The notes beneath the pieces are model-generated. The model saw only the letters and a list, made by a program, of their open reading frames with translations, had not been told where the DNA came from and did no database searches. Positions 1-64,000 of a DNA stretch of 64,000 bases are shown piece after piece (the stretch's first letter is position 1; each line of letters starts with the position of its first letter). The DNA lies in NCBI GenBank assembly GCA_963920705.1, contig OY987225.1, positions 15,505,492-15,569,491 of the forward strand. The letters are read 5' to 3'. A program made the translations under genes and the position numbers. This DNA is from Odiellus spinosus (lineage: Eukaryota > Arthropoda > Arachnida > Opiliones > Phalangiidae).

Positions 1-2240
1 GTCTGCCCATCATCAACTCTGCTGGTGAGAGACCGTTGCTTGTTGGCGTCCTTCTATGGTTGATCAAGAATGTGGCTAATCTGGTTTCCAGCTGTCCCGA
101 TCGGTACTCTTGGAGGCCCTGGTTTACTAGTTGCGCTGTTTGTGAGATGTCACTGGTTATTTTCTTTAGTGCTCCTTTAACTGTTCTTACGTTCCTCTCC
201 GCTAACCCGTTCGATTGAGGGTGGTATGGCGCGGTCAGTCTGTGGCGAATGGCGTTGCTGTTCATGAATTGCCGGAACTCTTCGCTGGTAAAACAAGTGG
301 CATTGTCTGATACTAGTGTGTATGGTAGTCCAAATCTTACAAAAACTTGTCGGAGGGCCGATGTTACCAGTGTCGTGGATGTTGTGGCACATACTGATAC
401 CTCTATCCATTTTGTATATGCATCCACTATTATCAAGAGATACTTTCCTTCTATGGAACCCGCGAAATCGACGTGGATTCTCGTCCATGGTAGTACTGGT
501 TCCTGCCATGGTGTCTGTTCTTGCCTCGGCATTGGTGCTTCCATTTGGCAGATGCTACAGCTCCGCACCAAGTCTTCGATTTGATTATCTATACTTGGCC
601 ACCATGCTTTAGATCTGGCTAGGGCTTTCATTCTGGTCATGCCTTGGTGAATATCTTTCCTCGAAATATCTCTGGTATCAGTACTTTGTCGTTCCATAGT
701 AAGATATCTTTCTCGATCGCTATCTCGTCTTTACGCTGATGAAATTGGATCATCTCTGTTTTATTTTGCCGGGGCCATCCATGTCTTGTGAATTTGAGGA
801 CTTGTCTCAAGATTGAGTCCTCGGCAGTGGCTTTTCGGATCCTTTCTAGAGTTATATGTGATGTTTCTTCGTAAGCCGCCATGAAGAAGATGTGTTCTTC
901 CGGTGTGTGTGGATTAACCTCCGGAGTCGTTAGTGGTAACCGGCTTAGCGCGTCTGCGTTAGCGTTCATGGATCCTTTCTTGTAACGTATTTCATACTGA
1001 TACGTTGCTAGTGCCAACGCCCATCTCTTTATTCTTGCTGCCGCCATGACTGGAATGCCTTTGTTTTCTGAAAATAGTGTTACTAATGGCTTATGGTCCG
1101 TTGTGAGAGTGAACTTGCGTCCCATTAGGTAGATTTTAAACTTTGCCACTCCAAATACTATCGCCAAGGCCTCACGCTCTATGTGCGGATAGTTTCTTTC
1201 TGCTTTGCTCAGTGTTCTGGACGCGAAGGCTATTGGGCGCTCCTGTTGATTTTCATCTATATGGGATATGACCGCCCCTATTCCATATGGAGAGGCATCA
1301 CACGCCAGTATCACTGGTTTTGTTTGGTCGTAGTGTATCAGGACGGTTGACGAATGTAACGCCGTCTTGGCTTTGGCAAATGCTTCCCGCTGTTCTTCGC
1401 CCCAGTTCCATGATCTGTCCTTCTCCAAAAGTTGGTTGAGTGGTGCGAGCATTGTTGATGCGTTTTGCACAAACTTGCGGTAGTATCCAAATAACCCCAG
1501 AAATGATCTCAATTGCTCCACATTTGTGGGTTCTGGTGCTTCTTCCACAGCCTTGACTTTGTCCATTAGTGGGTGGAGACCCTCTTCGTCGATTCTGTGG
1601 CCCAATATCTCGACCGATTTTTCCATGAACTGACATTTTTCTTGTCTTAGTTTTAGCCCTGCTTTCGACAATGCTCCTAGGGTCTGGTCCAGCCGTTCCA
1701 TGAGTTCCTCTGGGGTCCGTCCCCCTATTGGCATGTCGTCTTGATATACCGCTATTCCAGGTATCCCTTGCACGACCATCTCGATATGTCTTTGAAATAA
1801 TGCTGAGGCTGATGCCACGCCGTATGGCAATCGGTTGGGTTTGTAAAGTCCTCTGTGTGTATTGATTACCACCATTTGTTTTGAATCTTCGTGTAGCTAT
1901 AGCTGGGTATATGCTTCTCGAAGGTCCAGTTTTGCGAAGTACTTGCAACCTGCCATTGCGGCGAATATGTCTTCGGCCCTGGGCAGTGGGTATTGTTCTA
2001 TGTCTATAGCTTGGTTCGCTGTGAGTTTATAATCCCCACATATACGCAGGCTGTTTGTTTTCTTGACGAGCGGGACTATCGGTGATGCGTATTCTGAGTA
2101 TGGGATGCTCGTGATTACTCCGGCTGCCTCCAGGCGAATTAGTTCGTCATCTAATAGCTCCCTTATGGCGTATGGGACTGGTCTTGCTTTGCAGAATTTT
2201 GGCTGGGCGTCGGGCTTCATATGTAGACGGACATCCTGGC
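1..2240 (-). pseudogene. Retrotransposon pol (reverse transcriptase, RNase H, integrase), broken
   Basis: Two pieces are in one frame. 2220-1897 is the N-terminal reverse transcriptase, including the LDLREAY block. After a TAG stop near 1893, 1875-637 holds the rest: the active-site YQDD, then RNase H with its ACDASPYG and TTDHKPL blocks, and the linker toward integrase. The integrase zinc finger and catalytic core continue from about 655 to the window start in another frame; VSDNAT and YHPQSNG are readable there. One stop plus a frame change means no full-length pol. Known family role: copying element RNA to DNA and inserting it. This copy probably cannot. Confidence 0.9.
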
Positions 2241-3655
2241 ATAAAGTGTTTTTGGTGTGTACCCAATATCTGTGCCAGTGGTGTTTGGTATGACTGAATA
2301 TGTTTAATTTGCTCGATCTTCTTCTGCCCTCTTTCTAGAAAATTTAGCTTGGAGAAAATCCATTGTCTTCCAATGAGTGATGGGCCATGACCGTCGTATA
2401 TTACTAGTGGTAAGTGCTCGTGCTCGTGCCTGTATTGGACGTGGACCGTGATGATTCCCAGGACTGGAACTGCATGCCCCGAGAATGACTTTAATTTCTT
2501 GTCGAATGGTGTCAGTCCTTTGATGTGACCCAGTCGTTTAAATTCGTCGTATGGCATCAGGGAGTATGCTGAGCCCGTGTCGATTTCCATGCTGATCATT
2601 ACGTCGTTGAGTCTGCATTCGACCACAATAGGTTCCAAGGCCTGGCGCTCGTCCTGTTGTTTAGTTCCATGTATGTGTGCCAACGTATATTCTTCTGGTG
2701 GACCTGGTAGGCATGGATTCTGAGGACCAATGCTATGAATTTCGAAGTTGCTTTTGTGTCTATTTGCTTGCCGACAGACTTTGCGGAGATGTCCTTTTAT
2801 GCCGCACCCATGGCAGACATAGTCAGAATAGGGGCATTGCTGAGGTTGGTGTTCACTTGATGAACATCTATGGCACGTGTTGTGGTGGCCACTTGCATGA
2901 GGCCGTCGTTGATTTGAGCTATGTGCCCGTCGTCGATATTGCCCCCGGTTTCCTGTGTCTTGTCGTTGGGTGTTGGGTTTGAAAATTTTGTTGATTGGGT
3001 CCGTCGGGAATTCCGTTTGTCCTTTGATGTCTTTGGCGTGTTGCGTTGCCGTTTCGATGGTCTGTGCGAGTTGGAGCGCTTCCTCCAATGTTATGTTCTT
3101 TTCCGCTAATAGTCGGCTTTGAATTACGTCGTTGTGAATGCCGCAGATGAATCTGTCTCTGAGCATACGCTTGAGGAATGTACCATAATTACAATATTCT
3201 GCCATCTTACGAAGTTCCGACAAATATGTCGTGGTGGACTCTCCCGGCAGGCGATTCCGTTTCAAGAACTTGTATGACTCCATGATTTCTGATGGTTCCG
3301 GATTGAAATGAGTTTGTAATATAGTCATGAGTTCCGTTGTGGTTTTCTCTGTGGGTTTAACTGGAGCGATCAATCCTCTGAGTAAGGAATAAGTAGGTCC
3401 GCCAATTGCCGTCAAAAACATTGCCCGTTTCTTATCTTCGTTTTCGTTTGTTATTCCGTTAGCCAGGAAGAGCAGTTCCAATCGTTCGGAGTAGACTGGC
3501 CATGAGTGATGCGTGTCGTCGAATGCATCGACTTTACCGAAGGTGGCCATTGCTGCGTTAGTTAGCGTGGATTCTCTCGTAGGCGTAATTACTGTGCTAC
3601 GTGGTGATCTTGCTCCGTCGCCATTGTTGTGTTGTCTTTTCCCGGTAATAACCAA
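2147..3655 (-). CDS. Retrotransposon gag-protease polyprotein
   Basis: A 502-codon open frame. The N-terminal half is a Gypsy-type capsid region. Around residues 260-300 lie two CCHC zinc knuckles, each C-x2-C-x4-H-x4-C, which bind element RNA in the nucleocapsid. About 100 residues later comes the aspartic protease motif DTGS, used to process the polyprotein. The frame runs out 74 bases into the region whose minus-strand frame encodes reverse transcriptase, so gag-pro and pol are out of register. That is either a frameshifting site or a mutation; I cannot tell which. The final 30 or so residues are probably a shadow of pol. Confidence 0.85.
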   Translation of the reverse strand: MVITGKRQHNNGDGARSPRSTVITPTRESTLTNAAMATFGKVDAFDDTHHSWPVYSERLELLFLANGITNENEDKKRAMFLTAIGGPTYSLLRGLIAPVKPTEKTTTELMTILQTHFNPEPSEIMESYKFLKRNRLPGESTTTYLSELRKMAEYCNYGTFLKRMLRDRFICGIHNDVIQSRLLAEKNITLEEALQLAQTIETATQHAKDIKGQTEFPTDPINKIFKPNTQRQDTGNRGQYRRRAHSSNQRRPHASGHHNTCHRCSSSEHQPQQCPYSDYVCHGCGIKGHLRKVCRQANRHKSNFEIHSIGPQNPCLPGPPEEYTLAHIHGTKQQDERQALEPIVVECRLNDVMISMEIDTGSAYSLMPYDEFKRLGHIKGLTPFDKKLKSFSGHAVPVLGIITVHVQYRHEHEHLPLVIYDGHGPSLIGRQWIFSKLNFLERGQKKIEQIKHIQSYQTPLAQILGTHQKHFMPGCPSTYEARRPAKILQSKTSPIRHKGAIR

Positions 3656-3661
3656 TGCAGG

Positions 3662-3861
3662 TACATTAATTTAAATCACTTTATTGGGTAGTTTAAAAGC
3701 ATACTTAGAGTATAAGTTGGTCAATGTAAAGTAAACATTAATCCTAACGCGACGCTCTCCGAACTGCCCTTTCGTTATTTTGGCCTCTACTTTTATACCT
3801 AATTTATCTCGCGTCCAAAGTTCATTCTCTTATCATTACAGTTCAGTTTAGTTCTACAACA
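3662..3861 (-). repeat. 5' LTR of the Gypsy-type element
   Basis: On the minus strand it begins TGTTGTAG at 3861, directly against U sequence. It contains a TATA-like TATAAAAG (about 3797-3790) and, about 110 bases on, a poly(A)-like AATAAAG (about 3685-3679). Gag starts just beyond. The inner boundary and primer-binding site are not certain: TGGTTATTACC follows, but I cannot match it to a tRNA. The partner LTR is outside the window, so LTR identity and insertion age cannot be judged. Confidence 0.6.
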
Positions 3862-5830
3862 CTAATGCTGAATAAAAATTAAAGCGTTTAATTGAGGCTT
3901 CAATCTATTCGTAATTGAGACCCTGGTACAAATCTCGAAAGACAGAGATTAACTAACCTAACCTTACCTAAGTGGAAAAACAGGGATGGGCTAGTTCAAT
4001 TGATTAACTAACCTAAACTAATCTTACCTAAAATACTACAAGAGGAACGGGTTAGCCCGAGTTATAGGGATTACCTAGTTGGAGGGATGGGCTATTTCCA
4101 GTGTTTAATTAACCTAATTTAACCTTAAAGATTACTTGATGGAATGGGTAACCCGAGGGATTAACTAGTTGGAACGATGGGCTAATCCGAGGAATTAACT
4201 AACCTAACCTAGCCTTACCTAAAATATTACAAATAGCCCGAGCTAAGGATTAACTAGTTGGAGGGATTGGCTAATTAGAGGGATTAACTAACCTAACCTC
4301 ACCTTAAAGATTACCAGATGGACAGGGGAGGTCGAGGGATTAACTAACCTAGCCTTACCTAAAATATTACAAGAGGGACGGGCTAGACCGAGCTAGAGAT
4401 TAAATTTATAATATTGAATCGCATCGACAAAAAATGACCATGGAAAGCGAAACAATTCTTTCAAGCAGCATGAGAATATAATTCTGGAGACCAGAAGTAT
4501 GTGGCCGTTTATTTAACTCGCCGACATCAATTTCCGTTTCGTATATCCTATTTAACATTCTAAATCTTTATTTTTTATTATAATTACGTTAGACGTGCTT
4601 TAGATACAGACTTCAATAATTGGCCAACTACTTAATAGCAACGTTATTTCGTAGTTGTAATGACGAAGTTATTGGATCTAAAGCACATCCTAGTCGCAAA
4701 ACTCAAGTATTTTAAAAAATAAAGTAGAGATTGAGAACGTTAAACTATAAATTTCATGTGTAATCGAGCACTTGGCAGGATATGAAGTCCAACTCGAGTG
4801 ATATTTAATCCCTAGAACTCTCATTGTGAAATGTTCTTCCAGTGACTTACTATATTATATTGGCCACATTTCTAGTTATGGCGATTTACATTCAATCGCC
4901 TCGATTTATTCGAGTACTCTACCCAAAAGATGGTGAGAAATGAGTCTCTTATCACCGAAATATAGGTGAACACGATTGCCTAAACAATCGAAGACGTCAC
5001 CATTGCACAAACGAGAGGGCTCGCCACAATTTTAAACGCTAACGCAAACCACGCATTGGTACTGTGCATCTGAGAGTACAGAATCTGCAAATCTCGTTTA
5101 TATAGGCCGAGAAGAGATATATTATTAAAGTTAAAAAATCAAATGATAAGAAAATCATGCCAACTTTTTAATTACGGTGAATTAGGGTGAATATAATGGG
5201 ATACTCATGATATGACATAATATTCAAAATTAGACGGCTGAAGAGGGCTACCCCAGTAAAAGAACCCAATAAATGCAATTTTCCGTTAACGATAAAAAAT
5301 GCTATTAAAAAAAACTTATCAACTGTTTAATAAAATCAATTTTTGTTTATCAATTTAAAGCCAATTAATAAAGCTCGGCTAGTTATATGTTTTACCCTTT
5401 TCGTCACCCATACAGGCATCTGTCTCTCTATTAACTCGAATTCGATGGATATTCATTATCATTCCACTGTTTAAGAAATAAAATTTTGTTTACCATTTTG
5501 AAGCAATTAATAAAGCTCGGCTAAGCTTATGATTTCACCCTTTTGTAACCCATTCAGGCACCTTACTTTCTATTACTTCATATACTTAATCAACATTTCA
5601 TTATTGAAATCTGTGTTTAACTAGAGATACTCTTGTACCTGATCGAAGTCTTATCAAATTTTTTCAAAAGTACCTTTGTCTGTATTAATTCGAATTCAGT
5701 GGACGGTGGGAAGAGGGAAACGACGACGACGATTTCAGTTATCAAGCGCCGCGGGTCCATTGGAAAAGACATTACGTTTTCTGATGAAATTCGAGTTTAG
5801 ATAAAGGGATAAACACGAACGTGTTTATCC
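3862..5830 (+). repeat. Repeat U, copy 1, truncated by the Gypsy-type insertion
   Basis: Non-coding repeat shared with 19301-21658, 21659-23973 and 24149-26463. From left to right it holds: a degenerate array of TAACCTAACCTTACC-type units (about 3940-4410); a unique middle; modules of about 130 bp built on AAAGCTCGGCTAA; a short CGA run (about 5722); and a terminal hairpin of GGATAAACACG, AA, CGTGTTTATCC. This copy has two 130-bp modules where the others have three. It keeps about 40 bp near 5735-5775, containing GCGCCGCGGGTCC, that copy 2 also keeps and copies 3 and 4 lack. Its left part is missing, displaced by the retrotransposon. No coding frame is seen. Confidence 0.85.
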
Positions 5831-6579
5831 TAATATGTTTAGTTTATTGGACAATATTTCCAATATAAAAATTATATAACGGGGGTTAAAGGTTAGAGCC
5901 CTTTCCTAAGTATTATGGTAATGCATAAAAGCCTCATTGCTTTTTCGAATATATTACCCGAATATATCTACCCTATTCTGATATGACTAATCATTGATTA
6001 CAGCGAACGATAGTGAGCGCAGCAAGGTCCTGGGAAAACTTGTCCCCGAACCGATGCTGTATATTATCTCGACACAGCTTGTGGCCGATTTCACCCCCTC
6101 GTAGCTCCGAAACCGTAAAGGTTACAAACACAAATCATACATCACTGTAAAGCGCCTGGCGAGTTGATAAACATATACCAAATCCTTGACCATACGATAA
6201 TTAGGAGTATTGATTTGACATGTCTAAAGATAGCGAAAACTTTCGTCTTCTTCTTATCCTTTTACTAGACAGTTCTACACAGACCACTCTAGTGCAAAAT
6301 TTATTGGTTGTATTGTGGTCAAATTTTGTACACATATTGGTATGGTCTTCTAGTTGTGTCATTCATAAACCGCAATATGCTAAGAACAATAGACTTTGAG
6401 TAATTGACTAAAGAGTTGACCCCACCCTGGAATTTGCCGTTTTGCCGGTCATGCCGAGTTCAACTTGATATAATGTAATAAAAAATGTATATTTCATTAG
6501 TTTGTCTTTCAATAAAGAGTGACCATCTATCCTAGAACCTATCTAGACGGGGTATTAGCTTACAAAATATATATATTCA
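5831..6579. other. No recognisable feature
   Basis: AT-rich sequence after the U terminal hairpin. I see no conserved open frame, RNA gene or terminal repeat. Confidence 0.4.
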
Positions 6580-6766
6580 AGCAGCGAAATTCTATTAAAA
6601 TTTTCAAAATTCCAACAAAAAAATTATCCAGAACTTTCATAGAAAATTTGTACTTTGTCCAGCTTTTTAATATGCTTGCGCTTGACGAGGTATACAAATT
6701 TTCTGTGAAAATTCAGTATCATTTTTTTGTTGGAATTTTGAAAATTTTAATATAATTTCGCTTCTT
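6580..6766. mobile_element. Small fold-back element (MITE-like)
   Basis: The sequence around 6580-6626 (GCGAAATTCTATTAAAATTT and onward) returns inverted at 6720-6765, giving arms of about 45 bp with few mismatches around a centre of about 95 bp. The whole would fold into one hairpin. The short open frame at 6519-6755 only reflects these AT-rich arms. No target duplication is clear. Confidence 0.6.
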
Positions 6767-7940
6767 GAATCTTCTTTAATTGTTCACGGAAATGATGTCA
6801 TAAATTTGTTTAAAATAAAAAGACCTTGCCCATAATTTGATTTCAATACTTTTATGGGCTGAATGTTTATGTTGAAAAGAAGAGTTTTTGGTAAAATCAA
6901 TCTGGAGGTTTTTAGCCACACCAAAGGTGCAGGCTCGTACTATCTAGGAAGATGAAGGGTAAGGAAAAGCCACTAGTATAGCACAACCCGTCCGTGACAT
7001 GTCTGAAGATGACGTAGTTTTCCTCTCTCGCTTCTGTGTCCAAAGAAGCTAACTGCGCTTTTTTGGTGCGCACTCACGTGACATACCTACATCATCTCGC
7101 ATCAAATTACAGCAGGCTATATCCTAGGCGCCTTAGCTGCACCTGAATAATTTCGGATTTCCCTGGAAGAGTGGGCTTGGGGAGTGTTTTAGTCCGCTCT
7201 CTCACGGATTCTAATGGTACAAGGTCATTCTTTTATTCGCGGGTGACAAATTTCGTACAACATGAAGTTGGGGACCCTCTTTCAATAACCCTCCTTACAT
7301 TTCTAAGTAAACAATTCTTAGAAATAAAGGAAAGAGTAGGTTTATACGCGCTGCCAAATTAAGGTGAACCACAGATAGTGAACCAGCTGCAGGCGAATGG
7401 TCACCAAACGTGATGATCAGCGCGCGTAAAGCGAGGCGCTCAATATCCCAATAAATAAACTATTCGTAAGGATAACGGATAAGGTAAATATTTACGCGGT
7501 GCAAACTGTGGTGGAATCGAAACCTTATTGTAAATTGGCACCCCTGCTGAGAAAATCCATAGCTCGCTCCTTCTCTAGCAAGGAGCCACGAGTGCTACAC
7601 GTAGCGTGCGCGAAAAAGGATGCGCATTAGAAAATACGTATCAGCAAAGGGGGGAAACAAAGGGGGAATTGAAAGCATAAGCTGACTTTGAACGACGCAA
7701 GTTATAACATGAGGCGGCCGATCCTTACCCTTCATCCTCCTAGGTACTATGTACCGGGCTGTCAGATGTTCCCAGAAATGACGAAAAACATCATCGAGTA
7801 AAAAAATGCATAATCGCTTAGGTTTAAACCACAAATAACGCATAAATAGTTTAAAATTAAATGTTAAATACATTAATTTAAAAAATAAAGTAATGTAATT
7901 GTTTCGTCTGCATATTCTCTATCCATCCAACCAATTACAT
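6767..7940. other. No recognisable feature
   Basis: Mixed-composition sequence with a few short frames (7171-7362 plus, 7873-7595 minus). None shows a conserved motif, credible splice sites or similarity to anything I know. It could be intron or intergenic DNA. Confidence 0.35.
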
Positions 7941-8031
7941 TTTTTTGGCCCCCGGCCAGGATTCGAAACTGAAATATAATGGTATATTGTACTCGTTTGA
8001 CGGCTTTAACCGCTCGGCCACGGCACTACGT
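7941..8031 (-). pseudogene. tRNA-Ser/Leu-like pseudogene or SINE head
   Basis: On the minus strand this reads like a class II tRNA: GTGGCCGAGCGGTTAA forms the D-arm/A-box region, and TTCGAATCC the T-loop/B-box, with a long variable region between. The expected 3' acceptor strand does not pair with the 5' strand, and the anticodon arm is not convincing. So it is a pseudogene or the head of a tRNA-derived SINE rather than a working tRNA. The two internal promoter boxes remain. Confidence 0.5.
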
Positions 8032-8124
8032 CTAAGGACTGCCAGAAGTTCTATATATATTAAATTATTTTTAAGCCAAGAAACAAGAAGTCGCGTATGA
8101 CTAAACCAAGCAATTCCTATAAAA

Positions 8125-8505
8125 CTTTAAAAATATGGAGGATGCCAAACTTAAAAAAAATAAATAAAATAAAATAAAAACATGGAGGACGCCAAACTTA
8201 AAAAAAAACATGAAGGATGCCATTAAAAATGAAAAAGTTTCGTTTGAAAAATTAAAAAGTTTCCTTTGAAAAATGAAAAAGTTTCGTTTGAAAAATTAAA
8301 AAGTTTCGTTTGAAAAATTAAAAAGTTTCATTTGAAAAATTAAAAAGTTTTGTTTGAAAAATGAAAAAGTTTCGTTCGAAAAATGAAACAGAATTGGTTC
8401 GGTTTGGTTAGAATAGGTTTGGTTTTTTTAGAATAGGTTTGGTTTGGCTAGAATATTTTTAATTGGTTTTCTTAAAATAGGTTAGGATAGCTAGAATAGG
8501 TTAGG
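8125..8505. repeat. Cluster of short tandem repeats
   Basis: Three kinds lie side by side. At 8135-8222 a phrase ATGGAGGA(T/C)GCCAAACTTAAA is repeated with A-rich spacers. At 8222-8392 there are about eight copies of a 22-bp unit built on AAAAAGTTTCGTTTGAAAAA. At 8393-8505 there is GGTTTGGTTAGAATA-type sequence. They end close to the candidate exon on the minus strand. Confidence 0.8.
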
Positions 8506-8780
8506 CTTCATGAAAGGAAACTACTCTCCACTTTCAGAATAATATTTTTGGATCTCAAATGTTTTTTTGGCACCGTAACGTCCCAGCGCCGAATTTTCAC
8601 GGCGTCTAAATGATCCATAGCTGAAAAGTCAGAGCGCCTAAATGACAAAGCACACAAAAGTTCACAGCGCCTAAGTGAACTTACGAATTTGGCGAAAAAA
8701 TGTCCGGCGTCTAAAAGTCGCGTACTGATTTTAAAATATAAATATCTGAAATATTCTATTAGTATAATTTGTACACTTAC

Positions 8781-9122
8781 CATCTCATTATCGATGCCGT
8801 AATCGGTAGAACTATCTGTAACGAACGTTTCTCGATTTTCTATGGTTACTTCTGACGAACCGTCTTTCTGGTTGCGATTATAGGATTTCTCTTCGTGAGC
8901 GTTGCAATGGCAACCTGGGCTATGTCTCAAGAGCTCACTCTTATGGATTTCCTTGATGTTTTGTGGTTTTAAACTTTTGCTTATTTCTTTACCTTCCCAG
9001 AAACATCGTCCTTTGATTCGTACCTCTTCATACTCCATCGTTCCCATTTTGGATTTTTTGCCTAATTTCAGGCTTATATTGTGACGGTGTTTACCTCGTT
9101 GTGAGCAGACTACGGCTCCCAT
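8781..9122 (-). CDS. Candidate first coding exon, unknown protein with possible N-myristoylation
   Basis: I do not recognise this protein. The frame opens with MGAVVCSQRGK and runs 114 codons to a strong splice donor, GATG followed by GTAAGTGTAC, ending in phase 0. A start with glycine at position 2 and cysteine at 6 would suit N-myristoylation plus palmitoylation (inference). The rest is basic and polar with a CHCNAHEE cysteine/histidine cluster near residue 71. After the donor the frame stays open to 8508, but that part looks like intron. Later exons would lie at lower coordinates; none was found before the window start. It could be a chance frame, but its composition and donor argue for an exon. 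Confidence 0.4.
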
Positions 9123-10154
9123 ATCGATAGTAAATTTTCACTACAAAAAGGTTAAGTGCAAGTTTAAAATGAATGCTCTTTCTAAATGTGTTTCTTGAAT
9201 ATCTAGTTAAACCGTGTTCTAAGATTTAAGAGCATTAAAAAGTCTGAATAAACATTAAACGGTGCTAAATAAAACTCCCAATAATATACTTTATAATATA
9301 TATTTATATTATACAAAAACGTAGCTTTGCTTCGCAATTCTAAAAAAGTGCATTTATACCCAACGATGGTCGACCAATGCCGTAAAGGTACAGAAATTAA
9401 AAATTCAAAATCGAGAAGGGTCACATATTAAAACTTAACGGTTACAGAAATAAGAAAGCCACTGTCTAAGAAATTAGGAAGTTATACTTTTCGATATTAA
9501 TATGAATAAAAATTATACAAAAAAAAGACGTATAAATTCGGCCTATGGAAAGTTTAAATTATTTAGTCGTTCTATTGACAGCAAGTACCAGTAATGGTAC
9601 AAGTAAAAAGTACCATTAGGATTATGACGTCATATTAGTTCAGTTCTATTCAGTGTGTAGGGTTTTTCTTCAATATCTTTTAGTGCGTTTCACGCCATCT
9701 ATTATTTTTTTCATTAATCTAATTTATAGTTTTATTGTCATTGTTTAGGAGTATGGGACAATTACATACTTGAAGATTTAATTTAATTAAATATTTATTT
9801 TTAATGTATTAGTAATATTAGTAAAGTGCGTTAAACGCATCATATACGGAACAATGAGCATAATTAAACAGTGTGTAGCAGCCTAACAGGGCACACCTAA
9901 CAGGCTAACACTTATTTAAAAATTTAAAATGAGCATAAACATAGTTCAGTTGAACTCGTAATAAGGAAAAACACTAAAACACTTAAAACAGCCTTTAACT
10001 CAGCGCCACTGCTCCAGCCTTAAGACGTCCTGGGATTACCGATCTTCTATTATAAAAAATATTAACCATATACGTTCCCTAGCAACCCCCCTCCCGCTCT
10101 AAATTGTCAGCATGAGCGAAGGAAAGCTCCCTATATCTCTAAGTAAACAATTCA
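9123..10154. other. No recognisable feature
   Basis: AT-rich sequence. A small cluster of GTACCA/TGGTAC words lies at 9585-9620. No gene, RNA or clear element is seen. Confidence 0.35.
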
Positions 10155-10359
10155 TACATAGTTTTCAGTAAAGGGGCAAAAGATAATTCCACCCCTCTTA
10201 CCCAGCTTTGCTTTCATTCCCAGGTTGCCAGGAGCTTGTGAGTGCAGTTCAGAGCAGATCAGTTTCAAAACTGAACTCTAGCCTTTCCCTCTGCACTCAC
10301 AAGTGGTTGGCAACATGGGGAGAACGGCACTTACCCCCTTTAGTGAAAACTATGTATAA
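10155..10359. mobile_element. MITE with long inverted ends
   Basis: The left end ATACATAGTTTTCAGTAAAG and the right end CTTTAGTGAAAACTATGTAT are inverted copies. Pairing resumes inward at GTTGCCAGGAGCTTGTGAGTG (10223) against CACTCACAAGTGGTTGGCAAC (10294). The whole 205 bp would fold. The open frame at 10208-10507 crosses it and is a by-product. I could not define a target duplication. Confidence 0.65.
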
Positions 10360-11567
10360 AGATAAATGGATTGGCAGCTTTGAACACGCTGCAAATTATG
10401 GGGAAACCACAAACAATTTTTTTTACGTCACTTTCAGAACCACAGGAGAAAATTTTTTTAAGGAATTTTATTCCTCAAATTTCAAAACATACCAAAAATT
10501 ATCATGAAAAATTCAAAAACCTACTTTACTTCAAAAATTTCGAATCGTACCAAATACGTATTAAAAATTCTAAAAGGTACTTTCGTACCAAACAGTTTTC
10601 ATTTGTACCAAAATGGTACAAACGTACCGCTTAGCACAACACTGTAAAATGTAACAGATACCCTAGAAAGCTGTATAGTAAATTTTAGTTATATAAGCCC
10701 ACTTCTAAAACACGTTTTTTTTTTGTGGTATAATGCTGTGAGTGAAGAAAGGATGTTTCTCTTTTGGCCCCACAATCAATTTATTATACATTTTTTTTCA
10801 GACAGGGTGGACCTGAGTAAAAATATACAAAGTTGTGAAACAAACGTCATTTCACGTGACTCGACACTAACTAAAACGTAACCGAAAATACACAACAGTA
10901 GGCATTAAAAGACTGGTTCTTCTATACTTGATTGGAATTAACATTAAATTCATGTGGGGAAAAGTGTGAAACTAAAACTAGCAGTCATTAAGAGATCCAA
11001 TCACGTGATTCTTTTCCCCTACTCGGTCTACATTTCACTCTAGGGTCAACCATATCATACATACCAAATAAAACACGAGTAATTTCAATGTCAATCCGGT
11101 TTAAGAAAATTCGTCAACTGTAAATTGTGGCATGCACCTGGTTCGATCTGCGCATGCACACACGCAACAGTTTCGCGCGAAATACATTTGCGAAACGAGC
11201 GAAAATTCTAAAATCCTTATTTGAAAGCCATTGCTAGTTATTATAATCAATTCTTACGCTACTGTTCGCAAGTTTGCCAAAAGATTGCAGTATTTCCCCG
11301 TACATAAAGCTGATTCTCACAAGAATATCAAAATTGCATTATATTTTCCATACGTAAAGTGATTTCCGACTTCAAATTTAGTAGGCTACACATACTCGCG
11401 TGCTGGCGAACTCGATTTTATGCGTGTCACAAATACACTTATCCTCCTTTGATTAAATGACGTTATTAAGCTTAAAAGCTTTGCAAAATTGAAGCTTAGC
11501 GGGTTTCACACCTACTAATTTATTTTAGATATTCGGAGAAATTAAAAACAAGTCAAAATACTCTGTT
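10360..11567. other. No recognisable feature
   Basis: AT-rich, with repeated GTACCAAA phrases around 10490-10630. No coding exon, RNA gene or paired ends recognised. Part of 11270-11330 loosely resembles the start of the dispersed repeat that follows. Confidence 0.35.
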
Positions 11568-12114
11568 TCCAACTTCGCTAGAAGGTAACAGTTCACCCCG
11601 GTACATATAGCGGATTCTCTCAGTATTCAGCCGAAATGAAAAAAACAAATAATAATAATATAATCATCTTTATATCCCTGTGAACGCGCCTTTATCTCTC
11701 ATCTAAATTATGTCGTTTCTATCTTGGATACCCGTGTAAACGCATCTTTATTTAGATCCTTCAATCCACCCCAAGTTTTCAGCAAGCCTAAGCCAATACT
11801 ACCCGTTATACCTTAACTTTTTTGACTATATGATATACGTGGAAAATAGCTTAGCGCACGCAGCCAACTCAAGCTGATATTAAACGGTCACATTTCTTTA
11901 AATTTTTGCACAATTTCTTAAATATCTTCTAAACTATCTCGAATTTTAAATTGATTTTTCGGCTACATTATTAATTAGATATAAGTTGAACCATTTTGAT
12001 ATTTTTAATTATAATATAAATTATCATTGCGTTTCATTTCCCTAAACGATATCACACCAAAAGGCTAATTTGCATTCACTCCAAAAAAGTAGTATATAAA
12101 CCGTTCGAAGGCCT
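11568..12114 (+). repeat. Dispersed repeat B, copy 1
   Basis: About 550 bp that match 59991-60550 in the same orientation along nearly the whole length. Shared landmarks are AACTTCGCTAGAA, TTCAGCCGAAATGA, CTTGGATACCCGTGTAAACG and the shared right edge GTATATAAACCGTTCGAAGG. No open frame and no obvious inverted ends. The sharp common right edge suggests a transposed unit. The class is unknown. Confidence 0.8.
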
Positions 12115-12239
12115 TAATTCATCGAGCAATGTGGCCACGAAGTTGGGAGGAAATCCCCCTCCCTTCAATGTGTAGACGATTCTTGATCTCTAGGCGCTTG
12201 GTTCGCAACGCTAATTTACCCATTCGTGGGGCGATTTAT

Positions 12240-12630
12240 GTGGACCATATTAGTGAGGGACGCCACGCTAGTAAGGCCCGCTGTGTGGGGATGGTCGGAG
12301 ATGATTGTAACAGTGGGAGACGTCCCATTGCGTTCAACTGTCCAGCATTGAAGTTTGACTGTAAATTGGATGGTGGAAGGCGAGAATATCCAATAGGAGA
12401 CGTCTCGTCCTGTTGTATACTTGCACGACACCTGAAACTCAATGTGGCAGCCATGCTTAAAGGAGGTAGTTCCCGTTAAACGGAATTGAACGATAAGCTG
12501 GAATGATTAAGACTCTAGACTTTTGGCTCCACGAGCTCGGTCACGTGATATCCGCTGTCACAGGAAGTGACACAGACACACAGATACGACCAGTGTAAAA
12601 CCTCCCCCTGAACTAAAGTTCAGTCGTGGA
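12240..12630 (+). repeat. Dispersed repeat C (GACGTCCCATTG family), copy 1
   Basis: Shared with 12631-12833 and 26893-27294/28181-28214. Landmarks are GTGGGAGACGTCCCATTG, CCAGCATTGAAGTTTGACTG, TTAAAGGAGGTAGTTCCCG and a closing hairpin of CCTCCCCCTGAAC, TAAA, GTTCAGTCGTGGAG. Overlapping open frames (12129-12479 plus and two on the minus strand) follow the repeat and have no protein features. The terminal hairpin and lack of coding suggest a non-autonomous element. I cannot name its class. Confidence 0.75.
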
Positions 12631-12833
12631 GCATATTAGTGACCATATTAGTGAGGGACGCCTCACTAGTATGGCCCACTGAGATCGTAAACTGGAGGTT
12701 GGACCTTGATGTGAGGATGCTCGGAGGGGATTATAACAATGGGAAACATCCAATTGCCTTCAACTGTCCAGCATCGAGGCTGTAAAGTGGATGGTGGAAG
12801 GAGATAATATCCAATGGGAGAAGTCCTGTTGTA
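12631..12833 (+). repeat. Dispersed repeat C, copy 2, broken by the mariner-like insertion
   Basis: A second, more diverged copy directly after copy 1, starting at the shared ACCATATTAGTGAGGGACGCC phrase. It stops inside GTCCTGTTGTATA, where the mariner-like fold-back begins. The rest of the repeat does not resume after 14793, so the far side was lost or rearranged. Confidence 0.7.
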
Positions 12834-13051
12834 TACAGGGTGTTTCTGAAAGGTCTGGAAAAAATGAAGGGGGTTTTTCGTGGGGTCAGACTGAGTGAAA
12901 AAGGTTTATGAACATTTAGTCTCACGCGCTGTGTTGCGTAGTTATGAGCCCTTGAAAATAGTCCTCAAAAATACGAAAAACGACCGAAAGGTGTAGGTAA
13001 GGTTGTGCCTTTGACCATTATTGTTTTTCAATTTAATTGTGCATAAGCTAA

Positions 13052-13812
13052 TTATCGAGAGATAAGTGAAACAATGTGTTTATTAACTAAAAAAACGTTG
13101 ATACACACTTGAGCCCGTCTAATAAATGATTGTCTAACTCGTTCGAAGATCCCTGGTGTGTTGCGTATGGTTTCGCAGGCATCAATAATCCTTTGACGTA
13201 GATCTTCCACGTTACGCGCTTCACTAACATAAACTAAGTCCTTAAGGTGGCCCCAAAGAAAGAAGTTACAAGGCTTTAGGTCCGGAGATATGGCGGCCAC
13301 GCAACTGTTCCGCCACGACCAATCCACCTCAAAGGGAATGTTTCATTAAGGAAGGCCCTAACTAGGAGAGAAAAATGAGGTGGTGTACCGTCGGGCATAA
13401 ACCACATGTCTCGTATCCAGGCCAATGGTACGTCTTCAAGAAGCTCGAACAGATTGTCTTGAAGAAATCGGAGATATGCCTCACCATTAAGCCTTGGCTG
13501 CAAAAAGAATGGTCCAATTAAATGGTCACCAACAATTCCGCACCAGACTTTTAAGCTGAATAATTGAACTTGGTGAGCCCTAACACTTGTAGCGGGGGGG
13601 GGGGCGGTTTGTTGCGCCCACTGATGCCTGTTGTGCATGTTCAATATGCCATCACGGTAAAAATTGGCCTCATCTGTAACTAAAAGGTTTTGGGGTAAGT
13701 TGATGTCTTGATGTTGAGCGATAAACCACTGACAAGACATCAACTTACCCCAAAACCTTTTAGTTACGGATGAGGCCAATTTTTCCCGTGATGGCATATT
13801 GAACATGCACAA
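13052..13812 (-). pseudogene. Mariner-like transposase fragment, left arm
   Basis: Two overlapping frames (13812-13276 and 13327-13052) carry the catalytic half: LLVTDEANF with the first aspartate, then MPDGTPPHF and, after a frame change near 13300, a LKPCNFFLWGHLKDL stretch where other family members have SPDLNPCDFF. A run of nine G near 13600 and the frame change near 13300 mark the decay. The first 70 or so codons of the upper frame read through the spacer into the opposite arm and are not original sequence. The enzyme family cuts and pastes mariner DNA; this piece cannot. Confidence 0.85.
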
Positions 13813-14391
13813 CAGGCATCAGTGGGCGCAACAAAACCCCCACGCTACAAGTGTTAGGGCTCACCAAGTTCAATTCAGCTTAAACGTCTGGTGCGGAATT
13901 GTTGGTAACCAATTGGACCATTCATTTTGCAGCCAAGACTTAATGGTGAGGCATATCTCCGATTTCTTCAAGACAATCTGTTCGAGCTTCTTGAAGACGT
14001 ACCATTGGCCTTGAGACGAGACACGTGGTATGCGCACGACGGTGCACCATCTCATTTTTCTCTCCTAGTTAGGGCCTTCTTTAATGAAACATTCCCTTTG
14101 AGGTGGATTGGTCGTGGCGGAACGGTTGCGTGGCCAGCCAGATCTCCGGACCTAAACCCTTGTGATTTCTTTCTTTGGGGCCACCTTAAGGACTTAGTTT
14201 ATGTTAGTGAAGAGCGTGACGTGGAAGATCTACGTCAAAGAATTATTGATGCCTGTGAAACCATACGCAACACACCAGGGATCTTCGAACGAGTTAGACA
14301 ATCATTTATTAGACGGGCTCAAGTGTGTATCACCGCTGACGGAATGCATTTGAGAACAATTTTTGTAACTACTTCTGATTCCGATTATTAA
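13733..14391 (+). pseudogene. Mariner-like transposase fragment, right arm
   Basis: Mirror copy of the left-arm fragment and the better preserved of the two. The frame 13927-14391 holds HDGAPSHF and SPDLNPCDFFLWG, giving two catalytic aspartates with 36 residues between them. The first catalytic block should lie before 13870 but is disturbed, and a frame change lies near 13925. The C-terminus runs to TAA at 14391. The N-terminal half of the enzyme is absent. Confidence 0.85.
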
Positions 14392-14793
14392 CTAATTGAT
14401 AATTATGGTAATTAATAATGGTTTCTTGTAAAATTCCCTTTTCAACACCCGAAACACACGTAATAAACCACACTTTGAGTTCAAGTACTTCAGACCAAAG
14501 TTAATGATTGCACACTCCTATACATGTTGATACGCTTTTTTTTAATAAACACCTTGTTTCACTTATCTCTCGATAATTAGCTTATGCACAATTAAATTGA
14601 AAACAATAATGGTCAAAGGCACAATCTTACCTACACCTTTCGGTCGTTTTTCGTATTTTTGAAGATTATTTTCAAGGGCTCATAGCTACGCAACGCAGCG
14701 CGTGAGACTAAAGGGTCATAAACCTTTTTCACTCAGTCTGACCCCACGAAAAACCCCCTTCATTTTTTCCAGACCTTTCAGAAACACCCTGTA

Positions 14794-15229
14794 TAACCTT
14801 GGATTAATAAACTGACAACGTTTGGCATTCAGCGGGAATATCGTGAAACTCCCGTAGTTTCTATTATCAGGCTACACGTGTATTAATATATTAGGCCTAA
14901 ACACGCGGGTGACGGGGCTCTTGGGTAATGTGTTTTCTTTAACATCAGTGGAATGAAATCTACCGGTTTTTTTAATGATTATTATACCTAATTATAAATA
15001 ATTAAATATAATCTTTTTAGTATCATTGTCACAATATGGGAAGATTGAAAGGTTTTGAAATGGGTTTTGGAAATGGGAAAAATTTAAACTCTATCATTTA
15101 TTCTTTTTGAAACCATCTTGAGTCACTCTAACAACGCGGATAAGCACACCGTTTCACACCCATCTTGATTAAAAACAATTCACAGTTCGTTTTTTAAAAA
15201 TCAACGATCTTTTTGAATTTGTTGGCGCT
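14794..15229. other. No recognisable feature
   Basis: AT-rich single-copy-looking sequence between the mariner-like element and the tRNA-derived repeat. Nothing recognised. Confidence 0.35.
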
Positions 15230-15465
15230 GTGCGCAGCTGCGGCATTTTCCCGGGAGCGGAAATTACGGAAACGTATATCGTAGATCTTCCGCTGAAAAC
15301 AAGTCGTCGCGTAGTCGATCCCCTAAATGCAGATCGGAGGTCGCGGGAAGACGCAGGCTTTACTATAGAGTGCTACATCCAGGTAGATACTTTTATTAAT
15401 CCAAGCTCGAACCAACAACCTTTCGGCTAACAGCCGAACGCCCAAACCATTGTGCCACGGAGGTC
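15230..15465 (-). mobile_element. Candidate SINE with tRNA-Asn-derived head
   Basis: On the minus strand 15465-15401 reads as tRNA-Asn: CCTCCGTGGCACAATGG for the 5' side and D-arm, a perfect anticodon stem TTCGG...CCGAA with anticodon GTT, then GGTTCGAGC for the T-loop. The 3' acceptor strand is missing. Instead an unrelated body of about 170 bases follows (15400-15230) with GCGTCTTCCCGCGACC and CGCTCCCGGGAAAATG. A tRNA head fused to unrelated DNA, with the A and B boxes kept, is the usual SINE design. One copy only was found here, so the body length is a guess. The plus-strand frame 15230-15430 is a shadow. Confidence 0.55.
15401..15465 (-). pseudogene. tRNA-Asn(GTT)-like sequence lacking the 3' acceptor strand
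   Basis: D-arm, anticodon arm and T-loop are close to a normal tRNA-Asn, and the anticodon loop CTGTTAG is intact. The 3' side of the acceptor stem is not present, so a mature tRNA cannot form. It is best read as the head of the SINE-like repeat above. Confidence 0.6.
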
Positions 15466-16284
15466 TTAACTTCATTTTATAAAATTAAAAATGTTACGGT
15501 TTTGGAATAAAGATATTATAGCAATCTTAAAATCAGGCCAACCATGATGGGCCAGATGCTGGCTTCTGCAATTTCAAGAGAAATATTTTCTCTCAATTTA
15601 TAGGTTGCCTTTAATTATGATGGCGGAAGGCGACATAAAAACTTGTACTTACATTTAAAAGATCAACATTAAACTTACCATGAAAAATGTAAAAAACCGA
15701 ATTTTTATTCCAAATCCATAAGGAAGGCACGACCAGTGACACTAATTCTCAAGGATAACCAATTTTCCCTAATTTAAGAAAAATGCGTTCGACACATTAT
15801 ATAGATAGATTCGAAAACTTAACTCTCATTGGTGTTAAGTTAAATAAAAAGGGACCCGAGTCTTCTGACGGTTAGTTCACGACTGTCCGTGATACCCGAG
15901 GTGATACCGACTAAAGAACTAATAAGTATATAAAGTAAATTCTACAGCTACAACGAACGATACTTTTCGATATAGTAAGTATAGATCACGCTTTACATTT
16001 TACAATCCGAAAATAGGAAATGGGCGTATACCTCAAGGAGGACTCTCTTTAGGTCTTTCGTTTACGGTCATAAAAAAGGATCCTTGCACGCGATATCTTC
16101 ATTTTATTCGTTCAGATCATAACCGTTCTTTGATAATATTATATAATAGAAGAGGAAAGGACGGTGTGTTAGCATTATAGAGTCCACTTAGTAAAAGAGC
16201 AAAGTGTCAGAGACCACGACTCCATCGAGATACGCACGATATAAGGACATATGCAACGCTTTTGGGTATTTTCTATATGAAAGA
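15466..16284. other. No recognisable feature
   Basis: AT-rich sequence with no conserved frame, RNA gene or paired ends recognised. Confidence 0.35.
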
Positions 16285-16671
16285 TATAGTTCGGAATCGG
16301 ATAATAAAACATATTCATTGATAACTAGGTAGGCTTTTTTCAGATATTTCTATCTGAGATAAATTGTTGTTAATGTAAAACCACAAATTATATAAAACAT
16401 GCGTATTATCCGGAGATAAAATTTTAAGCTTCATTAATAAACAAAATTAGGCGTTTATTCAAACAGATAAAAATATGACATTTCTCGAAATCTGTGTAGA
16501 ATTAAAATAATTATATTTTAACCCCAAATAAAAGGAACAGCGACTAAATTACTACATTCTAGCTTCGAGATCTCGATTTGAGTTAAAATCCGCGAAGAAA
16601 TTCGAGTTTCAAATTATCTTATCGGAGAATGAATAACTCGTATAACGTTTCAGTCTCCTATAACAATGAGT
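16285..16671 (+). repeat. Dispersed repeat A, left part of an interrupted copy
   Basis: Repeat A recurs at 42360-42598/43436-43690, 47720-48255, 56372-56620, 58985-59120 (inverted), 30230-30330 and 63855-64000. Landmarks in order are TCGGAATCGGATAATGAATA, TTTTTCAGATATTTTAATCT, AAATTATATAAACAG, GGCGTTTATTCAAACGGATA, TTCTAGCTTCGAGATCTC, GAATGAATAACTCGTAT and AACAATGAGTACGAATAAAA. This copy stops at AACAATGAGTA, where another element enters, and resumes at 19082. Confidence 0.8.
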
Positions 16672-19081
16672 AGGGTGGTGGCGGGTAATTCCGTTCACTA
16701 TGGTTTAAAAATGTGAATCTTTAGTTTGGGTGGCTCAAATTGAACGAAAATGGATTTATTTTAGACATTGATAAACGCCCCGTCAGAAAAAAATATCTCA
16801 AGGCCATTGTACAAGGTTCGGCTAAGACACGACCATAATTAAAAAAAGTAACCATTTTCTCCGATTCAATTAATGCTTTTTATGCATTGAGTTGGGAATA
16901 TATATATATATGTCTTCTATAGTTCTTGTTCCAATCTGCGCATCGCGGGGCCACTTTTTTCAATTACAATAGTTTATCATTGGGCGGTGGCGCCATCTAC
17001 CTCTAGCGACGTGAACTAGATAGTTCCCGCCGCTAGAGGTAGATGGCGCTAGCCGTAATTTTCGGGTGGAATTAAGGCGGGAAATTTGATTGATTCTCAA
17101 ACTAATATGTGAAACCTGGTGAAACACGTTTCGAATTGGCAGGTTTTTTGAAGTTAGGTCGTGTGTAAACTGAAAATAAAGTAACACTATGAGAAAAATT
17201 GTTTTTTTACGCGAATCGAAAATGAACATAATTAGCTATTTATATTGATTCGACTTAAAAATAGAAAGCACAATGGGCAATTGCATAAATTCGTGTAGAA
17301 ACAAAAACGCCTGGTGCCATAAGTACGGCCACAATACCAATTGTGAAGCATAAATTAAGGTATTTCTAAACAAATGTTAATCAAGATTCCCATTTTAAAA
17401 TTTTACGTAATTTGCGGGGAATCATTTTAATCACTCGGACAATCAGGCTGTTGCGAAAATATATTTGCAATGGGGAAATGCGATTTCTACTTTACTTTTA
17501 TCACAAACCTTAAACCTTAAAGTATATATTTCAATCGGTAAATTTAAAATTTAATTATTTACAGGAAATGTTCAATCGAGTTAACTTTGATCACAATCAG
17601 ATTTAATTGCTGGGGAAGAACAAAATGTAAATGATAATATGATTAGAATCTAATAGCGAAATAATTGAGTGACAAGTAGGACTAATTTATCGATCAAATA
17701 ATAATAATAAAAGGCTTTATTGGAGAAGGAAACTTACCCAATTGATTCTGTTCAAAATGTTAAAATGGTACGAAATTTTCCTTTTTGGATTGTTTTAAAA
17801 TAAAATTTTAATGTGTAAGGGAAAATTCAGAATATTTAAAACATTAGAACTAATCTTAAAACTTATTCCGTGTGAGAGACTCATTTGTTCACGTAAGCTT
17901 TGAATGCAAAGATTATATTGTTTAAGAATCAATCAAATTTCCCGCTAAAAATGACACTCTAAAGCTGCTGAAAGCGCCATCTGACTCTAGCGGTGGAAAC
18001 TATAAATTTCCTGCGGCTAAATGTAGATGGCGCCACCGACTAATGATAAAGATGTCCGTCCGTATTATGTTTTCAGAGCAGGCCCCGCAAAACCTCCCTT
18101 GCCGAACGGCAAATGATAACTCTAGAAGATATATATATATTCCCAACTCAATGTTTTTATGGCTCCGGAAATAAGGATTAATACCAATCGCGGAAATTGC
18201 ACAAATACGAACCCGATACCACTCGAAAACAGATCAACAGCTACAAAATACGCGTCTCCAGTCTCATCTAGACGCCGTATTTAATTATTTATCGAATATT
18301 AGAAAAAGCTACCGGCAGAGTCGAATTACATACACTCGAAACAACGTCGAGTTGACAGTTTATTAAATTCAAAATACCTTATTAAACTCGAATTTGCGGA
18401 CTTGAAAATCATTGACGATTGACATTTCCATAATTTCAAAGCAGAAAGCCTGTTTTTCCCGCTTTTCTCCGCAGTCTTTCAGGGCTGGAAATGTTTATAA
18501 CGCGAATTCAGTATTTAGGGTGGTAGTGTTTTAAAACAATACTTTAAAAAGGCTTAGAACATAATATAGCGCGGTTTTGGACTGTAAAAATGGAAAATGC
18601 TCGTGTGGGTGTTTTAGTCGCCTTTGAAACCGAATAAAATATTAAGAATTTAATATTTAAAGCTCAATTTTGTTATAATTTTTTTTTGTAATAAAAAACG
18701 CGCAATTTGAAATTAAATTTTGGTAGCTTTTAACTTTTACAATGGTTGTTTTTATTCAGATAGAACACATAGTTAAATATTTTGGGTACAGAGAACATTT
18801 TACTCTTTATTCCGTGACGGGTGGACGGGTATTACCCGCCATTGGTCGGAATTAGACTCAGGCCGGACGGAATTACACTCTTCAGGACAGAATTAGCTGC
18901 GTCTACTGACTTTGAAACACGTATCGTATCTTTTAGACCAGTTAAAGCTGTAGAAAGCAAAGTAGGTTTAAATACGCGCAAAAATTCAATTATAAAAAGA
19001 TTTACCTAAATTGGACACAGTTAACATTGGGAGAGTTTTCTTAATGCTTTTATAAAAAGCGGCCAGAATTACCCGCCACCA
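16672..19081. mobile_element. Element D with GGTGGCGGGTAATTC inverted ends, inserted in repeat A
   Basis: It begins GGGTGGTGGCGGGTAATTCCG and ends in the inverse, GAATTACCCGCCACCACC, exactly where uninterrupted repeat A copies read straight through. Flanking TA on both sides may be the target duplication. A partial copy lies at 58615-58984. More GGGTAATTC-like words occur near 18840-18900. No coding frame is evident. A second transposon (16885-18153) sits inside, so the original length was about 1.13 kb. Confidence 0.7.
16885..18153. mobile_element. DNA transposon with 8-bp target duplication (hAT or P-like), nested in element D
   Basis: Its ends are CATTGAGTTGGGAATATATA and the inverse, flanked on both sides by TTTTTATG (16877-16884 and 18154-18161). 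The related element D copy near 58845 has no insertion at this point. Long imperfect inverted stretches continue inside: 16915-17100 pairs with 17920-18130, including GCGCCATCTAC / GTAGATGGCGC hairpins. A short frame from 17273 starts MGNCINSCRNK, which faintly recalls the start of a THAP zinc finger but stops after 26 codons. Eight-base duplications fit hAT and P superfamilies. With no transposase it is non-autonomous. Confidence 0.8.
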
Positions 19082-19245
19082 CCATAGGAATAAAAAGTTT
19101 GCTTTCCTTCGGATACGTTAACTCGAATAAGAAATGGATATTTTTTCGCGAACGGATAATATCTGATTGGCATTCATGATGGTCTTATTCAATTAACAAA
19201 CGTTATCCGAATTCCGAGCTCTAGTTGAAAATTTCCTTTTGAAAG
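19082..19245 (+). repeat. Dispersed repeat A, right part of the interrupted copy
   Basis: Resumes at GGAATAAAAAGTTTGC and follows the other copies through TTCGGATACGTTAACTCGAA, GGTCTTATTCAATTAACAAA and CCGAGCTCTA. It pairs with 16285-16671 to make one original copy of about 550 bp. Confidence 0.8.
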
Positions 19246-19300
19246 GTGTTATGGTTCTAAATACTCTCCCAAAATTCCTAAGCTGCCAGGCTCTTAATTA

Positions 19301-21658
19301 GGATAAACACGTTCGTGTTTATCCCTTTATCTGAACTCGAATTTCATCAGAAACCGTAATGTCTTTTCCAATGGACCCGCGGCGCTTGATAACTGAAAGC
19401 GTCGTCGTCGTCGTCGTCGTCGTTTCCCTCTTCCCACCGTCCACTGAATTCGAATTAATACAGACAAAGGTACTTTTGAAAAAATTTGATAAGACTTCGA
19501 TCAGGTACAAGAGTATCTCTAGTTAAACACAGATTTCAATAATGAAATGTTGATTAAGTATACGAAGTAATAGAAAGTAAGGCACCTGAATGGGTTACAA
19601 AAGGGTGAAATCTTAAGCTTAGCCGAGCTTTACTAATTGCTTCAAAATGAATAAACAAAAATTTTATTTCTTAAACAGTAGAATGATAAGGAATATCCAT
19701 CGAATTCGAGTTAATAGAAAGTAAGGCGCCTGAATGGGTTACAAAAGGGTGAAATCATAAGCTTAGCCGAGCTTTATTAATTGCTTCAAAATGGTAAACA
19801 AAATTTTATTTCTTAAACAGTAGAATGATAATGAATATCCATCGAATTCGAGTTAATAGAGAGACAGATGCCTGTATGGGTGACGAAAAGGGTAAAACAT
19901 ATAACTAGCCGAGCTTTATTAATTGGCTTTAAATTGATAAACAAAAATTGATTTTATTAAACAGTTGATAAGTTTTTTTTAATGGCATTTTTTATCGTTA
20001 ACGGAATATTGCATTTATTGGGTTCTTTTACTAGGGTAGCCCTCTTCAGCCGTCTAATTTTGACTATTATGTCATATCATGAGTATCCCATTATATTCAC
20101 CCTAATTCACCGTAATTAAAAAGTTGGAATGATCATTTGATTTTTTAACTTTAATAATATATCTCTTCTCGGCCTATATAAACGAGATTTGCATATTCAG
20201 TACTCACAGATGCACTGTACCAATGCGTGGTTTACGTTAGCGTTTAAAATTGTGGCGAGCCCTCTCGTTTGTGCAATGGTGACGTCTTCGATTGTGTAGG
20301 CAATCGTTTCTCACCTATATTTCGGTGAAAAGAGACTCATTTCTCACGATCTTTTGGGTAGAGTACTCGAATAAACCGAAGCGATTGAATGTAAATCGCC
20401 TTACCTAGAAATGTGGCCAATATAATATAGTAAGTCACTGTAAAAACATTTCACAATGAGAGTTCTAGGGATTAAATATCACTCGAGTTGGACTTCATAT
20501 CCTGCCAAGTGCTCGATTACACATGAAATTTATAGTTTAACGTTTTCAATCTCTACTTTATTTTTTAAAATACTTGAGTTTTGCGACTAGGATGTGCTTT
20601 AGATCCACATTACAACTACGTAATAACGTTGCTATTAAGTAGTTGACCAATTATTGAAGTCTGTATCTAAATCACGTCTAACTCAATTATAATAAAAAAT
20701 AAAGATTTAGAATTTTAAATAGGATATACGAAACGGAAATTGATGTCGGCGAGTTAAATAAACGGCCACATACTTCTGGTCTCCAGAATTATGTTCTCAT
20801 GCTGCTTTAAAGAATTGTTTCGCTTTCCATGCTCATTTTTTGTCGATGCGATTCAATATTATAAATTTAATCTCTAGCTCGGTCTAGCCCGTCCCTCTTG
20901 TAATATTTTAGGTAAGGCTAGGTTAGTTAATCCCTCGACCTCCCCCGTCCATCTGGTAATCTTTAAGGTGAGGTTAGGTTAGTTAATCCCTCTAATTAGC
21001 CAATCCTTCCAACTAGTTAATCCTTAGCTCGGGCTATTTGTAATATTTTAGGTAAGGCTAGGTTAGGTTAGTTAATTCCTCGAATTAGCCCATCGTTCCA
21101 ACTAGTTAATCCCTCGGGTTATCCATTCCATCAAGTAATCTTTAAGGTTAAATTAGGTTAATTAAACACTGGAAATAGCCCATCCCTCCAACTAGGTAAT
21201 CCCTATAACTCGGGCTAACCCGTTCCTCTTGTAGTATTTTAGGTAAGATTAGTTTAGGTTAGTTAATCAATTGAACTAGCCCATCCCTGTTTTACAACTT
21301 AGGTAAGGTTAGGTTAGTTAATCTCTGCCTTTCGAGATTTGTACCAGGGTCTCAATTACGAATAGATTGAAGCCTCAATTAAACGCTTTAATTTTTATTC
21401 AGCATTAGTAAGAATTAAAGTTCAATAAACCTATAAAGCAAAATAGTGAAATGTGGAAAAGGTGTATATTTTTGGAGAAAAAAGGACATAAATTATACAA
21501 AAAAGAGGTTGCTTCGCACCCTTAAAAAAACTCTTTATCTGACTCGAATCAAACCCGTGAAGGGACAGAAATTATTTGTTAGAGAAAGAGCAATTTCATA
21601 TCTTTAAAATTATAGTTAGTAGATTTAGTCTACTACTTCAAAGATTTTATTACTATTA
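19301..21658 (-). repeat. Repeat U, copy 2 (inverted relative to copy 1)
   Basis: A complete unit read on the minus strand, from TAATAGTAATAAAATC at 21658 to the hairpin GGATAAACACG / CGTGTTTATCC at 19301. It shares with copy 1 the GCGCCGCGGGTCC stretch (near 19375) that copies 3 and 4 lack, and has a longer CGA/TCG run. It abuts copy 3 head to tail with no spacer, so copies 2 and 3 form a tandem pair. Copies 1 and 2 face each other across 13.5 kb. No coding frame. Confidence 0.85.
20175..20201 (+). promoter_or_regulatory. Possible core promoter inside repeat U (copy 2; also 22485-22511 in copy 3)
   Basis: TATATAAA at 20175-20182 is followed by TCAGT at 20197-20201, the arthropod initiator word. 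TATA to initiator is 24 bases, shorter than the usual 30 or so. The pair is kept in copy 3 and, inverted, in copies 1 and 4, though copy 1 reads TCTGT for TCAGT. Transcription would run away from the terminal hairpin. This is a motif-level inference only. Confidence 0.3.
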
Positions 21659-23973
21659 GGATAAACACGTTCGTGTTTATCCCTTTATCTAAACTCGAAT
21701 TTCATCAGAAACTGAAATCGTCGTCGTCGTCGTCGTTTCCCTCTTCCCACCGTCCACTGAATTCGAATTAATACAGACAAAGGTACTTTTGAAAAAATTT
21801 GATAAGACTTCGTTCGGGTACAAGAGTATCTCTAGTTAAACACAGATTTCAATAATGAAATGTTGATTAAGTATACGAAGTAATAGAAAGTAAGGTGCCT
21901 GAATGGGTTGCAAAAGGGTGAGATCTAAAGCTTAGCCGAGCTTTACTAATTGCTTCAAAATGATAAACAAAAATTTTATTTCTTAAACAGTAGATTGATA
22001 AGGAATATCCATCGAATTCGAGTTAATAGAAAGAAAGGTGCCTGGATGGGTTACAAAAGGGTGAAATCATAAGCTTAGCCGAGCTTTATTAATTGCTTCA
22101 AAATGGTAAACAATTTTTTTTTTCTTAAACAGTAGAATGATAATGAATATCCATCGAATTCGAGTTAATAGAGAGACAGATGGCTGTATGGGTGACGAAA
22201 AGGGTAAAACATATAAGTAGCCGAGCTTTATTAATTGGCTTTAAATTGATAAACAAAAATTGATTTTATTAAACAGTTGATAAGCTTTTTTTAATGGCAT
22301 TTTTTATCGTTAACGGAAAATTGCATTTATTGGGTTCTTTTACTAGGGTAGCCCTCTTCAGCCGTCTAATTTTGACTATTATGTCATATCATGAGTATCC
22401 CATTATATTCACCCTAATTAAAAAGTTGGCATGATTTTCTTATCATTTGATTTTTTAACTTTAATAATACATCTCTTCTCGGCCTATATAAACGAGATTT
22501 GCAGATTCAGTACCCACAGATGCACCGTACCAATGGGGGGTTTAAGTTAGCGTTTAAAATTGTGGCGAACCCTCTCGTTTGTGCAATGGTGACGTCTTTG
22601 ATTGTTTAGGCAATCGTTTCTTACCTATATTTCGGTGATAGGAGACCTATTTCTCACGATCTTTTGGGTAGAGTACTCGAATAAAGCGAGGCGATTGAAT
22701 GTAAATCTCATTACCTAGAAATGTGGCCAATTTAATATTTAGTCACTGTAAAAACATTTCACAATGAGAGTTCTAGGGATTAAATTTCACTTGAGTTGGA
22801 CTTCATATCCTGCCAAGTGCTCGATTACACATGAAATTTATAGTTTAACGTTCTCAATCTCTACTCTATTTTTTTAAAATACTTGAGTTTTGCGACTAGT
22901 ATGTGCTTTAGATCCAATAGCTTCGTCATTACTACTACGTAATAACGTTGCTATTAAGTAGTTGGCCAATTATTGAAGTCTGTATCTAAAGCACGTCTAA
23001 CTTAAGTATAATAAAAAATAAAGATTTAGAATGTTAAATAGGATGTACGAAACGGAAATTGATGTCGGCGAGTTAAATAAACAGCCACATACTTCTGGTC
23101 TCCTGAATTATGTTCTCTTGCTTTAAAGAATTGTTTCGCTTTCCATGCTCATATTTTGTCGATGCGATTCAATATTATAAATTTAATCTCTAGCTCGGTC
23201 TAGCCCGTCCCTCTTGTAATATTTTAGGTAAGGCTAGGTTAGTTAATCCCTCGACCTCCCCCGTCCATCTGGTAATCTTTAAGGTGAGGTTTGGTTAGTT
23301 AATCCCTCTAATTAGCCAATCCCTCCAACTAGTTAATCCTTAGCTCGGGCTATTTGTATTATTTTAGGTAAGGCTAGGTTAGGTTTATTAATTCCTCGAA
23401 TTAGCCCATCGTTCCAACTAGTTAATCCCTCGGGTTACCCATTCCATCAAGTAATCTTTAAGGTTAAATTAGGTTAATTAAACCCTGGAAAAACCCATCC
23501 CTCCAACTAGGTAATCCCTATAACTCGGGCTAACCCGTTCCTCTTGTAGTATTTTAGGTAAGATTAGTTTAGGTTAGTTAATCAATTGAACTAGCCCATC
23601 CCTGTTTTACAACTTAGGTAAGGTTAGGTTAGTTAATCTCTGCCTTTCGAGATTTGTACCAGGGTCTCAATTACGAATAGATTGAAGCCTCAATTAAACG
23701 CTTTAATTTTTATTCAGCATTAGTAAGTATTAAGGTTCAATAAACCTATAAAGCAAAATAGTGAAATGTGGAAAAGGTGTATATTTTTGGTGAAAAAAGG
23801 ACAGAAATTATACAAAAAAGAGGTTGCTTCGCACCCTTAAAAAAACTCTTTATCTAACTCGAATCAAACCCGTGAAGGGACAGAAATTATTTGTTAGAGA
23901 AAGAGCAATTTCATATCTTTAAAATTATAGTTAGTAGGTTTAGTCTACTACTTCAAAGATTTTATTACTATTA
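21659..23973 (-). repeat. Repeat U, copy 3 (left arm of the palindrome)
   Basis: Complete unit of about 2,315 bp in the same orientation as copy 2 and a near-perfect inverted match of copy 4. It carries three 130-bp AAAGCTCGGCTAA modules (about 21890-22240) and the AGGTTAGTTAATCC-type array (about 23190-23640). It has a small TCG run near 21718. No coding frame. Confidence 0.9.
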
Positions 23974-24148
23974 TATATTTTCCAAAAAACGGATAAAGAC
24001 GACCTAGTTAAACTTCCTCTCCCATTGATGTTAATTTTAAATTATATCAGTATCACTAATAAAATTAGCTAAAGATGGAGTTCCTTTAATGTATATATAT
24101 ATTTATCATTAGTCCTAGGTCGTCTTTATCCGTTTTTTGGAAAATATA

Positions 24149-26463
24149 TAATAGTAATAAAATCTTTGAAGTAGTAGACTAAACCTACTAACTATAATTT
24201 TAAAGATATGAAATTGCTCTTTCTCTAACAAATAATTTCTGTCCCTTCACGGGTTTGATTCGAGTTAGATAAAGAGTTTTTTTAAGGGTGCGAAGCAACC
24301 TCTTTTTTGTATAATTTCTGTCCTTTTTTCACCAAAAATATACACCTTTTCCACATTTCACTATTTTGCTTTATAGGTTTATTGAACCTTAATACTTACT
24401 AATGCTGAATAAAAATTAAAGCGTTTAATTGAGGCTTCAATCTATTCGTAATTGAGACCCTGGTACAAATCTCGAAAGGCAGAGATTAACTAACCTAACC
24501 TTACCTAAGTTGTAAAACAGGGATGGGCTAGTTCAATTGATTAACTAACCTAAACTAATCTTACCTAAAATACTACAAGAGGAACGGGTTAGCCCGAGTT
24601 ATAGGGATTACCTAGTTGGAGGGATGGGTTTTTCCAGGGTTTAATTAACCTAATTTAACCTTAAAGATTACTTGATGGAATGGGTAACCCGAGGGATTAA
24701 CTAGTTGGAACGATGGGCTAATTCGAGGAATTAATAAACCTAACCTAGCCTTACCTAAAATAATACAAATAGCCCGAGCTAAGGATTAACTAGTTGGAGG
24801 GATTGGCTAATTAGAGGGATTAACTAACCAAACCTCACCTTAAAGATTACCAGATGGACGGGGGAGGTCGAGGGATTAACTAACCTAGCCTTACCTAAAA
24901 TATTACAAGAGGGACGGGCTAGACCGAGCTAGAGATTAAATTTATAATATTGAATCGCATCGACAAAATATGAGCATGGAAAGCGAAACAATTCTTTAAA
25001 GCAAGAGAACATAATTCAGGAGACCAGAAGTATGTGGCTGTTTATTTAACTCGCCGACATCAATTTCCGTTTCGTACATCCTATTTAACATTCTAAATCT
25101 TTATTTTTTATTATACTTAAGTTAGACGTGCTTTAGATACAGACTTCAATAATTGGCCAACTACTTAATAGCAACGTTATTACGTAGTAGTAATGACGAA
25201 GCTATTGGATCTAAAGCACATACTAGTCGCAAAACTCAAGTATTTTAAAAAAATAGAGTAGAGATTGAGAACGTTAAACTATAAATTTCATGTGTAATCG
25301 AGCACTTGGCAGGATATGAAGTCCAACTCAAGTGAAATTTAATCCCTAGAACTCTCATTGTGAAATGTTTTTACAGTGACTAAATATTAAATTGGCCACA
25401 TTTCTAGGTAATGAGATTTACATTCAATCGCCTCGCTTTATTCGAGTACTCTACCCAAAAGATCGTGAGAAATAGGTCTCCTATCACCGAAATATAGGTA
25501 AGAAACGATTGCCTAAACAATCAAAGACGTCACCATTGCACAAACGAGAGGGTTCGCCACAATTTTAAACGCTAACTTAAACCCCCCATTGGTACGGTGC
25601 ATCTGTGGGTACTGAATCTGCAAATCTCGTTTATATAGGCCGAGAAGAGATGTATTATTAAAGTTAAAAAATCAAATGATAAGAAAATCATGCCAACTTT
25701 TTAATTAGGGTGAATATAATGGGATACTCATGATATGACATAATAGTCAAAATTAGACGGCTGAAGAGGGCTACCCTAGTAAAAGAACCCAATAAATGCA
25801 ATTTTCCGTTAACGATAAAAAATGCCATTAAAAAAAGCTTATCAACTGTTTAATAAAATCAATTTTTGTTTATCAATTTAAAGCCAATTAATAAAGCTCG
25901 GCTACTTATATGTTTTACCCTTTTCGTCACCCATACAGCCATCTGTCTCTCTATTAACTCGAATTCGATGGATATTCATTATCATTCTACTGTTTAAGAA
26001 AAAAAAAATTGTTTACCATTTTGAAGCAATTAATAAAGCTCGGCTAAGCTTATGATTTCACCCTTTTGTAACCCATCCAGGCACCTTTCTTTCTATTAAC
26101 TCGAATTCGATGGATATTCCTTATCAATCTACTGTTTAAGAAATAAAATTTTTGTTTATCATTTTGAAGCAATTAGTAAAGCTCGGCTAAGCTTTAGATC
26201 TCACCCTTTTGCAACCCATTCAGGCACCTTACTTTCTATTACTTCGTATACTTAATCAACATTTCATTATTGAAATCTGTGTTTAACTAGAGATACTCTT
26301 GTACCCGAACGAAGTCTTATCAAATTTTTTCAAAAGTACCTTTGTCTGTATTAATTCGAATTCAGTGGACGGTGGGAAGAGGGAAACGACGACGACGACG
26401 ACGATTTCAGTTTCTGATGAAATTCGAGTTTAGATAAAGGGATAAACACGAACGTGTTTATCC
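24149..26463 (+). repeat. Repeat U, copy 4 (right arm of the palindrome)
   Basis: Complete U unit on the plus strand, the inverse of copy 3. It ends at the GGATAAACACG / CGTGTTTATCC hairpin. It is followed directly by the start of another U (26464-26630), so U units join head to tail here as at 21658/21659. Confidence 0.9.
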
Positions 26464-26884
26464 TAATAGTAATAAAATCTTTGAAGTAGTAGACTAAATC
26501 TACTAACTATAATTTTAAAGATATGAAATTGCTCTTTCTCTAACAAATAATTTCTGTCCCTTCACGGGTTTGATTCGAGTACGATAAAGAGTTTTTTTAA
26601 GGGTGCGAAGCAACCTCTTTTTTGTATAATTACGTATGGATTGAAGCTCATTTAAACGCTATAATTTTTATTCAGCATTAGTAAGAATTAAGATTCAAAA
26701 TAGTGAAATTGCGAAAAGATGTATATTTTTGGTAAAAAAGGGACAGAAATTATACAAGAAATTAGTTGTTAGAGAAAGAGCAATTAAATATGTTTAAAAT
26801 TATAGTTAGTAGATTTAGTCTACTACTCCAAAGATTTTATTATTATTAAATATTTCCCAAAAAACGGATAAAAGGTGACCTAGG
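26464..26884. repeat. Two partial U fragments, tail to tail
   Basis: 26464-26630 is the first 167 bases of a U unit on the plus strand. At 26631 it switches to a more diverged U fragment on the minus strand (26631-26884) that runs out through CCAAAAAACGGATAAA and GACCTAGG, the same tip seen at the palindrome centre. Five A residues then separate it from CCTAGGTCGTCTT, so a small version of the same head-to-head junction is present. Confidence 0.75.
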
Positions 26885-26892
26885 AAAAACCT

Positions 26893-27294
26893 AGGTCGTC
26901 TTGAGGTTGGACCTTGGTGTGGGAAGGTCGGAGGTGATTATAACAGTGGGAGACGTCCCATTGCTTATAATCGCCTTCAACTGTCCAGCATCGAAGTTCG
27001 ACCGTAAAGTGGATGGTGGAAGGCGATAATATCCAATGGGAGACGTCCTGTTGTATATATAACTGCACGACACCTGAAACTCAATGCGGCAGCCATGCTT
27101 AAAGGAGGTAATTCCCGTTAACCGAATTGAACGATAAGCTGGCATGATAACGTCTCTATACTTTGGGCTCCACAAGCTAGGTCACATGATTTCCGGTTAC
27201 ACAAGATATCCGCTTACACAGGAAGTGACACACACACACCCACCCGCACAACACACCCAAATAGACACGACCTGTGTAAAACCTCCCCCTGAAC
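26893..27294 (+). repeat. Dispersed repeat C, copy 3, left part
   Basis: Matches 12280-12615: GACGTCCCATTG, GTGGATGGTGGAAGGCG, CTTAAAGGAGGTAATTCCCG and CCTCCCCCTGAAC. It contains a CA-rich stretch (CACACACACCC, 27230). It is cut in its terminal hairpin by the P-like transposon and ends at 28214. Confidence 0.8.
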
Positions 27295-28180
27295 ATGGAA
27301 TAATAAGCAAAGGAATAGAAATGAAGCGCCGAGCTCTAAGCGGGTATCTATGCCAACTCCCACAAACGGGGGAAAGGGGTGGGTAGAAATTTTAGGGGGT
27401 CGCAGTAGGGTATAGAACATCACGTGATAAATCAACTACTATCGCGCCATCCAGATTTTAAAAATAATTTTACGATCTGGAATTTGAAGGTTCGGAACGT
27501 ACCAACGGCTGTCTTCAGTTTTAAATTTTAGTATTCAATAACAATGGAAAATATTGTGTTTATCGTAATTGTAAAAACTACAGTAAATGTAATAAATCGT
27601 GTAATCGTGGAGTAAAATATTATCCAGTACCAAAACCAATTAAAAATCTTCAGAAATGTTTGCTGTGGATACTCGATAGAAGCAATCAATCGAAAAGATA
27701 TATTAACACATTATCATATTAAATCAAATAATCATGTTTTGTGATAATTATGATCACTGTGGAAACTATTTTTGAACATTTTAGTTTTGGGGTTTTTTGT
27801 GTGTAAAATATCTCTTTTTCTAAAATAAGCGCGAAAACTGAAGATCCAGGTGCGCTTAGCGGGAGATAGTTTGGGGTTTCATAGAGCCACGTGGGATGAG
27901 GGGTTTAAGAGTGACGTCAAACCCGTTTCTACCTCCTTTTTGGACCACGTTTTTCACTATTCAAGAAACTATTGAAAAGAAATTCTTCGGTACGCGCGAA
28001 AAAAAAAAATCTAATATTGTTTCCCGCTATGGTAAGAGGGCGACAAATGATGTGTCTCAAAGTACGTCACAAATATTTTACCCCAGTTCCCCCCCTAACA
28101 CTCCCGTCTGTGGGTGGTGAGCCTCTCGGATAGGGTCGGTATTGCGTTCCCATTTCTATTCCTTTGCTTATTATTCCATG
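27294..28180. mobile_element. P-element-like DNA transposon carrying a THAP exon relic
   Basis: The ends are CATGGAATAATAAGCAAAGG and its inverse, with about 30 bp of inverted repeat. CCCTGAAC is duplicated on both sides (27287-27294 and 28181-28188); one C is shared with the terminus, so the duplication is 7 or 8 bp. The host sequence is repeat C, whose uninterrupted copy at 12600 reads straight through. CATG-type ends, an 8-bp duplication and a THAP-type exon inside together point to the P superfamily. With only 887 bp and no catalytic domain it is a deleted, non-autonomous copy. Confidence 0.75.
27540..27722 (+). pseudogene. THAP-type zinc-finger exon relic (P-like transposase N-terminus)
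   Basis: The frame reads GKYCVYRNCKNYSK, then after a cysteine-rich insert GVKYYPVPKPIKNLQKCLLWI, and ends at TAA. A C-x4-C pair near the start, then K/F-x-P spacing and a downstream W, follow the THAP plan (C2CH zinc finger, about 90 residues, used by P-element transposases to bind DNA). The CH half is missing. An ATG overlaps the start in a shifted frame, so one base seems lost right after initiation. The frame has no ATG of its own. Confidence 0.6.
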
Positions 28181-28214
28181 CCCTGAACTAAAGTTCAGTC
28201 GGGGAGGTAAAAAT
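28181..28214 (+). repeat. Dispersed repeat C, copy 3, right tip
   Basis: CCCTGAACTAAAGTTCAGTC and GGGGAGGT complete the terminal hairpin of repeat C after the P-like insertion. Confidence 0.75.
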
Positions 28215-28740
28215 CTTTAGTTTTTAAGCTGCAAACCAGTCAAATACCCGAGATTATTTACGCTTCATAGAAATTGATAAAAATATTCAACCAACACTTT
28301 ACTTATTTCCCGTCTTATATTAAAACCATTCGTAGAAAGATACGCATTCGCTGATCTTTTTTAAAAAATAGCATAGAACGTGTGTATTTTACTTGCTTTG
28401 AACAGACAAACCAGTGTTCCTTTACTGACTTGGTGGACAGGTTTTTCCCAAATTTCCAGCCATTTGGCGCATTTTAACGCTTTGGGAATGGAAAATATTT
28501 CACACTTTCGTCGCTTTGCATTGTGTTGCTTCGGCACCCAGAATAAAAACAGCACTTTTTCCTACCCATCCGCTGTAAAATACTCAACCGAACTGGGTAA
28601 TATCTGAAACTTACAGTTTTGGTGGAATTGTGATATTAAAATCCGCTTTTCCAAAATGCACAGGCGGGCTTAAATAAAATATAAAATTGCTATAAATTAT
28701 CATTAAAATCTGGTACTATTAATAAAGTGAACTTAAATAA
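28215..28740. other. No recognisable feature
   Basis: Short overlapping frames on both strands (28361-28607) with no motif. Nothing recognised. Confidence 0.35.
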
Positions 28741-29440
28741 ATACTCTATTCGGTTTGTCCCCATTTCGCCCAAATATTTCGCCCTAAATTATCTATTCCA
28801 ATTTCGCCCAATCCCACTTCAACCAACCGTGTTATCATTTGGCCCAAAATTATCAATTTCTAATTCGCCCAAACCAAATTTTCCTTGTCGCAATTCGCCC
28901 AGTCCCACTTCGCCCAATCGTTTTATAAGTTAGTCCAGAATTATCTATTCCCATTTCGTTCAACCTAAAAATTTATATTCGCGTTTCGCCTAAAATTGTA
29001 AGGTTGGGTTAGGTTAAAGTAGGTTTAGGTTGGGTTGGGTAAGGTTAGGTTACCAAAACTAACAAAGTAAATTGTTCTTTGGATTGGGTTGGGTCAGGTT
29101 GGGTTAGGATGGGATGAGGTTGGGTTGGGTTAGATTGTATTTAGGTTAGGTTGTTTAGGTTTATTTGGGCTAGGTTTTTTGGGTCAGGTTTATTTGGGTT
29201 ATATTTTTTTGGGTTAGGTTTTTTGAGTTAGGTTACGTTTATTTGGGTTAGTTTTTTTGGGTTAGGTTGGGTTAAGGTAGATTGTGTTTGGTTAATATAG
29301 ATTGTGTTGGGTTAAGGTAGATTGTGTTGGGTTAAGGTAGATTGTGTTGGGTTAAGGTAGATTGTGTTGGGTTAAGGTAGATTGTGTTGGGTTAAGATAG
29401 ATTGGGTTAGGTTGGGTTGGGTTAGGTTACCAAAACGTAG
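28741..29440 (+). repeat. Simple and short tandem repeats (TTTCGCCCA, GGTTAGGTT, 20-bp unit)
   Basis: Three blocks. 28757-28990 repeats a degenerate CCCATTTCGCCCAA phrase, also seen at 51770-51980. 28995-29275 is GGGTTAGGTT-rich with irregular spacing. 29270-29405 holds about seven copies of the 20-bp unit GGTAGATTGTGTTGGGTTAA. The short open frames here are products of the repeats. Confidence 0.85.
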
Positions 29441-30229
29441 AATGCTATGTACTCTCTTATCTTTTTTAAACAATGACATGGTGCGTGTGTATTTCTTACC
29501 TTTCGCTCTATTATATCGATATATTTTACGATTGTTCAACCTTCTTTTGCAGCACTTACGACGCCACAAACCCATCTATCTTTTATAATTGCCTTGGTTA
29601 AAATATATTATAGATAGAGGGAATCCAATCTAGTCGCCCAGTCCCTTCTTAGCTGCGCTAAAGTTCACTCGGAGGGATAAAAATGAATATGCTAACTGAG
29701 AAAATGGAGTTTAAGGGAATCAACTTGAGTTACATTTTATCTTTTACATTTTTTACAGAGTAAGTTGGCGTGTCCCTACGCACATATTTCTTTTATTATC
29801 ATTGCCGTTGCCATTGTCATTGGCATTACCATTGCCAATGCAATTACTATTTAATCGCCGAATGGTATGACAAAATGTGGAATTTATTTTCCTTAATTAC
29901 AAATATTTTCGAGCCGTTTTACGTGGGGTCCATGATTTTTATTCCGTAATGATAATTTAACCCTTGCCTTATTAAGATGTGCCAACCCACCCGCCCTCTA
30001 AAAAACAACTAACTGTAGACTGTAGATAAGTGTATTTTTATTCAGAAAATTCAATGTATTTAGACTCCAGAGAAAACAAACATCGTCCAATTTTGATTAT
30101 CCAAAATCTTAGAGATCCGAGTGGTTGCCTTTCAAATGGCAAGACGTGGAACATAGCGGACAATTAAAAAATCTTGAAAAAAGGTCAAACTTGGTTAGGA
30201 AAAAAGGATAAACCTAAACAGTTTATTTA
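29441..30229. other. No recognisable feature
   Basis: AT-rich; a short CATTGCCATTGCCA-like run lies near 29800-29850. A partial tail of repeat C may be present near 29640-29690 (TAAAGTTCACTCGGAGGGATAAA). No gene seen. Confidence 0.35.
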
Positions 30230-30330
30230 ATGTTGATAACCAGTCTTAAGTAAAACTCGGAATCGGATAATGAATAACTTAGGATATCCATTGATAACTT
30301 AGCTGTTTTCAGATATATAAAAAACTTTTC
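30230..30330 (+). repeat. Dispersed repeat A fragment
   Basis: Carries CTCGGAATCGGATAATGAAT, then GGATATCCATTGATAACTTA and TTTTCAGATAT, as at 63855-63920. It stops where the decayed Gypsy pol begins. Confidence 0.7.
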
Positions 30331-30339
30331 TTCTATCGC

Positions 30340-31303
30340 AAAACCCCTCTCAGATCTCACAGTCAAGATGCGGAATGGCATTCGATACACTTCGTGAAAA
30401 ATTAACATCATCACCCATCCTGGCTCTTCCGATATTCCACGAACCTTTTGAAATACACACCGACGCCACCGCATAAGGGATAGGGGCGATCCTCAACAAA
30501 AACGCCTAGGAAGAGAACAGGTCGTCGGCTAAGCGAGCCGTCTCCTGAACAAAGCCAAACAAAACTTTAGTCCCACCGAGAGCGATTGCCTTGCCAAAGT
30601 ATACGGTACGCAAAAATTCCGACCGTACCTTTATGGACGGCCCTTCAAATTTGTCACGGAACATCATGCATTATGCTGGGTTAAATCTATTCGCAACCCG
30701 AACGGGCGTTTAGCCCAGTGGGCCATCCAATTGCAGGAATTTGACGCTATCATAACCCACAAAGATGGCAAAAAACATATGGTTGCTGACGCTATATCTC
30801 TAGCGCCCCTGGACAAAGCTCCACGCGACGAGGTTTCTCTATTAGTGACTACCGTCAATCGCGCCGATACAATAATTCAGCTTCGTCATTTCGATATCCC
30901 GCTACTTCAGAGAAAGGATGCATTACTCGGCCCTATTATCCTACACTTTGAGAATGGCCAAATTCTAAACTACGCTGCTAAACCATACCAAATGCTCGGA
31001 AATATACATCGGAAAGTAAAAACTAACGACGTTTTCCACCTCGTACTGGCCGCTTCAAAGGAAATACGTTCTTTAATTTTGAAAGCCCTTCATGATGATG
31101 CCACATCAGGCCACGTAGGGTTTCGCCGCACCTGGGAACGTGTAGGACAGTGCTTCTTGGGGCCAAAAATACATCTCGACACAGCGTTACGGGATATTCC
31201 CCGTTTTACCTCTTACAAGATATTGTATCGGCGGAACGCTAAAAACCTTATACTTCCAGCGAAAACTTCGAGAAACAGGTTCACATTAACATCACTTCAG
31301 TGA
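30340..31303 (+). pseudogene. Decayed Ty3/Gypsy pol fragment (RNase H to integrase zinc finger)
   Basis: Plus-strand remnant with several stops in its first half. PIFHEPFEIHTDATA (about 30433-30472) is the start of RNase H. The open part 30731-31303 gives THKDGKKHMVADAIS, the RNase H end, and ATSGHVGFRRTWERV, the histidine-bearing integrase zinc-finger region. It differs clearly from the element at 1-3861, so it is another lineage. Continuation beyond 31303 (31307-31607) is open in short frames with no clear domain. No LTRs were identified. Confidence 0.8.
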
Positions 31304-32816
31304 CAGATGTTTTTATTCCGAAGATGCCCCCGCTTCTTCTACGAACAAAACTACTATCCAAGACATCTCGTCAGCAATTATCCCGGAATTGGGACCAGCT
31401 TACCCAAAAAGTCCCCGATTTCCACGTACCAAGATACGAGTAACTCACCAACCCTTCGGCGTTCAACACGAACCCTATCTCCTCCCAATCATAACGGCTG
31501 TGCCCAACAGTATTAAAAATGTGCTTCACATAAACAGCGAACCTGTCGCACCGGACATCATCAATACGTACTTACCATTAATTCAAAAAGAGTCAACTAA
31601 ATCCTGATTTACCTTCTCAAGCCGCTTTTATTCCTTATTGAACAAGGACGGCGGTTCCGAAGCTTCGGCCTATCTGGCCACGGATACTCATTATGCCTCC
31701 TTCCGGTTCTCCGGTTTAATCCTTGAGACTAATCATCATCGATTTACAAAATCAAACTTTTTCAGACGACAACGTTAACTAAAAATGATTTTCCTCTATT
31801 GATGGCGGCGGCCGCAGCGTATTTGGAGGGTGTACCAAACTTTTTTTCTCTTACGGCGGGTAATTGAAACTTTATTCTCCAGCAATAAACGAACCTACTA
31901 TAAATAAAAATGATCAAAATTAGGCCAGAATAGTAACCCATTTAGTTCGTCTTGTATAAAAGAATGAGCTGCATGAATACCTTCTATATGAAGGACCAAG
32001 GCTTAGCGAGCTAAATAAGTTTTAATTTGCTAAATGATGTAAATGTTATTTTTAGCTTTTGAAAATATACGTATTGTGTAAAGCTAAGCTTTTTTATCAA
32101 GTTTGAAGCCGATTAAATTCCCTCCTCTCAAATAATATTTTAAAGAAAACATTTTTTGGCCGAAGCGGGGAAATTTGCACCTAGCAGAAATATGTTTTTA
32201 AATTGAAAATATTCTGTGGATGGCGAATCTGATTGGTGCCCGGTCTCGATGGTTCCAATTTTCGCTCGGCTGAGGTGGCGCTGATAGGAATAAGGCCAAT
32301 TATTTTCAGATATACCCGCTATTTAAAAACTTCATTAAAAAAGGCATCCCCCTCGAGCGTCCACTAAATATTTTTATGACACTATATTTGAGAAAATAGT
32401 GGAAGATTTTGGTACCGAAAATCATTTTGGCTCCTGGCTCACGGACTAGATGTCAATTGTTATATCAATGCATAGGTGACAGTTATAACAAAATTACCTC
32501 TTTCTTTAACGCTTGAACAGCGGATAATATTGGCCTTAGAAGGTGCATAAACGAGCATGCCTCAAAATTCTCTAGAATATCACACTTTAAAAATAGAGAA
32601 TCACATATTTATTTTTTTGATCAATAAATCTCATCTTCAATATCGCAATTTTTATTACATGATTAAATTATTTTATTGGTCACAAATTTATGAAGTCCCT
32701 TATTTTTACATATTTTTAACATATGGTATTCGCGTTAAAAATTGATATTTGATCAGGCTCGTTAGGCTCACTCATATTAATCCTAGCCCTTGTCTCCGAA
32801 ACCTCGTGTCAATTAA
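31304..32816. other. No recognisable gene
   Basis: The first 300 bases may be more decayed retroelement. The rest is AT-rich and includes what should be the 3' flank of the DH44-type gene. I did not identify a poly(A) signal with confidence. Confidence 0.35.
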
Positions 32817-33119
32817 TTATTCGCCGTACGTTTCGGTTCTCTTTCCCTTCTCGGCAAGTATTTGGTCGTTGTCTCGAATCTGCCTCTGCTGCTGAGCGAT
32901 CCTCTGAACGGCCTCTCTGTACGCCTTGACTCTTCTTAAGGTTTCCAATGGTGCCACGATTGATAAGCTGTGACTTCCCGAGTTTCTCTTAGCTGTAGAA
33001 CTTCCCATATCGGAAAAGCTTTTTAGCCCGAATTTATCCTCAATCGTCTTTGTGTCAATGTTGTCGTCTTGAAACTCGTTACCGAAGCTGATTAATCCTT
33101 TTCTCGCGATACGAGATTC
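32817..33119 (-). CDS. DH44: CRF-like diuretic hormone (DH44-type) precursor, 3' coding exon
   Basis: Encodes the hormone and ends at TAA. After AKR, the 46-residue peptide begins NSGSHSLSIVAPLETLRR (32984) and ends ILAEK (32847), followed by GKR. KR is a dibasic cleavage site; the G supplies a C-terminal amide. SLSIV-x-P-(L/M)-x-x-LR is the signature of insect CRF-like diuretic hormones, usually 44-47 residues, which act through a class B GPCR to raise cAMP in Malpighian tubules. Six residues follow GKR. The acceptor chosen, CCAACAG at 33126-33120, gives phase 0, matching the upstream donor. Another acceptor, GCTCAG at 33160, would not be in phase with it. Confidence 0.85.
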   Translation of the reverse strand, partial: ESRIARKGLISFGNEFQDDNIDTKTIEDKFGLKSFSDMGSSTAKRNSGSHSLSIVAPLETLRRVKAYREAVQRIAQQQRQIRDNDQILAEKGKRTETYGE

Positions 33120-34339
33120 CTGTTGGAATTCAAAACGTGAGAATACATCGTTGTTGTGGCTGAGCAGCAAGTATAAAAAAAGAAGAGAATTTCCCTTATA
33201 AAAGCTCTAAAGGGAAAAAATAGGTTTTCTGTGAAAAGATTGTGTTAACACCCGTCTCTTAAAAATATTTCCAATTTTTATTCCCTATAAACAAATAGAA
33301 TGTGAAAGTAGGAAGTAAAAGACACGCGATATGTCATCAATAACAATAAATACGGTATAATGTTTTTTACTGTTGTCCTTATTAGTATAACGTACTGTGA
33401 CGTCCATTTTCCGATAATCGCGATTTTATAACGACATCTCTGATATTTCCCCGTAAACTACCGAAAACACGCTTTATTCTAATTATAAGAAAAAGTCTAT
33501 GGTTCATCTTTTATTAACATCCATTACGTAGTTCATAGGCGTCGCTAATAATTAAAATGCAAACGATATAAATTGGTCTATGGATATTTGAGTACCAATG
33601 ACAAAAAGACTAGGTTTCACCAATATTATTTTAATTTACGTTGAGAAATTTTGTTGTACAATTATTTCACTGAATCATGGATTAACTGACACCAAGAAGA
33701 GATTTAACACATGTATATGGAAGATCTATACCTTTTTATGCGCGTTAGTCACAATCGGGCGGAGCATATGGGGATCTTACGCTGCATATCCTGTCACGTG
33801 CACAGAAAGCGGTTAACATTTCTACGATAAGTGCGGGGGATACCAGGCTGCATGGATGGAGGCGCTGGCGGCAGAGCTCGCTGACTGTCGCGAACCTCGT
33901 GATAGGGTGAAAATCACGCATATAACGTCAAATTTAGCAAGCTCCTTCCGTTTGTGACTATCGTTAAACTGGACCTATAGCGTACGGTTCCATATTCTTG
34001 TGTTAAATCTATTCTTGCTAACACTAAGAATAGACATCAGAGGAACATCTCTTCAGTAAGTGAAACATAACCGAAGTTCTGGAGTCAGGTCCATTTTCAA
34101 AGGCCTTTTAGCGGTTCAAACGAGAGGGAAAAAGGGGTGTCAACCCAAAAGTGAATACTAAGACTTTTTTATCGGTAAATAAACGGTGGCTGGGCCTTTC
34201 AAGTTCAAGAGAAGTTTGTAAAATGAGAAAAACTTAGACAGTAAGATGAAGTTTTGCTGCGGAGGATTTTTTAGGTGTGAAGAATCTACAAGTTAACTAT
34301 AAGAGCCTATTTTATTAATTTGACCAGTTCCTTTTGAAA

Positions 34340-34530
34340 TATTTTAGGTAAGGTTAGTTTTGGTTAGTTAATCACTCCAACTAGCCCATCCCTCAAACTA
34401 TAGTTTATTCCTCGTGCTAGTTCGTCCCTCTCATAATATTTTAGATAAGTTTAGCTTAGTTAAGTTAATCCATCGAAATATTATTGATAATTTTAAGTTA
34501 GTTAATAACTCGAGCTAGCCCATGAACACG
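34340..34530 (+). repeat. Fragment resembling the TTAGGT-type array of repeat U, in the intron
   Basis: AATATTTTAGGTAAGGTTAG, AACTAGCCCATCCCTC and similar phrases match the degenerate array inside U (compare 21215-21310). It lies in the inferred DH44 intron. Confidence 0.6.
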
Positions 34531-34540
34531 CACATTTGCA

Positions 34541-34676
34541 ACCAACTTCGAAAATCAGCCGTTTCTTCTTTAAAAAAATATTTAATAACTGTTATCTATT
34601 AAATAATTTTTAAAGAATCGACCTTGTCAAGGTCGATTCTTTAAAAATCTGAAACGGCTGATTATTGAAGTTAACT
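34541..34676. mobile_element. Small fold-back element with a perfect 21-bp inner stem
   Basis: The centre is ATTTTTAAAGAATCGACCTT then G, one T, and the exact inverse (34606-34648). Outer arms AACTTCGAAAATCAGCCGTTTC and GAAACGGCTGATTATTGAAG pair as well. It lies within about 65 bases of the splice donor of the DH44 5' exon, inside the intron. Confidence 0.7.
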
Positions 34677-34739
34677 GCTTTATATTCATCAGTCACGGGG
34701 TCCACTATCTCTTACTGGTTGAGTGATATTGAATCTTAC

Positions 34740-35018
34740 TTGTAGAAGTGAATTTATTTTGCAGATTGATTCGATGGTCATTAAGGGATTGTATTCTCCG
34801 CTCCAGTCGAAAATGTCTTTCAAGGAAATTTGCGTATCCTCGGGAAACTTTGGTAGGACAATATCCCTTTCAAATCGTTCCTTTGGTTTGGCCATCATAT
34901 TTGCTGAGAGGGATTTCGAGTGACGTGTCGCGATATGGCACATAGAGGGCGCGACAAGATTCGTTAGTATCGCCAATAGGAACGCTTTCAAAAATTTAAT
35001 TTGGTCCATCGCTACCAT
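34740..35018 (-). CDS. DH44: CRF-like diuretic hormone (DH44-type) precursor, 5' coding exon with signal peptide
   Basis: Starts MVAMDQIKF and has a hydrophobic core, LKAFLLAILTNLVAPSMC, typical of a secretory signal peptide (about residues 8-27). A spacer region rich in basic residues follows. The exon ends ...INSLLQ at a good donor (CAA, GTAAGATT), phase 0, after 93 codons. Joined to 33119-32817 across a 1.6-kb intron it would give a precursor of about 193 residues, normal for the family. The link between the two exons is inferred from strand, order, phase and the signal peptide. A second ATG three codons in is an alternative start. Confidence 0.65.
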
Positions 35019-35126
35019 ATATAAAAAGATCGACTCTTGTTATATAGAATACTTACTCTGTTTTGGAAGCAACAGAGTCATCAACTAAAATATTTATGCG
35101 TATGTTGAAATTATTATAATCCTTGG

Positions 35127-35462
35127 CAGAAGCCGATGAAACCCTCCTTTGAAGTCTACTACTCTAATGTTCCATATAGCGCTCCTCTCTGTATGGGTAA
35201 AATTTCCAATTTTACGAGATCAGAGGGGTAATACTTCATACCCTCTGTTTACGGAAAATTGGAAATTCTCTCTCTCCACATACGACAACTTTGGTTGACG
35301 AACTCCAAGGTTGCTAGAGGTATTCGCTGGAAGAACTCCCGCTCCGAAAATATCTAAAGTTAGGAGGCGTACGAATTGCGATTTTTGAGACTAATCCATA
35401 CAGAGAGGGGGAGATAAGACCAGGGAGTAATAGACTTCAAAGGAGGGTTTCATCGGCTTCTG
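35127..35462. mobile_element. MITE with CAGAAGCCGATGAAACC ends
   Basis: Inverted ends of about 38 bp (CAGAAGCCGATGAAACCCTC on the left and its inverse on the right), flanked by TCCTTGG at 35120-35126 and 35463-35469; the duplication is 7 bp, or 8 if one terminal C is counted. A second inner inverted pair (CCAATTTT / AAAATTGG, CCTCTCTGTATGG / CCATACAGAGAGG) makes the whole fold. This fits a hAT-type MITE. It sits about 110 bp upstream of the DH44 start codon, so it may lie in or near the promoter. Confidence 0.75.
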
Positions 35463-35469
35463 TCCTTGG

Positions 35470-36398
35470 CCATATTGGCTCTAAAATACTGTTATTTCAC
35501 CCAAAATTTAAATTGATTTTTTTGTGAGTTTCTCATATTGGATGTTATTGTCATGAGAGAATTACTTAGAACAAAATACGTAAACCTCAATATTAGGCTG
35601 TATGTGACTAAGCTCAGGATGACGATAGCAACGTCAACCATAAATGATGTTTTCAGAATAAAGACGGTAAGCTAAAATGTTTCCTGGTGACAAATGCATT
35701 TTCTACAGTGGTTTTCGATTTAGAAAAAGGTTTATAACCCTGAAAATTTCTAGCATTCTTGAAAGAATTACAGTTATTTTTACGTTTTATTCAGTAAAAA
35801 AACACTTACTTGTATATCGAAATTATGAAATATTTCCTGAAATATAATGAGAAGTTTTACTATAACTATGGAGTTTGTGCACCGTGGTCTCTGCGAGCTC
35901 AAGCAGCTTTTAGTGAAAGATTGAAAATCTCGCATCGGTTTTATATGATTTGATGAGCAGGCGCGTTGGTGGTATATTCTCTATTTTATAAGCCAAAATC
36001 TAAAAACAGAAACTCGTAATCGGATTATGATATACTATTGAGATATTGAGGATTGAAGGAATATAGGCATTATAAAATTTTAGAATTTTGAAAACAATCA
36101 CGTCTGTTATCCCGCATAATGCAATTCCAAATAGTGGCTTATCTTCGCTCTGACACCGTAAACCCCGTTACATGGAACGAAGTGCTTAAGCTCCCAGAGT
36201 AAGGAACAGGATTCACGTTTCTAGACACAAAGAAAGTAACAATCATTATAGTGGAGTGGCATTTTTGAAATTATAGGCAAAAACTATTGGAAATATACAT
36301 ACTTGGTATGTTGATTAACAAATTTTCTTAAATTAACGAAACTGCTACTTTATGGTTGATATAAACAGTTTATTAAATAAACGTTTTCGCTATGAGCT
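35470..36398. other. No recognisable gene
   Basis: AT-rich flank between the MITE and the large DNA transposon. A weak repeat A-like phrase occurs at 36005-36045 (AAACTCGTAATCGGATTATG). Nothing else recognised. Confidence 0.35.
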
Positions 36399-36436
36399 TT
36401 CTGACCCGAGGGGTCCGACATTCCCAAAAAAAAAGC

Positions 36437-36640
36437 GTACGGGATTTCGTGATTTCACCAAAGATTTCGGGATTTTGGGATTTCGCCAAAGATTTCGGGA
36501 TTTCGGGATTTCGCCAAAGATTTCGAGATTTCGCGATTTCGCGATTTCGCTTCAAAGATTTCGGGATTTCACGATTTCACTTCAAAGATTTCGGGATTTC
36601 GCGATTTCGCTTCAAAGATTTCGTGATTTCAAATATTTGG
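36437..36640 (+). repeat. Left subterminal GATTTCG array
   Basis: Irregular tandem copies of GATTTCGGGATTTCGCCAAA and GATTTCGCTTCAAA starting after AGCGTACGGGATTTCGTG. The open frames across it (36352-36744, 36392-36892 and the minus-strand frame) read as repeating FRDF/DFGISRF motifs and are products of the array. Confidence 0.85.
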
Positions 36641-37151
36641 TATTTCATAATTTTTTCAAATGTTCAAAACCTTCCTTTAGCCTTCGTCGTTCTCTCAAAT
36701 ATTTTGTCATTTCGTCCATATTTCGTGATTTTTTGTTTGAATAGTTCAATTAGAACGATCTACAAGATTACAGAAAACACGAGCAATTATCTTATAGTAG
36801 TCTACGCCTTAGCTCCAAGAATAGCTCTCTCTGAGAATCAGATGACGCTGGGGAGTAAAATTGAACGACTAGTACCACCAACTTCAAGATAGGCCTCATA
36901 ATTTCTCTTAAAATATGAAAATTTTCTATTGTTAAAACAGTCATTTGAAAACATCTAATTAACAGCTATATACGAGTTAAACTTCTGATGAAGTTTTAAA
37001 CTTTCAGTAAGACTAATTAGACGCAATTATTCGAGCAATTAGTTTATTGTTACAAAAATTCGTTTAAAAATACAAAAATTGATGTTCATTTTTCTAGACG
37101 CAACGTTTATACCGAAATTTATACAGCGTTATACAGTTAAATCCCTTTTTT

Positions 37152-40100
37152 TTATTCAGTCTTAATATCTTTGGATACATTTTCATTTAAAAAAAATCTT
37201 TCATTATCATAACGTAAGCAATTTTCCGGAACAGTACAAAAATACTTTTTCAAATCACAATATCCATGGCTAAAAGCGTTGCACAATTTTAAGTGGGTGA
37301 TTTCCTTGGTGATTTCACCTTTCGTGACCTCTGTTTCATACCAATTACAAAGACCACCTATTTCTTTGGCATCTCTAATATTTGCATATGTTCCAGAATA
37401 ACTTCGGCTAGTGGCGCTCTTCCCAGTCAAATACGAAAATTGTAAAACTCTCCCGATGAGATATTTTTCTTGATATTTGAAGGCGCATAGGTCACCAACG
37501 TTCACAGAATCAGACTTGAAAGGTTTAATAGAATTTTCGTCGGGTTTTTTAGTTTGGTTAGAATGGCGTTATGCCTAACTCGTTTAGGCGATCATTAAAC
37601 AGTGGCTCGTTTGAGTTTAGTAGCCACAATGCGGTTTTCTTTCTTCACCAGTCTTGGTATATTCAGTGAATGGCGAATTACCTTCCAGTTACTTCCCAGT
37701 TTGTTTCCATTTTTTGTCTTGAATCATATATTGTGGAAGGCCACTGCCAAATGAATTACACTTTTTAACTAATTTTACATTATTTTTGACGCATGAATTA
37801 GAAATATTTCCTAAATCCTCCACAAGACCAAAAATATTATGAGTGCTCGTTTCATCTTGTTCTGACGTGGCATTGGCCTCGTAATTACAATTATCTTCCT
37901 CGTCGTCGGAATGTTCCAGAAGTTTTGGATGTTTAAAACTAGATGGTTTCGCATTATTCTTCAACACGCTACACATAATTTCCTCATCCGTCGCTTCAAC
38001 AAAGTCAGTCATTCCTAATGACGAGATGCTTTCAATGGCCCTTGACCTAGCTGTTTGAACGGCATGGCTTATTTCTGAAACGCTGGGTATGTTTAAACGA
38101 TGGGTATCAACTTGTGATGGGCAACGATCACCATCTTTCTTTTGTCCGGGCTTGAACGTCAAGTCGATGAATTGGGTTTAAAAATTCAAGAAGAGAAAAA
38201 TTTGTAACAGTAGAAAATACTGATGTCAGGTTACGAGCAGATCTGAATAGTTTTTCACATTGCTGTGAACCAGTTAAATGAGGGTATAGATAACTTTGGC
38301 AATCATCGGTGGTTATGGACTGTTCAATAAGGCTGTGAGCATTAATTTCAATGCAAGTATAACAGTTAAGATTAATAAAATTATCTTTAAGGGTGTAAAA
38401 CTCCGACTTTTCTATCCAAAGCTTCCAAAAGCATAGAACAAATACGGCGCACCATATTGCTTCTATTCTTTCGATTAGAGGTTCTTCTTTATTCAAATAG
38501 GATGTGGTAATTACTCTCATGATTTTCAAGTATAATGCTGTACCTTTACTGTTAGGGATTTTATCCAGCATGAGCTTCTCGATGGTAGGAGAAGAAAGAC
38601 GTTCTACGGCTGCAAAATTTTGCTTGTCTTTTGGGTTTAGATCACTATCTTTTAGTCCATGAACCGCTTTCTAAAATTTTATCGCTAGCATTTTTAGATG
38701 TGATATTGAGCACACTTCATTACCCATTAGTAACACGATAGAATCTTTCAGAAACCTACATCTTAATTTCGTTCCTATATGGACGTGGTCTTGGATGTAA
38801 AACGGTGGATTCAAGCAAACGTTATAAAACCATGTCCAAGCATCAGGAATGGACAAGTTTCTTGTATTCTTATTAAAAATTTGGCTTTCGTTAACCATAG
38901 CCTTAAGTAGCCTTGGATCCCCGTCACTTGAAAACGACGAGACTTTGATTCCAACCTTTAAACATTCAGCAGTTATATGTTTCCATCTTTGGGACACGTC
39001 CATGTTTGAAAACCGGTTGTCGGATCCCATAACGCTTAAACAAAACGGGGGCGTGTTTGGATGAAGTGGTTGAGCCATGTAGACATATGCAATACTGGCT
39101 TTGGAATTATTTTCGAAATACATCTCCACTGTTTCGTAGGACGTAAAGGTCATGGAATTCACATCCGGAAATCCGTGTTTATTTAGCGGCCGCACAAATC
39201 CTATACAGGTATTAGTACCTTGGTCATAATCATTTCTCGTTAAAATTCGTGTTCCGTCTTCACTGATGGAGACACACTTGTGAGGTACTTTGTAACGCAT
39301 CATATGTTCTACTAATTGAATTGTACGTATATCACCTTCTTTGACTGGCTTTCTTTCCTCAAAAAGATACCGTTGTACTTGACGCAAGCAAGGTAAAGCT
39401 TTTGGCGTATTTTGGGCGACAAAATTATACGCCAGAGATCCAGAAAATATGAAAAATGCTGTGCTGAATTTTTTAACAGAATCAGAATGTCTGCTTGTTT
39501 TGCATGGCAGTTCTCCCACAGGTTCTGAAGAAATCCGCCGATTTTGGTTCTTTGGTTTGGATGTAAGGAATCGCTTCTCTTCAAATTTGATTCTAAGTCA
39601 TTGAATATAATTGCGTTATCTTTCCAAGGCTTTCAATTTTCTTTATTACTAGGAAGAACGCTTCAATTTTGGTTTGTGAAGGATCTGATGAAGCAGCAAT
39701 CAACTTGCGTCTCTTGCGTTCCGTTCTTGAATAATTATAATTGTTATTTTTTCTTTTAAAATTTGACGAATTAATTGAATTTAATTCTGGAGTTTCTCCA
39801 AAACCTCCCTTCCTAGTGGCTTCTATGGAAGGGAGACTGTTTAAAAATCCTGGGATGTTGTGGTTGTGCTACTTGCCGACCCTTTTGTAGTAGAATCCGC
39901 CGATCCAAGATAATCGTCCTCCAAATTTCCAGGATAGCTAACATCACCTATTTCAACCAAATTTATCACAGTAGATTGCGAGGTAGGTTGCAATTGCACT
40001 TAACTGATTGTGGTGCTGTTTTTTTTAGTTTGCATCTCATTTTTTTGGAAACTTTCCTCCGTTAGTTTTATTGTAGCAATTTTTGTTTTTTGCTTGACGT

Positions 40101-40798
40101 TGGGGCTTGGGAACATTTTTCCACATGCCTATAATAATTGGACGCACTGTATCCCAACCTGGCTTTAATTTTACTCAAGGATATTCTGACACTGCAATCC
40201 AAGCAACCACACGAAAATTTCCATCTGGGGAAATGGACCCTGGCAATATTTGGTAATTTACGCCTTCTTTCAAATTCGAGACCATATAGCCGATTCAGAA
40301 CATTCCTTACGTTTTTCAATTTGTTCTCGAAGTCCCTGAATAATGTCAGTTTCATTCTTTTTATCGTAGCCTGATTTAGTGAAACTCGTAGCCGGCTTTG
40401 TCGAGGTTTTTAGTTACATGAGAGTTGACATCGGATTTACTAACACGTCTGAGGAGCTTGGATGATAAGGTTGTTTTAGGTACATCAGTTACGTTTTTAG
40501 CGTAAGCCATTATCTTGTGAACATGACCAGGTAAAAAACTAAATTTAGTTTTGTTGTTATAATATGGCCCATACATTACTACAGCTTCTTTTTCATCGAA
40601 AACTTCTGAGTTTTGGCTAATAAACTCTTCAAGTTTTTGGATTGAATCTAGTTCCTCCAGTTTCTTAACAGAATCATAGGAATCATAACCGGTATTTATG
40701 AGGCATGTAAATATTTGAGCAGGAAGTTCTTCTTTCATAGAAAGCACAAAACGTTCTTGGGCCGTTTTCTCTAAGCTTACCTCAATTTCATCCATCAT
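37152..40798 (-). pseudogene. Decayed transposase of the 5.27-kb element, unassigned family
   Basis: Minus-strand pieces in order: 40798-40376, N-terminal region of 140 codons; 40355-40068, a BED-like zinc finger (CGCLDC, then NYYRHVEKC); 39519-38671, probable catalytic core with CVSISEDG, VSSFSSDGDPRLLKAM and DHVHIGTKLR; an in-frame TAG near 38670, then 38571-38128 with GSQQCEKLFRSARN and NFSLLEFL; a frame change near 38145; 38162-37689, an acidic tail; and 37505-37152, a separate C-terminal domain. Two D in -(S)EDG/SDGD- and the E in CEKLFR could be the metal-binding triad (inference). Gaps could include introns, but the TAG and frame change suggest decay. Confidence 0.7.
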
Positions 40799-41283
40799 TT
40801 GAGTTACTGAAGGTAAGCTTAAGTAATAGAAAAAAAAAAAGATTCTCAGCGCACAAAGTAAACAAAATTAATCTTATAAATTACCTCAAATACTTTACCT
40901 TTACTTTGGGTTATTATTAAAATAAAAACGAGTTACATTTAAACATTGGATATTTCGTTTTGTATTTGAGATTCTTTGTTTGGAAATATATTTAAGGTCT
41001 ATTTGCCACGTTTTTCAGAACAACGACTTACCTTCAACGCGTTCCCCCAAGAAATAAAAATATTCCTTGGTTCCCACACTTCTCTCCATCAGTTCCCACA
41101 CTTCTCGACCGTTCTCGACCCTTCCCTACCCATTTTGGAACAGGCTCATCTAATTTTTCTAATATCTTTTCCTCTCCCTACCCGTAACGGCTGTACTCCC
41201 ACTATGTGAGGAAAGGGGGGGATAGAAAAAAGAAGGGGTCAGAATAATAACAAACATTATACTGAGGAAGGACACTAACAGAG

Positions 41284-41660
41284 AATTCGTGATGTCGTCG
41301 GAGATTTCGGGATTTCGCGATTTCGCTTCAAAGATTTCGTGATTTCGCCAAAGATTTCGAGAGTTCGTCGGAGATTTCACGATTTCGACGGAGATTTCGC
41401 GATTTCGTCGGAGATTTCGCGATTTCGTCCGAGATTTCGGGATTTCATCCGAGATTTCGGGATTTCGTCCGAGATTTCGGGATTTCAACGGAGATTTCGT
41501 GATTTCGTCCGAGATTTCGGGATTTCGTCCGAGATTTCGGGATTTCAACGGAGTTTTCGGGATTTCGTCCGAGATTTCGGGATTTCGCGATTTCTTCAAA
41601 GATTTCGGGATTTTGTGCGGAAGATTTCACGATTTCGCGAGAAGCGTACGGGATTTCGTG
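41284..41660 (+). repeat. Right subterminal GATTTCG array
   Basis: Tandem copies of a 20-base unit GATTTCGTCCGAGATTTCGG with variants, ending at AGCGTACGGGATTTCGTG just inside the right end. It runs in the same direction as the left array. Frames 41159-41599 (minus), 41339-41710 (plus) and 41445-41738 (minus) are products of this repeat. Confidence 0.85.
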
Positions 41661-41686
41661 TAAATGTCGGATCCCTCGTTCTGACC

Positions 41687-42359
41687 AGTCCATTTTCATC
41701 CATTTATTAACGAAAATAAATAAACAAAACAGTTGCACTAAGAAACCTGTGATAGTTATACTAAAGGGTTCTTTTCTTAGTTTATAAATTAATTGAAAAG
41801 GGACTAGTAGATTCGAAAACTCTCCAGAAACGTTTATCTAATAAACCGCTTTTCTTAAAAAAGTGGCGTTTTCGGTAAATAATTTAAGAAAATTATACAT
41901 GTGTTTACAAAAAAATCATAATCGTCGTTAACGAAGTTTTTAGAAACTGAAAAATGCCGACATGTTAAGACATAATTATGGTAGAGTGCCAAATATGAAG
42001 TCAATAGCGGATTCTTGCGCGTTATTTCATACATACGTAAGAATCCAGAAAGCCCCGATATATTTACAGTTTTTATTCAACCGTGATCTATCGTATTTTT
42101 CTACAACATCAAGCAGTGAGATTTGAATTTGTGTATTTTTTAATTTAAATTTTCGTAAAAACCGTCAAACCAAAGGCGTACGTTTTAATGAATCGGGAAA
42201 TTTGGAGAAAGAGGTGTTGAATATCTGTCATAAACACTAAAAATTATAGCATCTTATTCTGGGCAAGAAAGTAGCGAATCGCGTTACGACTGAAGAAGGA
42301 CCATGATCAGAAAGGTTCCGCAACAAAATTGTTTATCAAGCCACGATGTAGCAGTCTTT
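41687..42359. other. No recognisable feature
   Basis: AT-rich sequence after the transposon. No conserved frame or paired ends seen. Confidence 0.35.
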
Positions 42360-42598
42360 TTTAATAATTAGCAACATATTAAAGCTATATTAATATCGGA
42401 TAAATTGTTTGTTAATATAAAAACACAAATTATATAAACAGACCTATCAAAATACGAATTTAAGTTTATTAATAAAAAAATTACGCGATTATTCAAACTG
42501 ATAATTCAAAGCTAAAAATTCATGTTTCTCAAAATCGTTATATAAAGAAATATAATAATTATATTTTAATTTAAGTTGAAAGGAACCGACCAAATTAT
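42360..42598 (+). repeat. Dispersed repeat A, left part of an interrupted copy
   Basis: Follows the family from GGATAAATTGTTTGTTAATA through AAAGGAACCGACCAAATTAT, then breaks. It resumes at 43436 with TATTACATTCTAGCTTGG. Uninterrupted copies (for example near 47960) read through this point. Confidence 0.8.
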
Positions 42599-43435
42599 GT
42601 AACAGTATTTTATGGACGCTCCTCTTACTGTTATATTATTGGGCCTAGTCCTTTATTTTGCACCTGGCTGGTACCGAATATTACGATTGACGTCACACCT
42701 GGTCACTCCTTAAATAGCTCGTGCCACGTGTGGCAAACTCTCTTACGTTCCTGGTTGGTCGCTGACCAAGATATTTCCAAAGTTGGTCTAACCCGCGTGG
42801 GCCTTCGGGGTCCCGCGCTTTTTCTTGTTTACCCGGACTTAGAATCTTCTACGCCGGGTAAATTAATATTAGTGCATGTTTTATCACGTTATCTTTCATC
42901 GGAGAACATAGACAGAATCGTACGAACTATATTTTAAGTATACCGGCGAGGGTTTATAAACTTGTAGTGCTAGTATTGTTATTATTTTTGTTAGTGCATT
43001 ATTAAAATTATTTATTAACTAACAAAACCTTTATTTATATTTTATATTAATTATCTAATGGCGGCGAGACATATTATATATTTAACTTTAATTAAATGCC
43101 CTTAAACATAGTACCCTTCCTTTAATTTTAACTAATCTTAACTTCTATATAATAATAAATCTCACATGTACCCCTGGTAATTAAATGTTATACTTCCACC
43201 TTTTGTTTTTTAGACCTTAGAATATTAGAAAGAATCTACATTTTGATTCACTAGACTGAACGACAAACCGCGGTTCGAAACGACTCGAATTTTTTTTTCT
43301 TAAATAAAGTATTTTTATTTAATTTTAATATCACGTGTTCTTTTTCCGTTAAATATAAACTTGTCAAAACTAGTTCTACAATCTCCGTGATAAAAAATTG
43401 TTATGTGTAACCTATTTAAATAAATCGCATCTCAA
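42599..43435 (+). mobile_element. Insertion in repeat A, probably an LTR retroelement remnant
   Basis: About 840 bp absent from other repeat A copies. It starts near TGTAACAG, an LTR-like start. It has a TTAAATAG box near 42711, several AATAAA-like words, and TGGCGGCGAG at 43060 that could be a primer-binding site after an LTR of about 460 bp. AATTAT lies on both sides (42592 region and 43431 region). No protein domain is visible; the frame at 42728-42937 has no motif. An unknown DNA transposon remains possible. Confidence 0.4.
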
Positions 43436-43690
43436 TTATTACATTCTAGCTTGGAGATCTCAATTTGGGTTAAAATCCGCGAAGAAACTCGAGTTTCATA
43501 TTTTCTTATCGGCGAATGAATAACTCGTATCAATTTCCTATAACAATGAGTACGAATAAAAAGTTTGCCATTACATTCGGATACGTTAATTCGAATAAGA
43601 AATGGATATTTTCGCGAACTGATAATATCTAATCGACATTCACTTTGGTCTTATAACAAAAGTAATAGGAATCTACCAATGAAGATTAAC
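43436..43690 (+). repeat. Dispersed repeat A, right part of the interrupted copy
   Basis: Runs from TTACATTCTAGCTTGGAGAT through GAATGAATAACTCGTATC and ACGAATAAAAAGTTTGCC to GGTCTTATAACAAAAG. It completes the copy begun at 42360. Confidence 0.8.
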
Positions 43691-43949
43691 ATTGTGGATT
43701 AACTCGCTTGAACTTTTCTCACTATGCTAACGTTGCGCGAAAAGCGTTCCGACCGAGACAGATAATTTCATATATTGATAATAATATTGGTCATTGTTGT
43801 TTGCGTCCCTATACCTTATATTGCTCTTTATTGAAGCTCCGAATAAACTCATTTTAATAGAATATAACCCAGCGCCAAGTAAAGAAATTTGCCCTTTAAA
43901 ATGCTTTGACTGTAGAATTATCTATGGCCAACGTCATCTGCTAAGTTAG

Positions 43950-44487
43950 AATAAGGTCAATGTGAATTCGACTTGAGGAAAAAGGGCCTAGTTTTATAAT
44001 TCAACCATTATATTTCTCCGGATGTATAAGCGGAAGAAACTGATATTTTCCAAATTTCAGATTCCAAAAAAAAAAAAAAAAATCTCAAGTTATAATTTTT
44101 TAAATGTTTTTTGCATAAATTTGGATTTTAAATTTTCAAATTGGGTTTTCCATAATATCTTTAGAATTAATAGACTTAATTAACAAAAATTCATATTATA
44201 GACGAGAAAGAGGTGATGAATACGAATTTGATGACGAAAACGCTGGAAAAATTTACAGAACGAGATAATTTCATTTTTTGGGGGTCTCATAGGGGCCAAA
44301 TTTGAGACTCGAGCGTCACCTTCCAAAATTCTGAAAATTTAATATTTTTGGCCCAACAGGCTATCCCACTTAGAATTATAAATGGGATCAATGAGAAACA
44401 ATTTCAAAGTGCAAAAGTACTTTTTTATTTTTCAAAATTATATTACTTTATTTTGAATTTCTTAAAAAAGAAGTTTCACGTCTTTCA

Positions 44488-44521
<34 letters not shown>

Positions 44522-45520
44522 CAATTGGTACTGCTTCCCATTTGATGTTTTTGGGCAATCTAGTCCAAATTCGTAATTAAGTCGTAGAAAAGGGGCTTAA
44601 TCCTAATTTGAAGTCTAAAACCCTGGTCAAGAAATACCAAGACAGATAAATAAATTTGGGAAGGCTTTGGGATCTCATAGGGGCCATATTTTAGACTTCG
44701 AAAATTCTGAAAACTTAATATTTTTGGCCGAGTCTATCTACTTCAAATTATAAATGGGATCAATGAGACTGGATTTTCCAAAAAATATTTTTTCGTATGA
44801 AAACCACCCCAATCTCCTTCCCAAATTTAATTTATCTGTCTTAGTGTCTCTTAACTAGGGTTTTAGGCTTCAAATTAGAATTAAGCCCCTTTTCTACGCC
44901 TTAATATCGAATTTAGAGTAATTGCCCAAAAACATCAAATGGGAAGCAGTACCAGTTCAGAAAAAAAAAAATGTTTCAATGACGAAAGTTTTTTATTTAA
45001 GAAATTCAACATAAATAAAATAGAATAATTTTGAAAAATAAATATTTTTGCAGTTTAAAATTGTTTCTCATTGATCCCGTTTATAATTCCAAGTAGAAAG
45101 CCTGTTGGGCCTAAAATATTAAATTTTCAGAATTTTTGAAGGTGACGCTCGAGTCTCAAATTTGGCCCCTATGAGACCCCCAAAAATTGAAAATATCTCG
45201 TTCTATGATTTTTTCCCAGTGTTTTCGTCATCAAATTCATATTCAATGCCTATTTTTCGTCTATCATTTGAATTTTTATTAATTTTAGTGTATTAATTCT
45301 AAAGATATTATGGAAAAGCCAATTCGAAAATTTAAAATTCAAAATGCAAAAAAATTATAACTTGAGAATTTTTTTTTTTATTTTTTTTTTTTTTGGAATC
45401 TGAAACTTGGTAAATATCAATTTCTTTCGCTTATATCTCCGTCGAAAAACAATGGTTGGAATTTAAAACTAGGCCCTTTTTCCTCAAGTCGAATTCACAT
45501 GGATTGACCCTGACCCTAGA
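43950..45520. mobile_element. Old fold-back of about 1.57 kb
   Basis: Left arm about 43950-44700 and right arm about 44820-45520 are diverged inverted copies. Paired landmarks are GTGAATTCGACTTGAGGAAA (43960) with TTTCCTCAAGTCGAATTCAC (45479), GGGGTCTCATAGGGGCCAAA (44281) with its inverse (45165), and CTGCTTCCCATTTGATGTTT (44530) with its inverse (44934). A run of about 31 T lies at 44491-44521. The arms have diverged far more than those of the 21492-26630 palindrome, so it is older. No coding potential or target duplication found. Confidence 0.75.
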
Positions 45521-45570
45521 GGCAACTTTTAAGGATATTTAAAAAACAGATAGTCGCATTAAAGGACAAA

Positions 45571-46248
45571 CGAAAACTGATGTATCACTTATTTCTTGGT
45601 TTTACAGTTTTCTGAATGTACGATATCGAGAATGTAAGAAAAATATCAACTGTTATTTTTACGCATCTCCTAAATATAGTAGAAAACGTTTAAAAGATGG
45701 AACTTAGTCGTCTGCTATGAAAAACAATGTACCACTTGCGTTATAATTGAGAAATAGCCGCTTTACCAAAAATCCGCCGTAATCATGTATAGTATAGTAT
45801 ATTAAAAGCGATTTCTAATGGAATGAAAGCACCAGTTTAAATTTCATTTATTTTTAGGCTGGATTTAGGCTGAGCGATCTTAAGAACGATTATGTTTTTA
45901 CTACGTTTTGAAGCGTTGCGAGTTAAATAAAGTTGGTTTCGTGAATAAAATGATATTAAACACATTTTTGAACAGCTGTGATCGCTATCAAAAGTATCTA
46001 GGCTGATTATATATGATTTCTCAGGGGTCACATGGTCTAAACGTAGCTAATTGGCCGGATGCCTTTTTTTGTCCATTGAAACACAGGCGGTCCATGCTTT
46101 TTCGTAGCAAACGACTAAGTCCTATCTTTAAAACGTTTTCTACCACATTTAGAAGACGCGTAAATATAAGAGTTGATATTTTTTTCTTCTGTTTTTGATA
46201 ACGTAGATTGAAAAAAAATAATACTAAGAAAGTGGTACATCAGTTTTC
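45571..46248. repeat. Second inverted repeat, arms of about 165 bp
   Basis: GAAAACTGATGTATCACTTA (45575) pairs with AAGTGGTACATCAGTTTTC (46230), and AAAACGTTTAAAAGATGGAAC (45683) pairs with CCTATCTTTAAAACGTTTTC (46121). The arms flank about 340 bp of unrelated DNA. It is probably another old fold-back element next to the first. Confidence 0.65.
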
Positions 46249-47129
46249 ATTTACCCTTTTAGTCAGACAAGTCATGAAAATCTTTGGAAACTGATTTGGA
46301 ATTCAATAATTTTTGGTTGTCGAGTGAGAGGCAGCGAAGCATTTTCGAATTTTTTTGTTTTTACAAAGGTTACTATTGCGTAAGAATTTTTTCTCTCCGA
46401 ACGCGAGTAAGAGAGTCAAAACGTCGAATTAAGGCTCTTGCTCACGCAGCAAAAGCACGCGACTTGAATTCTGAATAGGTTTTTTTTTAGTATACGCTAA
46501 GATTTCCCCCATCTCTACCGAAAGAAATTGCATTATGTAGCCCGGAGATCTTAGTGTACGCCGTAAGAGGCTCCTCCTCTAAGTTCGAAGGGCGAAAGAA
46601 TTTTTCCGCTTATTTTTATAAACTATCGTTATCTTAAAGGAATATGTTCCTCCCTGGGAAAGAAAAAACCCAACGAGATTCTTCTCAAACTACACGGTAT
46701 ATGTAATGTATATGAAAAATATATAAAATATGTACTTGGCAAAGCAGGTATGCTGAAATATTCTTCGTCGCAGACCTTCATATCTAATATTTTTTTCGCG
46801 TATAAACAGTTAAACCAAATTGTGATACCATTGAACGCTAAAATTCGCGATTGTGTATAGGGAAGAAAATGTTCATCGTGACGATTTTGGGAGCCTAGGC
46901 TTGTCAACTTTACCACGTATTTGAAGCGAGGAATTTAAGGTAAGATTGTGGTCGAATAAGTAAATATTTCTATTAGATTTAAATGTAATATGTTAATCAA
47001 TAAAACGTGTTATCAAAAACGAATACATTCCTATTTAGTTAAATAACGACTCTGGAAACAAGCTCTATTTTTAATCGACTGTTAAAATATCCTTAAATAT
47101 ATCAAAACTCGCTAAAGGTTTCACGGTAA
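46249..47129. other. No recognisable feature
   Basis: Frames at 46284-46478 (plus) and 46916-46629 (minus) have no conserved motif or splice context. Nothing recognised. Confidence 0.35.
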
Positions 47130-47597
47130 CAGGGTGACCAGGGAAAAAACTTGAAATTTTATTGGAAAAATTGGAAATTTAAAGGCGAATTATAGGACGA
47201 AATTGGATTGAAAATTTAAAATTATGAGAAATATACGATAATAATATCGCAAATATAGGATAATAATATCGAAAATATAGGATAAATAACAGCGAATTTA
47301 TAGGAAAAAATAGGATATCTTTTAATACGCCGTTGATTTAACATTTTTACCACATATTTATCGCTTTTTGATTTTCTTTAAAATCTTAATCTCTTCTGTT
47401 TTTGAATCGATGACTGAGTGGTAATTTATTTTTGAGAAATTTGAAATTATACTTTTATTTGAAAATGAATAACCTGATAACTGAAAAAAGTGAAAAAATA
47501 GGAAAATATAGGAGAAACTCTTCAATTATAAGAATTTTAATGAAGGCATTGGAAAAATAGGAAAAAAATTGGAAATATAGGAAGTCTGGTCACCCTG
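47130..47597. mobile_element. Non-autonomous element with CAGGGTGACCAG ends
   Basis: CAGGGTGACCAG at 47130 and CTGGTCACCCTG ending at 47597 are perfect 12-bp inverted repeats. The interior is AT-rich with many ATAGGA/TAGGAAAA phrases. CAGGG-type ends suggest hAT, but I could not find a matching 8-bp duplication. Confidence 0.6.
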
Positions 47598-47719
47598 TGC
47601 TAATTTACAGTTAATTATCAAAGTTTCCAAATAAGGCTCGAACAGATTTCTGATGACAATGAAAGTTCGTCTTTAAAATGTCAGTACTTGAATCAAAATA
47701 AATATTCAATCATTTTCAT

Positions 47720-48255
47720 AGAATATCCATAGACAACTAGGCTGTTTTAGATATTTTAATCTCGGATAAATAATTTAATACAATATCACAAATTATATAA
47801 ACAGGCGCGTATCAGATTTAACACGAATTATCCGGAGGTAAAATTTAAGCTTGATTAATAATCAAATTTGGCGTTTATTCAAACGGATAATTCGAAGATA
47901 TGACGTTTCTTGAAATCCGTGTAGAATGGAACATAATCATTTTATTTTAATTTAAATTGAAAGGAACAGCGACTAAATCACTTTATTCTAGCTTCGAGAT
48001 CTCAATTTCGGTTAAAATCGCGAAGAAACTCGAGTTTCAAATTTTCTTATCGGTGAATGAATAACTCGTATGACGTATCAATTTCCTATAACAATGAGTA
48101 CGAATAAAAAGTTTGCCTTACATTCGGATACGTTAACTCGAATAAGAAATTGACATTTTTTCATGAACGGATAACATCAGTTCTGATTGACATTCACGAT
48201 GGTCTTATTCAATTAACAAAAGTTTTAAGTTATACGAATTTCGAGCTCTAATTTT
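47720..48255 (+). repeat. Dispersed repeat A, near-complete copy
   Basis: The most complete uninterrupted copy in the window, useful as the reference for the interrupted ones. It runs from GAATATCCATAGACAACTAG through AATTATATAAACAGGCGCG, GTAGAATGGAACATAATC and AACAATGAGTACGAATAAAA to TTTCGAGCTCTAAT. No coding frame and no clear inverted ends. The class is unknown. Confidence 0.8.
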
Positions 48256-49289
48256 ATTGGCATCTTCGAAACGGATTTAGGCTCAGCGAATTCGATTTGA
48301 GAATTTTATAATTATGTGTAAATTACCGTGAACACTTTTATTAGTTAAGCAGTTAACTTTCACCAAGCTGGTTAACTTTATTAATTTCATTGGCACAAAG
48401 TTTACTGTAAAAACCAAAGACTATTCCACATGGATATCCAGTGGTGTTAAGTATCGGTCCTAAGTTAACTTCCACCACGGTTGGGAAGAATTAGCCGTAT
48501 CCATTTTAAGCAACCGGTTTAATGGGTTTTAATCATCGAGAAAAAGCCATGGTTCAAACTAGGGCTCGACGATTGGATAAAATTTCACCGTTTGATAAAG
48601 TTGTGCAAAAATTAAAAAAAAAAAAAAAAAATAAGAGATGAAAATCCTACCCCAATTACGATAAAAAATAACAATTTTCGATTATTACAAAATTAAAATT
48701 ATCAATATAACTGTAATCACGGAAAAATGAGATACATTTATCAATATAAGAAGTACATTTGTATAAATATAACAGTATCTAGCCATTTAAAATTTGTTTA
48801 TAAATAATTTTAGTACAAATTAATCGATTAACCACAATAACCGCTTATTCTGGTTTATCCGTGGTAATTTACCAAACTCGTAGGCGAGTTTTCGATTAAA
48901 TATAAGAACTGTTGAAATATTTTAATGGTGCAATTAACCAAAAATACGATACATTTTGTTTGTAACACGTATTTCCATATTAATTTCCAAGAATTTTGAA
49001 GATATCCGTGAAAGTAATATTTTCACCTTTAGTCCGAATAATCGATGCCCGTCATCGTATTGCTCAAAATATTTCGAAGCGAAATTTTATGAAATATATA
49101 ATTCATTCTATCTTTGAGCCTTTGTCCAATGGATAAACAGTGAAAAAAAAAACTTACAATATTTTTAAAAGTTTAGCCGTTGTGTGATATTTTAGACTAT
49201 TGTATTCAAATGTAAAACATTTCGGGTTAATCGTAAATAATCGCAAAAACTAGCAAATAATTTTGTCTAAACGCAGAGCCCTAGATCAA
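48256..49289. other. No recognisable feature
   Basis: AT-rich, with an A run at 48610-48630. No conserved frame or RNA gene seen. Confidence 0.35.
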
Positions 49290-50245
49290 AATATTTTTAA
49301 TTTTTTTAATTGATTTAATAAGATGAAATTATTTTATTTTAATTTAATAAAGGGAAATAATTTTATTTCAATTAATTTAATAAAGGTAAATATATTTGAT
49401 TTTAATTATTTATTAAAATAAATTTCTTTTCATTTAATTAATTTAATAAAGGTAAATATCTTTTATTTTAATTAATTTATTAAAAGGAAATATCTTTTAT
49501 TTGAATTAGTTTAATAAAGGGAAATATATTTATTTTGATTAATTTACTAATTTTAAGAAAATATATTTTATTTTGATTAATTTACTAAAAGAAAATATAT
49601 TTTATTATGATTAATTTAATGAAGAGAAATATATTATATTTTAATTAATTTAATAAATGGAAATATCTTTTATTTTAATTAAATTATTAAATTGAAATAT
49701 ATTTTATTTTAATTAAATTATTAAATTGAAATATCTTTTATTTTAATTAAATTATTAAATTGAAATATCTTTTATTTTAATTAAATTATTAAATTGAAAT
49801 ATCTTTTATTTTAATTAAATTATTAAATTGAAATATCTTTTATTTTAATTAAACTATTAAATTGAAATATCTTTTATTTTAATTAAATTATTAAATTGAA
49901 ATATATTTTATTTTAATTAAATTATTAAATTGAAATATCTTTTATTTTAATTAAATTATTAAATTGAAATATCTTTTATTTTAATTAAATTATTAAATTG
50001 AAATATCTTTTATTTTAATTAAATTGAAATATCTTTTATTTTAATTAAATTATTAAATTGAAATATCTTTTATTTTAATTAAATTATTAAATTGAAATAT
50101 CTTTTATTTTAATTAAATTATTAAATTGAAATATCTTTTATTTTAATTAAATTATTAAATTGAAATATCTTTTATTTTAATTAAATTATTAAATTGAAAT
50201 ATCTTTTATTTTAATTAAATTATTAAATTGAAATATTTTTTATTT
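49290..50245 (+). repeat. AT-rich minisatellite, 34-bp unit
   Basis: From about 49670 the unit is 34 bp, combining GAAATATCTTTTATTTTAAT and TAAATTATTAAATT, in about 17 near-identical copies; one near 50020 is shortened. Before that (49290-49670) the same motif is present in degenerate form. The graded decay on the left and homogeneity on the right suggest expansion at the right side. It is similar in theme to 52180-52765. Confidence 0.9.
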
Positions 50246-50453
50246 TGATTAGTTTAAAAAGCTTCAGTACCATTGGGTAGATTCCCATTGGACCGCCTAT
50301 CCCATTCGACCGCAATAACCGCACTTCTCCGGGTTTATGATTAGGTCCAATGGGACAAGAATCTTTGCTTAAATATACCCGATGGGATTTACATAATTAA
50401 ATTCCCGGGAGCGCAAAGATCAAATCTTTGCAAGTAAACGATTTGATGGAATT

Positions 50454-50633
50454 AAGGCCCGTTTACAAAAGAGCGGAAAGCTGAAGCGTAAGCCGATGCA
50501 TGGAACAATAACAAGAGGAGGCATAGTTTCCAAAATCTCATTTTTAAACGATGTATGAACCTATGCCTCCTGTTGTTATTGCTCCATGCATCGGCTTACG
50601 CTTCAGCTTTCCGCTCTTTTGTAAACGGGCCTT
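50454..50633. mobile_element. MITE with nearly perfect arms of about 75 bp
   Basis: AAGGCCCGTTTACAAAAGAG on the left is matched by its exact inverse on the right. Pairing continues through GCGGAAAGCTGAAGCG and CCGATGCATGGA to GAGGCATAG, leaving a loop of about 35 bases. It would fold into one long hairpin. Few differences imply recent insertion. The target duplication is unclear. Confidence 0.8.
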
Positions 50634-51320
50634 TATAATAATTTTATGGTCAATTAACTTGAGCACTAGACCCAAACATCTCGTAAAATATTAATGAAAT
50701 GTTATTGTTTAGAAAAACAAAATATTTTTAAATCAACGAAATTCAACTTTATAAAGCGAACTGTTGATTTTAATTAATATTTTCAAGTCATATTCATGAG
50801 ATTACAATATTTCCGCCGCTGTTTTAGGGTATCTTCTAGATACAATTTATAAAGAGATTCTTCTGGAAACAAGTTTTTTTAAAACAATATAGACTGTTAA
50901 GACACTACTAGAAATATCAAAACTCGATAAAGTCTTATAAGATATTGGTGGTTAATTTTTAAATTTACGAAATTAGGCTCGAAGTTCTGATTTTTTTTCA
51001 AATGTCAATGAAATGGCGCTTGAACCTACAGAGATGTTTGTTTTAGCCGGATGTACAGACTAACATGGGCACGCCCATTGACTTATAAGGGTGTGCCAAC
51101 GGAAACGCGTGAAAATAGATCTGTGTGCATCCGGCTTTATAAATAGCGCGCCAACATTAGTTTTCTTCACATGCCATTCTTATATGCTATTTCAGTGCCG
51201 TCAGAAACAAACTTTTGTAAGTTTCTTTGAAGCGGATTAAGGCTAAGCGCGAGTTTAGATAAGCTTTACGCGTTTTATAACACTCCAAATCGTTGAAAAA
51301 TAACTTGTTATAAAATAACT
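50634..51320. other. No recognisable feature
   Basis: AT-rich sequence with no gene or element recognised. Confidence 0.35.
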
Positions 51321-51990
51321 ATGGTTATGAAATAATGAGGAAAAAATATTTAAAAAAATCTACGACCGCACAAATTTAGTAAAACGTACTTGAAATTCTT
51401 AAATTTCTATAGAGTTCCTAGCCCAGCCCAACCTAACCCAACCTTACCCAAATTGACCCAACCTAACCTAGCCTAACCCAGCCCAACCTATGGGATTTTA
51501 ACATGGTTATGGACTAATTAGGATTAGGAGAGCTCAGAAAAATACTTATAAAAATCTACGGCTAGCAGAAATTTGGTAAAACGTATATGAAATTTTCAAA
51601 TCTCCATATTAAAAAAATACAAGAGTTCCTAACCCCACCCAACCCAACTAAAACCAACCTATGGGATTTTAACACGGAGATTTGAAAGTTTCATTTAAGT
51701 TTTGCTCCCATTTCTGATGGTCGTAGATTCTTTTATTTATTTTTTCTGAACTCCCCAGGTACTAGTAATAGTCTATCCCCATTTGACCCAATTTCATCTC
51801 CTCCAATCTCATTTCACCTAATTCCCATTTCGCACAATTCCATATAACTCAATTCACATTTCGCTCAAGTCCCATTTGACCCAATCCCATTTCGCCTACT
51901 ATCCATTTCCCCTAATTTTTATCTCGCCAAATAACATTTCGATTATTTTGCCCAATTCTTATTTCGCCCAATCCACTCTCAAGGTACATG
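51321..51990 (+). repeat. Diverged tandem duplication and CCCATTTCGCCC-type repeats
   Basis: About 175 bp beginning AAATCTACGACCGCACAAAT (51357) recurs at 51552 as AAATCTACGGCTAGCAGAAA, each followed by GAGTTCCTA, a CCCAACCTAACCC-rich run and CCTATGGGATTTTAACA. From 51775 to 51975 there is a degenerate CCCATTTCGCCCAATT array like the one at 28757. The frame at 51876-52160 is a product of these repeats. Confidence 0.75.
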
Positions 51991-52179
51991 CCTTCGCGAA
52001 CAACATCCTCTTGATCGGTTCCTTGGGCTCTTTCAATCATATGACTTCGCCCTTCCCCTCTAAAAATGTAAATCCCCAATATTTAAATAAATTTGTATTA
52101 TTATTATTACTTCTTGATGTATCTAAAGAACAATTTAATTTATTAGTTTTGGTAACCTAACAGCTTTTATTTTGAATGA

Positions 52180-52765
52180 TTTAATAAAGGGAAATATATT
52201 TTATTTTAATTTAATTAAGGGAAATATATTTTATTTTAATTTAATAAAGGGATCTTTTATTTTGATTAATTTAATAAAGGGATATATCTTTTATTTTGAT
52301 TAATTTAATAAAGGAAACATATTTTATTTTAATAAATTTAATAAAGGAAACATATTTTATTTTAATAAATTTAATAAAGTAAATATATTTTATTTTAATA
52401 AATTTAATAAAGTAAATATATTTTATTTTAATAAATAAAAGTAAATATATTTTATTTTAATAAATTAAAGTAAATATATTTTATTTAAATAAATTAAAGT
52501 AAATTTATTTTATTTTAATAAATTAAAGTAAATTTATTTTATTTTAATAAATTAAAGTAAATTTATTTTATTTTAATAAATTAAAGTAAATATATTTTAT
52601 TTTAATAAATTAAAGTAAATATATTTTATTTTAATAAATTAAAGTAAATATATTTTATTTTAATAAATTAAAGTAAATATATTTTATTTTAATAAATTAA
52701 AGTAAATATATTTTATTTTAATAAATTAAAGTAAATATATTTTATTTTAATAAATTTAATAAACT
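52180..52765 (+). repeat. AT-rich minisatellite, unit about 29 bp
   Basis: About 20 copies of a unit combining TAAATTAAAGTAAATATATT and TTATTTTAA. The left side is degenerate with AAAGGGAAATAT variants, and the right side is homogeneous from about 52560. Confidence 0.9.
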
Positions 52766-53062
52766 TTTTTATTACGAATTTATGAATTCAAATTTAATTC
52801 GGACACCAGTCTCCTACCTCTGGTTTTTTTCTTTCAGGTTCAAATATTTGTTAATTATTTTTAACTAATCTCAAAAGAAATGACGGCTTATTATCCGTGA
52901 TCGAAACATTGTCTGTTAAAGTGTATCCCTACTTATAATTCTCTATGATAACATATTCAGGGTTCATACAACATATTTCGCTGATATTTCTAGAAATGTT
53001 CAGATGCAAAACAACAAAAACAATAAAAACTATGATTTAGCTTACCGATTTCGTCCTTATAG

Positions 53063-53211
53063 CCTTTTCAGACGAGGCGTAACAAGCCGGTTTAAGCAGA
53101 TTTAACCACGGTTTATTCAAAATTAACTGAGGTTTATTGAACTGAAAAGGCTATGTAAACCACGGTTAAATCTTATTAAACAACGGCGAATTACGCCTCG
53201 TCTGAAGAGGG
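53063..53211. mobile_element. MITE, CAGACGAGGCGTAA family, copy 1
   Basis: Ends CCTTTTCAGACGAGGCGTAA and TTACGCCTCGTCTGAAGAGG are inverted copies. Inner stretches GATTTAACCACGGTTTATT and CCACGGTTAAATCTTATTAAA also pair. A second copy is at 61465-61598. Target duplication not clear. Confidence 0.75.
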
Positions 53212-53213
53212 TA

Positions 53214-54029
53214 TTACGTAGTGTCATTTCCCATGTCAATAAGTTGAGTCCCACGTACTCTTAAAAATATCCCGGATTTCTGACAAATATTTTTAATTTT
53301 CCTGATATTTCCCAGACGTTTTGTCAACATTCTATTGACACAGTGGTTGAAACCACTGGGTTTTTCGTTTTTGCCAATCCTTTTGTTCCAAACCGTCAAA
53401 TTTACCAATTACAATTGGTCATCAGCAACTCATCCAGCCGTCACTGGTCAATGACGAGTGCGCAACATGCACATCAACTAGGGTTACGGAACATGTCTAC
53501 AAATTGAAATGAAGGGTTTCAAAAATATACCAAAATGAAGAAGAAACGAATGATATTCGAATGAAAAGCTAACCCCTTGGGATAATTTTAAATTGAAACG
53601 TAATATTCAATTAAGAATATAACTAAAAATAACAAGTTAACATAACGTAAACTATTTTACGATATCGCTGAAAAATATTATGTAAGATATTTTATTTTAA
53701 AAAATACTTAAGAAATAGGTTAAGTCATGGGACGATTTGGTTTAGGTACAATTTATTCTCGCGACAGTTTCGTCTCGTGACGATTTGGTCTCCAGACAGT
53801 GTGGTCTAGTCGAAGTTTGGCCCTTGAACATTTGGCTTCAGGACACTTTGGTGGTGGAACGGTTGGGTGTATTGAAATCTAATTTATGCTAACCTAGTTA
53901 ACTAATCTGAAATAATTTATAAGTATAAAACCAGTTATTTGGAATAGGATAAAATAAAATGCCCAAACTCACTGAACCTAACCTAAACACACCAACCAAA
54001 CTCACAAAACCAAACCCAACTTAATCTAA
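53214..54029. other. No gene recognised; degenerate GACGATTTGGT-type repeats
   Basis: 53725-53870 holds degenerate copies of a phrase like GACAGTTTGGTCTCGTGAC. 53970-54029 is CCTAACC-rich and leads into the minisatellite. The rest is unrecognised. Confidence 0.5.
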
Positions 54030-55471
54030 CCTCTCCCAATTGAATCTAATCTCTCCCTGACTCAACCTAACCTCTCCCGACTCAATCTAGCCTCTCCGAC
54101 TCAATCTGGCCTCTCCGACTCATTCTAACCTCTGCCGACTCAATCTAGCCTCTCCGACTCATTCTAGCCTCTCCCGACTCATTCTAGCCTCTCCCGACTC
54201 ATTCTAACCTCTGCCGACTCATTCTAACCTCTGCCGACTCAATCTTACCTCTCCCAACTCAAAATAACCTCTCCCGACTCAATCTAACCTCTCCCGTCTC
54301 AATCTAACCTCCCCCGACTCAATCTAACCTTTGCCGACTCAATCTAACCTTTCCCGACTCAATCAAAACTCTGCCGACTCAATATAATCTCCCCCGACTC
54401 AATCTAACCCCTCCCGACTCAATCTAACCTCTCCCGACTAAATCTAACCCCTCCCGACTCAATCTAACCTCTCCCGACTCAATCAAAACTCTGCCCACTC
54501 AATCTAACCTCTGTCGACTCAATCTAACCTCTCCTGACTCAATCTAACCTCCCGACTCAATCTAACCTCTCCCGACTCAATCTAACCTCTCCCGACTCAA
54601 TCTAACCTCTCCCGTCTCAATCTAGCCTATCCCGACTAAATCTAGCCTATCCCGACCTAATCTAACCTCTCCCGACTCAATTTAACCTCTCCCGACTCAA
54701 TCTAACCTCTCCCGACTCAATCAAAACTCTCCCGGCTCAATCTAACCTCTCCCGGCTCAATCTAACGTCTCCCGACTCAATCTAACCTCTCCCGACTCCA
54801 TCTAAGCTCTCCCGACTCCATCTAAGCTCTCCCGACTCCATCTAAGCTCTCCCGACTTCATCTAAGCTCTCCCGACTCAATCTAACCTCTCCCGACTCAA
54901 TCAAAAATCTGCCGACTCAATCTAACCTCTGCCGACTCAATCTAACCTCTCCTGACTCAATCTAACCTCTCCCTACTCAATCTAACCTCTCCCGACTCAA
55001 TCTAACCTCTCCCGTCTCAATCTAACCTCTCCCGACTCAATCTAACCTCTGCCGACTCAATCTAACCTCTCCTGACTCAATCTAACCTCTCCCTACTCAA
55101 TCTAACCTCTCCCTACTCAATCTAACCTCTCCCGACTCAATCTAACCTCTCCCGTCTCAATCTAACCAATCCCGACTCAATATAACCTCTCCCGACTCAA
55201 TTTAACTTCTCCCGACTCAATCTAACCACTCCCGACCTAATCTAACCTCTCCCGACTCAATCTTGCCTCTCCCGACTAAATCTAACCTCTCCCGACTCAA
55301 TCTAACCTCTCCCGACTCAATCTAACCTCTCCCGACTCAATCTAACCTCTCCCGACTCAATCTAACCTCTCCCGACTCAATCTAACCTCTCCCGACTCAA
55401 TCTAGCCTCTCCCGACTCAATCTAGCCTCTCCCGACTCAATCTAGCCTATCCCGACTCAATCTAACCTCTA
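54030..55471 (+). repeat. Minisatellite, 20-bp unit CCCGACTCAATCTAACCTCT, about 72 copies
   Basis: The unit repeats without interruption for about 1.44 kb. Variants are single-base changes (CTGCCGACTC, CCCGTCTC, CCTGACTC, CCCTACTC, CCATCTAAGC). Some variants recur in the same order: the GCCGAC, CCTGAC, CCCTAC, CCCGTC sequence of units seen around 54910-55020 appears again at 55045-55160. So blocks of about 130 bp were copied, a higher-order pattern. The last 200 bp on the right are most uniform. No coding or promoter signal. Confidence 0.95.
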
Positions 55472-56371
55472 CCAGCTTAACTTAACCTAACTTAACCTAA
55501 CCAATCAAACACCTTGTTTATTGCCAACAGTGAGAACCGCAACTAGAATATGTTCTCTGTATTAAATTTTTAACATTAATATCAAATAAGAGTTAGAGTT
55601 TGTAAGTAGCTTAATTTTTAAGCTAAGCTTGTAGAATTTCTTATTTTTTAATGTAGGATTTTTAAGAACATAAATTATGACTATTTTAGAATTTCGTAAG
55701 CTTGTTAACTCTAAGAAACAATTGTACTCGCTCCTTGACTTTTGTTTCTCAAACATATGCCGTTTTTTCATCGTCACTATCGGAAATACATTAGAAAATT
55801 CAGTAAAAATATTGTTATAAAAATTAATTCTCTGAATTATCTCTTTGGTATAGGTTTATAATTAATATATTATGTTACAAACTCTCCCGTCCCTAGAAAT
55901 AATTGACCAAACTGTCTCGAGACCAAATCGGTGTGTCCTGCTCCCTATTTTGTATGGAGTAACTTGTTAGAAGTGACGTCATCACTATAACTAGAATCAG
56001 ATCGAATGAGATATCAAGAATCAATGACGGAATCAAAGCTGGTATAGAAGGAGAATTGAAAGTAATCGTATGATATAACGTTATCACCACCTATTAATTT
56101 TTTCGCAAAACTAGCGGTCAAACAGCTTCACATCGGTGCTTAAACTGGGATACGCGTTCCATCCCCATGGTGATAAATTACACAAAACAGGTTCTTTTAT
56201 CGGCTCGTACTACACCCGGTCTGCTTTGATAGTTTCTTCAAATCAACATCAAAAAGGCTTATACGTATGGTCACGATGCTTTTGGTTTGTTGATGTCTTG
56301 TACGAGATTCTACCTCTATATATTTCTTTTCGCTTAGCCTTGGGTGTTCTGACTACTCGAGGTAGAGCTCA
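55472..56371. other. No recognisable feature
   Basis: AT-rich sequence with short frames (55777-55562 and 56090-55893 minus, 56136-56381 plus) lacking motifs. Nothing recognised. Confidence 0.35.
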
Positions 56372-56620
56372 CTTTGGATAACCATTGATAACTTGGCTTT
56401 TTTCAGATATTTTAATCTCCGATAAATTGTTTGTTAATATAAAACTACAAGCAGTATAAACAGACGTATGGAATGGATATGAATTATCCGGAGATAAAGA
56501 TTGAAGCTTGATTAGTAAAAAAATTACGCGTTTATTCAAATGGATAATGCTAAGATAAAATATGTTTTTAGAAATCCGTGCAGAATGAAATTGTAATCTA
56601 AATTGAAAGGAAACGACTAA
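56372..56620 (+). repeat. Dispersed repeat A, truncated copy
   Basis: From TTTGGATAACCATTGATAAC through TTTCAGATATTTTAATCTCC, GTATAAACAGACG and GCGTTTATTCAAATGGATAA to GAAAGGAAACGACTAAAT. It lies about 400 bp upstream of the four-jointed start codon. Confidence 0.8.
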
Positions 56621-57017
56621 ATTTCTAAGTGACCTTTTCTGGGATAAGAAATACAAACGTTTAACGCGAAAACGACTGCTTTAACCCCTTAACTCGGATA
56701 CACTTGAATCTCGATAAAACTGCCAAATTAACAAGAGTATAGCAAATTTTTTATATCATCAACTGATAATTCTGAAATCTACGATTATTTTTGGATAGGT
56801 TCATAAGCGATTTCGTTTTGTGGTTTCTCTTTTCTTAACGATGGTAATATAAGATCTATGTATAACTTACCGAGAACGCTAGGTTCTTATAAATGTACTT
56901 TAAATAATAATCATATTCGTTTTTGATTACACGTAGAAAATTTCATATTTAAAGCAAAAAAGCTTTTTGTAAAAAAATTATAATGTTATCCAATGCTTTT
57001 ATATTTTTTCATAGATA

Positions 57018-58403
57018 ATGAATCAAATTGCGAAGACCATCAAGCTGTTAAACTTTTATAAAAAAATATATTACTATAAAAATCGAAGGACTTGTACGTC
57101 ACAATGTTTGGCCGCTACAATACTAGCGTTTATTTTTGGATTCGTCCTTGGAGTCCTTTTACCCTTATACCTATTTACAAGCACCACTCTTTCTTTCGAC
57201 ACCAATATCCGTGGATTCATCATTTTAAACCGAGCTAATAGGCCTGATGGAGAACCCACAAAGTTAATGTCGCCCCTTAATATTATTATTAACACTTCTT
57301 ATATATTTTCGGTAGAATTCCCCCAAAAAAACGATATTGAGTACAAAGGAACTTCCCTCGATACTTTGGTTAAGAAACGGACAAACTACGCTTTAAACAA
57401 CAAACCGAATAATATAGTTCCCAACAACGGAATATTTTGGTCGGCAGAAATCGAACGACAATTACCGTGCGGTTTTGATGAAAAGTCTTTGCGTGATTGG
57501 AGATATTTTGTGAACCATAGTGCTATCGTGAAAGTCGAGGAAGGCTGCGGTCGCATGCAAAATAGGAGAGTCACCTTTGACGACGGTGTTAGAGCGTGTT
57601 CTCGATATCGTCAGAATAACGATCAAATACAGGGTGAAATATTTTCGTTTTACCTAGCGCGACTGCTTGGAATTCAAAACTTACCTCCAATGACTGTGGG
57701 AATGGTACGAGGGAATGAATGGCAATGGGAATTCGTTCGATCCTACATCGAAATGGCCCGATGGAATGCCGATAGACCTATTGTTTTAACTCAGTTCGTC
57801 GATAAACTAACTCCCTCGTATATTCCGGGAGTGTTTCGTAATTCGTCTAGACGTTTACATCCTTACGTTCGAGATCTATATGGAAAAACGAAACTTGAAA
57901 TACTCGAATTGGTTCAGTGGTCCGACTTGATCGTGTTCGACTATTTAACGGCTAATCTTGATCGCGTTGTGAACAACATGTATAACGAACAATGGAACTC
58001 TGAAATGATGTCGAGCCCGGCACATAATTTAGCGAAAAGCGAAAGCACTGGACTGCTTGTTTTTCTCGATAACGAGTCGGGTTTGTTGCACGGTTACCGA
58101 CTCTTGGACAAGTACGAGAGTTATCACTTATCGCTATTAAAGTCATTGTGCGTTTTTAAATACTCTACCGTTCGCGCGCTAGAAACTCTCCGTAATAAGA
58201 GTAACGTCTCTTATCTTTTAAAAGAAATGTTCGAAAAAATATCTCCACGAGTAAGGGATTGGTTGCCATACATTCCGGATAGGTATTTAAAAATACTGAG
58301 TGAAAGGATAAAAACGGTTTATCGACACGTTTTAGACTGTCACAAGCGTTACGGGAGTGGAGATATTCTTGGATTTCCAAGAGAATATAAGCTTAAAGAT
58401 TAA
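57018..58403 (+). CDS. fj: Four-jointed Golgi kinase (Fj/FJX1)
   Basis: Intact single-exon frame of 461 codons. Short basic N-terminus, then one membrane anchor at about residues 31-53, then a lumenal domain: a type II Golgi protein. In Drosophila, Fj phosphorylates Ser/Thr in cadherin domains of Fat and Dachsous, tuning their binding in planar polarity and Hippo growth control. Family marks seen are GIFWSAEIERQLPCGF (about 138-153), FDYLTANLDR with D315, and the catalytic metal-binding D351-N352-E353 in FLDNESG. Several N-glycosylation sites occur. Length lies near human FJX1 and below Drosophila Fj. The ATG chosen is the first in frame and leaves a normal short cytoplasmic tail. Confidence 0.95.
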   Translation: MNQIAKTIKLLNFYKKIYYYKNRRTCTSQCLAATILAFIFGFVLGVLLPLYLFTSTTLSFDTNIRGFIILNRANRPDGEPTKLMSPLNIIINTSYIFSVEFPQKNDIEYKGTSLDTLVKKRTNYALNNKPNNIVPNNGIFWSAEIERQLPCGFDEKSLRDWRYFVNHSAIVKVEEGCGRMQNRRVTFDDGVRACSRYRQNNDQIQGEIFSFYLARLLGIQNLPPMTVGMVRGNEWQWEFVRSYIEMARWNADRPIVLTQFVDKLTPSYIPGVFRNSSRRLHPYVRDLYGKTKLEILELVQWSDLIVFDYLTANLDRVVNNMYNEQWNSEMMSSPAHNLAKSESTGLLVFLDNESGLLHGYRLLDKYESYHLSLLKSLCVFKYSTVRALETLRNKSNVSYLLKEMFEKISPRVRDWLPYIPDRYLKILSERIKTVYRHVLDCHKRYGSGDILGFPREYKLKD

Positions 58404-58469
58404 TCGCTTTAAGTAATGTTCTTGGAACACGTTTATTTATGTTTCTCAAGGAAATCAAAATTGTGATAT

Positions 58470-58475
58470 AATAAA
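58470..58475 (+). terminator. Poly(A) signal of four-jointed
   Basis: AATAAA 67 bases after the four-jointed stop codon, in GATATAATAAAAAATGTG. It is the first such signal downstream, implying a short 3' UTR. Confidence 0.6.
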
Positions 58476-58614
58476 AAATGTGAAAAGGTTCCCACTATGT
58501 TCATTTGTATTTAAAAATCCTTTTTTTTTTTTCATTAATTAGACAATAAAATTGGAAGTTAGATCCTTAAATAAGAAAGATTTCGCAAAATATCTCCGAA
58601 TGTTGCTTACCTAG

Positions 58615-58984
58615 GATAGTGGCGGGTAAGTCCGTCCCAAGCTAATTCCTTCCACTTTGGTTTAAGAATGTGAATCTTTTATTTTTGTTGCTCATATTAA
58701 ACGGAAAAGGACTTATTTTAGATACTGATAAACACCCAGTTAGGAATAAAATATTTCTAGGTCATAGGACATGGTTCGGCTTATATACGACTATAATTAA
58801 CCAAGTAGCAATTTTCTCCCATTAAATTAATGTCTATGTAGCTTATAATAGCTCCTGAAATAAGGATTAAAAACAATCACGGAAATTGTAGAGATATTAA
58901 CCCGATACCACTAGCTGCAAAATCCTGTCTCATCTTGACGGCTTGATTATTTATCGAATATTAGAAAAACTATACCGACAGAGG
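58615..58984 (+). repeat. Element D, uninterrupted partial copy
   Basis: Matches 16675-16876 and then 18162-18330 continuously: AGTGGCGGGTAAGTCCG, GTGAATCTTT, GGTTCGGCT, then CCTGAAATAAGGATTAA, AACCCGATACCACT and TTATTTATCGAATATTAGAA. It lacks the 1.27-kb transposon of the other copy and so shows the empty site. It ends where an inverted repeat A fragment starts. Confidence 0.75.
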
Positions 58985-59120
58985 CCAATTCCGTAATTTG
59001 TTTATTAATCAAGTTTAAAACTTTATCTGTATATAATTCGAATACATTTGATACACGTGTTAATATAATGTGTGGTTTTATATTAACTAACAATTTATCC
59101 GAGATTAAAATATCTGAAAC
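58985..59120 (-). repeat. Dispersed repeat A fragment, inverted
   Basis: Read on the minus strand it gives TTTCAGATATTTTAATCTCG, GATAAATTGTTAGTTAATATA and AAGTTTAAAACTTGATTAATA-like landmarks of repeat A. Confidence 0.65.
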
Positions 59121-59403
59121 AAGTTGGGAAACCAAAATGTTACCACCCCGACAACAACGTGATCAAACTTTACCTAACCTTACCTAAAATATTTAAATTG
59201 ATAAGATTGTCTGTTCATAGGGACGAAATTTAAGAAAATTATTTTCAAGTTTCGCGTAACATGTTACTCTTCGATCACGCAAGTTCCAATTTTAACGATA
59301 TTATATTTTGTTAAATTATGAAATATTTTGCTCATTTCAGAACTGACTTTATTTATTAATAATTTGATGCAAAACCTAAGCTTATTATCGATTTGTCAAA
59401 CAT

Positions 59404-59680
59404 CAAAAATTGTTAACATCAAAAATGATGAAAAATTTAATTTTAATTGGGTTTTAAGGGCAATGGGAAAAATGTAAAGATTTCAGTGTCTCGACTGTGG
59501 CTGCCGGAGATATTAACACCAAAAATGATGAAAAATTAATTTTAATTGGGTTTAAAGGGCAATGGGGAAAATGTAAAGATTTCAGTGTCTCGACTGCCGC
59601 TGCCGGAGGTATTAACATCAAAAATGATGAAAAAATGAATTTTAATTGGGTTTTGAAGGCCGAGACCAGAGAAAAATTTT
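59404..59680 (+). repeat. Tandem repeat of about 100 bp, 2.5 copies
   Basis: AAAAATGATGAAAAA starts units at 59421, 59521 and 59620. Each carries TTTTAATTGGGTTT, a GGGCAATGGG phrase, AAAATGTAAAGATTTCAGTG and CTGCCGGAG. The open frame 59497-59724 follows it and has no protein features. Confidence 0.85.
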
Positions 59681-59990
59681 CGTCCGCGAATTTCAGCCCC
59701 CCTCTCTACCTCCAAGCCGATTGACCACCCCCTGGAGCGCTTGAACGGTCACTCTTTTGTTAGGCTGGAAGAAGCTTGTCCTATCATAGTAGCGGTGTCC
59801 ACTTTTAGTATAAAAAATATCTTAAAGACTCAAAGTAGATTAATTTTCATACCGTTAGTATTTATACTTGAGAAACTCCTTTTATGTTGAGAATAACGTA
59901 ATCGTAGAAATTTCGAGCTTTTACTGACTGTAGGTATCTCATAAAGCGCGTGCTAGAAACTTGCTTTTATAACCAAATCCCAATGTTTTA
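59681..59990. other. No recognisable feature
   Basis: Short stretch before dispersed repeat B with nothing recognised. Confidence 0.35.
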
Positions 59991-60550
59991 ACTTCGCTAG
60001 AAAGTAACAATTCATCCCGGTACATAAAGCTGATTCTCTCAATATTCAGCCGAAATGAGAAAAAAAAAGAAAAAAAAAACATTTTCAAGGTTTACGCGCA
60101 ATATAATCATCTATATATCCCTGTGTACTTGCCTTTATCTAAATTATGCAGTTTCAATCTTGGATACCCGTGTAAACGCATCTTTATTTAGGTTCTTCAA
60201 TCCACCCCAAGTTTGCAGCAAGCCTAAGCCAATACCGCCGTTATACCAAGTTGCTTTTTTGACTAAATGATATATATGGAAAATAACTTAGCGCGTGCTG
60301 CCAACTCAAACTGGTGTTAAATGGTCACATTTCTTTAAATTTTTGTACAATTTCTTAAATATCTTCTAAACTATCTCGAATTTTAAAATACTTTTTCGAC
60401 TACATTATTAATTAGATTAAGTTTAACCATTTTGATATTTTTAATTATAATATAAATTAATATTGCGTTTCATTTCCCTAAACGATATCACACCAAAAGG
60501 CTCATTTGCATTCACTCTAAAAAGGTAGTATATAAACCGTTCGAAGGCCT
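59991..60550 (+). repeat. Dispersed repeat B, copy 2
   Basis: Close match to 11568-12114 in the same orientation, sharing the exact right edge TATATAAACCGTTCGAAGGC. An extra A-rich run near 60060-60080 is the main difference. No coding frame. Confidence 0.8.
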
Positions 60551-61464
60551 GCAGTTAATGGCTTATTGCGATTATGACATGTTACAGAGTTCCTTTAACA
60601 CAGGTTATTTATGAATTTATATTATTAGAATGCCTATTTATCTAAAGAATATTAGGTTTAAAAACCTTACTTTATATCCAAAAAGCAAGAATCCATTCAG
60701 GTTCCATAAGAATATGGGAGGGTCGCGATTTAATAACCATCCTCCCAAACTTTGGGGAAGCAAATGTTGTCTGCTTCGAATCGATTTTTCAAGTAAATCG
60801 CTCCTGCCATCTATTATTAACCCGCGCCACTAATGAACTTGACATAATATTTTGGGTATAAAAATGGAGCCGACCGAAAAAAGATCTAAGCGTACAAATG
60901 TTGAAAATGACATTTACGAAGACCAAAGCAACTATTGAAGAAAATATTATTTATTTAAACAATATTAAGGAGGTAGACTTTTTACGAGAGCTAAATATAT
61001 TTTAAAATGATAATTTAAAATTTGCTTTAATCCATTACCTTCAGAATTTAAGCTGGAGGAGTTAAGCCTTTGTTCTTGAACTAGGGTAAAATAAACTTGT
61101 CCGATTCGCGTAATTATTAAAGAGAAATTATTATTGAAAACCAATCTAGTATTAAGATCTTTCCATCCATGGTCGTTAATAAAATTATTTACACAAATAC
61201 CCGCCAAGGAAAAGAAGACATCCAATTTATTACCATTTGGGCTGATGCTCGCCCTACTCGCTATTTTAACGAAAAATAAAATGACATATTCTAACGCCAG
61301 AGTGCGTTGTGTACGCGTGTTGCGAAAAGCAGACAAACTTTTGTTTACAAAGTTTGGTTGGATGGTAACAGAGGCTAAAGCTATGCTCCCATATTCTTAT
61401 GGAACCTGAATGGATTCTTGCTAAAAGAATACTATTCTACATTTGCTACATTTCTGTCGAATGG
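60551..61464. other. No recognisable feature
   Basis: Overlapping frames at 61336-60965 (minus) and 61134-61409 (plus) have no conserved motifs. Nothing recognised. Confidence 0.35.
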
Positions 61465-61598
61465 GCCTGTTTAATCAGATTTAACCATGGTTAATACAAA
61501 ATAAACCGAGGTTTATTGAACTGGAAAGGCTATGTAAAGCTTGGTTAAATCTGATTAAACCATGGCTAATTACGCCTCGTCTGAAGAGGGTATTACTA
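61465..61598. mobile_element. MITE, CAGACGAGGCGTAA family, copy 2
   Basis: Shares ACCGAGGTTTATTGAACTGG, AAAGGCTATGTAAA, and the right end AATTACGCCTCGTCTGAAGA with 53063-53211. The left end has diverged (GGGCCTGTTTAATCAGATTT). Inner arms AATCAGATTTAACCATGG and its inverse pair well. Confidence 0.75.
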
Positions 61599-61779
61599 TA
61601 TCGTTCGCGACTACTTGTTCGTGTTTTCTAGTTTTCATTACTGACAGACTAGAACCAAAACATTCATAAGCTACCTTTTTAACGATCCTTAATAACGACG
61701 ATTGTTTTCTGTATCGATTTGTTTTCTATATTATATACCTCTGAAGACAAGGGATTTTTCTCTCATATTGTACTAAGAA

Positions 61780-62257
61780 CCCGTGGTAACGTGGATCAGC
61801 GTCCGGCACTCGATCGTATAGCGTGCAGCGTCGAGCGCTACCTAAAAGTCATAGATATTAAATACAAGTGTATATTTTAAATTTGTATCGGACATCACGA
61901 CGTGATGTCTGGTGGGTAAGAGATGAAGTTTTTTCAATTCGATGACGTATTTCGTCTTCTTACACGACGCCAACGCCACACCGCAGTGAATACAGTACCT
62001 AAACCCCACTAGGGCTGGATCTAGCTAAAAACTCGCCGGTGGAATGCTATATGGAACGATATACAATATTTATTCTACGTCCTCTGAGTTAGTTTAAAAC
62101 TAGGTTCTGCTTTCAGGTTTCAGATGGCACAGCGAGCAACCGTAGGGGAACATCCTTCAAAGCTGAACAGGAAACATGTGTTTGGGTAAATGTAGCTTCG
62201 GCAAACGCTACACTTTTTAGCGTAACGCTCTAACTCTCGGGGTAGAACTCCACGAAG
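61780..62257 (+). promoter_or_regulatory. Likely 5' UTR/promoter region of the PHM gene
   Basis: More GC-rich than its surroundings. It contains a 9-bp perfect inverted repeat GACATCACG, A, CGTGATGTC (about 61892-61910), a possible donor GTGGGTAAGAG (61913), and a possible acceptor TTTCAG (62123) followed by a 22-codon upstream frame MAQRATVGEHPSK... that ends before the PHM start. Assignment as 5' UTR is inference from position. Confidence 0.35.
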
Positions 62258-62359
62258 ATGGTTTACAAATTAATGCTGTTCTTTTTCATAGCGTACGCAG
62301 CTAAAGCTTTGATAACCGAAGATATTTTTTTGAAAATGCCTCCAGTTAAACCCAGATAC
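62258..62359 (+). CDS. Phm: Peptidylglycine alpha-hydroxylating monooxygenase (PHM), first coding exon
   Basis: Starts MVYKLMLFFFIAYAAKA, a signal peptide, then ITEDIFLKMPPVKPRY, which sits where PHM proteins have their early FLMP-x-V-x-P segment. It ends at donor TAC, GTATGT in phase 0 after 34 codons. Secretory entry fits an enzyme that works in secretory granules. The link to the exons at 63253 and beyond rests on order, strand and this segment. The short exon that should follow, with the conserved YLCT block, was not found. Confidence 0.65.
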
Positions 62360-62601
62360 GTATGTTAATGTTTAATACTTGATAGTTTAGTTATTTTATT
62401 AACAAAAAAAAAGTAACGCGTCATTTCACCTAGAATCAAACTTACTTGTGTACGGCGTTCAAAATGCCCAAAAATGAATATATGTACATAGGTATTTATC
62501 ATTAAAAAAAAAATTGGAGCTAAAAATGTAAAAGCTTTTGAATTTATTTTCGGAATCACAGTGCCAAAAAAAAACTTATTTTCAATCAATCTTTATACAT
62601 G

Positions 62602-62882
62602 TTTTAGGTGTATATATTAATTTCTAAAGTTTGGTAAAGTTTGAATGTAAATATAAATTAGGGCTAATCATATTATTTCAGCCTTGAACAGCGCTTGTAA
62701 TGTCCAAGCATTAGGTCGGCGTTTGACCATCAAGATCTTGGACATCAAACGCCGGCCTTTTCTCTTAATGTAATGACATAACAAGCGCTACTGAAGTCTG
62801 AAATAATATGATTGACCCAAATTTATACTAACTGTACTTTCAAACTTAACCAAACTTTAAAAAATAAGTTATACACTAAAAA
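62602..62882. mobile_element. Fold-back MITE in the PHM intron
   Basis: About 280 bp whose halves pair along most of their length: AAAGTTTGGTAAAGTTTGAA with TTCAAACTTAACCAAACTTT, AATCATATTATTTCAG with CTGAAATAATATGATT, ACAGCGCTTGT with ACAAGCGCT, and GGCGTTTGA with TCAAACGCC. It sits between the first PHM exon and the copper-site exon. It could displace or hide the missing second exon. Confidence 0.75.
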
Positions 62883-63252
62883 TGTGTCTAATATAATCTT
62901 GTAATTTAAAAATCATTGTGTCCACGGTACTGTGATAATTAAATTTATAGATTGTTAAGTGCTTGAAAAGGGGTCATGGCCCGAAAGCTCGCAAGATTTT
63001 TAAAATTTTATAGATTTTCAACTGATTAATACTAAAAAAAGCTATTCCACGAAGTATACGCCTCGTTATTTAAAATTTTAGATAGCGTGTCTAATAATTA
63101 TGAAACAAATCTCCAATACGTTTTTTGGCATGGTGATTTCGAAAATAAATTCCAAAGCTGATACATTTTTAACTCTAGGTTCTATTTCATCTTACAGTTA
63201 TTTCTTTCTTATTATGTAACAATGCTAATATTCACGTTTTTTATGGGTGTAG

Positions 63253-63474
63253 TAGATTTTGTACATTCGAAGTCTACTGGAATGGAGAAAGACGCAATTC
63301 ATCATGTTCTTCTATACGGATGTAAGGTGCCGGGTTATGTGGAGAGAGACTCCCCAGATTCTGTTTGGAATTGCGGTGATAGAGATGACCCCGAAATATT
63401 AGTAAAAGCCGATGTGTGTCAGGAAGGTACCCAAATTGTTTCGAGGTTTAAAGATATCGAGGGAATACCACCAG
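63253..63474 (+). CDS. Phm: PHM copper-site exon (HHVLLYGC)
   Basis: Encodes FVHSKSTGMEKDAIHHVLLYGCKVPG and continues through VWNCGD to CQEGTQIVSR. HHxLLYGC holds the two histidines that bind one of the two catalytic coppers in PHM. The pattern of cysteines after it fits the family. The enzyme hydroxylates the alpha carbon of peptide C-terminal glycine, the first step to a peptide amide. I place the acceptor at GGTGTAG (63252) and the donor at CCAG, GTGATA (63475); the latter gives phase 1, matching the next exon. The frame as first read continues to 63527 but that tail looks like intron. Confidence 0.85.
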
Positions 63475-63570
63475 GTGATATAAAAGGGTCTACTTCTTTT
63501 TCATTCAACACCCTGACTTTAATATGATTGTCAATGGGGCTGAACTTGATCATTATTTTCATTCTAACAG

Positions 63571-63654
63571 AAACCGCATTAAAGGCTGGTTTTGGCACCG
63601 ATTTAAACTATCTAGTTCTACAACTTCACTTTGGAAATGTCAATGCCATACATA
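63571..63654 (+). CDS. Phm: PHM exon with third copper-ligand histidine (VLQLHFGN)
   Basis: After acceptor TTCTAACAG, this 84-base exon reads TALKAGFGTDLNYLVLQLHFGNVNAIH and ends at donor CATA, GTAAGT. The LVLQ(V/L)H(Y/F) block supplies the third histidine of the same copper site. It is too short and has no ATG, so frame calling misses it. The remaining exons, with the second copper site, must lie beyond the window. Confidence 0.85.
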
Positions 63655-63854
63655 GTAAGTGAAAGTTCTGATATGATTGGAAAAATAATTAATAAGGCCA
63701 TTTACAAGGTTCGAACTGAGTATCGTATGTATTATTTAAGAATATTTACATCGCTTTAAATTTTTTTTTTACGAACAAACGAATTATAAACATTATTCAT
63801 ATCTGATTGTTCGTTCTATGCATATATTATAGAAACATTTATATACTGTAGATA

Positions 63855-64000
63855 AAGCTCGGAATCGGATAATGAATAACTTAGGATATCCATTGATAAC
63901 TTGTCATTTTTCAGATATTTTAATTAATCCCGTATAAATTGTTCGTTAATATAAAACCAAAAAATATATCAACAGATGTGTATCAATAGTATGCGTATTA
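63855..64000 (+). repeat. Dispersed repeat A, cut by window end
   Basis: CTCGGAATCGGATAATGAAT, TAGGATATCCATTGATAACT, TTTTTCAGATATTTTAATTA and AATTGTTCGTTAATATAAAA follow the family order. It lies in a PHM intron. Confidence 0.8.

What the first reader, a model, noticed from the sequence alone, without database searches (positions are those of the whole stretch)
36407..41678. A structurally complete DNA transposon that I cannot assign to a superfamily
Seen: exact 8-bp duplication TTCTGACC, 16-bp inverted ends CGAGGG(G/A)TCCGACATT, a GATTTCG array inside each end, and one minus-strand gene between. Known: 8-bp duplications occur in hAT, P and KDZ groups, and BED fingers are common in hAT. Inference: the core has acidic motifs in SEDG and SSDGD contexts, DHVHIG, and CEKLFRSARN, which do not match hAT signatures I know, so this may be a little-described lineage. 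The separate C-terminal domain (37505-37152) is also unfamiliar.
Basis: partly seen in the sequence, partly recalled or inferred. Interest (0 to 1): 0.8.

Follow-up and report, generated by a model that had tools for sequence, protein, structure and literature searches.

The report
Broken, distant P-element-like DNA transposon
It is a dead copy of a jumping gene from a little-described animal branch of the fruit fly P-element group, which keeps the P-type cutting enzyme but seems to use a different DNA-binding finger, so it helps define what that group really shares.

Summary
A 5,272-bp element at 36407-41678 has an exact 8-bp duplication, 16-bp inverted ends (15/16), CGTACG 29-30 bases inside each end, and GATTTCG arrays that point the same way at both ends. 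The gene is broken: one coding region, 40798 to 37155, needs 11 pieces in changing frames plus two in-frame stops. The gaps are frameshifts, not introns.
It differs from known P elements. No THAP domain was found in 91 relatives, 54 of which reach at least 100 residues before the core. Instead there is a finger that looks BED-like, with the same pattern in 10 of 18 long relatives, and a conserved C-terminal domain (13 of 91). Verdict: a THAP-less variant of the P superfamily. Other copies in this genome could not be checked.

The parts
36399..36406 (+). target-site duplication TTCTGACC, left
41679..41686 (+). target-site duplication TTCTGACC, right
36407..36422 (+). left terminal inverted repeat CGAGGGGTCCGACATT
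   Evidence: no continued match between the ends after 16 bp
41663..41678 (-). right terminal inverted repeat CGAGGGATCCGACATT (one mismatch to the left)
36436..36441 (.). palindrome CGTACG, element bases 30-35 from the left end; candidate internal site (inference)
   Evidence: 8 CGTACG in the window, 2 of them in the element
41645..41650 (.). palindrome CGTACG, element bases 29-34 from the right end; candidate internal site (inference)
36440..36647 (+). left subterminal array, 15 GATTTCG, 28-30 bp higher-order unit
41303..41658 (+). right subterminal array, 26 GATTTCG, 20-bp unit (TRF 41311-41587), same orientation as the left array
37155..40798 (-). decayed transposase gene, one coding region in 11 read-through pieces
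40382..40798 (-). N-terminal domain; only sub-threshold matches to unrelated Pfam families; 10 of 91 relatives match at E<=1e-3
40080..40277 (-). finger that looks BED-like (C-x2-C ... SNYYRH-x3-C); the Pfam BED model itself does not match
38128..39519 (-). catalytic core (463 aa, one in-frame TAG): HTH, split RNase H, helical insertion
39358..39483 (-). helix-turn-helix region (core residues 13-54)
   Evidence: (PF12017, E 0.047, below cut-off)
39256..39258 (-). first catalytic Asp (predicted), core D88, in strand 82-91
38923..38925 (-). second catalytic Asp (predicted), core D199, directly after strand 192-198
38779..38790 (-). D(2)H motif, core D244/H247, directly after strand 240-243
38266..38790 (-). 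mostly helical insertion domain, core 244-418, at the place of the P-element GTP-binding domain
38254..38256 (-). catalytic Glu (predicted), core E422, in helix 419-430
37155..37550 (-). C-terminal domain, no Pfam match; 13 of 91 relatives match at E<=1e-3, among them sponge P0011 and beetle P0019

Best explanation
The element is a dead copy of a cut-and-paste DNA transposon of the P superfamily, in a lineage in which no THAP domain was found. When intact, its roughly 1,200-residue transposase would have bound the ends with a BED-like finger and a helix-turn-helix (inferred). It would have cut the 16-bp ends with a split RNase H domain carrying D88, D199 and E422 and a helical insertion, and joined them to target strands 8 bp apart. 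The 8-bp spacing is shown by the duplication; cutting and joining are inferred from the fold and the conserved residues. After insertion the gene decayed by frameshifts and stops.
Against: The window's own protein gives no Pfam match above cut-off (PF12017 14.5 bits against 23; none for the whole core at E<=10). The family profile did not find P transposase in the PDB by sequence. PF12017 is not in the list for the 56 members of A3. No THAP domain was found in 91 relatives. The 16-bp ends are unlike the 31-bp P repeat in length, and the arrays are direct, not inverted. D201 (87 of 91) is a second candidate for the middle acid.
Confidence: 0.82

Rival explanations
1. A divergent hAT element: BED-like finger plus 8-bp duplications.
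For: 8-bp duplication; BED-like finger pattern; Hermes is a significant but weak Foldseek match (4.2e-4). A survey places P and hAT transposases in one clade of RNase H-like proteins (PMC3985635, passages seen).
Confidence: 0.03
2. A separate superfamily (KDZ-like or new) that only shares the P/hAT/Transib-type fold.
For: Identity to P transposase is 14% in the structural alignment; the architecture outside the core is different. No KDZ sequence or structure was compared.
Confidence: 0.12
3. The reading frames are exons of a spliced, intact gene.
For: The P-element gene is itself spliced from four frames; several frames here are long and open.
Against: Pieces overlap or lie within about 10 bases of each other, leaving no room for introns; codon preference switches frame at those points; there is an in-frame TAG inside the conserved core.
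Confidence: 0.04
4. Frameshifts are assembly errors and the element is alive.
For: No reads were available to check; the window holds a perfect 2.5-kb inverted repeat, which may be an artefact.
Against: The four-jointed gene in the same window is an open 462-codon frame and a retroelement frame of 507 codons is open, so errors would have to fall mainly on this element.
Confidence: 0.08

Closest known systems
Drosophila P element transposase (PDB 6p5a/6pe2) and vertebrate THAP9
   Same: 8-bp duplication; helix-turn-helix, split RNase H with a helical insertion between strand 5 and helix 4; D, D, D(2)H, E signature
   Different: No THAP domain found in the relatives; finger that looks BED-like; longer protein with an extra C-terminal domain; 16-bp ends against 31 bp (P) and 13 bp (zebrafish); direct arrays of GATTTCG instead of 11-12 bp subterminal inverted repeats (P and zebrafish)
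Uncharacterised proteins P0003, P0011 (Amphimedon), P0024 (Coccinella), P0019 (Phaedon), P0007
   Same: Core 39-44% identical; P0024 and P0007 have the finger pattern; P0003, P0011 and P0019 share the C-terminal domain
   Different: P0002, P0003, P0006, P0010, P0011 and P0015 carry PHD fingers and P0002 and P0011 also Ulp1-type C48 by the precomputed Pfam; no such match in the window pieces
Hermes (hAT), HzTransib, RAG1
   Same: RNase H fold with an insertion; hAT also has 8-bp duplications and BED fingers (hAT duplication length recalled)

Membership tests
P superfamily (catalytic core) | 8-bp target-site duplication | tested here: met
   one copy only
P superfamily (catalytic core) | Signature string D (strand 1), D (strand 4), [C/D](2)H after strand 5, E (helix 4) | tested here: met
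   definition from PMC8230255, passages seen. D199 follows rather than lies in its strand in the model, as reported there for zebrafish
P superfamily (catalytic core) | Fold of P transposase core with helical insertion between strand 5 and helix 4 | tested here: met
P superfamily (catalytic core) | P-type helix-turn-helix, PF12017 | tested here: inconclusive
   window 14.5 bits, below the cut-off of 23; 11 of 36 A1 members match at E<=0.01; not in the list for the 56 A3 members
P superfamily (catalytic core) | GTP as cofactor | not testable with these tools
   P contact D528 is three residues before E531; the residue three before E422 here is Gln in 90/90 ungapped rows, so the site may differ; other contacts were not mapped
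THAP-type P elements (P, Galileo, THAP9) | N-terminal THAP domain | tested here: not met
   THAP absent from the Pfam lists (E<=0.01) of 91 relatives, of which 54 have at least 100 residues before the core; none in the window's N-terminal frames
hAT superfamily | hAT C-terminal dimerisation domain | tested here: not met
   absent from the lists of 92 members; no such match in the window pieces
hAT superfamily | RNase H core closest to Hermes among solved structures | tested here: not met
KDZ | KDZ-type transposase domain | tested here: inconclusive
   no KDZ-named model in the Pfam lists, but no KDZ sequence or structure was compared

The most novel reading that the evidence does not exclude
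This is one copy of an ancient THAP-less sister lineage of P elements, present from sponges to arthropods. It binds its ends with a BED-like finger and direct subterminal arrays, has members that gained chromatin-type domains (PHD, Ulp1-type), and may not use GTP as P does, because the P contact Asp528 is replaced by an invariant Gln.
Probability: 0.3. Interest if true: 0.62.

Novelty: new variant of a known kind. Interest (0 to 1): 0.42.

Why it matters
P elements are best known from flies, with a THAP finger and a GTP cofactor. A broad animal lineage with the same catalytic core but another DNA-binding module separates what is essential to the P mechanism from what is lineage-specific. It also makes the GTP requirement testable in a natural variant, and gives annotators a name for many 'uncharacterized' animal proteins.

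Tried and rejected
Single-sequence structure of the core was useless (pLDDT 35). The first protein search with the 308-residue frame found nothing (228 candidates, none at E<=0.01), probably because its length limit (539 residues) shut out the relatives, the shortest of which has 578. Sequence searches of the PDB gave no P transposase. IMG/VR and GTDB contigs gave no confirmed relative (4 and 10 pattern matches), so no second element with ends was obtained. The viral fold library gave one match at E<=0.001, a hAT-like Pandoravirus protein. The alternative frame across 40277-40080 (without the finger) matched 0 of 91 relatives at E<=1, while the finger frame matched 2 at E<=1e-3 and its Cys/His pattern is present in 10 of 18 relatives with at least 250 residues before the core (0 or 1 of 91 rows in each of 20 shuffles; the pattern was written after seeing some of these relatives). 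Against the BED label: the window finger has no Pfam match, and no BED model is in the Pfam lists of the relatives, so 'BED-like' rests on the pattern alone. I could not map the P GTP contacts other than D528. The tree (87 of 92 rows, those covering at least 75% of the core) splits 15 rows from 72 (support 99/91). The 15 are the window row, P0090 and a 13-row group that holds the sponge and the PHD-bearing proteins, joined at an open fork; the 72 hold all named insects. The root is a midpoint, so I draw no order from it. Nine literature searches (listings only) listed no paper that I recognised as describing a THAP-less, BED-finger P lineage; subscription papers and Repbase reports are not held, so it may be described there.

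Full report
What is there. The ends are as described: TTCTGACC on both sides, a 16-bp inverted repeat with one mismatch, and no continued match between the two ends beyond 16 bp. Two features are added. A palindrome, CGTACG, sits 30 and 29 bases in from the left and right ends. The GATTTCG arrays (15 copies left, 26 right) run in the same direction at both ends, with 0 copies of the reverse complement in the element (unit lengths). [quoted passage not shown] equating CGTACG or the arrays with them is inference.

The chance control. The end pattern, searched with up to 3 mismatches, matches the window twice, both times with none; shuffles average 0.53 matches of up to 3 mismatches, and 8 of 100 reach two. 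A search for any 8-bp direct repeat next to a 15-of-16 inverted repeat (0.5-15 kb apart) found 46 pairs in the window. Of the 45 others, 41 have a palindromic 8-mer, which arises wherever a long inverted duplication contains a palindrome; the window has 74 inverted repeats of at least 60 bases (25 shown). Ten Markov sequences gave none.

The gene is broken. Translating all frames shows coding-like stretches that follow each other closely. A codon-preference scan, trained on parts of the same gene, moves between frames at least seven times. My read-through used 11 pieces and crosses two in-frame stops, one of them a TAG in the conserved core. The pieces overlap or lie within about 10 bases of each other, so there is no room for introns. 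The four-jointed frame at 57015-58400 in the same window is open over 462 codons, which speaks against poor sequence quality in general. I therefore read this as a dead copy. The last joints (about 37.7-37.55 kb) are the least certain.

The active site. The P signature string is a catalytic D, D, E triad plus a [C/D](2)H motif right after strand 5, with the first D in strand 1, the second in strand 4 and the E in helix 4 (PMC8230255, passages seen). In the family, D88 is in 88 of 88 ungapped rows and lies in the strand 82-91. D199 is in 90 of 91 and follows the strand 192-198. D244 and H247 are in 91 of 91 and follow the strand 240-243. E422 is in 90 of 90 and lies in the helix 419-430. D201, in 87 of 91, is a second candidate for the middle acid. 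Between D244 and E422 lies a mostly helical insertion of 175 residues, where P has its GTP-binding domain (residues 339-528). P binds GTP through D528 and other residues (PMC7776569, passage seen). D528 is three residues before the catalytic E531; here that place is Gln in 90 of 90 rows. If no gap falls between them, GTP contacts differ. This is inference.

Sequence models agree in part of the family. At E<=0.01, PF12017 (P-type helix-turn-helix) matches 11 of 36 members and PF21787 (P-type RNase H) 5 of 36 in A1, and PF21787 8 of 56 in A3, with no PF12017 there. Of nine members scanned singly, six exceed a curated cut-off of one of these models. The window itself gives only a sub-threshold PF12017 match (14.5 bits against 23), and the longer core gives none.

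Architecture. No THAP or hAT dimerisation domain appears among the matches of the 92 scanned members. Many relatives are fragments: 54 of 91 have at least 100 residues before the core and 18 at least 250, so the THAP test is real for those only. A Cys pair followed by SN-x-H-x-H/C is found before the core in 10 of the 18 long relatives. The Pfam BED model itself matches neither the window nor relatives. The N-terminal domain is shared by 10 of 91 and the C-terminal domain by 13 of 91 at E<=1e-3; with so many fragments these are lower bounds. Some relatives, the sponge protein among them, carry PHD fingers and Ulp1-type C48 domains further on.

Host. 799 proteins match the four-jointed protein; of the 120 listed, the best eight are all from horseshoe crabs, at 58-61% identity over 67-69% of the query. 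The host is an arthropod and probably a chelicerate (inference). I did not identify the species.

Judgement. It works like, and by its core belongs to, the P superfamily, but it is not a THAP-type P element. The claim that it cannot be assigned no longer holds. I found no description of the lineage in the papers I could search (listings), but Repbase is not held.

Noticed in passing
window 21491-24007 and 24115-26631: Perfect inverted repeat with 2,517-nt arms, 100% complementary, 107 nt apart, with related copies at 3861-5732 and 19405-21409; either a very recent palindrome or an assembly artefact.
   Followed up: no
window 12832-14795: Inverted pair of transposase-like fragments (frames 13279-13818 minus and 13909-14388 plus, arms 94-96% complementary); mariner-like by eye (recalled), no Pfam match at E<=0.01.
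   Followed up: partly
window 57015-58400: Open single-frame four-jointed-like kinase gene (Fam20C), closest to horseshoe crab proteins.
   Followed up: yes
window 640-3670 and 30533-31300: Reverse-transcriptase, RNase H, protease and integrase-type frames of LTR-type retroelements.
   Followed up: partly
window 16885-18153: 8-bp direct repeat TTTTTATG flanking exact 16-bp inverted ends CATTGAGTTGGGAATA: candidate small non-autonomous transposon.
   Followed up: no
P0080 (Phaedon), residues 40-451: A ubiquitin hydrolase (UCH) match upstream of the P-like core; capture or a merged gene prediction.
   Followed up: no
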